Made by a program: the position numbers and the translations under genes. Under the pieces are notes generated by a model. That model was not told the origin of the DNA and did no database searches. It worked only from the letters and a program-made list of their open reading frames with translations. Below, one piece after another: positions 1-64,000 of a DNA stretch of 64,000 nucleotides. The stretch comes from Planctomycetota bacterium. GTDB lineage: Bacteria > Planctomycetota > Planctomycetia > Pirellulales > PLA5. Position 1 is the first letter of the stretch, and the number at the start of each line of letters is the position of its first letter. Where the stretch lies: contig QEVJ01000068.1 of NCBI GenBank assembly GCA_003576845.1, positions 1-64,000 on the forward strand, given 5' to 3'.

Positions 1-245
1 CAGACGAGCAGCTCATAGGGATTGGTTTTCTTCTGGGGAATGTGGACGCAGACTTCGCAGCCCACGCACCGCTCCATGTCGATCTCGCACCAACTTTGCA
101 AGTTCTGGAACTGGTCGTACTGCTGGATCTTCACGATGCAGTCGACCGGGCAAACTTCGAGACACGACTCGCAGCCGGTGCAATTGTCGGCATTGATGAC
201 GGCGATCTCTTTCGGCAGCTTTTTGCGAGGGCCCTGTTTTGCCAT
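1..245 (-). CDS. 4Fe-4S dicluster ferredoxin, 3' end beyond the window
   Basis: Only the first 81 codons are in the window; the gene runs off the left edge. The protein starts MAKQGPRKKLPKEIAVINAD and has a full first cluster motif, CTGCESCLEVCPVDC. The second motif begins CVGCEVC but is followed by a polar stretch (IPQKKTNPYELLV) instead of the usual xxxCP. The last partial codon is TG-, compatible with Cys, so the fourth ligand probably follows this insertion outside the window. It should be a small soluble electron carrier; the partner is unknown. The family call is secure, the partner is not. Confidence 0.85.
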   Translation of the reverse strand, partial: MAKQGPRKKLPKEIAVINADNCTGCESCLEVCPVDCIVKIQQYDQFQNLQSWCEIDMERCVGCEVCVHIPQKKTNPYELLV

Positions 246-521
246 CGGTGGGGTCCTGTCTTGGGATGCGTCGCTAGGAATCTCTCGCCGCGCGGCCCGA
301 AAAATCGAACGCCGAGACGCTCGGCGCGGGACGTAGAACTCGTTCAATCATAGGAAACAAACGCCGAGTCGCCAACCGCTTTCCGCCATGAGCATTTGCG
401 GATTCATGGCAGATTTGCCATCGTCGGCCGTGGGGATGCGCTCGTCTCGCGTGGGACCCGTTGATAGGATGGAGGAACGGACCGTGAGTCCGCCCAAACC
501 TTGCCTTTTGGCCAGCACCCC

Positions 522-1403
522 ATGACCGCACTGAGCGGCGTCACCATCACCTGCTTTTCGGCCAGCTACGCGGTCGTGCTGGCGCTCGAAGTCTCGCGGC
601 TGTGGTTTCGCAGCGGCGTGCGGGGGGTGCTGCTGTACACGTTCGCTGGCCTGGGGCTGTTTACGCACACGGTGTTCCTGGTCAACGAGGCGGCGCGATC
701 GACGGCGTCGGCGCCGCTGTCGAGTTGGCGCGAATGGTATATCGTCGCCGCATGGGTGTTGGCGGCGGTCTACGTGTACCTCGCGGCCGTCCATCCCCGC
801 CAGGTATTGGGCGTGTTTCTCTTGCCGCTCGTGCTGGGGCTGATCGTTACGGCCCATTTTCTCGCCGATCGGACGGCGTTTCCCCAAAGCGACGCGATGA
901 GCGTGTGGGCGACGATTCACGGTATCGCCCTGTTGCTCGGAACCGTGGTCGTGTCGCTGGGCTTTGCGGCGGGCGTGATGTACCTGGTGCAGGACCGGCG
1001 GCTGCGCGCGAAGCGGGGACTCTCCGGCCGACTGCGGCTGCCGAGCCTCGAATGGCTCGACCGCGTGAACGGCCGGGCGCTCGTCGTCTCGGTGATCCTG
1101 CTTTCGCTGGGTGTGCTATCCGGCGTCGTGCTCAATCAACTCAACCATCGCCGCGACGCGACGAGCGCCTTTCCGTGGACGGATCCGGTGGTCTGGACCA
1201 GTTTGGTGCTGTTGGCGTGGCTCGTGGCCGTTTCGATCTTCGGCGCGGTCTACAAGCCGGCGCGAAACGGCCGCAAGGTGGCCTATCTAACGCTGGCAAG
1301 CTTCGCCTTCCTGCTCATGGTGCTGGCGGTGCTGCTGTTCGCCCCGAGTCAACATGGCAGCGGTCGCGGCACGAGTGCGTCGGCCGAAGGAGCGCGGCCA
1401 TGA
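522..1403 (+). CDS. HemX/CcsA-like cytochrome c assembly-family membrane protein
   Basis: A 293-residue integral membrane protein with about eight hydrophobic segments and the overall layout of the HemX branch of the cytochrome c assembly (CcsA/ResC) family. The strongest context is the four-base ATGA overlap with hemA: HemX proteins are encoded directly before hemA in several phyla and are thought to influence glutamyl-tRNA reductase level. The classic tryptophan-rich WWD haem loop is not evident; the matching region reads FPWTDPVVW. An in-frame TTG at 501 is an alternative start, and neither start has a clear ribosome binding site; I chose the ATG. A role as a System II haem exporter is unlikely, because a Ccm system is encoded nearby. 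Confidence 0.75.
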   Translation: MTALSGVTITCFSASYAVVLALEVSRLWFRSGVRGVLLYTFAGLGLFTHTVFLVNEAARSTASAPLSSWREWYIVAAWVLAAVYVYLAAVHPRQVLGVFLLPLVLGLIVTAHFLADRTAFPQSDAMSVWATIHGIALLLGTVVVSLGFAAGVMYLVQDRRLRAKRGLSGRLRLPSLEWLDRVNGRALVVSVILLSLGVLSGVVLNQLNHRRDATSAFPWTDPVVWTSLVLLAWLVAVSIFGAVYKPARNGRKVAYLTLASFAFLLMVLAVLLFAPSQHGSGRGTSASAEGARP

Positions 1404-2668
1404 AGCTTCAGATGGTCGGTTGCAGCCACCACACCGCGTCGGTCGAGGTCCGCGAGCGGCTCGCGTTCAGTGCGGAACAGGCTGCCAAGGCGCTAGAGCG
1501 CTGGCAACAGCAATTCCCGCACGCGGAAGCCGTGCTGCTGTCGACGTGCAACCGCACGGAGCTATACACCGCGGCCGTCGAAACTCCGCCGTCGCATCAC
1601 GAAGTGGCCGAATTCCTGGCGTCGTTTCATAACATTCCGCTTTCCGAGATTTTCGATGACCTGTTCGAGCAAAGCGGCGAGGGCGCCGTTCGCCACCTGT
1701 TCACGGTCGCGGCCAGTCTCGACAGCATGGTCGTCGGCGAGGGGCAAATCATCGCCCAGGTGAAACAGGCCTACGAACTGGCTTGTGCGCGGCGCTCGGT
1801 GGGACCAATTACGCACGACGTCTTCCAGGCCGCCCTCCGCGTCGCCAAGCGGGTCACGGCCGAAACCACGATCCACCAGCGGCGAGTGAGCATCGCCAGC
1901 GTTGCCGTGGCCGATTTCGCGCGGCAGATTTTCGAGCGATTCGACAACAAGGACGTGCTGGTCATTGGCGCAGGCGAAACGGCTGAAGAAACGCTGCGGT
2001 ATCTCGTCGACGAGGGAGCCCAGCGGTTGACCGTCGTAAATCGCAACTTCGAACGGGCCCAGGAAGTGGCGGCTCGCTGGTCGGCGACGCCGCGACCGTG
2101 GGCCGACTTGCCGGGGCTGATGGCAGAAGCCGATCTCGTCGTCAGCGCGACCGGGGCGTCCGAGCCGATCTTTACGCTCGACGATTTCCGCCGCATCGAA
2201 CCGCGGCGGTTTCAGCGGACGCTGTGCGTTCTCGACCTGGCGATGCCGCGGGACTTCGATCCGGCCATCGGCGAGTGCATCGGCGTCTACCTGTATTCGA
2301 TCGACGACCTGCGCGAGACGTGCGAAGCCAATCGCCGCGAGCGGCAGCGCGAATGGCCGGCCGCCGAAACGATCATCGACGAAGAGGCGATCCGCTTCAT
2401 CGCCGACATGCGGCATCGGGCGAGCGCCCCGACGATTCAGCGCCTGCGGGCGACTTGCGACGAACTCAAATCGGCCGAAGTACAGCGATTGCTCAACAGA
2501 CTGACGGCTGCCGACGAACGCGACCGCGAAGAGATTGCGATGGCCTTCGATCGGCTCGTCAACAAGATTCTGCACCTGCCGATGACGACGCTCCGCGACC
2601 ACGCGGAGCAGCCGCACCACACGGGCCTTATCGACGCGCTGAAGCGGCTCTTCCAACTACGAGACTAA
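1400..2668 (+). CDS. hemA: glutamyl-tRNA reductase
   Basis: This enzyme reduces glutamyl-tRNA(Glu) to glutamate-1-semialdehyde with NADPH, the first committed step of C5-pathway tetrapyrrole synthesis. The 422 residues match the family's usual length. The N-terminus has GCSHHTASVEVRERLAF, and the catalytic Cys is at about residue 50 in STCNRTELY. The NADPH-binding Rossmann loop is VLVIGAGETAEETL, and a helical dimerisation tail follows. The ATG overlaps the stop of the HemX-like gene, so the two are probably co-translated. The same frame stays open far upstream, but the family start is clearly this ATG. It supplies haem precursors for the many cytochromes encoded downstream. Confidence 0.97.
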   Translation: MKLQMVGCSHHTASVEVRERLAFSAEQAAKALERWQQQFPHAEAVLLSTCNRTELYTAAVETPPSHHEVAEFLASFHNIPLSEIFDDLFEQSGEGAVRHLFTVAASLDSMVVGEGQIIAQVKQAYELACARRSVGPITHDVFQAALRVAKRVTAETTIHQRRVSIASVAVADFARQIFERFDNKDVLVIGAGETAEETLRYLVDEGAQRLTVVNRNFERAQEVAARWSATPRPWADLPGLMAEADLVVSATGASEPIFTLDDFRRIEPRRFQRTLCVLDLAMPRDFDPAIGECIGVYLYSIDDLRETCEANRRERQREWPAAETIIDEEAIRFIADMRHRASAPTIQRLRATCDELKSAEVQRLLNRLTAADERDREEIAMAFDRLVNKILHLPMTTLRDHAEQPHHTGLIDALKRLFQLRD

Positions 2669-2771
2669 GGCATCTTCCCGCGGCCGATCGTCCGGCGCGC
2701 GGAAGCGGCCCAGTCGCCGGACCGAGCCGCGGGTAACGACATCGTGCGAGGCAATTGACGCTCGTAGAGGA

Positions 2772-3107
2772 TCAGTCTTCTTCCTCATCGTCGTCGAATT
2801 CGTCTTCGTCCTCGTCGTCGTCGTAGTCCCAATCCTCGTCCTCGTCTTCATCCTCGTCGAGGTCTTCGTCTTCGTCGTCGACTTCTTCCCAGTCGTCGTC
2901 GTCCTCGTCGTCGAAATCGTCGTCGTCTTCTTCGTCGTCGTAATCGTCCTCGTCGTCGTCGAGATCGTCTTCGTCGTCTTCTACGTCATCTTCGTTGGCG
3001 TCCTCGGCGCGCGGGGCGCGCGGCGAAAACGCGAACAACGACGTGCCGGCGAACGGCCCGTCGTCCAGGTCGAACTCTTCCATCGCGTCGAGGGCGAATA
3101 CACTCAC
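2772..3107 (-). CDS. highly acidic Asp/Glu-rich protein
   Basis: A 111-residue protein. Its first 35 or so residues are of ordinary composition (MSVFALDAMEEFDLDDGPFA). The rest is almost entirely Asp and Glu with scattered Tyr, Trp and Phe, giving an extremely low predicted pI. No domain is recognised. At DNA level the tail is a run of GAC/GAA/GAG codons that looks like a degenerate trinucleotide repeat, so it may expand or contract. The complex N-terminus, the ATG and the continued open frame argue for a real gene. Possible roles include cation binding or a nucleic-acid mimic, but nothing in the sequence decides. Confidence 0.65.
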   Translation of the reverse strand: MSVFALDAMEEFDLDDGPFAGTSLFAFSPRAPRAEDANEDDVEDDEDDLDDDEDDYDDEEDDDDFDDEDDDDWEEVDDEDEDLDEDEDEDEDWDYDDDEDEDEFDDDEEED

Positions 3108-3168
3108 GAAACCAACTCCTTATGAATTCGAAAACGATTAGGTGTACGCGAACCGCGGAACGACCGGA

Positions 3169-3921
3169 TCATTCCGCGGGGGTAATTTCCTCGCCCTCGT
3201 GTGGACCGTTCTCGACGGCCACGCGGGCAGCCATTCTCAATTCGCTCGCTCGCGGCAAGCCATCCAGATTTCGTAGTCCAAACGCTTGCAGGAAGCGTTT
3301 CGTCGTGCCATACAGGAACGGGCGCCCCAGTTCGCCGGCGCGACCGACGATTCTTACCAGGTCGCGATCCATTAACTGCCGCAGGATCTCCCCACAGCCG
3401 ACGCCGCGGATCGCCTCGATGTCCGCTCGCAACACCGGCTGACGATACGCGACAACGGCCAACGTCTCAAGGGCCGGGGCGGACAGCCGTGTTTCGCCGC
3501 CGACAAAGCCCAATCGCCGCAGCCAGCCGCTGAACTTAGGCCGGGTCAAAAGCTGAAATCCCCCCGCAAACTCCTCGACGCGAAACGCCGTACCCTCCGC
3601 ATCGTAACAACTCTGTAGTCGGCGAATTAATGTACGCGCTTGAGTGCCGTCCGCCAAGCGGGCGAGTTGGGCCAATCGGCGTGACGAAAGCGGCTGCCGG
3701 GCGACGAGCAGGACCGCTTCCAAACGGGCCATTTCCGGCGACCGAGACCCTTCTTTGTGGTGGGCCAGCTCGGCCAACGTCGTGCGAAGCCAATCGAGCC
3801 GACGCGCGGAACCGGAAAAGGGCCGCGTCCAACGCCAAACGCCCGCGGATCCGGCGCGACGTACGCCAATGCTTCCGCGGGACGGACTGAGACCGGACAC
3901 GTTGGCACGACCAGGCGGCAT
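3169..3921 (-). CDS. scpB: SMC-Scp complex subunit ScpB, copy 1
   Basis: A 250-residue ScpB-family protein with two winged-helix domains, normally binding the ScpA kleisin and the SMC ATPase in chromosome segregation. The first domain includes MARLEAVLLVARQPLSSRRL. The second has LETLAVVAYRQPVLRADIE and the typical ending YGTTKRFLQAFGL. About 65 residues precede the first domain and are Arg-rich and low in complexity, so an internal start is possible. It is not next to scpA. A second, clearly divergent ScpB lies at 36141-36914, and the two share the AVVAYxQPVL block and the TTKxFLxxFG block. It is divergent from the Nramp-like gene. Confidence 0.88.
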   Translation of the reverse strand: MPPGRANVSGLSPSRGSIGVRRAGSAGVWRWTRPFSGSARRLDWLRTTLAELAHHKEGSRSPEMARLEAVLLVARQPLSSRRLAQLARLADGTQARTLIRRLQSCYDAEGTAFRVEEFAGGFQLLTRPKFSGWLRRLGFVGGETRLSAPALETLAVVAYRQPVLRADIEAIRGVGCGEILRQLMDRDLVRIVGRAGELGRPFLYGTTKRFLQAFGLRNLDGLPRASELRMAARVAVENGPHEGEEITPAE

Positions 3922-4095
3922 GAAAGCGATTCCCCGGCGTTCGCCGCAACGACCGCAGCGATTTGGGCGGTTCGATCATAAAGCCAATCGACCCGCCGGA
4001 AAAGCTGCCCGGCACGGTCCGCGCGCCGCGGCCGGGGCGTTATAACAATCCCTTCCGTACGCCAGATCGCCCCCTGTCCCGTCGGTAGTGCCGCC

Positions 4096-5712
4096 ATGCC
4101 CGAAGCTCGACCGCCTGCCGATCCCGCGACCCCCGACACCGTCGTGCGCACCTGGCAGGAGCCGCCGCGCGTACTTTCGGGCATTCTGCGGCAACTTGGG
4201 CCGGGCCTGATCATTGCCGGGTCAATCGTCGGGTCCGGCGAACTGATCGGCACGACGCGAACCGGCGCCCAGGCGGGTTTCTTTCTCCTCTGGCTGATCG
4301 TTATCGGTTGCGTCATCAAAGTTTTCGTCCAGGTCGAATTCGGGCGCTACGCCCTTAACACGGGCAAGGCCACGATGGCTGGGCTAAACGAGGTCCCCGG
4401 CCCCCGGCTGGCCAGAGCGAACTGGATTCTCTGGTATTGGCTCGTCATGTTCTTGATTTCTCTCGGCCAGCTCGGAGGAATTGTCGGCTCGGTCGGCGAG
4501 GCCCTGGCGATCACCTGGCCGGTCACCGACCAGGGACGGATTTACCACCATGCCCGGGCCCTTGACATTGAGCGTCATACGCTCGACGCCCGACTCGAAA
4601 ATGCCGGCCGGGCGGCGGCGGGAAGTTCCACGCTGGCTCGCGATGCCCGCGACGAAATCTCCCGCCGCATTGCCGCGATCGACGCGGAACTCGCCCCGCT
4701 GGGCACGCCGGAGCGCGGCCAGGACGCGAAGATCTGGGCCACGCTCGTTACCGTCTTTACGTCCGTGCTGTTGGTCGTGGGCCGTTACGGCCTGATTCAG
4801 AGCGTTGCGACGTTTCTGGTCGCAGCGTTTACGCTGGCGACCGTCGCTAACGTCCTTGCGCTGCAAACGATCGACGAGTGGGCGGTGCATTGGAGCGACT
4901 TCGCTCTTGGGTTCAGCTTCCAACTGCCCGAGAGCGGCAAAGCGATCGGCACCGCCCTGGCCACGTTCGGCATCATCGGCGTGGGGGCGAACGAGTTGAT
5001 CGCCTATCCTTATTGGTGCGTCGAGAAGGGATACGCCCGCTATACCGGAGCGGCCGCGGCCGACGCTGCCTGGGCAGAGCGGGCACAGGGCTGGATGCGC
5101 GTCATGCGGTGGGATGCCTGGTGCTCGATGGTCGTCTACACGTTCGCCACCGTGGCATTCTATTTGCTCGGCGCGGCCGTGCTGAGCCGCATCGGCTTGA
5201 TCCCCAGCGACGACGACTTGATTCTCACGCTCTGCGTCATGTACCAGCCGGTGTTCGGCGCTTGGGCGATGTGGCTGTTCTTGTTCGGCGCGTTGGCAGT
5301 GCTGTACTCGACGTTTTTCATCGCCAACGCCGGACATGCCCGCGTCGCTGCCGATGCCGGGCAAGTGCTGGGAGCGATCGGAAACACGGCGGCGGCGAAG
5401 TCGCGGGCAACGAAGCTTCTCTGCGGCGCCTTTCCGCTGATTTGCCTCGCCGTTTACGTCGTGTTTCCCAAGCCCACGACGCTCGTCCTGCTCAGCGGAG
5501 CCATGCAGGCAATCATGCTGCCGATGCTCGCCGTCGCCGCGCTTTACTTTCGGTACCGCCGTTGCGACCGCCGGGTCATGCCGGGCAAACTCTGGGACGC
5601 CCTCTTATGGGTTTCGGTCGCCGGCCTGTTCGTCGCCGGCGGATGGACGACCTCTGACGCTGGCGGAAAGCTAGTCGAACAGATTTCCCGGTGGTTCGAG
5701 ACGGGCACGTAA
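4096..5712 (+). CDS. Nramp-related metal ion transporter-like protein
   Basis: A 538-residue multi-pass membrane protein. The segment LGPGLIIAGSIVGSGELIGT aligns by pattern with Nramp transmembrane helix 1. The canonical DPGN metal-binding motif is missing, with VGSG in its place, so substrate and coupling cannot be assumed to be Mn/Fe plus H+. Later helices (FGIIGVGANELIAYPYWC and the FFIANAGHARVAAD region) fit the same superfamily. An unusual hydrophilic, helix-prone segment of about 60 residues lies at residues 150-215, between two membrane helices. No partner gene is adjacent; the YbaK-like gene is convergent. The family call is good; the substrate is unknown. Confidence 0.75.
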   Translation: MPEARPPADPATPDTVVRTWQEPPRVLSGILRQLGPGLIIAGSIVGSGELIGTTRTGAQAGFFLLWLIVIGCVIKVFVQVEFGRYALNTGKATMAGLNEVPGPRLARANWILWYWLVMFLISLGQLGGIVGSVGEALAITWPVTDQGRIYHHARALDIERHTLDARLENAGRAAAGSSTLARDARDEISRRIAAIDAELAPLGTPERGQDAKIWATLVTVFTSVLLVVGRYGLIQSVATFLVAAFTLATVANVLALQTIDEWAVHWSDFALGFSFQLPESGKAIGTALATFGIIGVGANELIAYPYWCVEKGYARYTGAAAADAAWAERAQGWMRVMRWDAWCSMVVYTFATVAFYLLGAAVLSRIGLIPSDDDLILTLCVMYQPVFGAWAMWLFLFGALAVLYSTFFIANAGHARVAADAGQVLGAIGNTAAAKSRATKLLCGAFPLICLAVYVVFPKPTTLVLLSGAMQAIMLPMLAVAALYFRYRRCDRRVMPGKLWDALLWVSVAGLFVAGGWTTSDAGGKLVEQISRWFETGT

Positions 5713-5780
5713 TCGCGCCGAACGCCACGCGGGCCCTTACGCGGATTTCACCGTTGGATATCGCCGCAGCGTCGCCTCGG

Positions 5781-6257
5781 TCACTTCGGCTTCACCGGCC
5801 GTTCGACGATATCGACCACGAGCGGGTGCTCGAGGCGCACGAATTCGCCGTAAGGCAACCGAATCGCCTCGGTGTGCGAGTTTCCTTGAAAGAAAATGTC
5901 TTCATGCTTGGCCAGCGATTCGTCGACGACCGTCTTCATGCCAAAACGCGACCCAAACGGCGGGAGGATGCCGAACTCGCACTCCGGGCAGTGCTCGGCA
6001 ATCTCCACCTCGGTCGCCAGCCGTATCTCCGCCCCGCCAAGGGCTGCCGAGACGCGCCGCAGATCGAGCCGGGCCGGGGCGGGAAGCACGGCAACGACAT
6101 ACAGGAAGTCCCCATCGGCGCGGAGCAAAACCGTCTTTGCGACGTTCTCGCCAGGCACCCGCAGCGCGGCAGCGAGGTGCTGGGCGTCGAACGTCTCATC
6201 GTGCGGATAGGTTCGATAGGCGACGCGCGCTTCATCGAGGATTTCGGTGGTTTTCAT
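5781..6257 (-). CDS. YbaK/ProX-type aminoacyl-tRNA deacylase domain protein
   Basis: A 158-residue stand-alone YbaK/EbsC-fold protein. Members hydrolyse mischarged aminoacyl-tRNAs in trans. Visible family blocks are NVAKTVLLRADGDFLYVVAV with its conserved Lys, the ATEVEIAEHCPECEFGILPP segment, and a glycine-rich FGMKTVVDESL strand near the end. Length is typical for a free-standing editing factor. The exact tRNA and amino-acid specificity (Cys-tRNA(Pro), Ala-tRNA(Pro) or other) cannot be read from the sequence. It lies tail to tail with the Nramp-like gene and 57 bases downstream of the baeRF-like gene on the same strand, so it may be co-transcribed with it. Confidence 0.82.
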   Translation of the reverse strand: MKTTEILDEARVAYRTYPHDETFDAQHLAAALRVPGENVAKTVLLRADGDFLYVVAVLPAPARLDLRRVSAALGGAEIRLATEVEIAEHCPECEFGILPPFGSRFGMKTVVDESLAKHEDIFFQGNSHTEAIRLPYGEFVRLEHPLVVDIVERPVKPK

Positions 6258-6314
6258 CGGAGAATTCTCCCTGCGTAACGCATTTGTTGGTGGTTAGCGG
6301 TCGGCGGATACGGG

Positions 6315-7490
6315 TCAGGCGCCGGCGGGAACCTCGGCACTAAACCGGAGTATGGCGGCCATTGCGCCTCCCCCGGGCACGTAACCGGTCGCGGTCGTCG
6401 CCACGCTGCCGCCGCGGCGGACCACGTTTACCGCGGCCGTATTGATCAGGCTGTCGCTATCGAGGCGGCGTTCCCCATCCACGCGGACGTCACCGGTGAG
6501 CGGGTCGAATCGGCCCCACAGCGGAAGACTCGGATCGATAAACAGCATGTCGACCACTCCCGCCTGCGAATCGCGGACGATCTGCTCGGCGCGCTTCTCG
6601 GTCTTGCCGCCCGAGGCGTTCTTCCAGTATCGGTCGATATCGGCGTCTGTCCGGCCTTCGCGCGCTTCGGCGAGCAGGACCCGCGCGCGCTCGGCGAGCG
6701 TTTGCGACGAAGCGTAGTCCGGGCTTCCGGAAAGGTGGCTCGCGAACAGGCGGCTTGCCGTGTTGACTTCCTTGTAGATCGGAAACAGGTAATCGACGCC
6801 GGCAAAGATCAAGGGCAGATCGTCGTTTTCCATGGCGGCGGCAACGGCGCGATCCACCCGTCGCAGGTACTCGACCAGTTCCTTCTTTGCCGCGTCGGCC
6901 GCGCCGCCCTGACCGTGAAACACGAGGCTTTGCTTTCCGGGCAGGCCGGGCGACGCGGTGTGCGTTTGCGATCGTTCTTCGGGCTCATCGTATCCGAGCG
7001 ACTCGATTCCCGTCTCCGGCAGGCCGGCGACCGCGACTTCGACGAGTTCGTCGTTTGCACAGCGCATGAGCCGCGCCCGCTTCTGGCTGACCGCGAGCAG
7101 AAAATAGGCTGCCTGCACGTTGAACGTCGCAATTAGAGGAACGATGTAAAACGTTGTCCCGGCGGTTGCAACTTCGGGACACTGCGTCGGCAGCGGCCAC
7201 GTCCGGACGCCGGTTGCGTCGATGAGAATCGCGGCGCCCTTGGCGGGCGTTCGCCAGAAACTTGCGTCTTCCGCGACTCGGCTGGCGGCGGCCAACAGTC
7301 GGTCTGCATCCTCCTCGGCCATACCGCGCGCGAGCAACCGTTGGCGGGCGTCACGGAGCAGGTTCTTGTAACGGACCGAGGCCTGCTGGTTCTGTTCTCC
7401 TGCGACGTGGGTCGGCAAATAAATCGACACGCGCCAACCGCCGTCCGCAGCCGAAACCTGCTCCAAGTCTTGTCGAGTAATTGCGGTCAT
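6315..7490 (-). CDS. bacterial release-factor-like (baeRF) protein
   Basis: A 391-residue protein starting MTAITRQDLEQVSAADGG. The early segment VSIYLPTHVAGEQNQ and following RYKNLLRDARQRLL match the N-terminal pattern of the baeRF families, bacterial relatives of archaeal/eukaryotic peptide release factor eRF1. A Gly-rich element (HGQGGAADAAKKELVEYL) falls where eRF1 proteins carry their GGQ-type loop, and the C-terminal region (GGSVATTATGYVPGGGAMAA) resembles the eL30-like third domain. A ribosome-rescue or stress role has been suggested for the family but is not proven. The frame is open further upstream, but that extension is antisense-like and overlaps the NUDIX gene. Confidence 0.62.
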   Translation of the reverse strand: MTAITRQDLEQVSAADGGWRVSIYLPTHVAGEQNQQASVRYKNLLRDARQRLLARGMAEEDADRLLAAASRVAEDASFWRTPAKGAAILIDATGVRTWPLPTQCPEVATAGTTFYIVPLIATFNVQAAYFLLAVSQKRARLMRCANDELVEVAVAGLPETGIESLGYDEPEERSQTHTASPGLPGKQSLVFHGQGGAADAAKKELVEYLRRVDRAVAAAMENDDLPLIFAGVDYLFPIYKEVNTASRLFASHLSGSPDYASSQTLAERARVLLAEAREGRTDADIDRYWKNASGGKTEKRAEQIVRDSQAGVVDMLFIDPSLPLWGRFDPLTGDVRVDGERRLDSDSLINTAAVNVVRRGGSVATTATGYVPGGGAMAAILRFSAEVPAGA

Positions 7491-7560
7491 CGGTGAGTTC
7501 CTCTCGCTTTGGGTCGTTGACGAACTTCGAGCCTGTGGATCTTGAATGTTCGCGGCCGTG

Positions 7561-7992
7561 CTATTCGGCGCGGCGATCGCGCTTCGGCAGTGTTGCTCCC
7601 AGCGTCTCCTCCAGCCGGTCGAGGAAAACCGCCTGATCGCGGTGCATCCTTTTGCGGGCCTCGTCGAGCGGCACGAACTCGGCGGCGTCCACTTCCCACG
7701 AAGCGCACGCGGGCTTCGCATCCGGTGGCGCCTCGGCGCAAAAGCAGTGGACCCGCTTGCGTCGACTGCGGTAGACGACGTCGCCAAGCGACGCAATGTC
7801 GCCGGGTAGAATTCCGACTTCCTCCCACGTTTCGCGCCGCGCCGTATCGGCGAGCGGTTCTTCGGGTGCAGGAATTCCCTTAGGAATGCCCCAGGGAGCG
7901 CGGCGGTTGTAGTTGCCTGAAGGATGGACGAGCAGCACTTCAATGCCGCGATTCGAGTGGCGAAAGAGTAGCGTTCCGGCGGACGTTTGCAT
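7561..7992 (-). CDS. NUDIX hydrolase
   Basis: A 143-residue NUDIX-fold pyrophosphohydrolase starting MQTSAGTLLFRHSNRG. The NUDIX box is complete: PWGIPKG leads into GIPAPEEPLADTAR, then RETWEEVGI, supplying the metal-binding glutamates. The local pattern LLFRHSNRGIEVLLVHPSG is like diadenosine-polyphosphate or dATP-type NUDIX enzymes, but substrate cannot be assigned. I chose the ATG at 7992 because GGGAG lies about nine bases before it; an in-frame upstream extension to 8100 exists but is Arg-rich and unlike the family. The baeRF-like gene begins 70 bases downstream on the same strand, so they may share a transcript. Confidence 0.88.
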   Translation of the reverse strand: MQTSAGTLLFRHSNRGIEVLLVHPSGNYNRRAPWGIPKGIPAPEEPLADTARRETWEEVGILPGDIASLGDVVYRSRRKRVHCFCAEAPPDAKPACASWEVDAAEFVPLDEARKRMHRDQAVFLDRLEETLGATLPKRDRRAE

Positions 7993-8278
7993 CGCGAGGC
8001 TCCCAACGGGCGGTTGTCCATTCGCCGAGCGGAAATCTGCGTGCGGCCGAGCGCGCCACGTTGTCTCAGCCGCGCGAATCCGCTCGCGGTATCTTGGCAT
8101 TGCGTTCCTGCGGTTCGCGAAACGAATTCGTTCGGAGTTGCGAGCAAACTGGCGTGGGCGGCATGGCGGCGCCGCACGAAGTAACCACGCGATGCACTTG
8201 CTGTGCCATGCCGGCGCCGCCCGCGAGACGAATCGGGTTTCGCGCAGCCGAGCGTCGATTTAGCGGGAAACGGTACGC

Positions 8279-9268
8279 CTACGGCAGCGCTTGGAAACCG
8301 TTTCCTTTGCCGCTACCCGGGGTCTTGAATATGTCGAGAAACCGATCTTCGTACTCGGCGAAAACTCCGATCCGGTCGAGTTCGCGTTTGAGTTCGTATG
8401 CCTTCGACCGATCTTGCCGAGCCTGATCGAAAAGTTCGCCGATGCGCCGCTCGTCCTCCCGGGTCAGCCGCGGCTGCTCGTCCTCTTCTTTTGCCGACCA
8501 CAGGCCGAATTCGTCCTCGCCTTCGTCTTGCTCGTGCTGGCGTTGCGCTGCCATTTGAGCTTCGACTTGCTCGAGAAGGTCTTCAAGTTGCTTTTCCATC
8601 GTTTCGGCCTGCGATTCCAGTTCGCCGAGATCGACCTGGATGCCGGATATACGGCCAAATGCGCGTAATACCGACAGCGATGCCTTGGGAAATGGAAGCT
8701 GCGCGAACAACTGGGGCGATTCACCCAGCAGGCATACGCCGGGAATGTTCTTTTCGGCGGCCGTGCCGACGAGCACGCCATTAAGCCCGCCGATCCGTCC
8801 TTCCTGGAGCACCTCGACGTCGTTCGCCCAGACTTCCTCCAACGTGGCGGCATTCGTGGCGGCGGCAAACACGCGCGACGGCGCCGACGGCCGCATCTCG
8901 GTCGCCATCGCGGCGAACGTGACGATCTTTTCGATCCCGAGCCCGTGGGCGAACTCCACCAGCCTCTGACAGAAGGCATGTCGCCCGGTGGGCGGCTGCG
9001 CCTCGCCGATAAACACGACGAGGTCGCGCTTCTCGGCCGGATCCTTCCAAACGAAGAACCGACTCCGCGGCAGCCGCGCCGTCTGGATTAGGCCTTTTTC
9101 AACCGTTACGGCCTCGACGTCGAACAACTCGCGGGCCGAAAACTCGGCAAATAGATGCATGCCGAGCTTTGCCATCAAATAGTAGCCGGCACTGATGGCG
9201 ACGTGCCCAATACCGGGCCACGCCGCGACGAGCCAAGGATGGTTCAATTTGAGTGGAGCTTCAGCCAT
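8279..9268 (-). CDS. PAC2-family (proteasome assembly chaperone-like) protein
   Basis: A 329-residue PAC2-domain protein. The N-terminal two thirds hold the domain: WLVAAWPGIGHVAISAGYYL, the DLVVFIGEAQPP strand, the GIEKIVTFAAMATEM segment and the GVCLLGESPQLFAQLPFP segment. The last 110 residues are charged and helix-rich (EDLLEQVEAQMAAQRQHE onwards), likely a coiled coil. PAC2 proteins are known as eukaryotic proteasome assembly chaperones, with homologues in archaea and bacteria whose roles are largely unknown. No proteasome gene is nearby. It is transcribed divergently from the ccm operon. Confidence 0.82.
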   Translation of the reverse strand: MAEAPLKLNHPWLVAAWPGIGHVAISAGYYLMAKLGMHLFAEFSARELFDVEAVTVEKGLIQTARLPRSRFFVWKDPAEKRDLVVFIGEAQPPTGRHAFCQRLVEFAHGLGIEKIVTFAAMATEMRPSAPSRVFAAATNAATLEEVWANDVEVLQEGRIGGLNGVLVGTAAEKNIPGVCLLGESPQLFAQLPFPKASLSVLRAFGRISGIQVDLGELESQAETMEKQLEDLLEQVEAQMAAQRQHEQDEGEDEFGLWSAKEEDEQPRLTREDERRIGELFDQARQDRSKAYELKRELDRIGVFAEYEDRFLDIFKTPGSGKGNGFQALP

Positions 9269-9586
9269 TGAAGTTCGCCTCCCGAACGTGACGCGATCGA
9301 GCGTTCAAGGATCGTGGGTCTAACTTGATTTTACGCAAGTGCCGTGCCGCCATCGCGAGCGTTCGTCTCGGGCAGGTTTTTATGAGATGCGTTGCGGACT
9401 CTGCTGGCAAACGGACGATTTGCCGTTTCCTTTTCGATTGGCAAAGTATGGACGAGTTCCTCGTTGCGCCATTTTTTCCTAAAAACAACGGCTATTGACC
9501 GGCGTTTGCGGCATTGCTATCGTTCGCCCCTCGATTTCTTGTCCCTGCCGCGCTTCAGGATCCCGTCAGGAGGGATGCGCCGAGCC
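9269..9586. other. divergent intergenic region before ccm operon
   Basis: About 300 bases without a convincing gene between the PAC2 gene (minus) and ccmE (plus). The frame in front of ccmE is open but the encoded peptide does not look like a protein. AGGAGG lies at 9568-9573, just before two possible ccmE starts. A promoter candidate inside it is listed separately. Confidence 0.6.
9495..9523 (+). promoter_or_regulatory. possible sigma70-type promoter of the ccm operon
   Basis: TTGACC at 9495-9500 matches five of six -35 consensus bases. A spacer of exactly 17 bases leads to TATCGT at 9518-9523, with four of six -10 bases. It is 64 bases or more upstream of ccmE and in the right direction. 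This is pattern matching only; planctomycete promoters are poorly characterised. Confidence 0.3.
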
Positions 9587-10072
9587 ATGCTGCCTTCGCC
9601 CGATCCGTCGTCTTCGGTTTCCCGCCGTGCATACGCCGGGCGGCGATATGTCCCGATACTTCTGGGGGCGACCACGATTCTCGGGGCAACTGTCTACGCC
9701 GCTTTTCTTGCCACCGATACGAGTTGGAAGTATTACGTCACGGCCGATGAATGCGTGGCGGAACTTGTGGCGCTGCGCGGTAGCCGCGTTCGCGTGAGCG
9801 GCGTCGTCGAAACCGGGACGCTCGACGTCAACGGCGAACGGTCCAGGGCCGCGTTCAAGCTGCGGGGAAGGAAAGAACTCCTCGAAACCGTGTGCACGGG
9901 AACCTTACCGGACAACTTGCAGGAAGGAATGGAAGTCGTCGTCGAGGGTTACTTGCAGAGGGACGGATCGCTCTGCGGCGACAAGGTGCTGACCAAGTGC
10001 GCCAGCAAGTACGACGAAGCCGGTGAGCAAGGAACGAATGTTGCCCGCCGCCGGGCCGACCGGAATCTCTGA
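9587..10072 (+). CDS. ccmE: CcmE haem chaperone, Cys (CxxxY) variant
   Basis: CcmE takes haem covalently from the CcmABCD complex and delivers it to the CcmF haem lyase outside the membrane. The 161-residue protein has one N-terminal membrane anchor (about residues 21-42), then an OB-fold-like domain with RGSRVRVSGVV and a GMEVVVEGYL strand. The haem-binding position reads LTKCASKYDE, so Cys138 replaces the usual His while Tyr142 is kept. This CxxxY form is known from Desulfovibrio and archaeal variant Ccm systems. Start is uncertain: ATG 9575 is one base after AGGAGG (9568-9573), ATG 9587 is 13 bases after it. ccmF begins three bases after the stop. Confidence 0.88.
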   Translation: MLPSPDPSSSVSRRAYAGRRYVPILLGATTILGATVYAAFLATDTSWKYYVTADECVAELVALRGSRVRVSGVVETGTLDVNGERSRAAFKLRGRKELLETVCTGTLPDNLQEGMEVVVEGYLQRDGSLCGDKVLTKCASKYDEAGEQGTNVARRRADRNL

Positions 10073-10074
10073 CC

Positions 10075-12135
10075 ATGCGAAACGTCGGCGAGTTGTGCCT
10101 GTTCGCGACGCTCGTGCTCTCGGGCGTTGCCGCGTTCGTCGGGCTATCGCCGGGCCTGGCAATCGTGCGCCGGCTGAGAGCGGGCGTGACGTTTGCCGTA
10201 AATGTGTGCCTGGTTCTGCTCACAGTCGTCGTGGGAATTCTCGCCGTGGCTCTGTGCCGCTGCGATTTCGCATTCGACTACGTCGCCCGAAACTCCAGCG
10301 AGTTGCTGCCGTGGTATTACTCGCTCTCGTCGTTGTGGGTTGGCCAGGCGGGGTCGTTGCTGCTGTGGGCGTGGTTTTTGACGGTGCTGGCGGCGGCGTT
10401 TCGCTGGCGGCGGCGACGTGCGGAGATTGCGACGGACATAGGGCCGGCGAATGATTCCGTCGCGCAAGCCGGCGGCGGGAACGTCGATCGTTTGGCCGAG
10501 CCGACCTGCGGCGTGCTGATGGGCTATTTGGCCTTCTTGGTGGCGATTATGGTCTTCGCCGCCGATCCGATGGCAGCCAACCCACGAATCTCCAGCGACG
10601 GGGCTGGCCTAAGTCCGCTGTTGCAACATCCGGCGATGCTCATTCACCCACCGGTCGTGTTTCTCGGATACGCGCTGTGGACGATGCCGTTTGCCTTGGC
10701 GATCGCCGCGCTCGCTACCGGTCGAACCGAGGGCGATTGGCTTCCGCAAGCGCGAAGATGGTCGCTTGCTGCCTGGATGGTGCTGGGAGCGGGGATTCTG
10801 CTTGGCGCGCAATGGGCCTACGAGGAACTCGGCTGGGGCGGCTACTGGGGGTGGGACCCGGTCGAAAACGGGTCGTTGATTCCCTGGATTGCCGGTACGG
10901 CGGCCGTACATGCGCTCATGGTCTGGCAGCATTGCAAGACGCTCAAGAAAACGGCCGTCGCGCTGGTGATCGCGACGTTTGGGCTGTGCAACTTCGCGAC
11001 GTTTTTGACCCGCAGCGGCGTGTTCAGCAGCCTCCATGCATTTAGCAACTCGCCGATCGGTTGGCTGTTTCTCGCCCTGATGGCCGCACTGCTGGCAAGC
11101 GGCGGGTACTTGCTCGTGCGGCGGCGGGCCCTGCTTGCGGCGGATCGACCTTGGGGCGCGGTTCTCAGCCGCGAGTCGGTGATTCTTGTGGCGATCGTCG
11201 CCCTCATGCTGTTTCTTACCGCCGTGCTTGGCGGAACGCTCAGTTCGGCCATTTCGAGCGCGGTGGCCGAGCGGGTGATTCTCGTCGGCCCGAGCTTCTA
11301 CAACGGAGCGTTGCTGCCGGTGGCGCTCGTGTTGCTGCCGGCGACGGCCTTGGCGCCGCTCTTGCGCTGGGGAAAGTCGCCGACAGGAACACAGGCACGC
11401 TGTATCGCCGCGAGCGCTGCCGCGGGGTCGACCGTCGGCGCGGGTTTGTTCGCGATGGGCGCCCTTGCCGCCTTGCCGGCCGCCGTCGCGGGCATCGGCG
11501 CGTTCTCGGTGGCTTCGCTTGTCGCCGCGCTCGGCATTGACGTCGCCAAGCGGACATCCGAATCGCACGTCGCCGGATTCGTCGGAACAGTGGCCCTCCG
11601 CAGGCCGTTGTACGCGGGCTTTGTGGTTCATCTTGGCTTTGTTGCCCTGTCGTTGGGAGTCGCGGCGTCGAGTGCCGGGTCGCGGCAACAGGACGTTCGC
11701 TTGCCGCCCGGAGATGCAATCGACTGGAACGGGCGTCGAGTGCGTTTCGTCGAGCCGCGCGAGCGGATGCTGCCCGATAAGATGATCGTCGAAGCCGAAC
11801 TGGTCGTGGCGTCGCCGTCGCGCGAGGTCGTCCTTGCGCCGGCGCGGCACTTCCACCGGTTAGCGGGCGACTGGACGACCGAAGTCGCGATCGACTCGAC
11901 GCTGTGGAGCGACGTCTACGCGATCCTGCACGGAACCGACGCCGAAGGACGCGTGCGGCTCACGCTCATCGAGAATCCGATGGTCGCCTGGATTTGGCTC
12001 GGGGGAATCGTCATGGGAATTGGCGGGCTGCTGCGATTGTGGCCGGCGCGGCGACGGGATGCTGCCCGCAATCCGGTGTCGACAAACGCGACCGTGCGCG
12101 CCGCGCCGTTGAAACCGCTGCGCGACGCGGCCTGA
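10075..12135 (+). CDS. ccmF: cytochrome c haem lyase subunit CcmF
   Basis: CcmF attaches haem from CcmE to CxxCH motifs of apocytochromes. This is a 686-residue protein with many membrane helices, close to usual family length. Family signatures include SLSSLWVGQAGSLLLWAW, the HPPVVFLGYALWTMPFALA segment with conserved His, and the tryptophan-rich WWD loop GWGGYWGWDPVENGSLIPW. LTRSGVFSSLHAF follows, as in other CcmF proteins. The C-terminal 150 residues contain a soluble, externally exposed stretch before the final helix. It follows ccmE by two bases. In variant systems lacking CcmH it is expected to act without that partner. Confidence 0.95.
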   Translation: MRNVGELCLFATLVLSGVAAFVGLSPGLAIVRRLRAGVTFAVNVCLVLLTVVVGILAVALCRCDFAFDYVARNSSELLPWYYSLSSLWVGQAGSLLLWAWFLTVLAAAFRWRRRRAEIATDIGPANDSVAQAGGGNVDRLAEPTCGVLMGYLAFLVAIMVFAADPMAANPRISSDGAGLSPLLQHPAMLIHPPVVFLGYALWTMPFALAIAALATGRTEGDWLPQARRWSLAAWMVLGAGILLGAQWAYEELGWGGYWGWDPVENGSLIPWIAGTAAVHALMVWQHCKTLKKTAVALVIATFGLCNFATFLTRSGVFSSLHAFSNSPIGWLFLALMAALLASGGYLLVRRRALLAADRPWGAVLSRESVILVAIVALMLFLTAVLGGTLSSAISSAVAERVILVGPSFYNGALLPVALVLLPATALAPLLRWGKSPTGTQARCIAASAAAGSTVGAGLFAMGALAALPAAVAGIGAFSVASLVAALGIDVAKRTSESHVAGFVGTVALRRPLYAGFVVHLGFVALSLGVAASSAGSRQQDVRLPPGDAIDWNGRRVRFVEPRERMLPDKMIVEAELVVASPSREVVLAPARHFHRLAGDWTTEVAIDSTLWSDVYAILHGTDAEGRVRLTLIENPMVAWIWLGGIVMGIGGLLRLWPARRRDAARNPVSTNATVRAAPLKPLRDAA

Positions 12136-12167
12136 AGCCTTCGCAAAACGACGTTCGAGTACGGTAT

Positions 12168-12914
12168 ATGCCTTTGATGCGTCACGCGAGCGAATGCCCG
12201 GTGGTCGAGCGCGAGTTTGCGCTCGAAGCGCAGTCGCTATCGGTAGATTACGGGCATCGGCGCATTTTGCGGTCGCTGACCATCGCGATTCGCCCTGGAG
12301 AGATCGTCGAATTGCGCGGCGGGAACGGATCGGGCAAGACGACGTTGCTGCGATGTCTGGCCGGCATCGTGCGTCCGACGCTGGGGCGAGTCACCTGGTT
12401 TGGCGAACCGGCCGGGTGTTGCACGGCGATGCGGAAGTGGCTTGGCGTGCTTGCGCACGAAAGTAGCCTCTATTCCCATCTGACGCTGGCCGAAAACCTG
12501 TTGTTCGTCGCCCGCGTTTGCGGCGTGGAGCGGCCGCGGGAGCGAGTTGCCGAGGCACTACACGAGATCGGACTGGCGGATCGAAGCCAATGCACGCCGC
12601 CAAAGGTTTCCCGCGGCACGCGGCAACGTGTGTCGATTGCCCGGGCGTTCCTTCACGGGCCGCGCGTCGTGCTGCTGGACGAACCGTTCACCGGGCTGGA
12701 TGCGGCGGGCCGCGATTGGCTCGTCGCGCGGCTCGCGAGGGCGCGAGACGAAGGGCAGACCGTGTGCCTTGCCACGCACGAGCAGGTTGGGTCGCTCGCC
12801 GTGTGCGATCGCGTATTCACCTTGCACGACGGAAAGTTCACGGCGAACGAAGCAACAGCCGACCATCCGCCGATCGGCGTTGCGAACTCGAAACAACGTA
12901 TGCCTGCGGCTTGA
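12168..12914 (+). CDS. ccmA: haem exporter ATP-binding protein CcmA
   Basis: The ABC ATPase that powers release of haem-loaded CcmE from CcmC. The 248-residue protein has Walker A GGNGSGKTT (residues 51-59), Walker B RVVLLDEPFTGLD and the switch His in LATHEQ. The ABC signature is divergent, reading VSRGTRQRVSIARA where most transporters have LSGGQ; CcmA signatures are often loose. I place the start at ATG 12168, 32 bases after ccmF, because upstream in-frame sequence is a shadow of ccmF. ATG 12177 is a second option. ccmB begins three bases after the stop. Confidence 0.9.
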   Translation: MPLMRHASECPVVEREFALEAQSLSVDYGHRRILRSLTIAIRPGEIVELRGGNGSGKTTLLRCLAGIVRPTLGRVTWFGEPAGCCTAMRKWLGVLAHESSLYSHLTLAENLLFVARVCGVERPRERVAEALHEIGLADRSQCTPPKVSRGTRQRVSIARAFLHGPRVVLLDEPFTGLDAAGRDWLVARLARARDEGQTVCLATHEQVGSLAVCDRVFTLHDGKFTANEATADHPPIGVANSKQRMPAA

Positions 12915-12917
12915 ATC

Positions 12918-13595
12918 ATGCGCCATGCAATGCACAACCTGTGCTGGATCCTCCACAAGGATTTGCTGACGGAGCTGCGGTCGCGCGGGGCATGGTCGAC
13001 GATGGTGCTGACGGGAATCGTGGTCGCGGTGATTTTCAGCGTGCAAAGCGAAGCAGCCGCGGCGTACAAGCAGCAAACGATCGGCTGCTTGCTGTGGATG
13101 GCGGTGTTTTTGGCCGCAATTCCGATGATGGATCGAGGTTTCGCAATCGAACGCGAGAACGGTTGCTGGGACGGGCTGCGACAATTGCCGGTCGCAGGGA
13201 GCGTGATTTTTATCGCCAAGCTGGCGGCCAACGTCCTGGCATTGGGAATTCTCGAATGCTTGTTGATGCCGTTGTTTTTCGTGCTTTCGAGCGTGCCCCT
13301 GCCCGGCGGCGCGGGCCCGCTCGTGCTCGTAGCATTGCTTGCGAACATCGCCCTGGCGTCTGTCGGGACGACGGTCGGTTGTTTGGGCGTTGGACGCCGG
13401 AGCGGCGCGGCGCTGGTCGTGCTCGTGTTGCCGCTCCTGATTCCCGTCCTGCTGGCGGCGGCCGAGTGTACGCGGCTGACCGTGGCAGGGAACGCGGGCG
13501 AAGTGTACTGGCGATGGTTGCAGTTGCTGGCCGTGTTCGATGTGTTGTTCGTCGCGGCCGGCCTGGTGTTGTTCGAAACGGCGAGCGAGGAGTAA
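12918..13595 (+). CDS. ccmB: haem exporter membrane protein CcmB
   Basis: A 225-residue permease-like subunit with six predicted membrane helices that pairs with CcmA and CcmC. The N-terminal cytoplasmic segment HNLCWILHKDLLTELRSR is typical of CcmB (KDLxxExR pattern), and the first-loop DRGFAIERENGCWDGL block is also characteristic. Length equals the usual 220 or so residues. It is tightly packed between ccmA and ccmC, so these are expected to be translated from a single mRNA. Confidence 0.92.
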   Translation: MRHAMHNLCWILHKDLLTELRSRGAWSTMVLTGIVVAVIFSVQSEAAAAYKQQTIGCLLWMAVFLAAIPMMDRGFAIERENGCWDGLRQLPVAGSVIFIAKLAANVLALGILECLLMPLFFVLSSVPLPGGAGPLVLVALLANIALASVGTTVGCLGVGRRSGAALVVLVLPLLIPVLLAAAECTRLTVAGNAGEVYWRWLQLLAVFDVLFVAAGLVLFETASEE

Positions 13596-13599
13596 TGCG

Positions 13600-14283
13600 A
13601 TGAACGAAGCAACTCGCGGAGCGATGTGGAGATTTGCGGCGTTGCGCATCGTATTGGCGGCGTGGCTGGCGACGGCCGTATGGCTGGCCCTCGGTTTTGC
13701 GCCGACGGAACGGACGATGGGCGACGCGCAGCGGATCGTCTACGTCCACGTGCCCGTGGCATGGTTGGGATTGCTGTGGATGCTGGTAACAGCCGGCTGC
13801 GGCGCGGCGTACCTAGTCCGGCGCAATCTGTGGTGGGATGCGTGGGCACATTCGGCGGCCGAGGTCGGCTGGGTATGTTGCTCGCTGACCTTGGTGACGG
13901 GATCGCTTTGGGCGCGATCCGCCTGGGGCACGTGGTGGGAATGGGACCCGCGGCTCACCACGGCGTTCATCTTGTGGCTGATTTATTCGGGCGTGCTGTT
14001 TGCGCGGTCGAGCGTCGAGGAACCGCACCGGCGGGCGCGCGTTGGCGCCGCGCTGGCGATTCTCGGATCGCTGGACATCCCGATGGTCGTGATGGCCACG
14101 CGGTGGTTTCGCGGGTTGCACCCGATGAATCCGGAAATGACGCCGGCGATGCGGATTACGCTGCTCGTGGGTGTCGTGGGATGGACGGCCGCGTTCGCGT
14201 GGCTCGCCAATTTGCGGCGCAAGCAGATCGGCATGGAGCGGATCGTTCGGCAGTCGCAATCGGTGTTGGAAGCGGCGTGTTAG
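13600..14283 (+). CDS. ccmC: haem-handling protein CcmC
   Basis: CcmC presents haem to CcmE at the outer face of the membrane. The 227-residue protein has six membrane helices, the WWD motif WGTWWEWDPRLT, and the flanking haem-ligand histidines in YVHVPVAW and GLHPMNP. The start at 13600 follows the ccmB stop by four bases; an upstream in-frame extension only re-reads ccmB in another frame. The family is shared with CcsA/CcmF, but size and position make CcmC clear. Confidence 0.94.
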   Translation: MNEATRGAMWRFAALRIVLAAWLATAVWLALGFAPTERTMGDAQRIVYVHVPVAWLGLLWMLVTAGCGAAYLVRRNLWWDAWAHSAAEVGWVCCSLTLVTGSLWARSAWGTWWEWDPRLTTAFILWLIYSGVLFARSSVEEPHRRARVGAALAILGSLDIPMVVMATRWFRGLHPMNPEMTPAMRITLLVGVVGWTAAFAWLANLRRKQIGMERIVRQSQSVLEAAC

Positions 14284-14304
14284 TCCGGCGGGAAACTCGA
14301 AAAG

Positions 14305-14487
14305 ATGGAGCCGATGATGACGACGGCGGTGTTGGGCTTTGGAATCGTGTGTGCGGCGATTGTCGCGTTCGTGTGCCGGTTGGAACTTCGGCAGCGCAAG
14401 TTAGCGCGTCAGTACGACGCGCTTGCGAGCGCGGTTCAAGATTGCGACGACGCACGGGGCGAGCGGCGGCTGGAGCGTGCCGCTTAG
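14305..14487 (+). CDS. ccmD: CcmD-like small membrane protein
   Basis: A 60-residue peptide with a single hydrophobic helix near the N-terminus (AVLGFGIVCAAIVAFVC) followed by a charged tail (RLELRQRKLARQYDAL). CcmD proteins have this shape and stabilise the CcmABC-CcmE complex. Sequence conservation in CcmD is weak, so the call rests on size, topology and position directly after ccmC. The start may be any of the Met codons at 14305, 14314 or 14317; GAAAAG precedes the first. Confidence 0.65.
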   Translation: MEPMMTTAVLGFGIVCAAIVAFVCRLELRQRKLARQYDALASAVQDCDDARGERRLERAA

Positions 14488-14526
14488 TGCGGCCGCAAAC
14501 ACGTACCGAGCGTTGGGGAGAATCCC

Positions 14527-15543
14527 GTGTCATTTTCTGCGGTAATTCTGGCGACGTGGCTGGCAACTGCGGTCGTCGCGCCGCCAGACGGCACGATTGA
14601 CGGGATCGTGGTCAACCTTTCGCGCGACGGCCGGCCGGCTGCGGAGGTGGAGGTCGAACTGCGCGCGGAACTCGACGGCGAGCTCGTGCCCGTGGCCCGC
14701 ACGCGAACCGACGCCCGCGGCGCATTCGCGTTTCGCGGCGTGCCACTCGATCGGACGTTGACCTACGTTGCGGGGGCGAATCGGGACGGCGTTCAATACG
14801 CGACTTCCAAATTCGCCTTGGGACCCGAACGGCGCACGGCGCACGTGCGGTTGAACGTGCGCGACGCGGAGACGGAAAGCAATCCGCTAGTACTTCGGCG
14901 GCACGACGTGGTGATCGAGCCGGCGCCCGGTGTGTTGCACGTAACGGAAGCCTTGCTCGTCGATAACCCGACGGCGAAGACCTATGTGGGAAAGGCCCGC
15001 GGCGACGCGCCGATGCCGGTGACGTTTGAACTAGGCATTCCGACCGACTTCGAACGGCTCACGTTCGAGGAAGAGTTTTGGGGCCGCAGCTTTGCGCTCG
15101 TCGGCGGCAAAGTCGTCGCGAGCGTGCCGTGGGAACCGGGCCAGCGGTGGGTGCGATTTACGTATTCTGCCCGGAACGAAGCGGCGTATCGGCGGTGGGA
15201 GCGGGCGATCGACGCGCCGTGCGAACGGATGTCCGTGCGCGTGAAGGGGAGCGGCGGGGAGAACATCGAATGCAGCCTCCCCTTCGACGGAGAGGCAGGG
15301 GACCGGGCCGTTTTCGCGGCCGCGGGACAGTCGCTCGCGGCGGGAGATGCGGTGTGGGTCGGGTTGGGAGACTTGCCGGTGTCGTGGACGACCTACGCAC
15401 GTTGGGCCGCCGTCGCCGTGCTGGCGTTAACTGTCGCAAGCCTCACGTACTGGAGCCGGCGTCGCAATAAGTCGGCGCGCGGCTCCAACGCGCAATTAAC
15501 GTCGGTACATGCTCAGCGGCACCAACGCCGACGCGCAGCGTAA
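14527..15543 (+). CDS. membrane-anchored extracytoplasmic protein behind the ccm genes, function unknown
   Basis: A 338-residue protein with a GTG start preceded by GGGGAG. It has an N-terminal signal-like helix, a beta-rich domain at about residues 22-112 resembling carboxypeptidase-regulatory-like (Ig-type) folds (GIVVNLSRDGRPAAEVEV), a second unassigned region, and a C-terminal membrane helix at about 291-309. It ends in a basic, probably cytoplasmic tail. It has only two cysteines after the signal (232 and 249) and no CxxC, so it is not a CcmG/CcmH-type thiol reductase. It follows the ccmD-like gene by 39 bases on the same strand, so it is probably in the operon. A role as apocytochrome chaperone or cytochrome complex assembly factor is speculation. 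Confidence 0.7.
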   Translation: MSFSAVILATWLATAVVAPPDGTIDGIVVNLSRDGRPAAEVEVELRAELDGELVPVARTRTDARGAFAFRGVPLDRTLTYVAGANRDGVQYATSKFALGPERRTAHVRLNVRDAETESNPLVLRRHDVVIEPAPGVLHVTEALLVDNPTAKTYVGKARGDAPMPVTFELGIPTDFERLTFEEEFWGRSFALVGGKVVASVPWEPGQRWVRFTYSARNEAAYRRWERAIDAPCERMSVRVKGSGGENIECSLPFDGEAGDRAVFAAAGQSLAAGDAVWVGLGDLPVSWTTYARWAAVAVLALTVASLTYWSRRRNKSARGSNAQLTSVHAQRHQRRRAA

Positions 15544-15611
15544 ACGCAACCTAACGCATTCGCCGCGATCACACAGCGTCGCGTCTCACGCCGCCGGACT
15601 CAACGCCTGAT

Positions 15612-16175
15612 TCACTGAACTTCGAGCGTCCGCAGGAAGGCGAAAAACGCCTGCTCGTGCGCGGCCATCGTTTTGGCCGGTCCGTAAGCTTTGATGAAGT
15701 GCAATTGGCCATCGACCGGGGCAATCGCGGCCAATAGGCGGTATCCCTCGCGCTCTACGCCTGGGGCGAAGGGGCCGGGCTGGTCGTTATACGTGCCCGA
15801 CAGATCGAGGACGCTCAGCTTCACGTCGCCGACTTCAATCTCTTTGACGTCGCCTTGCTTGACGCCGCCGGAGAATTGATCGCGCCAGCGCTGGAGATTG
15901 GCGTCGATGCTGCCGCCGGCGACGCTGACCGTAAGCCGACCGTCCTGGTCGTGGCCGTCGGCTTTGGGTAACGCGAAATCGGCGAGAACGAATTGGCTTC
16001 GCGGAGGCTGACGGCGCCACGTTTCGGGCGCCTTGAGCCGGACACGGCCCGCGGCGACTACCGGCCCCAACTCGCCTGTGTTGGCATCATCCGTAGGGTC
16101 GGCCTGCAACGGCGCGCGCGTCGGGCCAGTCTCGGCGATATCGGCGGGCGGCGAACCGCGCCATATCGCACACAC
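15612..16175 (-). CDS. hypothetical protein, possibly a secreted or lipid-anchored planctomycete protein
   Basis: A 187-residue protein of unknown function. The core runs RVRLKAPETWRRQPPRSQFV, FALPKADGHDQDGRLTVSV and LSVLDLSGTYNDQPGPFAPG, ending in a Phe/Leu-rich helix (EQAFFAFLRTLEV). This resembles a planctomycete family usually made as lipoproteins. Here no proper signal peptide is visible, and the only start codon before the core is a GTG at 16175. The frame stays open a little further upstream (Ala-rich, to a stop near 16250) but without a good start. The 5' end may therefore be damaged, frameshifted, or read from an unusual codon. Confidence 0.6.
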   Translation of the reverse strand: MCAIWRGSPPADIAETGPTRAPLQADPTDDANTGELGPVVAAGRVRLKAPETWRRQPPRSQFVLADFALPKADGHDQDGRLTVSVAGGSIDANLQRWRDQFSGGVKQGDVKEIEVGDVKLSVLDLSGTYNDQPGPFAPGVEREGYRLLAAIAPVDGQLHFIKAYGPAKTMAAHEQAFFAFLRTLEVQ

Positions 16176-16447
16176 CGTGCGAGGCTTGACGAATGTTCGG
16201 CTGGCTACGCCCTCGGTCGGAGCCGCGGCAGCCGCAACGCGGTCACGGTATCAGCGTTCTGCCGCCCTGTCCAGCAATACAAAATCGCGCTTGGCTCTAC
16301 GTGGAAAATCACCGGCCAAGATATTTGGCGCGGGAGCATCGCGACGCTAAACTTTTCGGTCGGACTCGGGCAAACGGTACGTCGCTTGCTGCTCGCACTG
16401 GCTGATTGCTATTACTCCCGACCACTTTGCAACGGAGTTACCCGACC

Positions 16448-17020
16448 ATGATCGCTTACGCAAGTCGAAATTGGCGCGCCATCGTGTGTTCGATCGTCGT
16501 CGTTGGCGTCGTGACGTTGGGATTCGCGCTATCCCAAGCGCCGCTGGCCGTCGCGCAATCGGACGATGCGAAGAAGGCGCCGGCCGCGGCCGAACCTGCG
16601 CCGCCGGAAGGTCAAACGTATGTGGGTACGAAGCGCTGCGCGGCGTGCCACTTCGACCAGTTCCTCAAGTGGAAGAAGACCAAGCACTCGCAAGCGTTCG
16701 ACGTGCTCACCGCCAAGTACCAGGCGGATGCCAAGTGTCTGAAATGCCATACGACCGGTTATGGCGAGGCGACCGGCTTCAAGGATAAGGCCAAAACGCC
16801 CGACCTGTTGGCCGTGTCGTGCGAGAACTGCCACGGCCCGGGCAGCAAACACGAGGAAGTGGCCAAGACGTTCAGCGCGGTAAAGAAGCTGTCGCCCGAA
16901 CAGGACAAAGCGGTGCGCGACACGATTTGGAAGATGCTGCCGCAGAACGTGTGCGTGACGTGCCACATGGTGCAGGGGCACCACGAATCGCAGACGCCGC
17001 CGGAACTGCGGAAGAAGTAA
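16448..17020 (+). CDS. tetrahaem cytochrome c (c554-like)
   Basis: A 190-residue exported protein with a signal peptide (cleavage probably after AVAQS, near residue 37) and four CxxCH haem sites: CAACH, CLKCH, CENCH and CVTCH. The spacing and the TYVGTKRCAACHFDQFLKWK opening resemble the cytochrome c554-type fold. It should be a periplasmic or paryphoplasmic electron carrier whose haems are attached by the Ccm system encoded just upstream. It is convergent with the multihaem/cytochrome b operon, which makes it a likely donor or acceptor for that complex, though this is inference. Confidence 0.88.
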   Translation: MIAYASRNWRAIVCSIVVVGVVTLGFALSQAPLAVAQSDDAKKAPAAAEPAPPEGQTYVGTKRCAACHFDQFLKWKKTKHSQAFDVLTAKYQADAKCLKCHTTGYGEATGFKDKAKTPDLLAVSCENCHGPGSKHEEVAKTFSAVKKLSPEQDKAVRDTIWKMLPQNVCVTCHMVQGHHESQTPPELRKK

Positions 17021-17139
17021 TCGCAATTCGATTTCCGCTGCGGCCGGCGATGGACCGGCCAGGTCGACTCGACCGGGCGACGAGCGAGCGCTACGGGCAG
17101 GGCGCGTGTTTCTTGCCGGCCGCGTATCCGCTCACCCGG

Positions 17140-18657
17140 CTAATGGTGCGACGGGTCGTAACGCGACTCGGGTAGCGGCGTGCGGCGAATGGTGGCCACG
17201 AGCAATCCGACCACAATCAGGATCGGCACCAACGAGCCGGCCAACCACCAGCGGCGATAGGTGTGCTCGCGGAGCGCGGCGGCGGCGGATTCTTGAACCG
17301 ATGCCGTAACCTTGAGGCCCTCATCGACCGCTTCGTCTACCGGTCCCGGCTTGAAGGTATGAATCAGCGTGCGGGCGTTGGTCAGCGCGTCGAAGGCTTG
17401 ATGCAGGTCGTAGCGCGAACCGCGGACTTCCATGCCGAGGCGTTCGGCCTCGCGCACCTTGTCTCCGGCAAGCTCAATGTTCCGTTTGAGCTCGTCGAGC
17501 TTCGCGTGGATGTTCTTCGCCAGGTCGGCGCCCGCCAGGGTCGCTCCCAGTTGCGGGTTGGCCGGGTTGTGGCATTTCGCGCACAGGGCGCCATCGCCCA
17601 TTCCGATCATGCTGTCGCCGGGGTTGAATGTCTGGTGCGTTCCGTGACAGACGGCACATCCGGGCATTCCGGCAACCTCGAACTTATGTTTCATCCGTGT
17701 TTCTGCGAACAGCTTCGAGACCTTCCCGTGGCACGTTCCACAGGCGTTGGCCACGGAGCCGACGCTGGGCGGCAGCGCGCCGTGGTTGCCGTGGCAATCG
17801 TTGCACGTGGGGGCGCTAATGTCTCCCTTGGAGAGCATCGCCACGCCGTGGACGCCCTTGGTCCATTGCTCGTACTGGTCGTGTCCGAGCCGGCGGCCGT
17901 CGTACGTTCGGCCTTCCATGAGTTTGGCGTCGGAATGGCACTTGGAGCACGTTTGCGCGACGTTCGTCGGATACACCGGCGAGTTGACATCCTTGACCGC
18001 CAGAATACCGTGTCCGCCGTGGCAACTAATGCAGGTTGCGACGCCCGCATCCGCCTGAGCGTTCTCCCCGGCGGCGCTGGCCTTGAGACGTTGCCCGTGG
18101 CCGCTGGTCCAATATTCCGTTTCCTGGTCGGTTCGGGCCGACGGCGAGAACTTTCGCATGTAGTCCAGATTCGAATGGCAATGCCCGCAGAACGTAATCG
18201 AGTCCTGGCGGACGCGCAAGCTGCGGAAGTCGGGATCGTCGCGGTGGTTCTTGAACGACTCCAGCGTCTCGCTGCCCCCGTGACAATCGTGGCAGCGCAG
18301 CCCCTTCTTCCAATGAACGTCGTTGGTCAAATGCGATTCGTCGACGGTCGGCGTCGTCTCGTTCCAGAGATCGCCGCCCTTTTTGTGGCAGGTCAGGCAC
18401 GAGTAGTCGTCCGGCAATGGTCCTCCGGCGGGCGGCGTCTGCGAGGAAGCATTCGCGGCCGCATCCGTCGGTTCCGCCGGCGCCGTGGATGCGTCGGCGG
18501 CTGCCGGCGCGTCCGCGGCCGGAGCTTGAGCCGCCTCTGGCTCTTGCACGACGGCAACCAGCTCTCCGCGGAGCGCCGGGATTCCCAACGTACTCATTGC
18601 CGCGGCCGCCAAGATCACCGCGAGCAACATGGCTGTCGGCCGGCTATCGCGTTTCAT
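17140..18657 (-). CDS. nine-haem membrane-anchored cytochrome c
   Basis: A 505-residue protein with an N-terminal signal-like helix, a long Ala/Pro-rich linker (about residues 35-75), then nine CxxCH sites: CLTCH, CHDCH, CGHCH, CISCH, CSKCH, CNDCH, CGTCH, CAVCH and CAKCH. A helical stretch and a C-terminal membrane anchor (WWLAGSLVPILIVVGLLV) follow. Its ATG overlaps the stop of the cytochrome b gene by four bases, so the two are translationally coupled. This is the position where cytochrome c1 or f would be expected; none is encoded here, so this protein probably carries electrons out of the bc-type complex. Confidence 0.9.
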   Translation of the reverse strand: MKRDSRPTAMLLAVILAAAAMSTLGIPALRGELVAVVQEPEAAQAPAADAPAAADASTAPAEPTDAAANASSQTPPAGGPLPDDYSCLTCHKKGGDLWNETTPTVDESHLTNDVHWKKGLRCHDCHGGSETLESFKNHRDDPDFRSLRVRQDSITFCGHCHSNLDYMRKFSPSARTDQETEYWTSGHGQRLKASAAGENAQADAGVATCISCHGGHGILAVKDVNSPVYPTNVAQTCSKCHSDAKLMEGRTYDGRRLGHDQYEQWTKGVHGVAMLSKGDISAPTCNDCHGNHGALPPSVGSVANACGTCHGKVSKLFAETRMKHKFEVAGMPGCAVCHGTHQTFNPGDSMIGMGDGALCAKCHNPANPQLGATLAGADLAKNIHAKLDELKRNIELAGDKVREAERLGMEVRGSRYDLHQAFDALTNARTLIHTFKPGPVDEAVDEGLKVTASVQESAAAALREHTYRRWWLAGSLVPILIVVGLLVATIRRTPLPESRYDPSHH

Positions 18658-19901
18658 CCCAAAGTCTCCCACCAGGTTGCGACGGCCAGAACGGCGATCG
18701 CCAGCGTCAGGCCGGCGTAGACGAGTTTCCGGCCGTTCGAGCCGGGCGCAGTGAACGGAATCAGCAACGGGAGCACGACGACGGTCTGTATGCCGCCAAG
18801 AATCACGCGGAGGGTCGTTTGCTCCGCGCCCGAAAACCAGCCCCAAGACGTCATCGCAATGAAGAACGCGACGGCCACGGCCGCCAAGGAAGCCAGCACG
18901 GCGCGGCTTATTTTTCCCCGATCGAGAAATGGAGCAAACAACACGATAAGACCGCAGGCGCCGAAGAACAGCACGCCGACAACTTCGCCCTCGAACGGTC
19001 CGAGATGCGCAGGGAGCACCTTGAGCGCCTGGAACATGAACAGGAAGTACCACTCCGGTTTGATGTTGTCGGGCGCCGGTTTGAACGGATCGGCCTTATC
19101 CCCGAGTTCCCAGGGAAACAGCGCGGCGAGCGCGGCGAGAATCGCCAGGGCCAGATACCAGCCGACCATGTCGCGCAGCAGAAAGTGGGGCAAGAAAGGC
19201 ATGGCCCGCAAGCCGCCCTTGGAACGGGCGTCGGCGACGATCTTCTCCGGCACGCTCATGCCGTGTTTCTGCACGAGAAACAAATGGACGCCCAACACGG
19301 CAAAGGTCAGCATGGGAAGCACGACCACGTGCAGCGAATAGAACCGCGCCAACGTATCGCCGGTCACGTCTTCGCCGCTACGGGCGAGCAGCAACAGTTG
19401 TTTGCCCACGACCGGCACGACGCCGACGATGGCGGTTCCAACGCGGGTCGCGAAAAACGCCAACTCGTTCCAGGGCAGGAGATAGCCGCTGAAACCGAAA
19501 GCCAGGAACAGCCCCAACAACACGATGCCGGTCATCCACGTCAGTTCGCGGGGGCGGCGATACGCCCGCATCATAAAGGTCGTGAGCAGGTGCAAGAACA
19601 AGACGCCGACGAGCAGGTTCGCGCTCCACGAATGCGCCGAGCGGATCAGCCAGCCGAAGTCGACTTCCGTGACGATTGCCTGGACGCTCTCGAAGGCCTG
19701 GTCGGGCGACGGCTTGTAATAGAGCGACAGCAAAATGCCGGTGCCGATTTGCACGAGAAAGAGGAAGATTGCCATGCCGCCGAAATAGTAGAACGGCGTG
19801 GAAGCGTGTATCGGCACGAGCTTGTTGCGAGCCAACCCCAGCAGGACGTCGAGGCCCAACCGCTCCTCCAAGAATCCCACGAAACGTCGTCGCGTGTTCA
19901 C
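18654..19901 (-). CDS. cytochrome b of a bc-type quinol-oxidising complex
   Basis: A 415-residue protein joining the N-terminal four-helix haem domain and the C-terminal domain. Helix B haem histidines are in HSWSANLLVGVLFLH (13 residues between). Helix D histidines are in HVVVLPMLTFAVLGVH, with 14 residues between, the spacing known for cytochrome b6 rather than mitochondrial cytochrome b. The quinol-site motif is present as PEWYF. It lies between the Rieske gene and the nine-haem cytochrome, all minus strand. The complex should oxidise quinol and pass electrons to the Rieske cluster and a c-type haem. Confidence 0.95.
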   Translation of the reverse strand: MNTRRRFVGFLEERLGLDVLLGLARNKLVPIHASTPFYYFGGMAIFLFLVQIGTGILLSLYYKPSPDQAFESVQAIVTEVDFGWLIRSAHSWSANLLVGVLFLHLLTTFMMRAYRRPRELTWMTGIVLLGLFLAFGFSGYLLPWNELAFFATRVGTAIVGVVPVVGKQLLLLARSGEDVTGDTLARFYSLHVVVLPMLTFAVLGVHLFLVQKHGMSVPEKIVADARSKGGLRAMPFLPHFLLRDMVGWYLALAILAALAALFPWELGDKADPFKPAPDNIKPEWYFLFMFQALKVLPAHLGPFEGEVVGVLFFGACGLIVLFAPFLDRGKISRAVLASLAAVAVAFFIAMTSWGWFSGAEQTTLRVILGGIQTVVVLPLLIPFTAPGSNGRKLVYAGLTLAIAVLAVATWWETLG

Positions 19902-19967
19902 GGCTTGCGATCCTTTGACGAGAAACGTGCGGGGGCGTTCGATTGCCGCTGAATGGGACCGCGGCGG

Positions 19968-20462
19968 CTAGGCCGGGCTCTGCTTGGAAACCACGATTTC
20001 CTCCTGTCCCGGCTCGCCGCGGAGCGTCACGACGTAGGCTTCGAGCGGTCGCGGCGGCGGCCCGGAAACGTTTCGGCCGTTCAAGTCGTAGATGCCTTCG
20101 TGACAGGCGCAGTAGATGTCGCCGTTCTCCTGGCGATACTTCACCGTGCAGTCGACGTGCGTGCACACGGCATTGAAGGCCCGCAAGTCGTCGGCCTGGA
20201 TCGCTTGGCCGGCTGCAAGCCGCTTCGCGCCGTCAGGCGTGAGCACGACCAGGCAGGGCTTGCCGCCGAAATCGAAGGGGTTGTTCTTGGCCTGCAAGAT
20301 CTCCTTGACGCGAAACGGGGCGACGACCTCCAACGCGCCGGAGGCCGTCGCCGCACGCGGCCGAAGGAACCGCAGCACGGGATAGAGGATGGCGCCCCAC
20401 GTCGCCACCATAGCCGCGGTCAGTCCACCGATGAGCACGTTTCTGCGATGCGGTTGATTCAC
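19968..20462 (-). CDS. Rieske [2Fe-2S] protein of the bc-type complex
   Basis: A 164-residue Rieske protein with one N-terminal membrane helix (about residues 10-30, after HRRNVLIGG, which fits a Tat-type export signal). Cluster ligands are in CTHVDC and CACHEG, followed by YDLNGRNVSGPPPRPLEAY, the usual Pro-loop. I chose the GTG at 20462; another GTG at 20516 gives 18 more residues, and neither has a good ribosome binding site. It is 66 bases upstream of the cytochrome b start and 153 bases downstream of the 12-haem gene, in the same direction. Confidence 0.92.
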   Translation of the reverse strand: MNQPHRRNVLIGGLTAAMVATWGAILYPVLRFLRPRAATASGALEVVAPFRVKEILQAKNNPFDFGGKPCLVVLTPDGAKRLAAGQAIQADDLRAFNAVCTHVDCTVKYRQENGDIYCACHEGIYDLNGRNVSGPPPRPLEAYVVTLRGEPGQEEIVVSKQSPA

Positions 20463-20615
20463 ATTACGCCCACGGATGAAAGAGGATTGCGTGAGGATTG
20501 CGTTTTGTCTGCCCACGATCGGACGTGGCGTCTGGGTTCTGGATTCTCCTAAAATGAGGCGCTGCGTCGAAGTAGTCGCGTCGTCGTTCGATCACTCGAA
20601 ACGGCTCGTGCCGCT

Positions 20616-22376
20616 TCACGGTTGTAGCAAGCCCGCCGCCTCGCGGCAGCGCGAGGTTACGGCATCGAGCAATTCCATGGCGTAGGTGACGTTGTGCATT
20701 CCGTTGCCGGTCTTGACCAGGCGTAAGTCGGTTTCGGCGTCGGCGATCAGCTTTTCGGCCTTTTTCCGCACGTCGGGCGGGGCGTCTTTCGCGTCTTCGA
20801 GCGCCTTGCGCGCCGTCTGCTGCGCCTCTTCCGCTTCCGTTACCCCGAATTCGATCGCCTGCTTCCACTGGTCGTAGGTGTCTTTGTGACGGTCTCCGTG
20901 ACAGTTGACGCACGCCTGGACGGTCGCCTTGGTCGCGCCGTCGTGCACCTTGCCGTCGACCTGCGGGTGGCAACCCGTGCAGTTCGTGCGCGAGCCGAAC
21001 ATCAAGTTGGGCGTACTCTGCGGGACCGCCGAACCGCCGCGGCCGAGCAACAAATCGACCTGTGACGCGTGGTGATTGGGGTGGCAGCGCGCGCAATCGG
21101 CCAGCGCCGAGGCCACGAAATCGCCGTTGTGGATCAGTTTATGCTGAATCTCGGCGTGGCAGTCCAGGCACTTGGCGCGCTGCTGTTCGACGTGCACGGC
21201 GTGGTACTTTTGCACCAGATCGACGGTGATCGGCTCTTTCCAATCCTGGAGAAATCGGGGCTGGTCGTGGCACCGCTCGCAATCGCGGCGGGTCACGACC
21301 GCGTCCTTCTGGATGGCGTCGGCGTGGCAGGAAATGCAGGCGACTTTATTGGCCAGGATCTGGGCATGGTTCATCTTCACCAATTCGGTGCCGGGCGCTG
21401 CGGGCTCTCCCACTTTGCCGGGTTCGGCTTCCTTGCCGGGTTCGGCCTGCATCTTGGCATGCACCGTGATTTCGTTTTGCGGCGGGTTGTGGCACGTCAT
21501 GCAGGTGCTCGTGCCCGTGTTGAACCCCTCGTTGTTGAAATGGCAGGTGAAGCACGTGCTCGTGGACACCTGAAAGTGTTGGCCCGCCCTGCCGTGGCCC
21601 ACACCGGGACCCTTCTGGTGATACGCGTGGCAATTCGTGCACTGCAAATCGGCGAGTTGCCGCGTGCGGACTTCGCGATGCCGCAGTTGGGAAAACTCGA
21701 CCAGCGTTTCGCGCGGAAGGGACGGATCGGACGCGTGGCTCAGGGCGACGAGGCGAGTGTAACGATCTTCGGCCGGTCCCGCTTCCGCCGCGACGGCGTC
21801 CAGCTTGCCGAATGCTTCGTCGCCGATCTTGCCCTTGAGCAGCGCTTGCAATTCGGCAAGCCGTTTGGCCGTCGCCTGGTCGCGTTCGGTTTGCGGTTGC
21901 AAGTGCCGGGAGTGGAGAAACTTCGCGTTTCCCAAGAGGAGCGGCTTGTCCATAAAGGCCAGATCGCCGTGGCACTTCGACGTCAAGCAACTCGCATTCG
22001 ACACGTGGGCGCGTGGTCGGCCGGCGCCGTAGCGGCCGCTGAAGTAGCTGGCGGCTTGGCTGAGGCCGCGAAACTTGGCTTTGAGCGTCGTCTGTTCGCC
22101 GGGAGCATAGTGGCATTCGACGCACGCGACTTGGAGCTTGTCGCCGTGCAGGTCGGCCGCCCAGGAGTCGTAATACGGCTCCATGATGTGACAGGAACTA
22201 CAAAACTGCGGCTGGCTGGTGTGGTGCTCCGCGACGGCGAGGAAAACGCCTCCGAGGATTGCCATGACGGCGACGAACACGGTGAAACGAATTAGAAACC
22301 GCTTCCACCGGCTCATGCGCGGACGGGCGGCGGACGCTGGGCCTTGCGGGGCAGATTCAGCCATGCGGTGCTCCAA
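20616..22376 (-). CDS. NapC/NirT-like multihaem cytochrome c (11-12 haems)
   Basis: A 586-residue protein. After a short cytoplasmic segment and one membrane anchor (about 26-48), it opens with FCSSCHIMEPYYDSW, as in NapC/NirT quinol dehydrogenases. Eleven CxxCH sites follow in total (CSSCH, CVECH, CTNCH, CFTCH, CMTCH, CISCH, CERCH, CLDCH, CARCH, CTGCH, CVNCH). There is one longer CLTSKCH, a CX4CH that might bind a twelfth haem. The C-terminal 80 residues are helical and haem-free. As first gene of the operon with Rieske, cytochrome b and the nine-haem cytochrome, it is likely a subunit or redox partner of that complex. ATG 22364 is an alternative start. Confidence 0.9.
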   Translation of the reverse strand: MEHRMAESAPQGPASAARPRMSRWKRFLIRFTVFVAVMAILGGVFLAVAEHHTSQPQFCSSCHIMEPYYDSWAADLHGDKLQVACVECHYAPGEQTTLKAKFRGLSQAASYFSGRYGAGRPRAHVSNASCLTSKCHGDLAFMDKPLLLGNAKFLHSRHLQPQTERDQATAKRLAELQALLKGKIGDEAFGKLDAVAAEAGPAEDRYTRLVALSHASDPSLPRETLVEFSQLRHREVRTRQLADLQCTNCHAYHQKGPGVGHGRAGQHFQVSTSTCFTCHFNNEGFNTGTSTCMTCHNPPQNEITVHAKMQAEPGKEAEPGKVGEPAAPGTELVKMNHAQILANKVACISCHADAIQKDAVVTRRDCERCHDQPRFLQDWKEPITVDLVQKYHAVHVEQQRAKCLDCHAEIQHKLIHNGDFVASALADCARCHPNHHASQVDLLLGRGGSAVPQSTPNLMFGSRTNCTGCHPQVDGKVHDGATKATVQACVNCHGDRHKDTYDQWKQAIEFGVTEAEEAQQTARKALEDAKDAPPDVRKKAEKLIADAETDLRLVKTGNGMHNVTYAMELLDAVTSRCREAAGLLQP

Positions 22377-22695
22377 CCAGTGACGCTTCTTTCTCAGGGA
22401 CCGTGAGATGAATCCTTAGCGGCCACGGACGGCGAACCGCACCGGCGCGAAAAACTATACTTCCTGGCCGAAAGCACGGCTAGCCGAAGATGGCAGCGAG
22501 GTTCGAGCGTACGCGCCGGTGCGCGGTTTCGCGCGGTTTGCCTTTAGGACTCCATTGCGTCGACCGTGCGATGGCGCAATGGCGCAACCCGGCGGCATTG
22601 TGCTCTAGGGGGTTGGCGTGGGGATTGGTAGACTCCGCGGCCGCGCTGACGCTGGGTAGATGCGGCGGCTCGGACACTCACGGGAGGGAATCGCC
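22377..22695. other. divergent intergenic region
   Basis: About 320 bases between the 12-haem cytochrome gene (minus) and the glycosyltransferase gene (plus). I see no gene, tRNA or strong repeat, apart from a short direct repeat of GGCGCAATGGCGCAA type near 22570. Promoters for both flanking genes are expected here. Confidence 0.5.
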
Positions 22696-24300
22696 ATGAC
22701 GCGACGCAACGGGTTTGCCGGCGAAGGCCCGCGGATTTCGGTCGCCACGATCGTCCGCGACGATGCCGAGGGCTTGGCCGAGACGCTTGCAAGCATTGCC
22801 GGCGTCGCCGACGAGGTCGTGGTGCTCGACACGGGATCGCACGACGGCACGGCGGACGTTGCCCGACGGTATGGCGCGAAGGTTTTCGCGCGGCCGTGGG
22901 ACGAGGACTTCGCGGCTGCTCGAAATGCGTGCTATGCGCACACGACCGGCGACTGGGTGCTGTGGCTCGATAGCGGCGAGCGGTTGTCCCGCGGCTCGGC
23001 TGCGGCGATTCGTTCGTTGGTCGCTGGGCCCATGTCCGCGGCGTATCGGGTTCGCGTTCGTGTTCCGCCGCTGTCCGCCGATTCGCAAGCGGAAGCCATT
23101 GCGCCGGTGCGGCTCGTCCCACGGGTTGACGGGTTGCGATTCGCGGGCCGAATCCGCGAGAGCCTTGCGACATCTCTCGAAGATGCGGGCCTCGCCGTCG
23201 AAGAATCACCGGTCATCATCGAGCGCGGCCCGAGGGAGCACGATGCCGATCGCAAGCTGGCCGTGGCTCGCCGCAATCTACGTTTGGCTCAGCGCGATCT
23301 GGCCGAACGCGGCAACGCGCCCGATGCGCTCGTGGCCAAAGGCGAGGCCTGTGCCGCGCTCGGTCGCCACGCCGAAGCGATCGACCTGTTGCGATTGGCG
23401 ATTGCGGCGGCGCCGCGCGGTTCGGCGACGCAGTTGGCGGCTTACGGCGCGCTCTTGGCCGCGCTCGACAAGCTGAGCACGGCCGCGGGCGACACGTTGC
23501 CCGTAAAGATCGCTCTTGGCCTCGAGGCGCTCGACGTGTTTCCGCTCGATGCCCAGTTGTTGTTGGCGATGGGCGGATATTTGCAGTCGCAGGGGCAGGT
23601 CGAGCTTGCGGCCCGTTCGTTTCGCGTGGCGTGGGAGCACGGCACGGTGACGCCGGACGTGTGGCACGTGGCGGATGCCCGCTCTCTGGCGGCAAGTTGC
23701 CTGTCGCTCGCGCTGTCGATGCTCGGCCGTGACGGCGAGGCGCTCGATTTGCTACGCGCCGCGCTGCCGGCCGCCGAGGACGCAGCTCGTTTGCGGCGGC
23801 GGATGCTGGAGATCCACATTCGCAACGGTCGCCGCGACGAGGCGTTGGCGGAGGTTGAGCGGGTCGCGGCGCCCGGCGACGTCGGCGGATTGCGAGCGGC
23901 CGTTCGCGGGGCGTGCCTGGCGGCGACGGGCAACTGGATCGGGGCCATCGCGCAGCTCGAAGGGGCCTATCGCCAGGGTTGCCGCGACGCGATTTGCCGC
24001 CGCGCGTATCTCAACGCGCTTCTGGCGACGGGCCAAAAGTCGGCCGCGCTGCGGATCGCCGAAGATTGGCTTGCGGATTCGCCGGCCCATCCCGAGGCGC
24101 TGCGGTTCCGCGACGCCGCCAGCGGCGAATTCCGCGCAGACGAGGGAACGGCGAGTCCGTCTAGCGAGCCTGCTGTCCTGCGCGGCCCAAGTCCGCGCAT
24201 TCGCATTGACACGGCGTCCGCGCCGCAAGGCGCCGCAATCCTGCAGCCGGCCCTGCCAGAAAAGTCGGTGACACAAACGCAGGCCGACCTGGCGAAGTGA
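22696..24300 (+). CDS. family 2 glycosyltransferase with TPR-like repeats
   Basis: A 534-residue protein. The N-terminal 220 residues form a GT-A glycosyltransferase domain: ISVATIVRDDAEGLAETLAS, VVVLDTGSHDGTADVA, the RNACYAHTTGDWVLWLDSGE block with a DxD-like acidic site, and a FAGRIRESL segment. The rest is Ala/Leu-rich helical repeat of TPR type (GEACAALGRHAEAIDLLRLA, LSMLGRDGEALDLLRAAL). Such two-part proteins are often involved in surface polysaccharide or glycoprotein glycosylation. The acceptor is unknown. The start at 22696 is supported by GGGAGG about eight bases before it. No other glycan genes are adjacent. Confidence 0.83.
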   Translation: MTRRNGFAGEGPRISVATIVRDDAEGLAETLASIAGVADEVVVLDTGSHDGTADVARRYGAKVFARPWDEDFAAARNACYAHTTGDWVLWLDSGERLSRGSAAAIRSLVAGPMSAAYRVRVRVPPLSADSQAEAIAPVRLVPRVDGLRFAGRIRESLATSLEDAGLAVEESPVIIERGPREHDADRKLAVARRNLRLAQRDLAERGNAPDALVAKGEACAALGRHAEAIDLLRLAIAAAPRGSATQLAAYGALLAALDKLSTAAGDTLPVKIALGLEALDVFPLDAQLLLAMGGYLQSQGQVELAARSFRVAWEHGTVTPDVWHVADARSLAASCLSLALSMLGRDGEALDLLRAALPAAEDAARLRRRMLEIHIRNGRRDEALAEVERVAAPGDVGGLRAAVRGACLAATGNWIGAIAQLEGAYRQGCRDAICRRAYLNALLATGQKSAALRIAEDWLADSPAHPEALRFRDAASGEFRADEGTASPSSEPAVLRGPSPRIRIDTASAPQGAAILQPALPEKSVTQTQADLAK

Positions 24301-24335
24301 GGACGACTTGGGTGTGCCCAGCGAATGCCGCGCGA

Positions 24336-26861
24336 CTATCGCCCTTTTTGGCGTTTCTTGTTCTTGTTCTTGTTCTTCGCCGTGCTACCGTTCGTGGCGG
24401 GTTTCGGCTTGACCGCGACCGAAGCTGGCGCCGTTTCGCCTTCGGTTTTCGGCGCGGGCTTCGGCATCAGCTTCCGCTCGGCCAGACCCCACGTGCTCGA
24501 ACAGATGAAGTACAAGCACAGCCCGCTCGCCACTTTGTAGAACAGGAAGCACATCACGACCATCATGTACTTCATGATCTTTTGCTGCATTTCGGCCTGT
24601 TCGTTGGTCGGCGGCGGCGTGAACAGCTTCTGCTGCACGATCATCAAACTGACGGTAATGATCGGCAACACGTTCAAGAACGGACCCATCGCCGGCGGCA
24701 GCATTCCCCAAAGTCCGCCGTTGATGACGAAGTGCGGCATCCAGCCGCTCCAGTCGTACAACATGTCGGGCGCGGCGAGATTCGAGCACCACGCCAGGCC
24801 GGGAATCAGCGGCGCCTGACGCAATTCGATGTCGACCGACAGCGAGTTGTACAGCCCGATGAAGATCGGCAACTGAATGAAGATCGGCAAGCAGCCCGAG
24901 AGCGGGTGGTAGTTGTGCTTGCGGAAGAGCTGCGAGAGGGCGCGGTTGCGGGCTTCGAGATCTTTCTTGTACATCTCGTTGATCCGCTTCATCTCGGGCT
25001 GAAGCTCTTGCATCTTCATCGCCCCGAGCACTTGCTTGCGGCTTAACGGGAACATCGCCAGGCGGACCATGACGGTGAGCATCAAGATGGCCAGGCCATA
25101 GTTGCCGACCAGCGCGTGAAACGTGTGCAGAACGCCCTGCAAGAATCGTGCGATCCACGCCCACACCCACCAGCCGTAGTCGACGGTCTGGCGCAGGTCG
25201 TACTGGCCGAGCAACTCCGGACGCTTGGGGCCGGCGAACAGTTCGTATTCGTGAACGATCTTGTCGCCCTTTTTGGCGAGCGTGCGCGGCTCCGTGACGA
25301 TCTGGCACGTGATATTGGTGAGGTTTTCGTGGGCCTTCATCACGTCGCCCACGAGAACCGGCCGGGTCGTGATCTTTTCGTCGTGCTTGGGAAGGACCGC
25401 GGCGGCGAAGTATTGCGCGTTGACGCCGACGAACGCCACCGATTCCTGCCGGCGGACCCAGTCGGATTCGTCGGGCCGCTTGGCGACGTCGACACAGCGC
25501 ATCGGGAAGAACCCGGTTCGTTCGCCGTCGTCGTTTTCGGGACCGACGAAGTAGTCGCGCATGCCGAGGCGGGAATACCACCAGCCTTCGGTCGGCAAGC
25601 CGGTCGGACCGTCGAGCCGATAGGCGATCCGCCGCTCGCCGTCGGTTAGCTGCTCGATCGTGATTTTTAGCGTGAGGTGATACGCCCGGGCGTCGACGTT
25701 CTCGTTTTCGCCGTTGGCGAGCGCCGCAAGCTCGAACCGCTTGGTGACTTTCAGACCGAGCTTGTCGAGCGTGTGCTCGAACTCGACCGACTTTTCGTCG
25801 TGCGCGGCGACGCGCCATTCGACCGAACTCAGGTCGACGCCGTCGAGCTTTTCTTCGCCGACCTTCGTGAGCGACACGAGATACGAAAGCTGATCGTCGA
25901 TGCCGCGGTTGGGCGGTTCCGGCGACTCGCGGCGGTGGCGGCGGTTCTCGATCTCCGGGCGGACGATCTGCATCGGGTGCCGGTCAAGCGTCGCGCGGAG
26001 TGTGGCCGGCTTGCCGTCGCGGAGGATGGCGATGTCGATTTCCTCGTCGGGGCGAGTTTCGGCGAGGATGCCTTCGATCGCATCGGCGCCGGCGACTTCC
26101 CGGCCGGCCAGCTTGACGATGATATCGCCCGGCTTGAGACCCGCGGCGCTGGCCGGGGTGCCCATTCCTACGACGCCGACGACCGCGCCATTGGCCGCGT
26201 CGGTCGGCGAAAGATGACCGAGGTAGCCGCTGTCGTCTTCGAGATCGCGATAGCGATGGCTGGCCAGCTCGATCCGCTCGACCACCGCGCCGCGATTGTC
26301 GAACGTCACCAGCAGACGATAGGGGCTATCGGGTTGGATCGACCCGACCGCGAGACGTTGGCGGCTGACCTTTTCGGCGACAGCCGGCGGCGGTTTCGCC
26401 CCATCCGGCGGTTCGGCGTTGGGCTGGTTGGGCTTGTCGTTGGGTTTTTCCGCGGGTTTATCGCCCGGTTTTTCGCCGGGCGGAACTTGCGCGACTTCGG
26501 GCTTTTTCGGTTCCGGCCGTTTGGCGATTTCGACGGCGTCAGTGAGCTTTTCCTTGGTGAATTGCACGCGCGCTTTGGAGAGCCTCCACCCCTCGGACCC
26601 TTTGCCGGAGAGGGTGAGTTCGTACTCGCCGGACATCAGTTGCCACTCGATCGTCTTGCCGTCGCCGTCGTCCTCGGCTTTCAGGCTGAGCTTTCGCTCG
26701 GCGCCGTCCGATTTGGCGACGATCTCGACATTGTCGCGATCGAGACCGTCGGGGACGGTGATTTCCAGCGTACCCACCGGGCGGAGATAGGCGACCAGCG
26801 CCATCCAGCCGAGCAGGATGCCGAACGAGAGCACGAGAAACAGGGCGAAATTGCGTTGCAC
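24336..26861 (-). CDS. yidC: YidC/OxaI membrane protein insertase with an inserted PDZ domain
   Basis: An 841-residue insertase that helps membrane proteins enter and fold in the inner membrane. It has an N-terminal membrane helix (residues 5-25), a Pro/Lys-rich linker (about 117-160), and a large extracytoplasmic domain. Within that domain a PDZ module sits at about 222-295 (VVGMGTPASAAGLKPGDIIV). The C-terminal OxaI domain includes NYGLAILMLTVMVRLAMFPL with its conserved Arg, and SGCLPIFIQLPIFIGLY. The C-terminus is Lys-rich, suiting ribosome contact. Ordinary YidC proteins have no PDZ. It is not next to rnpA or rpmH, the usual neighbours. Identity is certain; what the PDZ does is unknown. 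Confidence 0.95.
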   Translation of the reverse strand: MQRNFALFLVLSFGILLGWMALVAYLRPVGTLEITVPDGLDRDNVEIVAKSDGAERKLSLKAEDDGDGKTIEWQLMSGEYELTLSGKGSEGWRLSKARVQFTKEKLTDAVEIAKRPEPKKPEVAQVPPGEKPGDKPAEKPNDKPNQPNAEPPDGAKPPPAVAEKVSRQRLAVGSIQPDSPYRLLVTFDNRGAVVERIELASHRYRDLEDDSGYLGHLSPTDAANGAVVGVVGMGTPASAAGLKPGDIIVKLAGREVAGADAIEGILAETRPDEEIDIAILRDGKPATLRATLDRHPMQIVRPEIENRRHRRESPEPPNRGIDDQLSYLVSLTKVGEEKLDGVDLSSVEWRVAAHDEKSVEFEHTLDKLGLKVTKRFELAALANGENENVDARAYHLTLKITIEQLTDGERRIAYRLDGPTGLPTEGWWYSRLGMRDYFVGPENDDGERTGFFPMRCVDVAKRPDESDWVRRQESVAFVGVNAQYFAAAVLPKHDEKITTRPVLVGDVMKAHENLTNITCQIVTEPRTLAKKGDKIVHEYELFAGPKRPELLGQYDLRQTVDYGWWVWAWIARFLQGVLHTFHALVGNYGLAILMLTVMVRLAMFPLSRKQVLGAMKMQELQPEMKRINEMYKKDLEARNRALSQLFRKHNYHPLSGCLPIFIQLPIFIGLYNSLSVDIELRQAPLIPGLAWCSNLAAPDMLYDWSGWMPHFVINGGLWGMLPPAMGPFLNVLPIITVSLMIVQQKLFTPPPTNEQAEMQQKIMKYMMVVMCFLFYKVASGLCLYFICSSTWGLAERKLMPKPAPKTEGETAPASVAVKPKPATNGSTAKNKNKNKKRQKGR

Positions 26862-27185
26862 CGGGGACGGTCCTTCGCGATCGAGGATGCTCTAGGAGGC
26901 GAAACCGCCGTCAGGGTCAAATACCAAAGGCCGGGGACGAAACGGCGAACTCCAGCGGGCAACTCCGGTTGTCGACCAAACGACCAGCCGGCCCTCGGCC
27001 AAGGGGCGTCGCCTGCTGGCAGCGCCGGCATCGGAATCAGACAGTATGACGCCTACGGCGTGCCTTGTCTTGGCCCGATCGCGGCTCGATCGACCGTTTC
27101 GGCGCATTTGCCGGCCGCGAAACCGCCACGACGGGCCGCCCGCCAAGGGACCGGCGATCGGGGGCGTTGTGCGCCTTGCTATCCC
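26862..27185. other. intergenic region between sulfatase and yidC
   Basis: About 320 bases upstream of yidC and downstream of the sulfatase stop, both genes on the minus strand. I see no coding region. The perfect palindrome GGCAGGCTCCTGCC lies in the last codons of the sulfatase and could be part of a terminator, but no T-run follows on the minus strand. Confidence 0.45.
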
Positions 27186-28685
27186 CTACAGGGCAGGCTC
27201 CTGCCAACGAGGTACGCCGTCCGTGCTTCGTTGCCGCTCGAATGCTTCCCAATATGGTCGGGTTTTGGCGAGCGGCACGGCTTCGTTGACCATCAACGGG
27301 CGCGTCGATTTCCACCAGGCGTCGTATTCCGCCCGCATCTCCCTCACGGTCTCAGGGTGATCGCCGATCACGTTCAGCGTCTGTCCCGGGTCGGCTTGCA
27401 TGTCGTAGAGCGCCATACCGTCTACTAGACGGAATCGCTGGTTGCGGACCGCGAAGTTCTTCCATTGCCACTTGTCGGGATCGTCGCCGACGGGCCAGCG
27501 GCCTTGATGCGTGAATAGGTAACGGTCGGGCCAGTCCTTCACCGCGGCGTCGGTTTCGATGAGCGGCAAAAGACTGCGGCCTTCGACCTGTTTCTCCGGC
27601 AGCTTCGCTCCGGCCAACGCCGCAAGTGTGGGAAACAAGTCGAGATGCGCGGCGATGCGATCGACGTCGCGTCCGGGAGTAATCTTGCCGTCCCAGCGCA
27701 CGAAAAACGGCACGCGCACGCCGCCTTCGTCGACCGTGTTCTTAAGCCCTTTCATGCCGGCGTTGTAGAATTCGAGCGTCTTACCGTCGGGCGTTCGCCC
27801 CAGCACGTCTCGGCCCGTGCCTTCGCTCATGCCGTTGTCCGACATGAAGATGACGACGGTGTTTTCGAGCAGTTCCCACTCGGCGAGCATGTCGAGCAAG
27901 CGGCCTACGTTCTCGTCGATGTTCTCGACCATGCCGTAGAATCCCGCGTGCTGTTTGGAAAACCCCAGGTCCGTGAATCGCTTGGCATTCTTCTCGGGAG
28001 CATTGAACGGCGCGTGCGGGGCGTTCGTGGCGATGTAGGCGAAGAACGGCGCGTCGCGCTCCTTGGCCGCCTTGATCCAGCCGAGCGCTGCGGTGACGAA
28101 CACGTCGGTGCAATAGCCTTCCGTGCGAACGAACGTGCCGTTGTGGCGAACGATCGGATCGAAGTACTTGTTTCCGGGTGCGTCGGCGCAGCTACAGTCG
28201 TAGGCCTGCCCGATGCCGCCGGCGCCGTGGATGAACGCTTCGTCGAAGCCGCGGCGGTTCGGCTGATAGGCGTCTTCGTCGCCGAGATGCCATTTGCCGA
28301 ATACGCCGGTCGTATAACCGGCCGACTCGAGCACTTGGGGCAGCGTTGTCGCATCGAGCGTCATCCGTTCGCGCTCGAGGATGGTGTGCGTCACGCCGTT
28401 GCGCATCGGATGCCGGCCCGTCATAAGCGCCGAGCGCGTCGGCGAGCACGTCGGGCTGACCAGGAATCGCGTGAACCGCACGCTCGCGTCGTGGAGCTTG
28501 TCGAGATTCGGCGTGCGAATCCACGGGTGTCCGTGTCGGCCGATCGGCGGGTACCCCTGGTCGTCGGTGACGACGAGCACGATGTTGGGTCGCGTCCCGG
28601 CGAGGGTCTCGGCGGCCGCGGTCACGTCGGGACGGGAAAGAACTGCAGCGGAAAAGACAAAGGCTAAGAGTCTCAGTCGAGGCAT
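27186..28685 (-). CDS. formylglycine-dependent sulfatase (arylsulfatase family)
   Basis: A 499-residue exported sulfatase. A signal peptide ends near residue 24. The catalytic motif CSPTRSALMTGRH has the Cys (residue 80) that maturing enzymes convert to formylglycine. Metal ligands are in VVTDDQGYPP and in FMSDNGMSEG. Planctomycetes encode many such enzymes for sulfated polysaccharides; this one's substrate cannot be told. It depends on a formylglycine-generating enzyme that is not in the window. It is a lone gene, divergent from typA. Confidence 0.93.
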   Translation of the reverse strand: MPRLRLLAFVFSAAVLSRPDVTAAAETLAGTRPNIVLVVTDDQGYPPIGRHGHPWIRTPNLDKLHDASVRFTRFLVSPTCSPTRSALMTGRHPMRNGVTHTILERERMTLDATTLPQVLESAGYTTGVFGKWHLGDEDAYQPNRRGFDEAFIHGAGGIGQAYDCSCADAPGNKYFDPIVRHNGTFVRTEGYCTDVFVTAALGWIKAAKERDAPFFAYIATNAPHAPFNAPEKNAKRFTDLGFSKQHAGFYGMVENIDENVGRLLDMLAEWELLENTVVIFMSDNGMSEGTGRDVLGRTPDGKTLEFYNAGMKGLKNTVDEGGVRVPFFVRWDGKITPGRDVDRIAAHLDLFPTLAALAGAKLPEKQVEGRSLLPLIETDAAVKDWPDRYLFTHQGRWPVGDDPDKWQWKNFAVRNQRFRLVDGMALYDMQADPGQTLNVIGDHPETVREMRAEYDAWWKSTRPLMVNEAVPLAKTRPYWEAFERQRSTDGVPRWQEPAL

Positions 28686-29052
28686 GGCAAGACTAGCTCC
28701 ACGAGGCGGGGATATCGAAGAACGATCGAGGGCGCATCATGAACCGCGCCGCGCACAGGTCGCTTGTCGGGGCGCTGCCCTCGACGGGAGGAATGCGGCG
28801 GCGTACCGGTTAAATAGCCTAACCGCCGCGTCGGCGGCTGGCGACTCGGCGACAGTCGGCCTACCTCGGCCGGCGGCAGCGTCACCGCTCGACATCGCTC
28901 TATCCCATTTCGCCCTACCGTCGCCGGCGCAACTCTGGTAAATTCAGGTTTCTCCCACCTTTCGCGTTAGTTTCCCGCCCGCGGCCCCTTTGCTGTGGTG
29001 GGGCCTTCTCTTACCCGCCGGCGTTTCCGCTCGCGGCGGAAGTAGCCCGTAC
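28686..29052. other. divergent intergenic region before typA
   Basis: About 370 bases between the sulfatase and typA starts. It is GC-rich with small self-complementary stretches (CCGCCGCGTCGGCGG near 28820) but no coding region I can support. The typA frame is open to 28990; the peptide encoded there is unlike the family. Confidence 0.5.
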
Positions 29053-30867
<1,815 letters not shown>

Positions 30868-31220
30868 GTCTGCTACCACTCTCGTTACAGAAATGCAACT
30901 TAAATCGGGTGGGGTTGTGGCGCTCGCGGGCGTCGCTTCCTCGGAGGCGATAGATTTCCGCCGCCGCGTCTCCCCGATTTTTTTTCGCGCGTCGCCGGTG
31001 AAGGCGACGGCGCGGCGCGACATTTCTCCGCAGATCGCCGGCAGGCATGTCCAACGGAGTAAGGTATCTCCACAGGTGGTACTCCTACATGCCGAGGACG
31101 CGGATGCCTATAATTACTATTGTCGGTGCAGGTTTTCGTCCATTGGACGGAGAAAATCTACTTGTTTTCGTACCAACGCCGCGTATCGCGACGCACACTA
31201 GATAGGGCAGAAGCACTGTC
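30868..31220. other. intergenic region after typA
   Basis: About 350 bases between typA and the PilZ-like gene. The part around 31100-31170 is locally less GC-rich, with GTCC/GGAC complementarity near 31139-31150. I see no gene and no convincing T-tailed terminator; it probably carries the promoter of the next gene. Confidence 0.45.
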
Positions 31221-31535
31221 ATGGCCACGCAACCTCTGTCCAAGCCGCGTATGAGCCGCAAGAAATCATACCGCACCGCAACGGCGACTCGCCGCCGTCG
31301 CATGCGGTTTCCGCCGCAAACCGGCGAAGTGGTGGTGACTTCGCTCTACCGCGCCACGGCCCACGTCATCGACGAATCGGCCTCCGGCATTGCATTGCTC
31401 TTCGCCAAAGACGAAGTCCCGCCGCTCGGGACTCGCGTGAACATCAACTATAACGGCGCCGTGATGCCGGCCTACGTGCGCAATCACACCCCCGCCGACG
31501 AGGGCTGGGTCCGCGTCGGTCTGGAATGGAATTGA
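31221..31535 (+). CDS. PilZ-like domain protein
   Basis: A 104-residue protein with a basic N-terminus (KKSYRTATATRRRRMRFPP) followed by a small beta-rich domain. The RxxxR-like RRRRMR followed some 30 residues later by DESASGIAL matches the (D/N)xSxxG pattern of PilZ c-di-GMP-binding domains. The C-terminus ends in GWVRVGLEWN, a usual PilZ closing strand. Whether it binds c-di-GMP is untested. It is a single gene, convergent with the BamE-like lipoprotein gene. Confidence 0.65.
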   Translation: MATQPLSKPRMSRKKSYRTATATRRRRMRFPPQTGEVVVTSLYRATAHVIDESASGIALLFAKDEVPPLGTRVNINYNGAVMPAYVRNHTPADEGWVRVGLEWN

Positions 31536-31644
31536 ACGAACTTCGGAGCCCAGCAGGGCGGCGCACGTGTGCTCCGATGGCTCGCTCGGCTCACCAAGTC
31601 ACGAGTCCCGGCGGGCTTCGCTCCGTTCGACGCGCGCGGCGTTT

Positions 31645-32196
31645 CTAGTCCATCGGCGGGTCCCACGCGATCGTCTTTGTTTCATAAGCGCGCACGAACG
31701 CGATGCGGCCCGCGGCGCGTCCTTGGCCGTAGTACCAGTAGTCGACGTAGGCATCGCGCGCAATACGCGTGGGGCGGCCGAGAAGTGCAACGACTTGTTT
31801 GGTCGTCATGCCGGCTTTCATCTGCTCCCAGCGCAGCGTTGTCGCCGACTTTCGCAACACTGGCGGCGCCGCCGGCACCGGGGGCGGGGCCGCCTCGTCG
31901 CCGGACCCGCCAACTTCATTGTCCTCGGGTTTGGCGGCAGCATCATCGTTGCTTGTCGGCGGCGCGTCCGGTTCGGGGGATACGTCCGGTGGTTCTTCCA
32001 CGGGTTGTGACAGGCGGCCCTCGCGGCGCTTCTGTTCCAACTCCTCGCGGGCCTGTCGGTCCGCTTCCTCGCGTTGCCGCGCGCGCTCCTCGACCTCCGG
32101 CGGCAGCGTCGGTTCGTCGCCGCAACCCGCGAGGGACAACGCGGCGCCGAGCGCCAACGCAAGCGGTGAACGGGCGACAAACCGGGTGCGGCTCAT
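31645..32196 (-). CDS. lipoprotein with BamE/SmpA-like C-terminal domain
   Basis: A 183-residue protein. It has a lipoprotein signal with lipobox-like LSLAGC (Cys at about residue 24), a charged Glu/Arg helix, a Pro/Asp-rich linker, and a C-terminal domain of about 65 residues. That domain reads WEQMKAGMTTKQVVALLGRP followed by YVDYWYYGQG, the pattern of SmpA/OmlA (BamE) folds, which assist outer-membrane protein assembly or other envelope functions. No Bam genes are adjacent, so the role stays open. The start at 32196 gives the proper signal; the upstream open frame is not signal-like. Confidence 0.75.
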   Translation of the reverse strand: MSRTRFVARSPLALALGAALSLAGCGDEPTLPPEVEERARQREEADRQAREELEQKRREGRLSQPVEEPPDVSPEPDAPPTSNDDAAAKPEDNEVGGSGDEAAPPPVPAAPPVLRKSATTLRWEQMKAGMTTKQVVALLGRPTRIARDAYVDYWYYGQGRAAGRIAFVRAYETKTIAWDPPMD

Positions 32197-32525
32197 GGCG
32201 AGCGACCAAAACAACGGCGAATGGAAACACGGGGACGGAGCACGAAAGCCCGCGGCACACCGGCCTCTTCGTATCGTAGTTCGCCGGGAAAGCACCGGCA
32301 AGAAACATCGGCTTCATTCGGGTCTTCGGAGGTCCAGCAATCGTTCGCAATTGGAGGTTCTCGGCTCCCAACGCCGCCGTGGGCGCGATTCTGGTTTCCG
32401 CGGCGAGAATCGTATAAGCTAGCGAAACGGCGTCGCGAAATTCCGCGAACGCGGACTCGTCCGCGTCTGGGATTCGCACCTCCCATTCTTTCCAGGATTC
32501 CTCTCCCGCGACGGATCGACCCGCC
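32197..32525. other. divergent intergenic region before dnaE
   Basis: About 330 bases between the BamE-like gene (minus) and dnaE (plus). No gene or repeat is seen; promoters for both are expected. Confidence 0.45.
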
Positions 32526-35500
32526 ATGAGCCCGCGCTCGTTCGTTCATCTGCATTGCCACAGCCATTTCAGCCTCCTCGACGGCGCCAGCTCGATCGAC
32601 CGGCTCGTCGCCAAGGCCAAAGACTCGGGCATGAACGCCCTGGCGCTGACCGACCACGGCAATCTCTACGGCGCGCTCGAATTCTACCAAAAGGCGAAAA
32701 AGGCCGGCATCAATCCGATCGTCGGCTACGAAGCCTACATCGCTCCCGGCAGCCGCTTCGAACGCGAAGCCGGAAGCATGAAAGAGGCCAGCTATCACCT
32801 CACCCTGCTCGCCCAGAACGCCACGGGTTTTCGCAACCTGATCAAAATGGCCTCGTCGGCCTTCCTCGAAGGCTTCTACTTCAAGCCGCGGATCGACAAG
32901 GAATTGCTCGCGGCGCATAGCGAAGGGATCATCTGCCTGTCGGGTTGCGTGAGCGGCGAGTTCAGCCGGAGCCTGGTCAAGGGCGGCGACTTCGAAACGA
33001 ACCTGGCCGACGCGATGGAAACGGCCGCCTGGTTTCACGAGACGTTCGGCGACCGGTACTTCGTCGAGATTCAGAACAACGGGCTGGAAATCCAGCGGAT
33101 GGCGATGGACGGCGCCGTTGAAGTCGCGCGGCGAATGGGTCTGCCGCTCGTCGCGACCAGCGACGCCCATTACGTCAACCGCGAAGACGCGGAAGCCCAG
33201 GACGTGATGCTGTGCATCAATACGGGCCGCTTCCGCACCGACACGAACCGGATGAAGATGGAAGGCGATCAATTCTATCTCCGCGCGCCGGAGGAGATGT
33301 ACGCCGCTTTCCCCGGCTACGAAGACGCCGTGGCCCGGAGCCAGGAGATCGCCGATTCCGTCAATATCGAACTCGATCTCAAGAAGCGGTACTTCCCGGT
33401 CTACACGCCGCCGGAGAACAAAACGCCGGCCGACTATTTGCGCGAATTGTGCATCGATGGTTTGAAGGAGCGATACGCGGGAAACGAGGAGATGCTCCCC
33501 GGCGGCGAGCTCGCGCCGGTCGTGATGGAACGGCTCGAACGCGAGTTGTTCGTCATCAATAAACTCGGCTTTCCCAACTACTTCTTGATCGTCTGGGATT
33601 TCGTCCGCTACGCCCGCAGCCAAGGCATTCCGGCGACGGCCCGCGGTTCGGGCGTCGGAGCGCTCGTCTGTTACGCGCTCTACCTGAGCCATGTCTGCCC
33701 TCTCAAGTACGACTTGCTGTTCGAGCGGTTCCTGGACCTCTCCCGCGAGGAAGCGCCCGATATCGACATCGACTTCTGCAAGGACCGCCGGGCGGAGTGC
33801 ATCGCTTACGTGAAGGAAAAATACGGCGAAGCGAACGTCGCCCAAATCGGCACGTTCGGCACGCTGGCGGCTCGGGCGGCGATCCGCGACGTGGCCCGGG
33901 CCCTCAATGTGCCCATTCCACAAGTCGACAAGATCGTGGCGATGGTGCCCGAAGAACTGGGCATCAAGCTGGAAAGCGCGATCGAGCAAAGCCCCGACTT
34001 GAAGCAGGCCTACGAGTCGAATCCGGAGGTGCGGGACGTTCTCAACCTGGCGAAGAAGATCGAGGGCCTCGCGCGCAACGTCGGTACGCACGCGGCGGCG
34101 GTGGTCATCGCCGACCGCCCGCTGGTCGAGTACGTCCCGCTGGGCCGCGTGACGGGCAAGCAAGACGTCATCACGCAATGGGCGATGGGCGACGTCGAGA
34201 AGGCCGGCCTCTTGAAGATGGACTTCCTGGGCCTCAAGAACTTGACCGTGCTGGCCAAGACGGTCGAGTTGATCCGCGAGTCGCGCGGCGAGACCGTCGA
34301 CCCGCTCAAGTTTCCGCTCGACGACAATCCGACCTACGCGCTCCTCTGCCGCGGTGAGACCAAAGGCGTGTTTCAGCTCGAAAGCGGCGGCATTCGCGAT
34401 TTGCTCACGCGGATGAAGCCCGACCGGTTCCACGACATCATCGCCACGAACGCGCTGTATCGGCCCGGCCCGCTCGAAGGCGGCATGGTCGACCAGTACG
34501 TCGAGTGCAAACACGGCCGCCGCGAGCCGGAGTATCCGCATCCGGTGATGAAGGACGTGCTCGAAGAGACCCACGGCGTGATGGTGTATCAAGAGCAGGT
34601 CATGCGGATCCTCAACAAGCTCGGCGGGATCGAGCTGGCCGACGCCTACAAGTGCATCAAGGCGATCAGCAAGAAGAAGCTCGAAATCATCGCCAAGTAC
34701 CGCGAGGAATTCATCGCCGGAGCAACGGAGAAGGGCCTGTCGAAAGGCGGCGCCGTCGACCTATTCGGCATGATCGAGAAATTTGCAGGCTACGGCTTCA
34801 ACAAGAGCCATTCGACGGCCTACGCGCTGATCGCCTACCAGACCGCCTACCTCAAGACGCACTATCCCGTCGAGTTCATGGCCGCGCTCTTGAGCGGCGA
34901 CATCACCGGGCGGAACTTCAAGAAGAAAGACTCGCTCGTCGAGCACATCGAAGATTGCCGCCGCATGGGAATCGAAGTCGTCGCGCCGGACGTGAACCGC
35001 AGCGAGGCGGAGTTCGCCGTTCGCGACGGCAAAGTCCTCTTCGCCCTCACGGCCATCAAAGGTTGCGGCGAAGGCGCCGCCCTCGCCATCGTCGCCGCAC
35101 GCAAGGAGGGCGGACCGTTCAAGGACATCTTCGATTTCTGCCAGCGGGTCGATTCGCACCACGTCTCCAGCGGCGCGATCGAATCGCTCGTCAAGGCCGG
35201 CGCGATGGACTCCTTCGGCGCCAAGCGTGCGCAGCTCGCGGCCGTCGTCGAAAAGGCGATGCAGTGCGGCGCTTCGACGCAGGCCGATCGCCGCGCGGGT
35301 CAGAAAGGATTGTTCGACGCCGTCGAGGACGAACAAGCCTCTCCCGCGGCCGCGCTCCCCGACCTGCCCGAGTGGCCCGAGCGCGAAAAGCTCGGCAACG
35401 AGAAGGAAGTGCTCGGCTACTACCTCACCAGCCACCCGCTCGCCGAGTACGAACCGATCTTCAAGACCTATTGCACGCATTCGACGGCGCAACTCGCCGA

Positions 35501-36407
35501 GCTGGCCCATCGCTCGGAAGTCCTCGTCGGCGGAATGCTCGCGTCGCTCAAGTTCTCGAACACCAAGAACCCGCGGCCCGGATCGACGAACACGCGGTAC
35601 GTGATGTTTGACCTCGAAGACATGGATGGCATGGTCCGCACGATCTGCTGGCCCGAAGAGTTCGCCGTCTCTGGCCATCTGGCGACGGCCGACGCGATCC
35701 TCGGCATCCGCGGCGCGATCGACCGCCGCCCCGGCAGCGAAGAAGTCAACCTGATCGTCAACGAGTTGATCCCGCTCGACGAATTGGCCAAGCGCTACAC
35801 CCGCGGGATGATGATCCGTCTCCATGAAGCGACCCACGGACCGGAGCGGCTCGACCAGCTTTACGAAGTGCTGCGGGGCTACCCAGGCGATTGCGAAGTG
35901 CAGCTTGCCCTGTGGCTCGCCGATGGGGCGAAGGTCTACATGAAGAGCGAGAAACTCCGCGTGGACCTGAACCCCGAACTTCGCGCCCGTATCGACGACC
36001 TCCTCGGACCCGGCAACGTCAAGCTCCTCTCCGCCCCGCCGAAGCCATCGGGAAACGGAAACGGCAAAGGCCAATACTGCAACCGCAACCCTCTGTGTTC
36101 AAGAAACCGAGCCAACGTTTCGTTTCGGTCGTGGGCCGCGCTATTTCCGCTCGACATCCTGCGGCCGCGGCAATTCTTCGATGCTCTCGATGCCGAAGAA
36201 CTCCAGGAACTTCTTCGTCGTCGCGTACCGCGGTTTCGTCGAACGTTCTCCCGCATCGTCGCCGCGGTCGACGCGCAGCAATTGCCGCCGCACGAGTTGC
36301 GCGAGGAGCGCTCCGCTCGGTTTGCCACGAAGCTTGGCGACCTCTTCCGACAAGACCGGCTGATGATACGCGACGATCGCCAGCACGTCGATCGCCGCCT
36401 GCGATAG
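32526..36407 (+). CDS. dnaE: DNA polymerase III alpha subunit, with unusual C-terminal extension
   Basis: The replicative polymerase subunit. It has an N-terminal PHP domain (FVHLHCHSHFSLLDGASS), a polymerase core with catalytic acidic motif PDIDIDFCKDRR and the GVGALVCYALYL region, and a helix-hairpin-helix stretch. An OB-fold domain follows (VLVGGMLASLKFSN). The family-like part ends near residue 1182 in a Gly/Asn-rich stretch (SGNGNGKG). The frame then continues 111 more residues through DNA that is antisense to scpB copy 2, overlapping it by 267 bases. All three forward frames are open there, so a simple frameshift does not restore an early stop. The tail is probably not a functional domain. 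Confidence 0.95.
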   Translation: MSPRSFVHLHCHSHFSLLDGASSIDRLVAKAKDSGMNALALTDHGNLYGALEFYQKAKKAGINPIVGYEAYIAPGSRFEREAGSMKEASYHLTLLAQNATGFRNLIKMASSAFLEGFYFKPRIDKELLAAHSEGIICLSGCVSGEFSRSLVKGGDFETNLADAMETAAWFHETFGDRYFVEIQNNGLEIQRMAMDGAVEVARRMGLPLVATSDAHYVNREDAEAQDVMLCINTGRFRTDTNRMKMEGDQFYLRAPEEMYAAFPGYEDAVARSQEIADSVNIELDLKKRYFPVYTPPENKTPADYLRELCIDGLKERYAGNEEMLPGGELAPVVMERLERELFVINKLGFPNYFLIVWDFVRYARSQGIPATARGSGVGALVCYALYLSHVCPLKYDLLFERFLDLSREEAPDIDIDFCKDRRAECIAYVKEKYGEANVAQIGTFGTLAARAAIRDVARALNVPIPQVDKIVAMVPEELGIKLESAIEQSPDLKQAYESNPEVRDVLNLAKKIEGLARNVGTHAAAVVIADRPLVEYVPLGRVTGKQDVITQWAMGDVEKAGLLKMDFLGLKNLTVLAKTVELIRESRGETVDPLKFPLDDNPTYALLCRGETKGVFQLESGGIRDLLTRMKPDRFHDIIATNALYRPGPLEGGMVDQYVECKHGRREPEYPHPVMKDVLEETHGVMVYQEQVMRILNKLGGIELADAYKCIKAISKKKLEIIAKYREEFIAGATEKGLSKGGAVDLFGMIEKFAGYGFNKSHSTAYALIAYQTAYLKTHYPVEFMAALLSGDITGRNFKKKDSLVEHIEDCRRMGIEVVAPDVNRSEAEFAVRDGKVLFALTAIKGCGEGAALAIVAARKEGGPFKDIFDFCQRVDSHHVSSGAIESLVKAGAMDSFGAKRAQLAAVVEKAMQCGASTQADRRAGQKGLFDAVEDEQASPAAALPDLPEWPEREKLGNEKEVLGYYLTSHPLAEYEPIFKTYCTHSTAQLAELAHRSEVLVGGMLASLKFSNTKNPRPGSTNTRYVMFDLEDMDGMVRTICWPEEFAVSGHLATADAILGIRGAIDRRPGSEEVNLIVNELIPLDELAKRYTRGMMIRLHEATHGPERLDQLYEVLRGYPGDCEVQLALWLADGAKVYMKSEKLRVDLNPELRARIDDLLGPGNVKLLSAPPKPSGNGNGKGQYCNRNPLCSRNRANVSFRSWAALFPLDILRPRQFFDALDAEELQELLRRRVPRFRRTFSRIVAAVDAQQLPPHELREERSARFATKLGDLFRQDRLMIRDDRQHVDRRLR

Positions 36408-36914
36408 CCGCGCCTCGCGCAGCCGCCCGAGCACCTGATCGCGAATGCCGCTGAACTCCTCGCGCAAAACCAACCGATAGCCGGTCTCGACGGCAACGAC
36501 CGCGTAAGGACAACCGCGCTCGTCGTAGGCCGCGTTGAGTTCGCCGACGAGTGCGTCGATTTCGTCCGGCCGCACGCCGCGCATCAGTGCGGCGACTTCC
36601 TTCGCGGTCAGCGGCGCGTTGTTGGGCCGCCCCACGAACAACATCGCCTCGAAGATCGACTGCGGCGTAATCTCGCACGGGTCGTCGGCGTCGCCGGCCG
36701 TTTCGGCGAGGACTTCTTCGTGGGCCAGTTCCGCCGCGTCCGTCTCCGCGACGGGCGCCACGGCCTGACCGTAGGGGTCGTCGCCCGTGCCCAGCAGCGC
36801 CGCGAACGCATCGCCGAGTTGGTCGAGCGAGAGCTCCTCGAGCGACAAACCGTCGTCGCGCGGGGCCGCAAAGCCGCGGTCGTCGTCCGTGGTTTCGGGG
36901 TCGTTAACGTCCAT
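36141..36914 (-). CDS. scpB: SMC-Scp complex subunit ScpB, copy 2
   Basis: A 257-residue ScpB-family protein. An acidic N-terminal extension of about 85 residues (DDDRGFAAPRDDGLSLEEL) precedes the two winged helices (SIFEAMLFVGRPNNAPLTAK, then IDVLAIVAYHQPVLSEEVAK) and the ending YATTKKFLEFFGIESIEELP. Copy 1 (3169-3921) has a basic extension instead, so the two may interact with different partners. Its last 267 bases are also read, in the opposite direction, by dnaE. The next gene upstream on the same strand ends 34 bases before its start, so they may be co-transcribed. Confidence 0.9.
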   Translation of the reverse strand: MDVNDPETTDDDRGFAAPRDDGLSLEELSLDQLGDAFAALLGTGDDPYGQAVAPVAETDAAELAHEEVLAETAGDADDPCEITPQSIFEAMLFVGRPNNAPLTAKEVAALMRGVRPDEIDALVGELNAAYDERGCPYAVVAVETGYRLVLREEFSGIRDQVLGRLREARLSQAAIDVLAIVAYHQPVLSEEVAKLRGKPSGALLAQLVRRQLLRVDRGDDAGERSTKPRYATTKKFLEFFGIESIEELPRPQDVERK

Positions 36915-36948
36915 GCGGCGGCGTGTGTAAGGAATCCGTGCTCGGCGA

Positions 36949-38298
36949 CTATGCGGGTCTGCGGAACAAGGCGAGGCTCGCGATTCCCAACAGCACGACG
37001 GCGACGATCACGCCGATGCCGATGTTGCGGAGCAGCGCCACGTCGTTCGATTCTTCGCGAGTCGATTCGATCGGCGACGGGGCCTTCTGAACTGCCTTCG
37101 GCGCTGGGATCGATTGCGAGGGTTTCTCGTTTCTTTGTGCCGAATCTTTGTTCGCCGCGTCGGTCGCGACGCTCGCTGTCGCCGGGACCTCGGCCGATGG
37201 CGACGCACTAGGCTCGGCCGTCGCGTCGGGCTTCGCCGGCCCCGCGACGTCCACAATCTCCGGAAACAACCCCGGCACGTCGCCCAACAATCGTTCGTTC
37301 CCCGTCTCGCTGCCAAACCGTTTCGCCATCGCCAGCGCAATCGCGTCCCAGTCCGCCACGAGCGCCAGGTCCATCCCCGGATTGTCGTGCTTCACCGTGC
37401 ACGCGCACGGCCCCAGCACGAACCGCACCTGGCGTTCCAGTTCTTCCGCGTTGATGCCCGTCCCGATCGCCGGCGGATTGACGCGGCCGCGGGCGTAAAC
37501 CGAAAACACCATCGGCTCCGTGCGCTCGTCGATGTCCGGTTCGACGTGCAACAGGCTCATCGCGAACCACTTCTCGGCCGGATCGTCGCGACGCAGCCGA
37601 ATCGTCCCCGCGTCGACCCGCGCTGGCTTCGCGTCCGGCTCAGTGGTCGAAAGCGCCGGATCGGGCGGCGGCGAAAGCTCCCCTTCCGCCGCCCGCGCAA
37701 TCGTCGCCGCGATCAGCTTCTCCGCCGCAGTATTGTCTTCCGCTTTGTCGCCTTCGACGAGCACCATCACGGTCGCCTTGCCTTCGGCGAGCAACTCGAC
37801 CAGCTTTCGCGTCGCCGGCGAATCGGCGATCGCCCGCACATCGCCCTCGGACAGCGGGCCTTCGTACACCGGATACCCGTTCGGCAACACCACGGCGAAC
37901 CGCGGCAACTCCGGCACGGCCTGCCCTTCGTCCGATCGCGTCGCCCGTTCGAGCACGAAACCAGCCTCGTCGCGAACCGGCGGCGGCAGCGGTTCGAGCG
38001 GGTTCTCTGCCGCCGCGTCGATCTCGACCAGTTCGAGATTCGCCACCGCCCGCGGCGCGTCCGGCGGCGAGGTCGTCAGCTCGACAATCGCCCGGCGCAC
38101 CGGATGGTCGGCGGCAAGCGGCTGCCCCCGCGAAATGTGGTAGATGCGATACGGCGACGGAGTCCAGTTATACGTGGCATACCGATACACCGGCGTATCG
38201 CACGCCCCGGCAATGCCCCGACTCGCCACCACCGCGGCCGCTATCGCAGCTCCCCGCGCCGCCAGCCAAAGCCAGGCGATTCTCGGTCTCGGTCTCAT
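36949..38298 (-). CDS. exported, membrane-anchored planctomycete protein of unknown function
   Basis: A 449-residue protein with an N-terminal signal (IAWLWLAARGAAIAAAVVAS), then CDTPVYRYATYNWTPSPYRI right after the cleavage region. That motif I associate with planctomycete-specific proteins. A mixed soluble domain follows with repeated mention of limits and ratios typical of no known enzyme, then a Pro/Ala/Ser-rich linker, and a final C-terminal membrane helix (about 422-443). The start at 38298 is supported by GGGGAG eight bases before it. It lies directly upstream of scpB copy 2. I cannot assign a function. Confidence 0.72.
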   Translation of the reverse strand: MRPRPRIAWLWLAARGAAIAAAVVASRGIAGACDTPVYRYATYNWTPSPYRIYHISRGQPLAADHPVRRAIVELTTSPPDAPRAVANLELVEIDAAAENPLEPLPPPVRDEAGFVLERATRSDEGQAVPELPRFAVVLPNGYPVYEGPLSEGDVRAIADSPATRKLVELLAEGKATVMVLVEGDKAEDNTAAEKLIAATIARAAEGELSPPPDPALSTTEPDAKPARVDAGTIRLRRDDPAEKWFAMSLLHVEPDIDERTEPMVFSVYARGRVNPPAIGTGINAEELERQVRFVLGPCACTVKHDNPGMDLALVADWDAIALAMAKRFGSETGNERLLGDVPGLFPEIVDVAGPAKPDATAEPSASPSAEVPATASVATDAANKDSAQRNEKPSQSIPAPKAVQKAPSPIESTREESNDVALLRNIGIGVIVAVVLLGIASLALFRRPA

Positions 38299-38410
38299 CG
38301 GATACTCCCCGCCATTGGGACGCTCGCAGCGCGCGACCGCCATAGAGCAGAATATCCCCCGATGCACTCTCGGGCAACCGACGCGCCGATGGCTCAAGAA
38401 ACGCCCGCCC

Positions 38411-39748
38411 CTACAGGCGGCTATAGCGCCACGTCTTCCGCCGACGTACTCCACGCCACGCGAATGCCACCGCCGCCGCGGTCGCTAGCATCGCCATCGT
38501 CCCCGGTTCCGGCACTGCGAGCGCCGACTCGAACGCAAACCGCAAGGGCGCCGACGGATTGTCGACGCTGTTAACCGTCCGCACGTCGATCGTGTAACTT
38601 CCCGCCGCCAGCCCGGCAACCGTGAGCGACAGCGCCTCCATCGGGCCGTCGTAAGCGCCGTCCGCCGCCGCAAAGTCGATCCACGCGCCCTCGTTGATTC
38701 GATATTGCCCCGCCGCGATCCAGTTGATCGTCATCTCCGCGCCGGAACTGCTGAACCCAAGCTGGTTCGTGTTCAAGTTCGGGATCGTCGTCACGACGCT
38801 GTCCCCCAAGAACGCGAACACGCCCGCCGCTGGATCGCTGCCAAACTGCCCGCCCGTCAGCAATGGGAACGTATCCAGAATATCCGGCACGCCGTCGGCG
38901 TCCGTGTCGCGGTGCCCGACCTGCACGTCCGTAAATGGGCTCGGGTCGAGCGTGTTGTTGAGCATCAGCGCGTTCGCCTGCGGCGGAACCACCGTCTGCC
39001 CTTGGGCATTAAGCTCCGCGTTGCCGTTGATGCCGTTGAGATATCCGCTCCGCTCGTTGTTGCGGTTCCCGGCCGCCGCGTATTCGTCCAGTGCGAAAAA
39101 CGAATGCGCCAGCTCGTGCGACAAGACCCGATTGAACCGGTCGATCCCCCAGTTGTAATTGCCGTAGGTCAGCACCGTATACGGCCCGCCGATGTAACCG
39201 TAGGCGAACTGCCCGTTGGAAAACCGCTTGTCCGCGTCGACGGCATCGTTCACCACGAACAACGTCGTCGACCAATGCGCGTCGCCGTCCAATCGCTGAT
39301 CGTGGTCGAACGCCCGCACGCTGTCGAAGTGGTTTCCGCCGGGGTAGCCGAGATCCGTCATCACGTCGTTGATCCACAGCGAGTCCTGAAAGCTCGCGCG
39401 GCGAATCGGTTCATAGCCCGTCGCCAGCGGCGCGCCGCCGTTGACGTAATTCACGTCGATCTCGAATCGGGCGTTGGGATGATAGCCGGCGGTGAGACCC
39501 TCCCAGAAGCCAACCGCTTCCGCCACCTCGCTCTGTACGCTGGCGATTTGCCCGGGCGTCCAATTCTCTTGATTGAGGTCGATCGACCCGTCGCTCTCCA
39601 AGAGAATCACGTTCAGCCGCGCCCGCCCGAGCGCATACGCCGACGTGTCGATCGCGGTCGCGCCGAAGACCTCGGCGGCGACCGCTCGATCTGCCGCCAG
39701 CGCGCAACCGCACATCGCCAGACCAAGAAGGTACGGCCAGGATTTCAT
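38411..39748 (-). CDS. PEP-CTERM-anchored putative zinc metalloprotease
   Basis: A 445-residue secreted protein. It has a signal peptide (PYLLGLAMCGCALAADRAVA), a metalloprotease-like zinc site SHELAHSFFALDEY (HExxH plus later acidic residues), a calcium-binding-like DTDADGVPDILDTFP, a beta-rich domain, and a C-terminal PEP-CTERM sorting signal: VPEPGTM, hydrophobic helix, then RRRK. PEP-CTERM proteins are recognised by exosortases and moved to the cell surface; no exosortase is in the window. The start may be 39748 or the adjacent ATG at 39751. Confidence 0.8.
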   Translation of the reverse strand: MKSWPYLLGLAMCGCALAADRAVAAEVFGATAIDTSAYALGRARLNVILLESDGSIDLNQENWTPGQIASVQSEVAEAVGFWEGLTAGYHPNARFEIDVNYVNGGAPLATGYEPIRRASFQDSLWINDVMTDLGYPGGNHFDSVRAFDHDQRLDGDAHWSTTLFVVNDAVDADKRFSNGQFAYGYIGGPYTVLTYGNYNWGIDRFNRVLSHELAHSFFALDEYAAAGNRNNERSGYLNGINGNAELNAQGQTVVPPQANALMLNNTLDPSPFTDVQVGHRDTDADGVPDILDTFPLLTGGQFGSDPAAGVFAFLGDSVVTTIPNLNTNQLGFSSSGAEMTINWIAAGQYRINEGAWIDFAAADGAYDGPMEALSLTVAGLAAGSYTIDVRTVNSVDNPSAPLRFAFESALAVPEPGTMAMLATAAAVAFAWRGVRRRKTWRYSRL

Positions 39749-40390
39749 CATTAGCGAATGGCTCCGGCGCGGTGAGCGACCGTCAATCGAGGCCTGGCTT
39801 GAGGTGCGTCCCCAAGTCGACACGCACGCGACTTATGGTTGCTCGCGGTTGTGGCCGGTCTCCCGACCGAGCCACGCCTTGGGCGAGCCGCGACGTGCCA
39901 GGCACGGCATTCGGGAAACTTGCGACGTGATCGGACTTGAAAGGACGCGAACCGACAGGCGCTTCCGCCAAGTGTTCTCCCGGCCAACCGCCGGCCCTCG
40001 CCGTCGGAGGTCACGAGAAAAACACCCAACTTTGAGCATAAACGCCCACCGGTGCGAATCAACAAAAAAGCAACCGATTCCCGCGGCCTCGCCGGCAAGA
40101 ATTGCCGTCGCGGGCATAACGGCAAAACCAAAGAAGGGTCTGCACTCTGGTGCTACGTCGTCCTTGCCCGAAAAAACGCGAGAAGTGTTGAATAATTCCC
40201 TCGCCTGGGGGATCGCTTGCCACGTAGTCCGCGTCGGTCCGGGGCAACCGGCGCATAGCATCCCCAACCTCGGCGTGATTGGGCGAGTAGACCAAAGCCT
40301 AAACGCACGCCTCACTCTATCAAATCCCGCCCCCGATTTCCAGCAACTTTTTTACACCTCAGGAAAAAAATCGCCGTCCGTCGCGAACGT
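39749..40390. other. intergenic region with palindromic repeat
   Basis: About 640 bases upstream of the PEP-CTERM gene and downstream of the hydrolase gene. Frames are broken or encode unprotein-like sequence, and the 40000-40200 part is less GC-rich. It contains one copy of a palindromic repeat (39851-39875). No gene is supported. Confidence 0.5.
39851..39875. repeat. dispersed palindromic repeat, copy 1
   Basis: A 25-base element starting GTGGCCGGTCTCCCGACCG and ending GCCAC. It folds into a ten-pair stem with a TCCC loop and one bulged base. A copy differing at one base (A here, C there) lies at 42924-42948 in the same orientation. Confidence 0.75.
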
Positions 40391-41314
40391 TCATGGCACG
40401 ATCTTCCTCCCCCGCATCCATTCCGCGCACCGCTCCGGCCAGCCCGTGCACGGCTCGTCCGTCCGCCGCAGGCCAAACCCGTGCCCGCCGCTCGCGTAAG
40501 CGTGCAGTTCCGCCGGCACGCCCACTTGCTTGAGCCGCAGATACAGCAGCAGCGAGTTCTCGATCCGCGCCCCATCGTCGAACGCATGGGCAAGAAACAT
40601 CGGCGGCGCTTTCTCGGTGACGCGCACGTCGTCGCGCAGCTTGTCGCGCTCTTTGGTAATCAATCCCGCCGCGTACACGAGCACGGCAAAGTCCGGCCGC
40701 GGCGATACGTCGTCCACGTCGTCCTGCCGCTCGTAGGTTCGCGCTTCGGCCAGCGCCGCCCGCGCCGCCGCCTCGCCCCCCGCCGAGAATCCGAGAATGC
40801 CGATCCGCTCCTTGTCGATCTTCCAGTCCCCGGCCCGCGATCGCACCAGGCTCATCGCCCGCTGAGCGTCCTGCACCGCCGCTTGCGAGCGATTCTCGGG
40901 ATTGCGAAATGGCACACGATACTTGAGCACGATGCCGGTGACGCCGATCGTATTCAGCCACTCGGCCACTTCGGTCCCTTCCAGGTCGTAAGCCAGAATG
41001 TGATGTCCACCGCCAGGGCAAATCAGGACCGCCGCGCCCGTGCTCTTCTCCGCGGGCGGCGAAAAGACCTCGATCGTCGGCACGGACACGTTCCCGATCC
41101 GCGCCACCCGCTTGCCGGCAATGAGTTGATCGGTCGGCTTGGTCGTGTCCCGTTCGGCCTCGAGCTGGGTCGCATCCCCCGGCCCGCGTTCGTTCGGCCA
41201 GATCGCAATCGCGTCGGCCGCCGCGAGCGGAGTTGCCTGAGTAACGGCCAAGAGGATCGTCGGCAGCAATCCGGCCGCACGGCGAAAGCGCGAAGCAGAT
41301 GGGTATCGTTTCAC
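40391..41314 (-). CDS. alpha/beta hydrolase (BD-FAE/esterase-like), exported
   Basis: A 307-residue protein with a GTG start followed by a signal-like segment (AAGLLPTILLAVTQATPLAA). The hydrolase fold shows the oxyanion element AVLICPGGGHHILA, nucleophile Ser in GILGFSAGGEAA, an acidic residue in LAHAFDDGARIE, and His in ASGGHGFG. These features suit carbohydrate acetyl-esterases and related enzymes; the substrate is unknown. The open frame extends to 41497 but runs through an inverted-repeat element, so I do not use it. Location near a sulfatase and a glycosyltransferase is loose and not evidence of a pathway. Confidence 0.8.
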   Translation of the reverse strand: MKRYPSASRFRRAAGLLPTILLAVTQATPLAAADAIAIWPNERGPGDATQLEAERDTTKPTDQLIAGKRVARIGNVSVPTIEVFSPPAEKSTGAAVLICPGGGHHILAYDLEGTEVAEWLNTIGVTGIVLKYRVPFRNPENRSQAAVQDAQRAMSLVRSRAGDWKIDKERIGILGFSAGGEAAARAALAEARTYERQDDVDDVSPRPDFAVLVYAAGLITKERDKLRDDVRVTEKAPPMFLAHAFDDGARIENSLLLYLRLKQVGVPAELHAYASGGHGFGLRRTDEPCTGWPERCAEWMRGRKIVP

Positions 41315-41332
41315 GGGAGCGATCTCAGGTAG

Positions 41333-41429
41333 CAGCCTGTTGAAAACGGGGACTGACCCCCTCACGCACGTCTCAATCTGCGGCGAAAACGCGCTTTCCC
41401 AAGGGTCCGTCCCCTTTTTCAACAGGCTG
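41333..41429. repeat. 97-base inverted-repeat element
   Basis: Two 26-base arms (41333-41358 and 41404-41429), each with the outer sequence CAGCCTGTTGAAAA, are inverted with two mismatches. They enclose about 45 bases. The GGGGAC core and outer CAGCCTGTTGAA sequence recall REP-like or MITE-like elements. It lies 19 bases upstream of the hydrolase start. Confidence 0.8.
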
Positions 41430-41565
41430 TCAGGTGTGGGAGCAGTACCATCGCAGAATGCAAACAGGCCCCGAACCGTCGGGGAACTTTCGGCCATTGT
41501 AGCAGCGAAAGTTCGCTCGCCAGGTGCGGGGCCTACGGCGCCCTGCCCACGCCTCGTTTCGACGC

Positions 41566-42873
41566 TTATTCGATCAGCTCGATTACCGGCGGTTGCGGCG
41601 CCTTGGGCGCCGCAAAATTGACCGTGAACACGCCGCTCCCGCTCATTTCCAGAGTTCGCGCGATGAACTGAGAACCCAAGGTCTGCGTGCCGCTGCCCGT
41701 AACGAGGACCTTCGTCGTCGGCGCATAGACCGTACCCACCAGGCCTGCGCCGCCGTTCCCTTGCAGCGTCATCGTCGTATCCTGCGATTCGGTTTGGCGC
41801 GACTGATAGAGGGCGACGCCCTGATACGTTCCCGACGTGGGCGGCGTCAGCGACCAGACGCCGTTGCCTTGCAATTGGATATTGTTGGCCGTGCCGCTGC
41901 CGGCATTGAAGAGCGTGACGCCGGTCCCCTTGAGTGTCACGTCGCCCAGAACGGAAATCCCCTTGTCCAGGTAGTACACGCCCGGCTCGAGCGTTACGAC
42001 GGTGTTGCCCGTAAAGCTCAGCCGGCTTTTATACCGCCCGGGCTGCAACGTAACCGTCGAATTTCCTCCGTGGGGCGTCGAGCGGTTGACGAACGCAGTG
42101 GGATCCGGCTCCGGGAGATCGGCGAGCGGATCGGGCACGGGCGTCGACCCGTTGTAGGGCGTCGCCGGACCGCTTTGAGGATACGGCGTTTCGAAGTACC
42201 GATCGCCGATAGCTTCGCCCGCGACATCGAACGAGGTTGCCGCAAGCACGATCTCGTTGCCGCCCGTTTCGGCCGCCGCAGGGCTCGTCGAATTCACGAC
42301 GACGCCGCCCTCGTTCACAAGGAGTTGCCCGCTGCCTTGGCCATACAAGGCGCGATCCTCCGACTCTTCCAAAATCAATATCCCGTTCCCCTGCGAAAAG
42401 TTCTTCACGCGAGCGACGGACCGAACCGTGACCGGAAGATCGGCGGACGACCAAATCCGCGTGAAGCTCCGGGGTTGCAGAAATGTCACCTGCACTTCGA
42501 CCGTGCCGCCCTTGCCGTTGACGCGAGGATTCGACGAGACCGCGGGCGTCGTGACCGCCCGCGATTGACAAACTTCGCTCGTGAATCCGTGGGCGTCGAG
42601 CGTATCGAGCGCCGCGTCGATTGCGGCATCCGTCAAAGGCGGCGGCGAGGAGATCAGGTTGTGATCCGAGTTGTCGCGCCACAGTTGGGCGGCTGCTGCC
42701 AGCGCCGCCGCATCGACGGCCCCGTGCAGTCGGCGCTGGTCTTGCATCAGCGTTCCGCCGTCGACCCCCAAGCCCAAGATCGGGACCAAAACGGTCGGCA
42801 ATAACACGGCGACCAGGACGGCGACCTTGCCGCGCCGGCTAGCCGCGCGCGTCCGTGGTAGATAGCTACTCAT
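41566..42873 (-). CDS. TadG-like pilus-assembly protein
   Basis: A 435-residue protein with an N-terminal TadG-type segment (RRGKVAVLVAVLLPTVLVPI, then GVDGGTLMQDQRRLHGAVDA) that anchors it in the membrane. The large extracytoplasmic remainder is beta-rich, with repeated strand-like units (TLEPGVYYLDKGISVLGDVT), like polymer-forming or beta-helix domains. TadG belongs to Flp/Tad adhesive-pilus systems, but no TadA ATPase, TadB/C or flp pilin gene is in the window. The start has GGAGG eight bases ahead. It follows two TadE-like genes on the same strand. Confidence 0.8.
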   Translation of the reverse strand: MSSYLPRTRAASRRGKVAVLVAVLLPTVLVPILGLGVDGGTLMQDQRRLHGAVDAAALAAAAQLWRDNSDHNLISSPPPLTDAAIDAALDTLDAHGFTSEVCQSRAVTTPAVSSNPRVNGKGGTVEVQVTFLQPRSFTRIWSSADLPVTVRSVARVKNFSQGNGILILEESEDRALYGQGSGQLLVNEGGVVVNSTSPAAAETGGNEIVLAATSFDVAGEAIGDRYFETPYPQSGPATPYNGSTPVPDPLADLPEPDPTAFVNRSTPHGGNSTVTLQPGRYKSRLSFTGNTVVTLEPGVYYLDKGISVLGDVTLKGTGVTLFNAGSGTANNIQLQGNGVWSLTPPTSGTYQGVALYQSRQTESQDTTMTLQGNGGAGLVGTVYAPTTKVLVTGSGTQTLGSQFIARTLEMSGSGVFTVNFAAPKAPQPPVIELIE

Positions 42874-42923
42874 GGTGTGAACCTCCGAAATGTGCGATCG
42901 CGAACTCGCGATTCGTCTGCGTT

Positions 42924-42948
42924 GTGGCCGGTCTCCCGACCGCGCCAC
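42924..42948. repeat. dispersed palindromic repeat, copy 2
   Basis: A second copy of the 25-base palindrome at 39851-39875, one base different. It sits in the gap between a TadE-like gene and the TadG-like gene, within a probable operon, where it could form an RNA hairpin. Confidence 0.75.
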
Positions 42949-42967
42949 GGGATTCTGGTAATAGGTC

Positions 42968-43453
42968 CTAATAATGCATGGGCATCGTCGCGGAACTCGT
43001 CAACGAAAACGGCCCGACGAGGTAAGCCTCTGGAAACCAGGCGTACGTGACGGTCACCGTTACCGAGTTGTTGATCGTTGGATCGGAACTCGCCCCGGGA
43101 TCCGCGGCGTTGGCCTTGTTGTTCCCGGCGCTCCAAGACGAGGACGTCGCCAAGTCGGCCGCATTCATCGAGGCCGTCCACGGAAGGATTCCCGACGTGC
43201 GGATATCTTCCGACCAAACGGCGGCGTCCCCCGCGGGCAAGTCGTTATCCACGCGGTATTGCGCCCCGTGCGTCGAAGCGTAGCGCGCCCCCTGCCGCGC
43301 AAGGTAGGCGACTTGCTGGTAACGGAACACGCCGATCGTCAACACGGCGAAGCCAATCAGTAGCAACATGACGACGGGACCGACGACGGCGAACTCAAGA
43401 ACCGCCGCTCCGCGACGGTTACGGCGCTGACGAATGCTCAGGGCAAAACACAT
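42968..43453 (-). CDS. TadE-like pseudopilin, second of two
   Basis: A 161-residue TadE-like protein with the hallmark start RRNRRGAAVLEFAVVGPVVM, a single membrane helix with conserved Glu, followed by an extracytoplasmic domain with QVAYLARQGARYAS. It lies between a second TadE-like gene and the TadG-like gene, all minus strand. The start is placed at MCFALSIRQRR; an upstream in-frame Met at 43495 adds 14 residues. TadE proteins are minor pilins processed by a prepilin peptidase. Confidence 0.82.
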   Translation of the reverse strand: MCFALSIRQRRNRRGAAVLEFAVVGPVVMLLLIGFAVLTIGVFRYQQVAYLARQGARYASTHGAQYRVDNDLPAGDAAVWSEDIRTSGILPWTASMNAADLATSSSWSAGNNKANAADPGASSDPTINNSVTVTVTYAWFPEAYLVGPFSLTSSATMPMHY

Positions 43454-43528
43454 GGCGATAACTCTTTGATTCGAATGGCAATTCAAACGGAACAATGGCC
43501 TTGCGCTCGCTCGTGCGGCAACTTCGTG

Positions 43529-43954
43529 CTACGGATGAATCGGCATCTGAACGGACCGAGTAAGTCGCCAGGTGCTCCCAAACCCCATCATCCCGGTCGT
43601 CGAATGAAAGTCGTAGTCGACCGTCACGGTCACGTAATTTCCCGACGTGGAAACCGAAACCTGGTCGGCGGTCAACGCCGGCGTGAGCGTGTCCCCATTG
43701 ATCGTCGCCGCGGCCTTGCCGCGCGAGATACGTTCGCTCTCCGTCAACTCCCGGTCGCCGAAATCCAAGCCGCTTGCGCCCAACGCGCCCCGCCGGGCGC
43801 AGTCGTTCACCGTCGTGGCGGCGTAGAAAATCTGACACCAGTCCGTGCCGATCAGGAACACCAGCGTGATGAACGGCAGCAGGACGGCGAATTCGACGAT
43901 CGCCGTTCCTCTGCGGCGAGTGCGCATGCGCGCGCGTGCCCGGTGCGTAGTCAT
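43529..43954 (-). CDS. TadE-like pseudopilin, first of two
   Basis: A 141-residue protein starting MTTHRARARMRTRRRGTAIV, then EFAVLLPFITLVFLIG, the TadE membrane helix with the processing-site Glu. The outer domain has DCARRGALGASG and ends in a strand of the same type as its neighbour (GSTWRLTRSVQMPI versus TSSATMPMHY). It is the first gene of the tadE-tadE-tadG set; paralogy with the next gene suggests local duplication. Confidence 0.82.
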   Translation of the reverse strand: MTTHRARARMRTRRRGTAIVEFAVLLPFITLVFLIGTDWCQIFYAATTVNDCARRGALGASGLDFGDRELTESERISRGKAAATINGDTLTPALTADQVSVSTSGNYVTVTVDYDFHSTTGMMGFGSTWRLTRSVQMPIHP

Positions 43955-44573
43955 TGTGCTGCCCCTATTCAGAAAGTGCTCAATCTATTCCGAGCCGGCC
44001 GGTAGGCAGCGTCGCGCACAGCGTGCAACGACGGCGACCGCTGGAATTGCCCCAATTGAGATGCTGCCCCTGACTCGCGCTGCCGCCGGAAGACGTGATT
44101 GGTCGTGCGGCGATATCCTTCCAAACCGAATACGCGAGCCGTCGCTCGATTCCTTTCAAGCCTAGTTAAACCCTATGTCCGTCCGCCGGCCGACTTCGCA
44201 CGGCGATTCTCTCGTCCGCCAAGAATGGCCGAGAAAAATCCGCTCGACGCGCGATCGTGACGGAAGTGCCAGACGTGGCGGCAACCGCCATGGCCGTCAT
44301 CGCTCCGCGTGACGGCGGAATCGCGAACCGGCTTCCGCTCACCGGCGATCCGTCCCAAAATGCACGGATGATAAGCGATAGCGGTGCAGAGCGCAATTTC
44401 CTGCACCGTGCGCAATAGCCCCGTTTGCTGGGGGTACTGGCAATCGCGAATCGGGTCGCTAAAATGCCAGCGTTCACTCTGCTTCCTTGGCATCTCGAAA
44501 GCTCTGCGTTCGCACCCGGCAGACGGTACGCCGGCGGCGGCACTGGGGCTTCGCGCGTGACGGACAACCGACG
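43955..44573. other. divergent intergenic region before gcvT
   Basis: About 620 bases between the TadE-like gene (minus) and gcvT (plus). I see no gene. I looked for a glycine riboswitch upstream of gcvT and did not find its conserved core. Promoters for both sides are expected here. Confidence 0.5.
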
Positions 44574-45710
44574 ATGACCAGCCCCCTTGCCCGCACGCCG
44601 CTCTACGATTGGCACGCCGCCCACGGCGGCCGCCTGGTCGACTTCGCCGGTTGGGAGATGCCGGTACAATACACATCGATCGTCGCCGAGCACACAGCCA
44701 CCCGAACCGCCTGTGGGTTGTTCGACGTCTCGCACATGGCCCGGTTCCGCTTCACCGGCCCGCACGCCCGCGACTATCTCGAAGGTCTCGTCACCCGCCG
44801 CGTCGCGGACATGCGGCCCGGTCAGATTCGCTACGCCCTCGTGACCAACGACCAGGGCGGCATCCTCGACGACGTGCTCGTCTATTGCCTTCCCCACCGC
44901 GGGCCGAAGAGCGACACCGAACACGCCGCCGGCGATGTCGATTTCGCGATGGTCGTGAACGCCAGTAATCGGGCCAAAATCGCCGCCTGGATCGCCCACC
45001 ACATCGCCGGCCACAACGGCGTCAACTTTCTCGACCGCACGCTCGAAACCGCCATGATCGCGGTCCAGGGACCGCGGGCGATCGAAATGGCCCAGCCGCT
45101 CGTCGAACACGATCTCGCGTCGATGAAGTATTACACCGGCGCGCGCACCAAGATCGCCGGGCACGAAGCCTTGGTCAGCCGCACCGGCTACACGGGCGAG
45201 GACGGCGTCGAACTGGTTATCCAAAACGGCGACGCCGCGAGCGTGTGGGAAGAACTCATCGCCGCCGGCGCGACCGCCGCGGGGCTCGGGGCCCGCGACA
45301 CGCTCCGCCTCGAAGCCGCCATGCCGCTCTACGGCCACGAGTTGTCCGAACAAATCGACCCGATCCAAGCCGGCCTCAACTTCGCCGTGAATCTTAAGGA
45401 CCGCCAGTTCCCCGGACGCGATGCCCTCGAAAAACGCCTTGCCGACCCGACCACGCCCCGCCGCGTCGGCCTCGTGCTCGCAGGCAAGCGCGTGCCCCGC
45501 GAAGGTTACGCCCTCCTTCGCGGTTCCGCGCAGGTCGGCGCCGTCACCAGCGGCACGTTTTCGCCCACGCTCGAAAAACCGATCGCGATGGGCTACGTCG
45601 CCCCCGACTGCGCCCAGATCGCGACGACGCTGGAAGTCGACATCCGCGGCCGCACCGAACCCGCCCAAATCGTCGAACTCCCCTTTTACACGCGCCAAAC
45701 ATCGACATGA
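44574..45710 (+). CDS. gcvT: glycine cleavage system T protein (aminomethyltransferase)
   Basis: A 378-residue enzyme that transfers the methylene group from the lipoyl arm of H protein to tetrahydrofolate, releasing ammonia. Conserved blocks include the start TPLYDWHAAHGGRLVDFAGW, the VSHMARFRFTGPHARDYLE region, and GYTGEDGVELVI with the catalytic-domain acidic residues; RDTLRLEAAMPLYGHEL is also present. The ATG at 44574 gives the family's usual N-terminus; the frame before it is shadow. It is first in the set gcvT-gcvH-gcvPA-gcvPB. Confidence 0.96.
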   Translation: MTSPLARTPLYDWHAAHGGRLVDFAGWEMPVQYTSIVAEHTATRTACGLFDVSHMARFRFTGPHARDYLEGLVTRRVADMRPGQIRYALVTNDQGGILDDVLVYCLPHRGPKSDTEHAAGDVDFAMVVNASNRAKIAAWIAHHIAGHNGVNFLDRTLETAMIAVQGPRAIEMAQPLVEHDLASMKYYTGARTKIAGHEALVSRTGYTGEDGVELVIQNGDAASVWEELIAAGATAAGLGARDTLRLEAAMPLYGHELSEQIDPIQAGLNFAVNLKDRQFPGRDALEKRLADPTTPRRVGLVLAGKRVPREGYALLRGSAQVGAVTSGTFSPTLEKPIAMGYVAPDCAQIATTLEVDIRGRTEPAQIVELPFYTRQTST

Positions 45711-45743
45711 AATCAAGAAACGAGGAGGCGAGGAGAAATGCCA

Positions 45744-45802
45744 AATGCAAAATGAAGAATGCACAATGAATGCCCTCCATTGCGCATTCTTCATTTTGCA
45801 TT
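45744..45802. repeat. hairpin-forming inverted repeat between gcvT and gcvH
   Basis: Arms of 25 bases (45744-45768 and 45778-45802), one mismatch, nine-base loop. The arm core is GCAAAATGAAGAATGC. Right of it the unit ATTCTTCATTTTGC is repeated in tandem, so this is an AT-rich repeat tract in a GC-rich genome. As RNA it would be a strong hairpin ahead of gcvH. Confidence 0.8.
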
Positions 45803-45871
45803 CTTCATTTTGCATTCTTCATATTGCCTTTGCGTTTCTTCGAAATCCAACTGCCTCCGGAGACGTTGACC

Positions 45872-46270
45872 GTGAACCCGCCGAACCTGCTATACGCCAA
45901 GACGCACGAATGGACCCGCGTGGAAGAGTCCGGCGGCGCGAAGATTGCCACCGTCGGCATCACCGCGTTTGCCGTCGAGGCTTTGACCGATCTCGTCTTC
46001 ATGGAGCTTCCCAAAGTCGGCCGCCAAGTAAAGGCGGGAGAAGCATTCGGTGAGATCGAGTCCGTCAAGGCCGTGAGCGATTTATACGCCCCCGTCACCG
46101 GCGAAGTGATCGAGGTCAACTCCGGCCTCCCCGAAAAGCTCGAAACGCTCAACGCCGACCCGTTCGGCGCCGGGTGGGTCGCCAAAATCCGCATCACCGA
46201 CGATTCCGCCCTCTCGAACCTCATGAACGCCGCCGCCTACGAAAAACAATGCGCCGAAGAAGCGCATTAG
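45872..46270 (+). CDS. gcvH: glycine cleavage system H protein
   Basis: A 132-residue lipoyl carrier that shuttles the aminomethyl group between P and T proteins. The lipoylation site is Lys66 in GEIESVKAVSDLYAP. The N-terminus KTHEWTRVEE and the ending are typical. I use the GTG start at 45872 (GGAG about nine bases before), giving the usual length; the upstream frame runs through the inverted repeat. Confidence 0.94.
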   Translation: MNPPNLLYAKTHEWTRVEESGGAKIATVGITAFAVEALTDLVFMELPKVGRQVKAGEAFGEIESVKAVSDLYAPVTGEVIEVNSGLPEKLETLNADPFGAGWVAKIRITDDSALSNLMNAAAYEKQCAEEAH

Positions 46271-46358
46271 CCAATGCGGAACGACGAAGCGAAGCGTCGA
46301 GTGTCCCGCGTTCGGCACGTGTCCCTGAATCCCGAATCCCGACCCCCGAATCCCGTTC

Positions 46359-47729
46359 ATGCCCTACACCTTCAACACTCCCGACGACGAACGCGCGATG
46401 CTCTCCGCGATCGGCGTCGACTCGATCGACCGCTTGTTCGACGGCATTCCCAGGGACATGTGGCTCTCTCGCCCGCTCGACTTGCCGCCGGCGATGGGCG
46501 AATTGGAACTCACCGCGCATCTCTCGGAACTGGCCGCGCGGAACAGCCCGGCCGGCGACAAAGTCTGCTTTTTGGGCGGTGGCAGCTACGACCATTTCGT
46601 ACCGGCCGCGGTCGATCAGCTCGCGGGCCGCGGCGAGTTTTACACGTCCTACACGCCCTATCAGCCGGAGGTCAGCCAGGGCAACCTCCAGGCGATGTTC
46701 GAGTATCAGACGCTCATCGCGCAGCTCACCGGCATGGACGTCTCGAATGCCAGCCTCTACGACGGCGGCAGCGCGGTCGTCGAAGCGGCCATGATGGCGA
46801 TGAGCGCGACGGGTCGCCGCGGCAAGATCGTCGTCCTCGGCAGCGTCCATCCCGAGTACCGCGAGATTCTCGACACGTATCTGCTCCCGCTCGACGCGGA
46901 AGTCGTTACCATCGACGCGCCGCAGGGCGCCGCCGACGCAGCCGCCGTGGCTAGCGCTATCGACGACCGCACGGCCTGCGCAATCGTGCAACAGCCCAAT
47001 TTCTTCGGCTGCTACGAGGCGGTCGACGAGATCGGCCGCGCCGCGCACGCTGCCGGCGCGCTGTTCGTCGTGTCGGTCGATCCAATCAGCCTGGGATTGC
47101 TGCGACGCCCCGGCGACTACGGCGCGGACATCGTCGTCGCCGAAGGGCAGTCGCTCGGTACGCCGCTGCTCTACGGCGGTCCTTATCTCGGCATCATGGC
47201 CTGCCGCGAAGCGTTCGTCCGCCGCATGCCCGGCCGCATTGCCGGCGAGACCGTCGATCGCCACGGCCGCCGTTGCTGGGTCCTTACGCTCCAAACCCGC
47301 GAGCAACACATTCGCCGCGAAAAGGCGACCAGCAACATCTGCACGAGCCAGGGTTTGTTCGCGCTGCGGGCGGCGATCTACTTGTCGCTCATGGGACCGC
47401 AAGGGTTGCGCGAGGTCGCCGAGTTGTGCCTTCGCAAGACGCGATACGCCGCCGAGCGCCTCGCAAACGTCGACGGCCTCTCGCTTGCCTTCGATCGACC
47501 GACCTTCAAAGAGTTCGTCGTCCGCGCCGAAGGCGGAAACGTCGAATCGCTGCTCGCGACCGCCGCCGACGACGGTTTCCACGCCGGCGTTCCGCTCGGC
47601 CGCTGGTATCCGCAGCTCAAAGACTGTTTCCTCGTCGCCGTGACGGAGAAGCGAACGCGCGACGAGATCGACCACCTGGCTACCAGTCTCGGTTCCCATA
47701 GCCGCACCCTCGCTACGTCTCATGCGTAA
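46359..47729 (+). CDS. gcvPA: glycine dehydrogenase (decarboxylating) subunit 1
   Basis: A 456-residue P-protein subunit of the split (two-gene) type that forms a PLP enzyme with gcvPB. It has FLGGGSYDHFVPAAVDQLAG, the YTPYQPEVSQGNLQAMFEYQ segment and TSNICTSQGLFALRAAIYLS. This subunit does not carry the PLP lysine. It begins 88 bases after gcvH and its last bases overlap the start of gcvPB by eight. Confidence 0.95.
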   Translation: MPYTFNTPDDERAMLSAIGVDSIDRLFDGIPRDMWLSRPLDLPPAMGELELTAHLSELAARNSPAGDKVCFLGGGSYDHFVPAAVDQLAGRGEFYTSYTPYQPEVSQGNLQAMFEYQTLIAQLTGMDVSNASLYDGGSAVVEAAMMAMSATGRRGKIVVLGSVHPEYREILDTYLLPLDAEVVTIDAPQGAADAAAVASAIDDRTACAIVQQPNFFGCYEAVDEIGRAAHAAGALFVVSVDPISLGLLRRPGDYGADIVVAEGQSLGTPLLYGGPYLGIMACREAFVRRMPGRIAGETVDRHGRRCWVLTLQTREQHIRREKATSNICTSQGLFALRAAIYLSLMGPQGLREVAELCLRKTRYAAERLANVDGLSLAFDRPTFKEFVVRAEGGNVESLLATAADDGFHAGVPLGRWYPQLKDCFLVAVTEKRTRDEIDHLATSLGSHSRTLATSHA

Positions 47730-49194
47730 CCAACAAGCCACGCAACTCCTGTTCGAGCTCTCCAAACCCGGACGCCGCGGCGCGAAGCTGCCGGCGAGCG
47801 ACGTTCCCGCGCGTTCGCTCTCCGACTTGCTCCCCGCCGAGCACGCCGCCGCGTTCCCGCCGCCCCTGCCCGAGCTTGCCGAGCCGGACGTCGTGCGCCA
47901 CTTCACGAACCTGTCGACCAAGAACATGTCGGTCGACACCCACTTCTATCCGCTCGGCTCCTGCACGATGAAGTACAACTCGAAGCGGAACGAGCGGATC
48001 GCCGCCTTGCCTGGACTGGCCAATCTGCATCCCTACCAAAGCGAAGATTCGCTCCAGGGCCTCTTGCAACTGCTCTATGAGTTGCAAGGCATGCTGTGCG
48101 AAATCTCCGGGCTCGACGCGGCGAGTCTTCAGCCCGCAGCGGGAGCGCACGGCGAACTCACCGCGCTGATGGTCGCCGCCGCTTACTTCCGCGATCGCGC
48201 CCAACAAACCGGCGAACCACGCCGCACGAAGGTCCTCACGCCCGACAGCTCGCACGGCACCAATCCGGCCAGCGCCGCCGTCGCCGGTTTCGAAGCGGTG
48301 ACCGTCCGCAGCACGCCCGATGGCTTCGTCGACTTGGCCGATCTCCGCGCGAAGCTCGACCGTCAGACCGCCGTGTTCATGATTACGAATCCGAACACGC
48401 TCGGCCTGTTCGATCGACAAGTTCGCGAAATCGCCCATCTGGTTCACGAGCAGGGCGGCCTGTTGTATCTCGACGGCGCGAACATGAACGCCATTCTCGG
48501 CGTCGCCCGCCCCGGCGACTTCGGCGCGGACATGATGCACTTCAACCCGCACAAAACGTTCAGCGGCCCGCACGGCGGCGGCGGTCCCGGCGCGGGGCCG
48601 ATCACCGTCCGCGCGATGCTCGAACCCTACTTGCCGTCGCCGGTCGTGACGAAAGTCGGCGACCGTTATCGCCTCGCCTTCGACCGCCCGAAGTCGATCG
48701 GCCGCGTCCGCAGCTTCTTCGGCAACACCGGCGTGTTGGTCCGCGCCTATTGCTACCTCCGCACGCACGGTCCCGACGGTTTGCGCCGCGTCAGCGAGCA
48801 GGCGGTGCTCAACGCGAATTACCTGCTCGCCAAGGTGAAGGATCGCCTGAGCGTGCCGCACGGCGACCGCTGCATGCACGAGTTCGTCGCTTCGGCCGCA
48901 AAAATCAAGGCCCAGCGCGGCATCTCCGCCATGGACATCGCCAAGCGGCTCCTGGACTACGGCTTCCATGCCCCGACGGTCTACTTCCCGCTCACCGTCA
49001 AGGAAGCGATGATGATCGAGCCGACCGAAACGGAGGGCAAGGAAACGCTCGACGCCTTCGCCGACGCGCTCGTCCGAATACTCGACGAATCGCCCGAAAC
49101 GCTCCACGACGCCCCGCACACGACGCCGATCAGCCGCCCCGACGAAGTCCGCGCCGCCCGCACGCCGGTCGTTCGCTGGTCGCCGAGCGCGTAA
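47722..49194 (+). CDS. gcvPB: glycine dehydrogenase (decarboxylating) subunit 2
   Basis: A 490-residue PLP-binding subunit; the Schiff-base Lys is in FNPHKTFSGPHGGGGPGAGP. The front part has LGSCTMKYNSKRNERIAALP and DSSHGTNPASAAVAGFEAV. Decarboxylates glycine and loads the aminomethyl group on the H protein. It overlaps gcvPA by eight bases, as expected for stoichiometric expression. The lipoamide dehydrogenase (L protein) is not in the window. Confidence 0.96.
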   Translation: MRNQQATQLLFELSKPGRRGAKLPASDVPARSLSDLLPAEHAAAFPPPLPELAEPDVVRHFTNLSTKNMSVDTHFYPLGSCTMKYNSKRNERIAALPGLANLHPYQSEDSLQGLLQLLYELQGMLCEISGLDAASLQPAAGAHGELTALMVAAAYFRDRAQQTGEPRRTKVLTPDSSHGTNPASAAVAGFEAVTVRSTPDGFVDLADLRAKLDRQTAVFMITNPNTLGLFDRQVREIAHLVHEQGGLLYLDGANMNAILGVARPGDFGADMMHFNPHKTFSGPHGGGGPGAGPITVRAMLEPYLPSPVVTKVGDRYRLAFDRPKSIGRVRSFFGNTGVLVRAYCYLRTHGPDGLRRVSEQAVLNANYLLAKVKDRLSVPHGDRCMHEFVASAAKIKAQRGISAMDIAKRLLDYGFHAPTVYFPLTVKEAMMIEPTETEGKETLDAFADALVRILDESPETLHDAPHTTPISRPDEVRAARTPVVRWSPSA

Positions 49195-49226
49195 CCGCGG
49201 CGCGAGCTCGTGCGTATAATCGAAGG

Positions 49227-50318
49227 ATGGCGCAATCCAAGAGCACGCGGCGCGACTTTCTCCGCGGCGGCGCGGCCGTCGACGCGCTCGCCGCATGGGC
49301 CGACGGCGCCGCAGTCGACGCGCACCTCGTCGAGCCGCTCGCCGAACCCGGTCTCCTCGTCTTCACCCGCCGGGCGATGGCAACCTCGTTCGAGGTGCTC
49401 GTCGACGGGAGAGCCTTTCCGCAAGCCGCCGACGCCGCGCTCGCCGGTTTCGATGTAATCGACGCCCTCGAAGACCAACTCTCGGTCTATCGCGAGCACA
49501 GCGAAGTGATGCACATCAATCGCCTCGCACACGAAGGCCCCGTTGTCGTCGAGCCGCGGCTCTTCGCCCTGTTCCTCCGCGCGGCCGAACTCCACGCCGC
49601 GACCGGCGGCGCGTTCGACATCACCGCCGGCCCGCTCGCCAAGGTCTGGGGCTTCTACCGCCGACAAGGAGCGATCCCCGCCCCCGCCGACCTCGCCGAA
49701 GCGCTCGGCCGCGTCGGCATGAGCCGCGTCCTGCTCGACGAAGAAACGACGACGATCGAATTCTCTCGCGAAGGGATCGAAATCAACCTAGGCGCGATCG
49801 GCAAGGGCTACGCGCTCGACCGCGCCGCGGAAGTCCTCGTCGCGGCAGGGATCGACAACTTCGTCCTGCACGGCGGCGCAAGCAGCGTCCTCGCCCGCGG
49901 CTCGTGCCGTCACACATCCGCCGGTCCGTCGGGCTGGCGAATCGGCGTCGGCGACCCCCAGCGCCCCGGCGAACGCCTCGCCCTGGTCAACCTTCGCGAC
50001 CGCGCGATCGGCACGTCCGGCGCCGCCTATCAATCGTTTCGCCACCAAGGCCGCCGCTACGGGCACATCCTCGACCCGCGCACGGGCTGGCCCGCCGAGG
50101 GCGTGCTCTCGGCCACTGTTCTCGCCGAAACGGCCGCCGACGCGGACGCGCTCTCGACCGCGCTCTACGTTCTCGGCCCCGACGCCGCGGACCAATTCCT
50201 CTCCGGTCGCGAGGACATCGCGGCAATTCTCGTTCTCCCAGGGCAGCGCCCCGGGGAAGCGATCATCCGCACGTGGAATTTACCCGATAGCGACTTCGAG
50301 CTTGCGGACAAAACATGA
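49227..50318 (+). CDS. apbE: FAD:protein FMN transferase (ApbE family)
   Basis: A 363-residue flavin transferase that links FMN to Thr residues of target proteins such as NqrB/C or RnfG. It starts MAQSKSTRRDFLRGGAAV, a twin-arginine-type export signal. Conserved parts include FTRRAMATSFEVLVDG, the LGAIGKGYALDRAAEVL loop, and the C-terminal RYGHILDPRTGWPAEG. ATG 49227 lies 32 bases after gcvPB with GAAGG just ahead; longer in-frame sequence upstream is the gcvPB shadow. Targets are not encoded nearby. Confidence 0.93.
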   Translation: MAQSKSTRRDFLRGGAAVDALAAWADGAAVDAHLVEPLAEPGLLVFTRRAMATSFEVLVDGRAFPQAADAALAGFDVIDALEDQLSVYREHSEVMHINRLAHEGPVVVEPRLFALFLRAAELHAATGGAFDITAGPLAKVWGFYRRQGAIPAPADLAEALGRVGMSRVLLDEETTTIEFSREGIEINLGAIGKGYALDRAAEVLVAAGIDNFVLHGGASSVLARGSCRHTSAGPSGWRIGVGDPQRPGERLALVNLRDRAIGTSGAAYQSFRHQGRRYGHILDPRTGWPAEGVLSATVLAETAADADALSTALYVLGPDAADQFLSGREDIAAILVLPGQRPGEAIIRTWNLPDSDFELADKT

Positions 50319-50899
50319 ATCCATGCGGCGGCCGTTCGCCGCGCGGCTACCGAAGGTGTCAATCCGCTCGAACTGTCCATACTACAAACGCCGGGACTCT
50401 TGTCAATTTGCGAAGATTTGGGCTCGTTCGTTAAACGCCAGAGGACGCGGAGGACGCGGAGAAAACGCGGAGAGGATGTCGATGTTGTGTCGCGAGACGT
50501 TAATCGTGCAGCTCGGTGAGGCACGAAGCGTCGGTGAGTTCTCATAGAACGTACTCTGCGCCACCTCTGTGTCCTCCGCGTCCTCTGCGTCTAAAAAACC
50601 ACCTCTGATTTTTGGTTGCGGCCACCGGCCGCGCTGGGGTCAACGGCGATTTGCGAGCACTGCCAATCGTCGCGGGCGCCATTTCCGCAGGTTTCAAGGT
50701 GCTGCTGGCCCGCATTTGGTGCGAGAGCGTTCGCACGTTCGTGCTGCCGAACTTGTTAATGCGGCTCGCTTGAGATTCGTCTGTCTTCCACGCGTCAATC
50801 TTTATGAAATCTTTGCGCCCCGGCGATACGAATTAACGCCTACTTTGCGCGCGCCTCGCTAGACTTCAGGGCAGAAGGTTTCTCGCGAGCGAGGCATCT
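50319..50899. other. intergenic region between apbE and kdp genes
   Basis: About 580 bases with no supported gene. It contains an inverted-repeat pair (50439-50587). Near the kdp end, GCCTCGCT (50853-50860) and AGCGAGGC (50888-50895) are perfectly complementary. That pair could form an RNA stem covering the ribosome binding site of the first tiny ORF, a possible but unproven regulatory structure. Confidence 0.5.
50439..50587. repeat. long-spaced inverted repeat
   Basis: A 17-base arm CAGAGGACGCGGAGGAC (50439-50455) is perfectly inverted at 50571-50587 with 115 bases between. Nearby bases extend the similarity imperfectly. It looks like a dispersed repeat unit rather than a terminator. Confidence 0.7.
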
Positions 50900-50983
50900 A
50901 TGGAAGTCGCGGTCATTTCCGTCGTCATCGGGTTCGTGGGCCTGACGCTCGTTGGGATTTACCTGTGCGACGCAGTTCGCTGA
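50900..50983 (+). CDS. tiny single-helix membrane peptide ahead of kdpF
   Basis: A 27-residue ORF, MEVAVISVVIGFVGLTLVGI then YLCDAVR, almost wholly one hydrophobic helix. GAGG lies five bases before the ATG. It resembles KdpF in size and could be a second KdpF-like peptide or a leader peptide for the operon. It is too short to be sure of; the good ribosome binding site and position are the support. Confidence 0.45.
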   Translation: MEVAVISVVIGFVGLTLVGIYLCDAVR

Positions 50984-51039
50984 CGCGAGCCGCCGCCCAG
51001 AAGCGGCAAGGATTCTCCGTCGATCTCGGGAGTCACGAA

Positions 51040-51132
51040 ATGGTTGCCGTCTATTGGATCGCTGGTGTGACTGCTGCGGGGCTGCTCGCCTATCTGTTCG
51101 TCGCCCTGCTCAAACCGGAGTGGTTTTCATGA
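51040..51132 (+). CDS. kdpF: KdpF, small subunit of the potassium-transporting ATPase
   Basis: A 30-residue peptide, MVAVYWIAGVTAAGLLAYLF then [10 protein letters not shown], one hydrophobic helix with the AYLFVALLKPEWF ending usual in KdpF. GGGAG lies eight bases before the ATG. Its stop overlaps the kdpA start (ATGA). KdpF stabilises the KdpABC complex. Confidence 0.85.
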   Translation: MVAVYWIAGVTAAGLLAYLFVALLKPEWFS

Positions 51133-52904
51133 CGCTCAACGCGTGGTGGCAATGCGGTTTATACCTGGCCGCTTTGCTGTGCCTGGTCAAACCGCTGGGC
51201 GCGTACATGGCGCGGGTCTACGAGCGGCAGCCGTGCGGCTTGGATCGCTTGCTGGGGCCGTGCGAGCGGTGGTGTTATCGACTTGCAGGAATCGACCCCG
51301 ACCGCGAGTCGAGTTGGCGGCATTATGCCGTGTGCGTCATCGCGGTCAATTTCGTTGGACTGCTGGTCGTGTACTTTCTGCAGCGCGCTCAAGCTTGGCT
51401 GCCGTTCAATCCACAGACGCTGCCGGCCGTTTCACCCGATTCGGCGTTCAACACGGCGGCCAGCTTTGCCAGCAACACGAACTGGCAGGGCTACGGCGGC
51501 GAAACGACGATGAGCTACTTGACCCAGATGCTCGGCTTGGGAGTGCAGAACTTTCTCTCCGCCGCGACGGGCATGGCCGTGCTGGTGGCGCTCGTGCGCG
51601 GAATTGCGCGGCGGTCCGCCGAGACGATCGGCAACTTTTGGGTCGATCTGACGCGGTCGACGCTTTACATCCTGCTGCCCCTGTCGCTCGTGCTGGCGAT
51701 TGCGCTCGTGTCGCAGGGCGTCGTGCAGAGCTTCGCACCCTATCAAACGGTGCACCTCCTGGAGCCGACTTCCGACGCCGACGGCAATACGATTACCGAG
51801 CAAACTTTGCCGCTCGGCCCGGCGGCGTCGCAAATCGCGATCAAGCAGCTTGGCACGAATGGCGGCGGGTTTTTCAACGCGAACTCGGCTCATCCGTACG
51901 AGAATCCGACGCCGATATCGAACTTTCTCGAACTGCTGTCGATTTTGCTGATTCCGGCGGCGTTGTGCTACACGTTCGGCGCGATGGTCGGCGCTCGGCG
52001 GCAAGGCTGGGCGGTCCTCGCCGCGATGTTGGCGATCTTCGTACCGCTGCTCGTCATTTGTCAGACGGCCGAACAGGCCGGCAATCCGCGGATCGCTGCG
52101 CTGGGCGTCGACGATGTCGCGGGCAGCGAACACTCCGGCGGCAATATGGAGGGCAAAGAGGTCCGCTTCGGCATTGCCAACTCGGCGCTCTGGGCGACCG
52201 CCACCACCGCCGCATCGAACGGCAGCGTCAATTCCACGCACGACTCCTACACGCCGCTCGGCGGACTTGTCCCCATGTCGTTGATGCAACTGGGCGAAGT
52301 CGTGTTCGGCGGCGTCGGCAGCGGTCTGTATGGCATGTTGGTGTTCGCGATCATTGCCGTCTTTATCGCGGGCTTGATGGTCGGCCGCACTCCGGAGTAT
52401 CTGGGAAAGAAGATCGAGGCCTACGAAATCAAAATGGCCGCGCTCGTCGTGCTGATTCCGTGCGCCGTCGTGCTGGTAGGAACCGCGATTGCCGTGCTCG
52501 GCCCGGGCTTGACGTATACGACTGCCGACTCGCCTGACTTGAAGCAGAACGTGGCAAATCCGGGGCCGCACGGCTTCTCCGAAGTGCTGTATGCCTTTTC
52601 GTCCGCGGGCAACAACAACGGCAGCGCCTTCGCCGGGCTAAGCGCGAACGCGCCGTTCTACAACGTGGCGCTCGGCGTCACGATGTTGATCTCGCGGTAT
52701 TGGCTGATCGTGCCCACGCTTGCGATTGCCGGTTCGCTCGCGCGAAAGAAGGCCACGCCTGTCGGTCTCGGCACATTGCCGACGCATTCGCCGCTGTTCG
52801 TCGTGCTGCTCGTCGGCGTCGTGTTGCTGGTTGGCGCTTTGACGTTCGTCCCGGCGCTGGCGCTGGGGCCGATCGTCGAACATTTGCAGATGGTCGCGCC
52901 CTAG
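51129..52904 (+). CDS. kdpA: potassium-transporting ATPase subunit A
   Basis: A 591-residue K+-channel-like subunit that binds and passes K+. Filter-like loops are recognisable: [36 protein letters not shown] and [14 protein letters not shown]. About ten membrane helices. The start at 51129 overlaps the kdpF stop; GGAG precedes it. The frame is open further upstream but that is non-coding sequence. Confidence 0.96.
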
Positions 52905-52932
52905 CGCGAATCGAAACCGAGGACATTCGTTC

Positions 52933-55041
52933 ATGGCAGCCGCACAAAAAGCTCGCCCGCTCTTCGATCCGCCGATCGTTCGGCAAGCGATCGTCGACGC
53001 GTTCAAGAAACTCAATCCGCTGCACCAGATTCGCAATCCGGTGATGTTCACCGTGCTGATTGGCAGCGCGTTCGCAACGCTGCTGTGGGCGCAGGCCCTC
53101 ATCGGCGAGGGCGAGGCGCCGGCCGGATTCATTTTCGGCGTCGCGGCATGGTTATGGTTCACGGTGCTCTTCGCCAATTTCGCCGAGGCAATGGCCGAAG
53201 GCCGCGGCAAGGCGCAGGCGGCGGCACTCCGCGCGACGCGGCAAAACGTTGCCGCGAAAAAGCTCCGAGAAATGCCGGCGGAAGAAGGCCGGCCCGACTT
53301 CGGTTCATTGCAGGCACATCGCAAAGCCGAGAGTGTGTCCGCCTCGGACCTGCGGCTGGGCGACATCGTGCTCGTCGAAGCCGGCGACCAGATTCCGGCC
53401 GACGGCGACGTCGTCCGCGGCGTGGCCTCGGTCGACGAAAGCGCGATCACCGGCGAAAGCGCCCCGGTCATTCGCGAAAGCGGCGGCGACCGCAGCAGCG
53501 TGACCGGCGGGACGCGCGTGTTGTCCGACTGGCTCATCGTGCGCGTCGCGGCCAATCCCGGCGAAACGTTTCTCGACCGGATGATCTCGCTCGTCGAAGG
53601 CGCAAAACGCCGCAAGACACCGAACGAAATCGCGCTCGACATCCTGCTCGCCGCCATGACGATCGTTTTTCTGCTCGCCTGCGCGACGTTGCTGCCATTT
53701 TCCATTTATAGCGTCGAAGCCGCCGGACAAGGAACGCCGATCGCGCTCACCGCGCTGCTCGCTCTGCTCGTCTGCTTGATACCGACCACCATCGGTGGAC
53801 TACTTTCGGCGATCGGCATTGCGGGTATGGATCGCATGATTCAAGCCAACGTCATCGCCACGTCAGGGCGAGCCGTGGAAGCCGCGGGCGATGTCGACGT
53901 GCTGCTGCTCGACAAGACGGGCACGATTACGCTCGGCAATCGGCAGGCCGTCGAGTTCATTCCGGTCGACGGTGTGCCCGTCGAGGCCCTGGCCGACGCG
54001 GCGCAGCTTTCGTCGCTCGCGGACGAAACGCCCGAAGGCCGCAGCGTCGTGGTGCTGGCCAAGGAGAGATATGGCCTTCGCGGCCGCAACGTTCACGACA
54101 TGCACGCGACGTTCATTCCGTTCTCCGCCCAGACGCGGGTGAGCGGCGTGAATCTCGACGGCCGGCAGGTCCGCAAAGGCGCCGCCGACGCCATCGAGCA
54201 ATTCGTCAAGGAGCGCGGCGGCCAGTTTCCAGCCGCGCTTCGCGAGCAAGTCCATGCCATCGCCAAACGCGGCGGCACTCCGCTCGTCGTCGCCGAAAAT
54301 GCCCTTCCGTTGGGCGCGATTCACCTCAAGGACATCGTCAAAGGCGGCATTCAGGAGCGATTCGCCGAACTACGGCAAATGGGCATCAAAACCGTGATGA
54401 TCACCGGCGACAATCCGCTCACCGCCGCGGCGATCGCCGCCGAGGCGGGCGTGGACGACTTCCTGGCGGAAGCGACGCCCGAAGCGAAACTGAAGATGAT
54501 TCGCGAGTATCAAGCCGGTGGCCGGTTGGTTGCGATGACCGGCGACGGCACGAACGATTCGCCCGCGCTGGCTCAGGCCGACGTCGCCGTGGCGATGAAC
54601 TCCGGCACGCAAGCCGCCAAGGAGGCCGGCAACATGGTCGACCTCGACTCGAATCCGACGAAGCTTATCGAGATCGTCGCCATCGGCAAGCAACTCCTGA
54701 TGACCCGCGGCGCGCTCACGACGTTCAGCATTGCCAACGACGTATCGAAATACTTCGCGATCATACCGGCGGTCTTCGTCGGGACGTATCCGGTGCTCGG
54801 GATGCTCAACGTCATGCGGCTCGCCACACCGGCAAGTGCGATTCTGTCCGCGGTGATCTTCAACGCGCTCATCATCGTCTTGCTGATTCCGCTGGCATTG
54901 CGGGGCATCCGCTATCGGCCGGTGAGCGCGGATCGTTTGCTCCGCGACAACTTGCTCGTCTATGGCCTGGGCGGGCTCATCGTGCCGTTCGTCGGCATCA
55001 AAGTAATCGACCTGATCCTCGTGGCACTGGGAATTGCGTGA
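52933..55041 (+). CDS. kdpB: potassium-transporting ATPase subunit B
   Basis: A 702-residue P-type ATPase catalytic subunit. The phosphorylated Asp is in [12 protein letters not shown], the actuator motif is ITGES, and the hinge is [17 protein letters not shown]. It energises K+ uptake through KdpA. It begins 28 bases after kdpA with GAGGA ahead of the ATG. Confidence 0.97.
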
Positions 55042-55050
55042 GGAAACTCC

Positions 55051-55638
55051 ATGTCCACGATTCGCCCTACGCTCGTTCTGTTCCTATTGCTTACGCTCGT
55101 TACCGGCGCGATCTATCCCGCGCTGGTCACGGGCGTCGCGCAAGTCGTTTTCCCCGACGCCGCGAACGGCAGCGTCGTCGAACGGAACGGCCGCGCTGTC
55201 GGTTCGGAGTTGATTGGCCAACTCTTTGTGTCGCCGGCCTATTTCTGGAGCCGTCCTTCCGCGACGGCGCCGCACGCTTACAACGCCGCGTCGTCGAGCG
55301 GCTCGAATCTCGGCCCGACGAATCCGGCCCTCGTCGACGCCGTGAAACGGCGCATCGAGGCGTTGCAAGCCGATCCGAACGTCGAAGGCCCGCCGCCGGT
55401 CGACCTCGTCACCGCATCGGCCAGCGGGCTCGATCCACACATTTCGCCGGCCGCGGCCGAGTACCAGATTCGCCGAGTCGCTGCGGCCCGCGGTGTATCG
55501 GCGGACGCGGTGCGCGAGCTGGTGAAGGCGCATATCGAACCGCGGACGCTCGGCGTCCTCGGCGAGCCGCGCGTCAATGTGTTGCTGTTGAACTTGGATC
55601 TCGACCGGCAATTCGCCGCAAAGCGCGCCGCAGAATAG
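55051..55638 (+). CDS. kdpC: potassium-transporting ATPase subunit C
   Basis: A 195-residue subunit with one N-terminal membrane helix ([20 protein letters not shown]) and an outer domain containing [20 protein letters not shown] and [13 protein letters not shown], as expected. It stabilises the KdpABC complex. The ATG follows kdpB by nine bases with GAGGAA before it. Confidence 0.95.
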
Positions 55639-55658
55639 AGATAGAGAACGAGGAAACC

Positions 55659-55862
55659 GTGAAATCAAATGCCCGCTTTTCGTGGCGGCTTCGCAATCCG
55701 AAGCGACCCTGGCGGATACTGGCCGTCGCGCTTGCCTTTGCGCTTCCGGGTTCTTTGGCCGGCGCGATGGTCGCGATGTTTTTTGGCCGTCCGGCGCTGA
55801 TGATGTGTATCGGCATATTGAGCGGCGCCCTCTGCGGTGCTCTCCTCGAGGCGCGTTCCTAG
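55659..55862 (+). CDS. small two-helix membrane protein between kdpC and kdpD
   Basis: A 67-residue ORF with a GTG start and GAGGAA just ahead. A basic N-terminus (KSNARFSWRLRNPKRPWR) leads into two hydrophobic helices (ILAVALAFALPGSLAGAMVA and ALMMCIGILSGALCGALL). It is 20 bases after kdpC and same strand, so probably in the operon. I recognise no family; it could be a modulator of the pump or the KdpD sensor, but that is a guess. Confidence 0.6.
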   Translation: MKSNARFSWRLRNPKRPWRILAVALAFALPGSLAGAMVAMFFGRPALMMCIGILSGALCGALLEARS

Positions 55863-55955
55863 ATGGAATCGGCGCCGAATGCCAATGAGCGCACGCCACG
55901 CCGAACTGTACAATGAAAGCGTAGACGCTTCTGTGCTTGTCATGACCCGGACACG

Positions 55956-58673
55956 ATGACCGACGAGCGACCCAATCCCGACGAATTGCTGGCCAAAGTC
56001 CAGGCCGAAGAGTCGCTCTCGGCTCGCGGTCGGCTGAAGATTTTTTTTGGCATGGCGCCGGGGGTCGGCAAGACCTACGCGATGCTGGAAGCCGCACGCA
56101 AGACGGCCAAGGAAGGGACCGACGTCGTTATCGGGTATGTCGAGCCGCATGCCCGGCCCGAAACGCAAGCCCTCGTGCTCGGTCTGGACGTGTTGCCTCG
56201 ACGCGTCGTGTCCTACGGCGGCGTTACGCTTGAAGAATTCGACCTCGAAGGCGCGTTGGCTCGCAAACCGCAAATCCTCATCGTCGACGAACTTGCCCAC
56301 ACGAACGCTCCCGGCTCGACGCACGAGCGGCGCTGGCAAGATGTCGAGCAGGTGCTGGCCGCGGGGATCGACGTCTACACCACGCTCAACGTTCAGCACA
56401 TCGAGAGCCTCAACGACGTGGTTGCCCAGATCACGGGGATCGTGGTTCGCGAAACGGTGTCGGACGCCGTGTTCGAGCGCGCGGACGAGATCGAATTGGT
56501 CGATATCTCGCCGGACGACTTGTTGGAGCGGCTTCGCGAAGGAAAGGTCTACGTTCCGGCCCAGGCACAGCGCGCGATCGAGCACTTCTTCCAAAAAGGC
56601 AACCTGATCGCGCTTCGCGAATTGGCGATGCGGCAAGCGGCCGAGCGGGTCGATGCGCAAATGGGCGAATTCCGCCGCATCCATGCCATCGACCGCACCT
56701 GGCCCGCCGCGGAACGCTTGCTGGTCTGCGTCGGGCCAAGTCCGATGTCGGCGCGGTTGATTCGCGCAACCCGGCGGATCGCGGCGGGCCTCAAAGCGCC
56801 GTGGCTGGCCGTCCACGTCGAGTCGCCGCCTTCGGCGGCCTTGCCGTTCGCCGATCGTGAGCGGCTTGCCCAGCACATGCGCCTCGCGGAACAGCTTGGC
56901 GGCGAAACGGTGACGCTGGCCGGAAACGATGTCGCCGGCGAAGTCGTCGCCTACGCCCGCGAACACAACGTGACGAAGATCATCGCCGGCAAGCCGCAGC
57001 AGAGCCGCTGGCGGGATTTGACGCGCGGCTCCTACGTGTATGAATTGACCCGCCGCTGCGGCGACATCGACGTTTACATCATCAGCGGCGAAGGCGAAAC
57101 GCCGGCGCCCAAGGCCGCCCGCGCTCAGCAAGCGGATCGCGATTGGTTCCCGTTTCTCGGCGCGCTGGGGACCGTGGCCGTCTGCACGGCGATCGGTTTC
57201 CTAATGAGTCGGCATTTCGCGCCAACGAATATCGTCATGGTCTACCTGCTCGGCATTCTCGCGGTGTCGCTGCGGTGGGGCCGATGGCCCTCCATTCTCT
57301 CTTCGGTGCTGGGCGTTGCGGCGTTCGACTTCTGCTTCGTGCCGCCGCAGTATACGTTTGCGGTCGCCGACACCGAGTACCTATTCACGTTTGCGGTGAT
57401 GCTGTTCACCGGCCTGGTCATCAGCACGCTTACGGCCCGCCTGGGGTTCCAGGCCGAAGCCGCCCGCGACCGCGAGCGAAGAACGGCCGCTTTGTTCGCC
57501 ACGACGCGGGAGCTGTCGTCGCTCGAAGATCGCCGGGCAATCATCGAAGCCGGGTTGCGGCACGTAACGGACTTGTTGGCGGCCGACGCGTGCGTATTGA
57601 CGCCGGACGCGGCGGGACGCTTGACGCAACACGCCTGCGGATCGCGCGGCTATCAGCCGCACGAACGCGAAAATGCCGTCGCCCGTTGGGTGCTCGAACA
57701 CGGCAAGCCGGCGGGCCGCGGCACGCAAACGCTGCCCGCCGCCGAATCGTTGCACTTGCCGCTGCTGGCCGCCAGCGGCGCCGTCGGGGTGCTTGCCGTG
57801 CGATTTCCGGCCGATCGGCCGCCGCCCGCACCCGCGCAGATCCACCTCTTGGAAACGCTGGGCGGATTGATTGCCCTGTCGCTCGAACGCGCCGCGCTCG
57901 CGCACGAATCGGAGCAGCGGCTTATCCAGGTCGAGGCCGAAAAGCTTCGCAGTTCGCTGCTGAGCGCCGTTTCGCACGACCTGCGCACGCCGCTGGCCGC
58001 AATCGCCGGCGCCAGCTCGACGTTGCTCGAAGCCGACCGTGCACTGCCGCCGGAAGCCCGGCGCGAGTTGACCCAGTCGATCGTCGACGAGACGGACCGG
58101 CTCAACCGTCTGGTAGCGAACCTGCTCGACATGACGCGGCTCGAAGGCGGCGCGATGGTCGTCGAGAAGCAGTGGCAGGGCGTCGAGGAGATCATCGGCG
58201 TCGTGTTGAGCCGGCTTGCGGCGCGACTGGCGTCGCATCGCGTCGAAGTGAAGCTGCCGCAGCATCTCCCGCTGGTTCCGTTCGACGACCTGTTGATTCA
58301 GCAGGTACTCGTCAATCTGTTGGAGAACGCGGTGAAGTACGCCCCGGAAGATTCGCAAATCACGATTTCGGCGAAACCCGAGCCGACGGCGGTTACGATC
58401 GAAGTCGCCGACGAAGGGCCGGGCATCCCCGCCGGCGACGAGGAGCGGATCTTCGACAAGTTCCATCGCGGCTCGACCGCCAAGGGGCGGGCCGGCGTCG
58501 GGCTCGGATTGGCCATTTGCCGCGGCATCGTCAATTTGCACGGCGGGCGGATTTGGGCCCAAAACCGTCCGCAGCGTGGCGCGGCGTTTCGCTTCACGTT
58601 GCCGATCGAAGGAACCCCGCCGAAACTCGATGCGGTCGCCGCGGCGTCTGCGACGGAGCAGCTAACCGGATGA
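55956..58673 (+). CDS. kdpD: osmosensitive K+ channel histidine kinase KdpD
   Basis: A 905-residue sensor kinase. N-terminal KdpD domain with Walker A GMAPGVGKT (about 32-40), a universal-stress-protein-like domain (ERLLVCVGPSPMSARLIRAT), four membrane helices (about 395-500), a GAF-like region, then the kinase core: SHDLRTPLAA with the phosphorylated His, N-box LLENAVKYAP, and G-boxes DEGPGIPAGD and GVGLGLAICRG. It senses K+ limitation and activates KdpE. The stop overlaps the kdpE ATG by four bases. Confidence 0.96.
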   Translation: MTDERPNPDELLAKVQAEESLSARGRLKIFFGMAPGVGKTYAMLEAARKTAKEGTDVVIGYVEPHARPETQALVLGLDVLPRRVVSYGGVTLEEFDLEGALARKPQILIVDELAHTNAPGSTHERRWQDVEQVLAAGIDVYTTLNVQHIESLNDVVAQITGIVVRETVSDAVFERADEIELVDISPDDLLERLREGKVYVPAQAQRAIEHFFQKGNLIALRELAMRQAAERVDAQMGEFRRIHAIDRTWPAAERLLVCVGPSPMSARLIRATRRIAAGLKAPWLAVHVESPPSAALPFADRERLAQHMRLAEQLGGETVTLAGNDVAGEVVAYAREHNVTKIIAGKPQQSRWRDLTRGSYVYELTRRCGDIDVYIISGEGETPAPKAARAQQADRDWFPFLGALGTVAVCTAIGFLMSRHFAPTNIVMVYLLGILAVSLRWGRWPSILSSVLGVAAFDFCFVPPQYTFAVADTEYLFTFAVMLFTGLVISTLTARLGFQAEAARDRERRTAALFATTRELSSLEDRRAIIEAGLRHVTDLLAADACVLTPDAAGRLTQHACGSRGYQPHERENAVARWVLEHGKPAGRGTQTLPAAESLHLPLLAASGAVGVLAVRFPADRPPPAPAQIHLLETLGGLIALSLERAALAHESEQRLIQVEAEKLRSSLLSAVSHDLRTPLAAIAGASSTLLEADRALPPEARRELTQSIVDETDRLNRLVANLLDMTRLEGGAMVVEKQWQGVEEIIGVVLSRLAARLASHRVEVKLPQHLPLVPFDDLLIQQVLVNLLENAVKYAPEDSQITISAKPEPTAVTIEVADEGPGIPAGDEERIFDKFHRGSTAKGRAGVGLGLAICRGIVNLHGGRIWAQNRPQRGAAFRFTLPIEGTPPKLDAVAAASATEQLTG

Positions 58674-59377
58674 GTACGGATGGTCCAAAGGTCCTTGTCG
58701 TCGAGGACGAGCAGGAAATCCGCCGATTCTTGCGCGTATCGCTCGGACACAGCGGTTATCGTCTTGTCGAAACCGCGTCGGCGAAAGACGCGGTTCTGCA
58801 AGCCGCCACGCAACAGCCCGATTTGATGATCCTCGACCTCGGCTTGCCCGATGGCGATGGTCTCGACGTGATCCGCGAGGTGCGGCAATGGTCGGCGATG
58901 CCGATCGTGGTGCTTTCGGCCCGCGGTCAAGAGCAGGACAAGGTTCGCGCCCTCGACGAGGGTGCGGACGATTATTTGACGAAGCCGTTCTCGGTTGGCG
59001 AGTTGCTCGCCCGGCTGCGCGTGGCGCTGCGCCACGCGGCCCAGTCAAGCGATGGGAAAGCGGCGATTTACGACGTGGGCGACTTGCGCGTCGATGTGGC
59101 GAGCCGGCAAGTACACGTCAGAAACAAAGAGGTGCATCTGACGCCGACCGAGTTTCGCTTGCTCGCAACGCTCGTCAAGCACGCGGGTAAAGTGGTTACG
59201 CATCGCCAACTCCTCAAGGAGGTGTGGGGCCCGCAGAGCGTCCAGGAAACGCAATACCTTCGCGTCTACATGGCCGCGCTGCGCCAGAAGATCGAATCCG
59301 GTGATTCGGTTCCCCGATATTTGCTTACGGAACCGGGCGTGGGCTATCGACTCTACTCCGGCGGCGCCGAGCGATAA
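58670..59377 (+). CDS. kdpE: response regulator KdpE
   Basis: A 235-residue OmpR-type regulator. Receiver domain with phosphoacceptor Asp in MILDLGLPDGDG (about residue 55) and the KPF lysine in DYLTKPFSVGELLA. The C-terminal winged helix includes HLTPTEFRLLATLVKHAGKV and VYMAALRQKIE. It is expected to switch on the kdp operon when K+ is low. The ATG overlaps the kdpD stop. Confidence 0.96.
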   Translation: MSTDGPKVLVVEDEQEIRRFLRVSLGHSGYRLVETASAKDAVLQAATQQPDLMILDLGLPDGDGLDVIREVRQWSAMPIVVLSARGQEQDKVRALDEGADDYLTKPFSVGELLARLRVALRHAAQSSDGKAAIYDVGDLRVDVASRQVHVRNKEVHLTPTEFRLLATLVKHAGKVVTHRQLLKEVWGPQSVQETQYLRVYMAALRQKIESGDSVPRYLLTEPGVGYRLYSGGAER

Positions 59378-59394
59378 GCACCGAGTAAGAAGAA

Positions 59395-59492
59395 CCTATC
59401 CCAAAACCGGAATCTGTAGGAGGCGAATCCTTTCGCCGCTGGTTAGCGATTCGATCGGCGAAAGGATTCGCCTCCTACAGTTCTGGGATAGG
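59395..59492. repeat. 98-base inverted-repeat element after kdpE
   Basis: Inner arms of 25 bases (59414-59438 and 59456-59480) are perfectly inverted around a 17-base loop, with the core GGAGGCGAATCCTTTCGCCG. Outer nine-base arms CCTATCCCA (59395-59403) and TGGGATAGG (59484-59492) are also inverted. It lies between two convergent genes, where it could act as a two-way terminator or be a small mobile-type element. Confidence 0.85.
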
Positions 59493-59631
59493 CGCTAAAT
59501 CTTGGCCGCTTCGATGTGCCCGTCGCGGTGTCTGGATCGTTAGGCTCTCTGAAAGAAGGCGAATCGCTCGGCGTGCAGCGGCAAGAGCGCGCCCGCTCCC
59601 CCAAAACTCTCCGGTCTCATGGCTCCTCAAA

Positions 59632-62600
59632 CTACGCTTTCCAATCCTTGATCCGCTCGACCAGCCGCAACATGTCGTCGCGACGCTTCTCGAACAGGCC
59701 GAACAGCGCGATGATCAGCATGCCGGTGACGATGCCGGTCACCCACCAGATCCAGGTGCGGTCGAGTTCGACGGCGGCGTGCCAGATCACCGTGAAGAGC
59801 GCGACCATCAGAAATGTCGTGCCGAGGTACAGGAACGCCCGCACGCGGAGGAGAATCCCGGCGAAGATTCCCAACAGCGACAGCCCGGCCAACGCGACGG
59901 GCAGCCACGGCGCTTCGCCGACGCCGTTGATGAAAATGTCGGCCGTCGACGAGGCGTACACGACGATTGCCGACAGATAACGGACGGCGGTCATCCGATC
60001 GTCGGACAACCGCGAGCGATTCAGGTAGGCGGCCGCCAGCACGCACAGCGCCGGCGGAATCAGCCACAACTGCGGATGCTCGTAGATCGCCACTCCTTGC
60101 GTGGCGTACAGCCAGTACCAGAGGCTGCCGTTGGCGACCACCGCCCCGAGGACGCCGAACCAGAACGACTTTCGCAGCAGCGACAAGGCGCTGTACAGCG
60201 CCGCCACCGACAGCAACAAGAGCGAGTAATTCACCTGGCTCGGCAACACCCAAAAGCCAATCGTCGGCAGTAGCGGCAAGATCGCTGCCGTGTTCTCCAG
60301 CGGCTGGCTGAGCACGCGAATCTGCCGCCGGCGGCACAACTCGGCAAAGCCCACGCCAAGGAAGGCAACCGACACGACGACGAGCGGCCAGAACTGCATG
60401 AACCAGCCCGCGAATAGCCACGGCATGGTGAGGCGAACGTGCAGGAACGCGAGCGCGAGCAGCGCCTCGGCGGCGTAGACGTAACTCATCCGCCCCCGTT
60501 CTCCCAACTCCAGCGGATCTCGCCCCGGCAGCACCGCTGCGGCCAGCGAAGCGAGCGATAACATCGCCAGCACCGCCAGCACGGCGACTACGGCCGGCCA
60601 CCGCAGCGGAACTTCGGCGACGCGCGCAAAGTAATCGACTTCGATCGCCAACACGCACAACAACACCACGCTTGCCACGACCGTAATCGCGCCGACCGTC
60701 CGTCGCGCGGAATGGGGCCAGCCGCTCGGCTCCGGCATCACGCGGGCGAGCAGCAAGGCGTAAAGCGGAATCGTCGCGGCAAGCGCCACGGCGGCAACCA
60801 CGGTCCGATGCAGGGCAGCGGCCTCGATCGGCAGCGGCAGCCACGCCCAACCGAGCGCGACGGCAAACAGGGCGCCGAAGGCGAGCGAACCGCACTGCAA
60901 TACGGCCCGCAGTACGCCACCGACGAGCAACGCCAACGATAAAGCACAAGCCAGCACGCCCGTCGCGGCAATCGTTCGACGAAAGACGTCCTCGAAATGC
61001 GCATCGATCCAAAAGGCCAGCGCCGTGGCGACAACGGCCAGCACGGAGTTTGCCGCGATCATCCAAGCGTCGCCCAGCGACGTCGAAGCCGCGACATCGA
61101 CGTCTGCGGCCATCCTCTCGGCCCTCGATCGCCCATCCTTCATCCCTGCTCGCGTCAAATCGCCGACAGGAACGCCCCACGCAGTGGCAATCGTTCCAAA
61201 AACCACACGCCGGTTCCAAACCAAGCTCGACACGAGCGCATACGCCGACAACAGCACGCACAGGGTGACATCAAACGCTTCGCCGTAGAGATTCCGGGCA
61301 TCGAGGTACGCCAACATCAGCAGCAAGCCTACCCACCACAGCCGTACGACCATGAACCGCGTCGCCGCGTCCCAGACACAGGACAGCGCGGCGACTACCG
61401 TCCCGCACAGCGCGGCGATTGCCAACCATCGGCCGGCATGTACGGGCCGCAGGTCCAGATCGTAAGCGATTCCCGCCACCGTCATCAGCAGCATCGTCCC
61501 CAGGCAGCCCCACGAGGCAAACCGGTGAAATCCCACCGGCGGCAGCGCCGCTTTCACGGCCCAGGGTTTCATTCGCCGTCGTTCGACGAAACACGACACG
61601 AGCGCGGCCACGGCGACGGCGATCACGTTCACGTGGACAAAATCAAACGACCGCACGGTCGGACCGGCTACGTGGCTTTGCCACAACGTCCAGGGGCGGA
61701 CGTCGATCCACCAAATGCTCGCGGCCAGCGGCGCGAGCACGCCGGCGACCCATAGGAACTCGCGTTGCGCGCCGATCCACGCGAGATAGACGCACCACAG
61801 GGCCGTCGAAATCAGCGCCGCAAGCGTCCACCACGGCGAGGCGGGATCAACGTCGTGCGCCCGCAGGGCGAGTACGACGGCCGCCGTTGCGAACAGACTC
61901 GCCCAACCGATCAGCGGCGCCAGCCGCGGCGACACCGGAAAGACATCGTCGCTGGCCGGACGGTCGGACGCCTTAACGATCGCAATGTGCCCAACCGTCG
62001 GCAACAACCACGACGCCGCCACGACGCCCGCCAGCAACGCGTGATAGGCAAGCCAGGCGACCCCTCCGTCGTAATGGGCGAACACCAAGGCGGCAAAGGC
62101 CACGATCGCGGCGGCGAGCGGCCCGACGATCCGCTCGCCGGCGGCGCGGCGTTCGTCGGGCGACAGCGCCCAGGTGGCCCAGATTCCCAGCGCAGCGACC
62201 GCCAACGCGGCGGCCGCCCAACCGATCGGCCCGCCGGTCGCGGCGACCCACGGCCAAACACGCGGCTCGATCGTCAGCCCGACGACCGCCGGAATCATCG
62301 GCAGCATCCATAGCGCGGCGGCCAACAGCACCAGCGTCGTCAACAACCGTGGGCAGCCGACCGCGAAGCCGGCGGCGCTCTCGCCCCGAGCAACGGCGCG
62401 GCGCCCGCGATGCCATCGCAATGCCGCAGTCCAGGCGATCGCCGCGACTGCCGACACGATCGCGTTGACCTGCGTGACTTCCACCCACGCGCGGCCGTCG
62501 AGCGGGCGGCCGAGCTTGGCAAGTTCGAGCAGATAGACCACGGTGGCGATCAAGTTCGTCAGAATCGCCGCCGCGAAGGCGATGCGGCTCGACCGCTCGC

Positions 62601-64000
62601 GAATGGCGTGGCCAACGAGCGTCGCGGCGAATACGGCCAGCGGCAGACCGTAAGAAACCGACCAACCGATCGTGCGAAACCAGGCGTCCGGTTCCGGCCC
62701 GCAGAGCGGATGCTGCCGCAAGGCCGACGCGACGAGGAAAGCGTACGTGATGAACAACGGTCCGACGCCGAGCAGCAGGGCGAGTACCGGGAAGTGCCGA
62801 GGATTGAGGATGGCGGATGCGGGAGGCTGGGCGACGGCGTCTTCAGCACGCGGATCGACGCTTCCGCTCGATCCATAATCCCCCATTCTCGATCCTTCTT
62901 CCTCGCCGCTGGCCAATCGCACGAGCACCGCCAGCAACGCGGCAACGAACGCCAGAATCGCGAACGCTTGCAGCAGGGTTAGCAGTTCCACCGGCACGCC
63001 GGACTTGGCCACCACGGCCACACCCACATAAGCGACCATCGCCAGGTGACAGCCAACGAACAGACCGACGAAAAGCGCAAACACCGATCGCGCCGTCAGC
63101 CCGAAGCCGCGGCTAAGTACAGAGGGATGAGGACGGACGATGGGGGGGCGAGAGTTCGTCGCTTCTTGCGTCGGCTCACCCACGATCCTCGATCCTCCCT
63201 CCGCCATCCTGTCCCGCAAGTCGATGCCGATTCGCCGCAATCGCTCGGCAACGGCGGCACGCATCCACAAGGGGACGGACGCCACAGCCACGAAACCGGC
63301 CAGGAACCACCGCAGCGCCGATGCGGCGCTCACGCTGCCGGCCCAAGCGGTCGCCGCCAGCGCACATGCCGCCGCGCCCAGGAGCAGCAAGCCGAATCCT
63401 CGCCAGCGAACGCGGCCTTCCCACAGTCCTGCGGCGATCGCGAGCATCGCCGCGCCAAGTAGCGCCCATGCGCCATCGCCACGTGCGTGCTCCAACGGCA
63501 GCCACGTCAAGGCGAATTGCTCGACCGACGGTGCGACGCGCGTCGCCAGGCCCGGGCGATCCAATGGCGCGAGCTCCTGCGCAACCAACGGAGCCACGGC
63601 ATAGGCCGACAACGCCAGCACGAGCGCCAGCACGCCGGCTTCCGACAGCCGGTCGAAGGCCGGCCATGCCGGTTCGAGCAAGGTGCGACACCTGTTCGGC
63701 CAAAGTGATGCGGTTGAGCTCGATACTTCCGCGGCGGTCGCTGTGTCGCCGGCACGCCGCTGAACCACGATCCGCAACGCCGTCCAGCCCAGGCAATAAC
63801 CGGCCAGCCCCACGCCTTGCGCTTGTAGAAACCACGGATCGAGCCACGGCAGCGCCGCCGCTTGATACCATTCGCGGGACGCCAGCACGTGCGTCGCGCC
63901 GAAGAACGGCGCCAGCATCAACGACGCCTGAAACGCCGCGAACCACCCTGGCCGCACATCAACAACCGCCAGCGCGAGCCACACGGCCGACAGCCACGCG
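59632..64000 (-). CDS. giant multi-pass membrane protein, 5' end beyond the window
   Basis: At least 1455 residues, still open at the right edge, so the start lies outside. It is almost entirely membrane helices, dozens of them, with short polar loops and a few charged stretches (for example around GDYGSSGSVDPRAEDAV). The C-terminus ends in a helix pair and a basic tail (FGLFEKRRDDMLRLVERIKD). The repeat-like Trp/Ala/Val-rich helices resemble the very large uncharacterised membrane proteins of planctomycetes. I cannot name a function. It is convergent with kdpE. Confidence 0.75.
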   Translation of the reverse strand, partial: AWLSAVWLALAVVDVRPGWFAAFQASLMLAPFFGATHVLASREWYQAAALPWLDPWFLQAQGVGLAGYCLGWTALRIVVQRRAGDTATAAEVSSSTASLWPNRCRTLLEPAWPAFDRLSEAGVLALVLALSAYAVAPLVAQELAPLDRPGLATRVAPSVEQFALTWLPLEHARGDGAWALLGAAMLAIAAGLWEGRVRWRGFGLLLLGAAACALAATAWAGSVSAASALRWFLAGFVAVASVPLWMRAAVAERLRRIGIDLRDRMAEGGSRIVGEPTQEATNSRPPIVRPHPSVLSRGFGLTARSVFALFVGLFVGCHLAMVAYVGVAVVAKSGVPVELLTLLQAFAILAFVAALLAVLVRLASGEEEGSRMGDYGSSGSVDPRAEDAVAQPPASAILNPRHFPVLALLLGVGPLFITYAFLVASALRQHPLCGPEPDAWFRTIGWSVSYGLPLAVFAATLVGHAIRERSSRIAFAAAILTNLIATVVYLLELAKLGRPLDGRAWVEVTQVNAIVSAVAAIAWTAALRWHRGRRAVARGESAAGFAVGCPRLLTTLVLLAAALWMLPMIPAVVGLTIEPRVWPWVAATGGPIGWAAAALAVAALGIWATWALSPDERRAAGERIVGPLAAAIVAFAALVFAHYDGGVAWLAYHALLAGVVAASWLLPTVGHIAIVKASDRPASDDVFPVSPRLAPLIGWASLFATAAVVLALRAHDVDPASPWWTLAALISTALWCVYLAWIGAQREFLWVAGVLAPLAASIWWIDVRPWTLWQSHVAGPTVRSFDFVHVNVIAVAVAALVSCFVERRRMKPWAVKAALPPVGFHRFASWGCLGTMLLMTVAGIAYDLDLRPVHAGRWLAIAALCGTVVAALSCVWDAATRFMVVRLWWVGLLLMLAYLDARNLYGEAFDVTLCVLLSAYALVSSLVWNRRVVFGTIATAWGVPVGDLTRAGMKDGRSRAERMAADVDVAASTSLGDAWMIAANSVLAVVATALAFWIDAHFEDVFRRTIAATGVLACALSLALLVGGVLRAVLQCGSLAFGALFAVALGWAWLPLPIEAAALHRTVVAAVALAATIPLYALLLARVMPEPSGWPHSARRTVGAITVVASVVLLCVLAIEVDYFARVAEVPLRWPAVVAVLAVLAMLSLASLAAAVLPGRDPLELGERGRMSYVYAAEALLALAFLHVRLTMPWLFAGWFMQFWPLVVVSVAFLGVGFAELCRRRQIRVLSQPLENTAAILPLLPTIGFWVLPSQVNYSLLLLSVAALYSALSLLRKSFWFGVLGAVVANGSLWYWLYATQGVAIYEHPQLWLIPPALCVLAAAYLNRSRLSDDRMTAVRYLSAIVVYASSTADIFINGVGEAPWLPVALAGLSLLGIFAGILLRVRAFLYLGTTFLMVALFTVIWHAAVELDRTWIWWVTGIVTGMLIIALFGLFEKRRDDMLRLVERIKDWKA

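Follow-up and report, generated by a model that had tools for sequence, protein, structure and literature searches.

On sequence grounds, the ccm operon of this planctomycete is a System I* operon, the CxxxY variant without CcmH or a specific CcmG. It is accompanied by a conserved, unnamed gene, here termed W, and we slightly favour a reading in which W works with CcmF, most likely handling apocytochrome, in a genome that places this Ccm machine beside System II.

Operon layout and assignment to System I*

In the window (the whole stretch of DNA that was analysed, 64,000 nucleotides), gene identities were taken from Pfam/NCBIfam profile scans and residue equivalences from alignment to E. coli MG1655. 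The core genes are ccmE of the CxxxY type (KCASKY; 9587..10072; CcmE profile, 2e-19), ccmF for a haem lyase of 686 amino acids (10075..12135; CcmF_C, 4e-40), ccmA for an ABC ATPase (12168..12914, start approximate; TIGR01189, above cut-off), ccmB (12918..13595; PF03379, 2e-22), ccmC (13603..14283; Cytochrom_C_asm, 4e-30) and a ccmD-like gene for a transmembrane helix with a basic tail (14305..14487). The last matches TIGR04391 weakly (E 0.23), and an ORF with the same features occupies the same place 3' of ccmC in other Pirellulales loci. All six genes lie tightly packed on the plus strand with intact ORFs; the coordinates, strand and profile matches bear out the packed set that an earlier note on this DNA had described.

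C138 and Y142 of CcmE align with E. coli H130 and Y134, confirming the earlier reading of a cysteine at the haem-binding histidine site. The ligand histidines of CcmF (H191, H279, H321 and H519) are all kept, its WWD motif (WGGYWGWDPVEN) is conserved, and CcmC retains its WWD motif and both ligand histidines (E. coli H60 and H184). The genome, which is 99% complete, was searched for ccmG and ccmH, as had been suggested: PF03918 (CcmH) gave no match at E ≤ 1, and TIGR00385 (CcmG/DsbE) gave nothing above cut-off, the best match reaching 67 bits versus 123. Ten weaker TlpA/ResA-like (thioredoxin-like) matches lie below the TIGR00385 cut-off, and a single DsbD-type protein is encoded. Since the operon combines a CxxxY CcmE with CcmA/B/C/F carrying the haem ligands and WWD motifs, and CcmH is missing, it was assigned to System I*. 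The variant identity proposed in the earlier note thus stands: neither a CcmH gene, or a CcmG gene above cut-off, elsewhere in the genome nor a second CcmE with HxxxY turned up, the genome holding one CcmE copy. That note was also right that the gene following ccmD is neither ccmG nor ccmH, but this gene (14527-15543) belongs to a conserved Ccm-linked family and is not an unrelated neighbour.

System I* is known from Archaea and Desulfovibrio (PMC3601427). The Desulfovibrio system shares with the present operon the CxxxY CcmE, the ccmE-F-A-B-C-D order and the lack of CcmH and, as far as the TIGR00385 cut-off tells, of CcmG, but the planctomycete genome additionally carries System II. In Desulfonatronovibrio, W is absent and the last gene of the loci codes for a TPR (CcmI-type) protein, whereas the planctomycete locus encodes W and nothing of the TPR type; the likeness to Desulfovibrio, as first put forward, overlooks this conserved extra gene. 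Allen 2006 and Goddard 2010 are reportedly sources on the Desulfovibrio system. The streamlined archaeal Ccm of Methanosarcina also shares the CxxxY CcmE and the lack of CcmH/I (PMC9084895); however, archaea lack CcmD and the Methanosarcina CcmF is split, while a CcmD-like protein, a one-piece CcmF and W are encoded here.

The CxxxY type was found in 57 of the 57 planctomycete CcmE ORFs surveyed, and CcmH is present in many planctomycete genomes with such a CcmE. CxxxY is therefore ruled out as a marker of CcmH loss, and the coupling of the two traits implied in the earlier note does not hold as a rule in planctomycetes; among CxxxY bacteria, CcmH has been found in about one third (PMC3601427). 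A general association of CcmH loss with System II was likewise rejected, being driven by the Pirellulales (p 0.32 without them, not significant). One set of named loci was chosen by CcmE motif and is hence biased, a bias from which the survey across genomes is free. Within the order Pirellulales, CcmE occurs in only 17 of 397 genomes. In the CcmF tree the Pirellulales form one clade (SH-aLRT 100) within a CcmH-less planctomycete group, in a tree where several joins, including the placement of Desulfonatronovibrio, are long-branch and unsafe.

The W protein and its probable link to CcmF

W (14527..15543, plus strand, 338 amino acids) is conserved beside ccm genes. Besides two predicted beta domains it has a signal peptide and, at the C-terminus, a membrane helix. 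No named family matched it except a carboxypeptidase-regulatory-like fold. The structure model is confident (pLDDT 91, pTM 0.80) and all-beta. In Foldseek searches with two separate W models, the top matches were ribophorin I/Ost1 of oligosaccharyltransferase and the N-domains of M1 aminopeptidases (TM-scores ~0.3, identity ~6-12%), a resemblance of fold only, for which homology is not claimed. Because the confident fold is all-beta, W is neither CcmH nor a TPR-type CcmI. A divergent CcmH was also ruled out by the absence of a PF03918 match and of a conserved CxxC, CcmI/CycH by the absence of any TPR match (PF23914 or other) in 40 members, and a divergent CcmG by the fold, the Pfam/NCBIfam scans and the absence of conserved cysteines, the family having no conserved cysteine pair. 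By comparison, the proteobacterial counterparts are a helical thiol protein (CcmH) and a TPR protein (CcmI); what W shares with them is the operon slot, the probable partner CcmF and the character of a membrane-anchored periplasmic protein. Some W proteins further carry parts reminiscent of CcmH/CcmI of proteobacterial System I: in genome G114, W is joined to a stretch resembling CcmH, which scores 18 bits against a planctomycete CcmH profile and is too weak for Pfam to detect, and a CcmI-like cytoplasmic coil, absent from the window W, follows the membrane helix in many CcmH-containing loci.

Of the planctomycete ccm loci that have ccmF and could be read, 88 of 91 carry W, as do 12 of 12 such poribacterial loci. 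It lies between ccmF(-ccmH) and ccmA in 86 loci and 3' of ccmC in 14 Pirellulales loci, which indicates that it stayed in the ccm locus through a rearrangement. The planctomycete strain ZRK34, whose genome is complete, shows the order ccmE-F-W-A-B-C (L169). Among the Pirellulales genomes tested, W was found in 15/15 with CcmF and 0/13 without, although p-values for this co-occurrence overstate independence, since inheritance or transfer of the operon as a whole accounts for part of the pattern. W and CcmH occur together in 27 planctomycete loci and in all poribacterial loci, so W is not simply a CcmH substitute. The conservation of the locus, the co-occurrence with CcmF, the joint absence of ccmF and W in genome G578, the CcmH/CcmI-like parts and purifying selection in relatives (dN/dS 0.14-0.35) together link W to Ccm.

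W might instead be a passenger envelope protein of the carboxypeptidase-regulatory-like kind, without a role in haem attachment, in a plain Desulfovibrio-type System I* for which CcmABCDEF is sufficient. The ccmABCEF genes are indeed sufficient in Methanosarcina (PMC9084895), the Desulfovibrio operon functions without CcmG/H (PMC3601427), and CcmF can do without W, since the planctomycete locus L182, the locus L165, Desulfonatronovibrio and Neomarinimicrobiota have neither CcmH nor W. We nevertheless regard a passenger as unlikely, because W has stayed with the ccm genes in two phyla and despite its change of position, follows CcmF rather than CcmE/CcmABC, and is in places fused to or equipped with CcmH/CcmI-like parts. 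Its position in Pirellulales, directly 3' of ccmC-ccmD, could alternatively point to the haem side, with W assisting holo-CcmE release or partnering CcmABCD rather than CcmF and apocytochrome. This seems quite improbable: a ccmD-like gene is already there, the usual place of W adjoins ccmF/ccmH, and G578 retains ccmE-A-B-C yet lacks both ccmF and W.

System II and the likely cytochrome clients

Downstream of W lie several genes for predicted multihaem clients: a tetrahaem c554-type cytochrome (16406..17020, plus strand, four CxxCH), a homologue of which adjoins ccm in several Pirellulales, and, on the minus strand, a nonahaem cytochrome (17140..18600, nine CxxCH) and an undecahaem cytochrome with a NapC/NirT-type N-terminus (20616..22376, eleven CxxCH). 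Between the latter two, also on the minus strand, are a cytochrome b (18654..19901) and a Rieske protein (19968..20516) of the same bc-type complex. Many ccm loci have multihaem genes within 10 kb.

Two System II (ResB/CcsA) synthetases are encoded in the same genome, with PF05140 and PF01578 on contigs C128 and C2. The C2 protein is a fusion of 1310 amino acids in which WGRFWGWDPKE and LHSYG are retained; it can be aligned with the solved CcsBA structure 7s9y (1e-40). Judged from its gene content, this genome does not have Ccm as its sole cytochrome c machinery, and with two System II synthetases encoded, Ccm need not mature all multihaem cytochromes. The suggestion that the variant machinery serves the many multihaem cytochromes thus stands in part: genes with 4, 9 and 11 CxxCH motifs do adjoin the operon, but System II is also at hand. 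In anammox planctomycete genomes only System II has been reported (PMC4222556); the same kind of genes is found here, but coexisting with Ccm.

It is nearly an even call whether System II performs general cytochrome c maturation in the order, with Ccm dispensable and specialised in a small number of multihaem proteins, among them the linked Rieske-cytochrome b-nonahaem complex. The two synthetases, ResB in 17/17 Pirellulales genomes with CcmE, the rarity of CcmE in the order and its absence from the same-genus genome G399 speak for such a division, as does the Rieske-cytochrome b-nonahaem set beside ccm in loci L147, L149 and L152; on the other hand, several ccm loci lack this linked cytochrome set, and one System II pair itself adjoins a multihaem cytochrome gene. 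This reading concerns the clients and is compatible with a W that works with CcmF. The patchy presence of ccm in the order and the loss of ccmF in G578 might also suggest a decaying or non-functional operon, but the intact ORFs in the window, the full set of ligand residues and purifying selection on W in relatives make this very improbable.

Proposed mechanism and significance

We propose that CcmABC(D) would export haem and load it onto CcmE, which would carry it via Cys138 to CcmF for attachment to apocytochromes. W, with its two beta domains in the periplasm and a single C-terminal helix as anchor, would be the partner of CcmF and would most likely hold or present unfolded apocytochrome, the job of CcmH/CcmI elsewhere. 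Thiols may be reduced by TlpA/ResA-like thioredoxins of general function and by the one DsbD-type protein, and the machine would work alongside System II, probably serving the multihaem cytochromes encoded nearby. As judged from these features, W probably takes over in part from CcmH/CcmI as the apocytochrome-handling subunit. More tentatively, the CcmF haem lyase of Planctomycetota and Poribacteria may have W as a hitherto undescribed subunit, a beta-sandwich protein that holds apocytochrome, is unrelated to CcmH/CcmI and allowed both CcmH loss and multihaem work by a cysteine-type Ccm.

According to a review, other Ccm proteins may have features that compensate, for which bioinformatics had yielded no evidence (PMC3601427). 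W, which occupies the CcmH/CcmI gene slot, is a concrete and widespread candidate for how System I* works without CcmH. Planctomycetes as a rule have a CxxxY CcmE, a trait separable from CcmH loss, and since the CxxxY Ccm of Pirellulales always occurs with System II, how the two systems share the work is testable in one cell.

The core operon and the distribution of its traits

The genome holding the window (7.05 Mb, 99% complete, the window being its contig C15) carries ccmE, F, A, B and C and a ccmD-like gene, six genes in all, at 9587-14487 (+). In alignment with the reference E. coli MG1655 (L235), CcmE has Cys138 in place of E. coli His130 and keeps Tyr142, CcmF conserves the WWD motif and all four histidines (His191, 279, 321 and 519, corresponding to E. 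coli 173, 261, 303 and 491), and CcmC conserves both ligand histidines. The solved structures of Thermus CcmF (6zmq, 2.5e-59) and E. coli CcmC (7f02, 1.3e-20) align with their window counterparts. From these sequence comparisons, the core Ccm machine looks intact.

CcmE is present in the genome as a single copy. CcmH gave no match at E<=1 in the whole genome, and no CcmG reached the NCBIfam cut-off, with ten weaker TlpA/ResA-like thioredoxins and one DsbD-type membrane protein present. The alignment of Cys138 and Tyr142 and the genome search for CcmH and CcmG confirmed the earlier note's claim of a variant Ccm operon with a CxxxY CcmE, no CcmH and, at this cut-off, no CcmG; the two observations it named as refuting, CcmG and CcmH elsewhere or a second CcmE with HxxxY, were searched for genome-wide and neither was found. 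The label System I*, a name that follows PMC3601427, is right for this operon.

CcmE was found in 41/392 genomes of the phylum sample and 17/397 of the sample from its order, identified as Pirellulales through named relatives, and was absent from G399, the sole same-genus genome in the sample. All 57 fetched planctomycete CcmE ORFs contain CxxxY and none HxxxY. CcmH scored above cut-off, near ccmE, in 23 CcmE-bearing genomes outside the order and in 0/17 inside it; a planctomycete CcmH profile revealed further CcmH genes at loci of the CcmH-bearing kind outside the order. Since every one of the 57 ORFs is CxxxY yet many occur with CcmH, the Cys motif and CcmH loss are separate traits, in agreement with PMC3601427, which puts the share of CxxxY bacteria with CcmH at about one in three. 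Two CcmE ORFs were unusual: a 280-aa ORF (L087, genome G029) holds a tandem pair of CcmE domains, the second without CxxxY (ending LSLPSY), and an isolated CcmE-like ORF (ECEHAY; L106, genome G166) has no other ccm genes within 8 kb on each side.

An unnamed protein linked to ccmF

After a gap of 39 bp, ccmD is followed by a gene for an unnamed 338-aa protein (14527-15543, +), here called W, whose sole domain match is a generic CarboxypepD_reg below cut-off. Homologues, sought by tblastn and then by iterative profile search, are present at nearly all ccm loci examined. Among planctomycete loci with ccmF and readable through the slot (n=91 after removal of duplicates, including L157 and L137, whose record titles give a different phylum or none), W occurs without CcmH in 61 and together with it in 27; 2 loci have CcmH alone, and a single locus lacks both. 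In each of the 12 poribacterial loci that could be read, W and CcmH occur together. The position of W is between ccmF(-ccmH) and ccmA in 86 cases and 3' of ccmC in 14 Pirellulales loci. One ccm locus contains a tandem pair of W genes (L148, 13082-15017).

Within Pirellulales, W is present in 15/17 CcmE-bearing genomes and 0/28 genomes lacking CcmE; nine same-class genomes gave a single weak partial match. CcmF occurs in exactly those 15 genomes and in 0/11 CcmE-lacking genomes tested, and the two CcmE-bearing genomes without W (G565 and G578) are also without CcmF_C. Fisher tests of W against CcmE state (p = 2e-11) and CcmF state (p = 3e-8) are too optimistic, because the genomes are related and operon genes are linked. 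In G565 the contig terminates within ccmF. The G578 locus (L068/L166) reads ccmE-A-B-C, with ccmF absent from locus and genome and W also absent, reflecting either a real loss or an assembly gap.

Other loci with a CxxxY CcmE also have no CcmH. That of Desulfonatronovibrio has ccmE-F-A-B-C with a TPR protein and no W, and in those of Neomarinimicrobiota, likewise without W, the interval from ccmF to ccmA holds just a CcmI-like coil of 97 aa (L195, 4348-4641; L196, 12306-12599). The small Ccm partner thus differs from lineage to lineage, and W is not a universal requirement. A locus from a bin named Chloroflexi (L165, 12436-13316) encodes a 91-aa product that resembles the C-terminal membrane hairpin of CcmH and lacks the cysteine domain; after it comes a CcmI-like protein that has a zinc ribbon.

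System II and likely clients

The earlier note also proposed that the variant machinery is used for the organism's many multihaem cytochromes. The machinery is present; its exclusive use is unsupported, because the same genome has two ResB/CcsA (System II) synthetases and ResB occurs in 17/17 same-order CcmE-bearing genomes. One synthetase is a separate pair on contig C128 (ResB, 3933-2074, -; CcsA, 2042-177, -), and the other a 1310-aa ResB-CcsA fusion on contig C2 (3530-7462) that matches solved CcsBA (7s9y, 1.4e-40) and keeps the WWD region. Divergent from the pair lie genes for a multihaem cytochrome (4414-5964) and for a 752-aa protein resembling an outer-membrane barrel (6026-8284), and the whole region (177-8284, L013) has the appearance of a porin-cytochrome set that brings a System II of its own. 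A CcsA/HemX-like membrane protein immediately 5' of hemA in the window (501-1403) probably belongs to haem biosynthesis, not cytochrome maturation.

The genes 3' of the window's ccm operon include those for a tetrahaem, a nonahaem and an undecahaem cytochrome, along with cytochrome b and Rieske genes. The Rieske-cytochrome b-nonahaem set also adjoins ccm in three other loci (L147, L149 and L152), the tetrahaem gene lies beside ccm in several more, and Phycisphaerae ccm loci have different multihaem genes close by. This recurrence speaks for the adjoining multihaem cytochromes and Rieske-cytochrome b set being clients of the operon, but is not proof of it.

Fold, history and possible role of W

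An alignment of 40 W members has an invariant Asn and Tyr and near-invariant Gly, Glu and Pro positions, and no conserved cysteine pair. The AlphaFold2 model (pLDDT 91, pTM 0.80) predicts a pair of beta domains and, at the C terminus, a membrane helix; a separate model of a poribacterial W (pLDDT 84, pTM 0.60) shares the beta part and the membrane helix and adds two cytoplasmic helices. For both models the Foldseek matches were ribophorin I/Ost1 and the N-domains of M1 aminopeptidases; TM-scores were low, and the resemblance is one of fold only. Ten close pairs gave dN/dS of 0.14-0.35.

Outside Pirellulales, the membrane helix of many W proteins is followed by a CcmI-like coil, mostly in CcmH-bearing loci. 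The G114 protein has, N-terminal to its W domain, a CcmH-like segment that contains two Cys; the segment scored 18 bits against the CcmH profile when searched as a single sequence and had no Pfam match, and the fusion is no more than suggestive. A CcmF tree groups the Pirellulales operons in a single clade (SH-aLRT 100) inside a larger CcmH-less planctomycete group, with several deep joins resting on long branches and unsafe. W is found on the CcmH-bearing and CcmH-less sides alike, and therefore probably predates CcmH loss.

W, which lies outside the region described in the earlier note, is the finding of most interest. Its presence and linkage, the way it co-occurs with CcmF, its predicted fold and the selection acting on it are documented; we infer that it partners CcmF, and it may handle apocytochrome and partly replace CcmH/CcmI. 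W is a conserved unnamed protein that behaves like part of the CcmF step.
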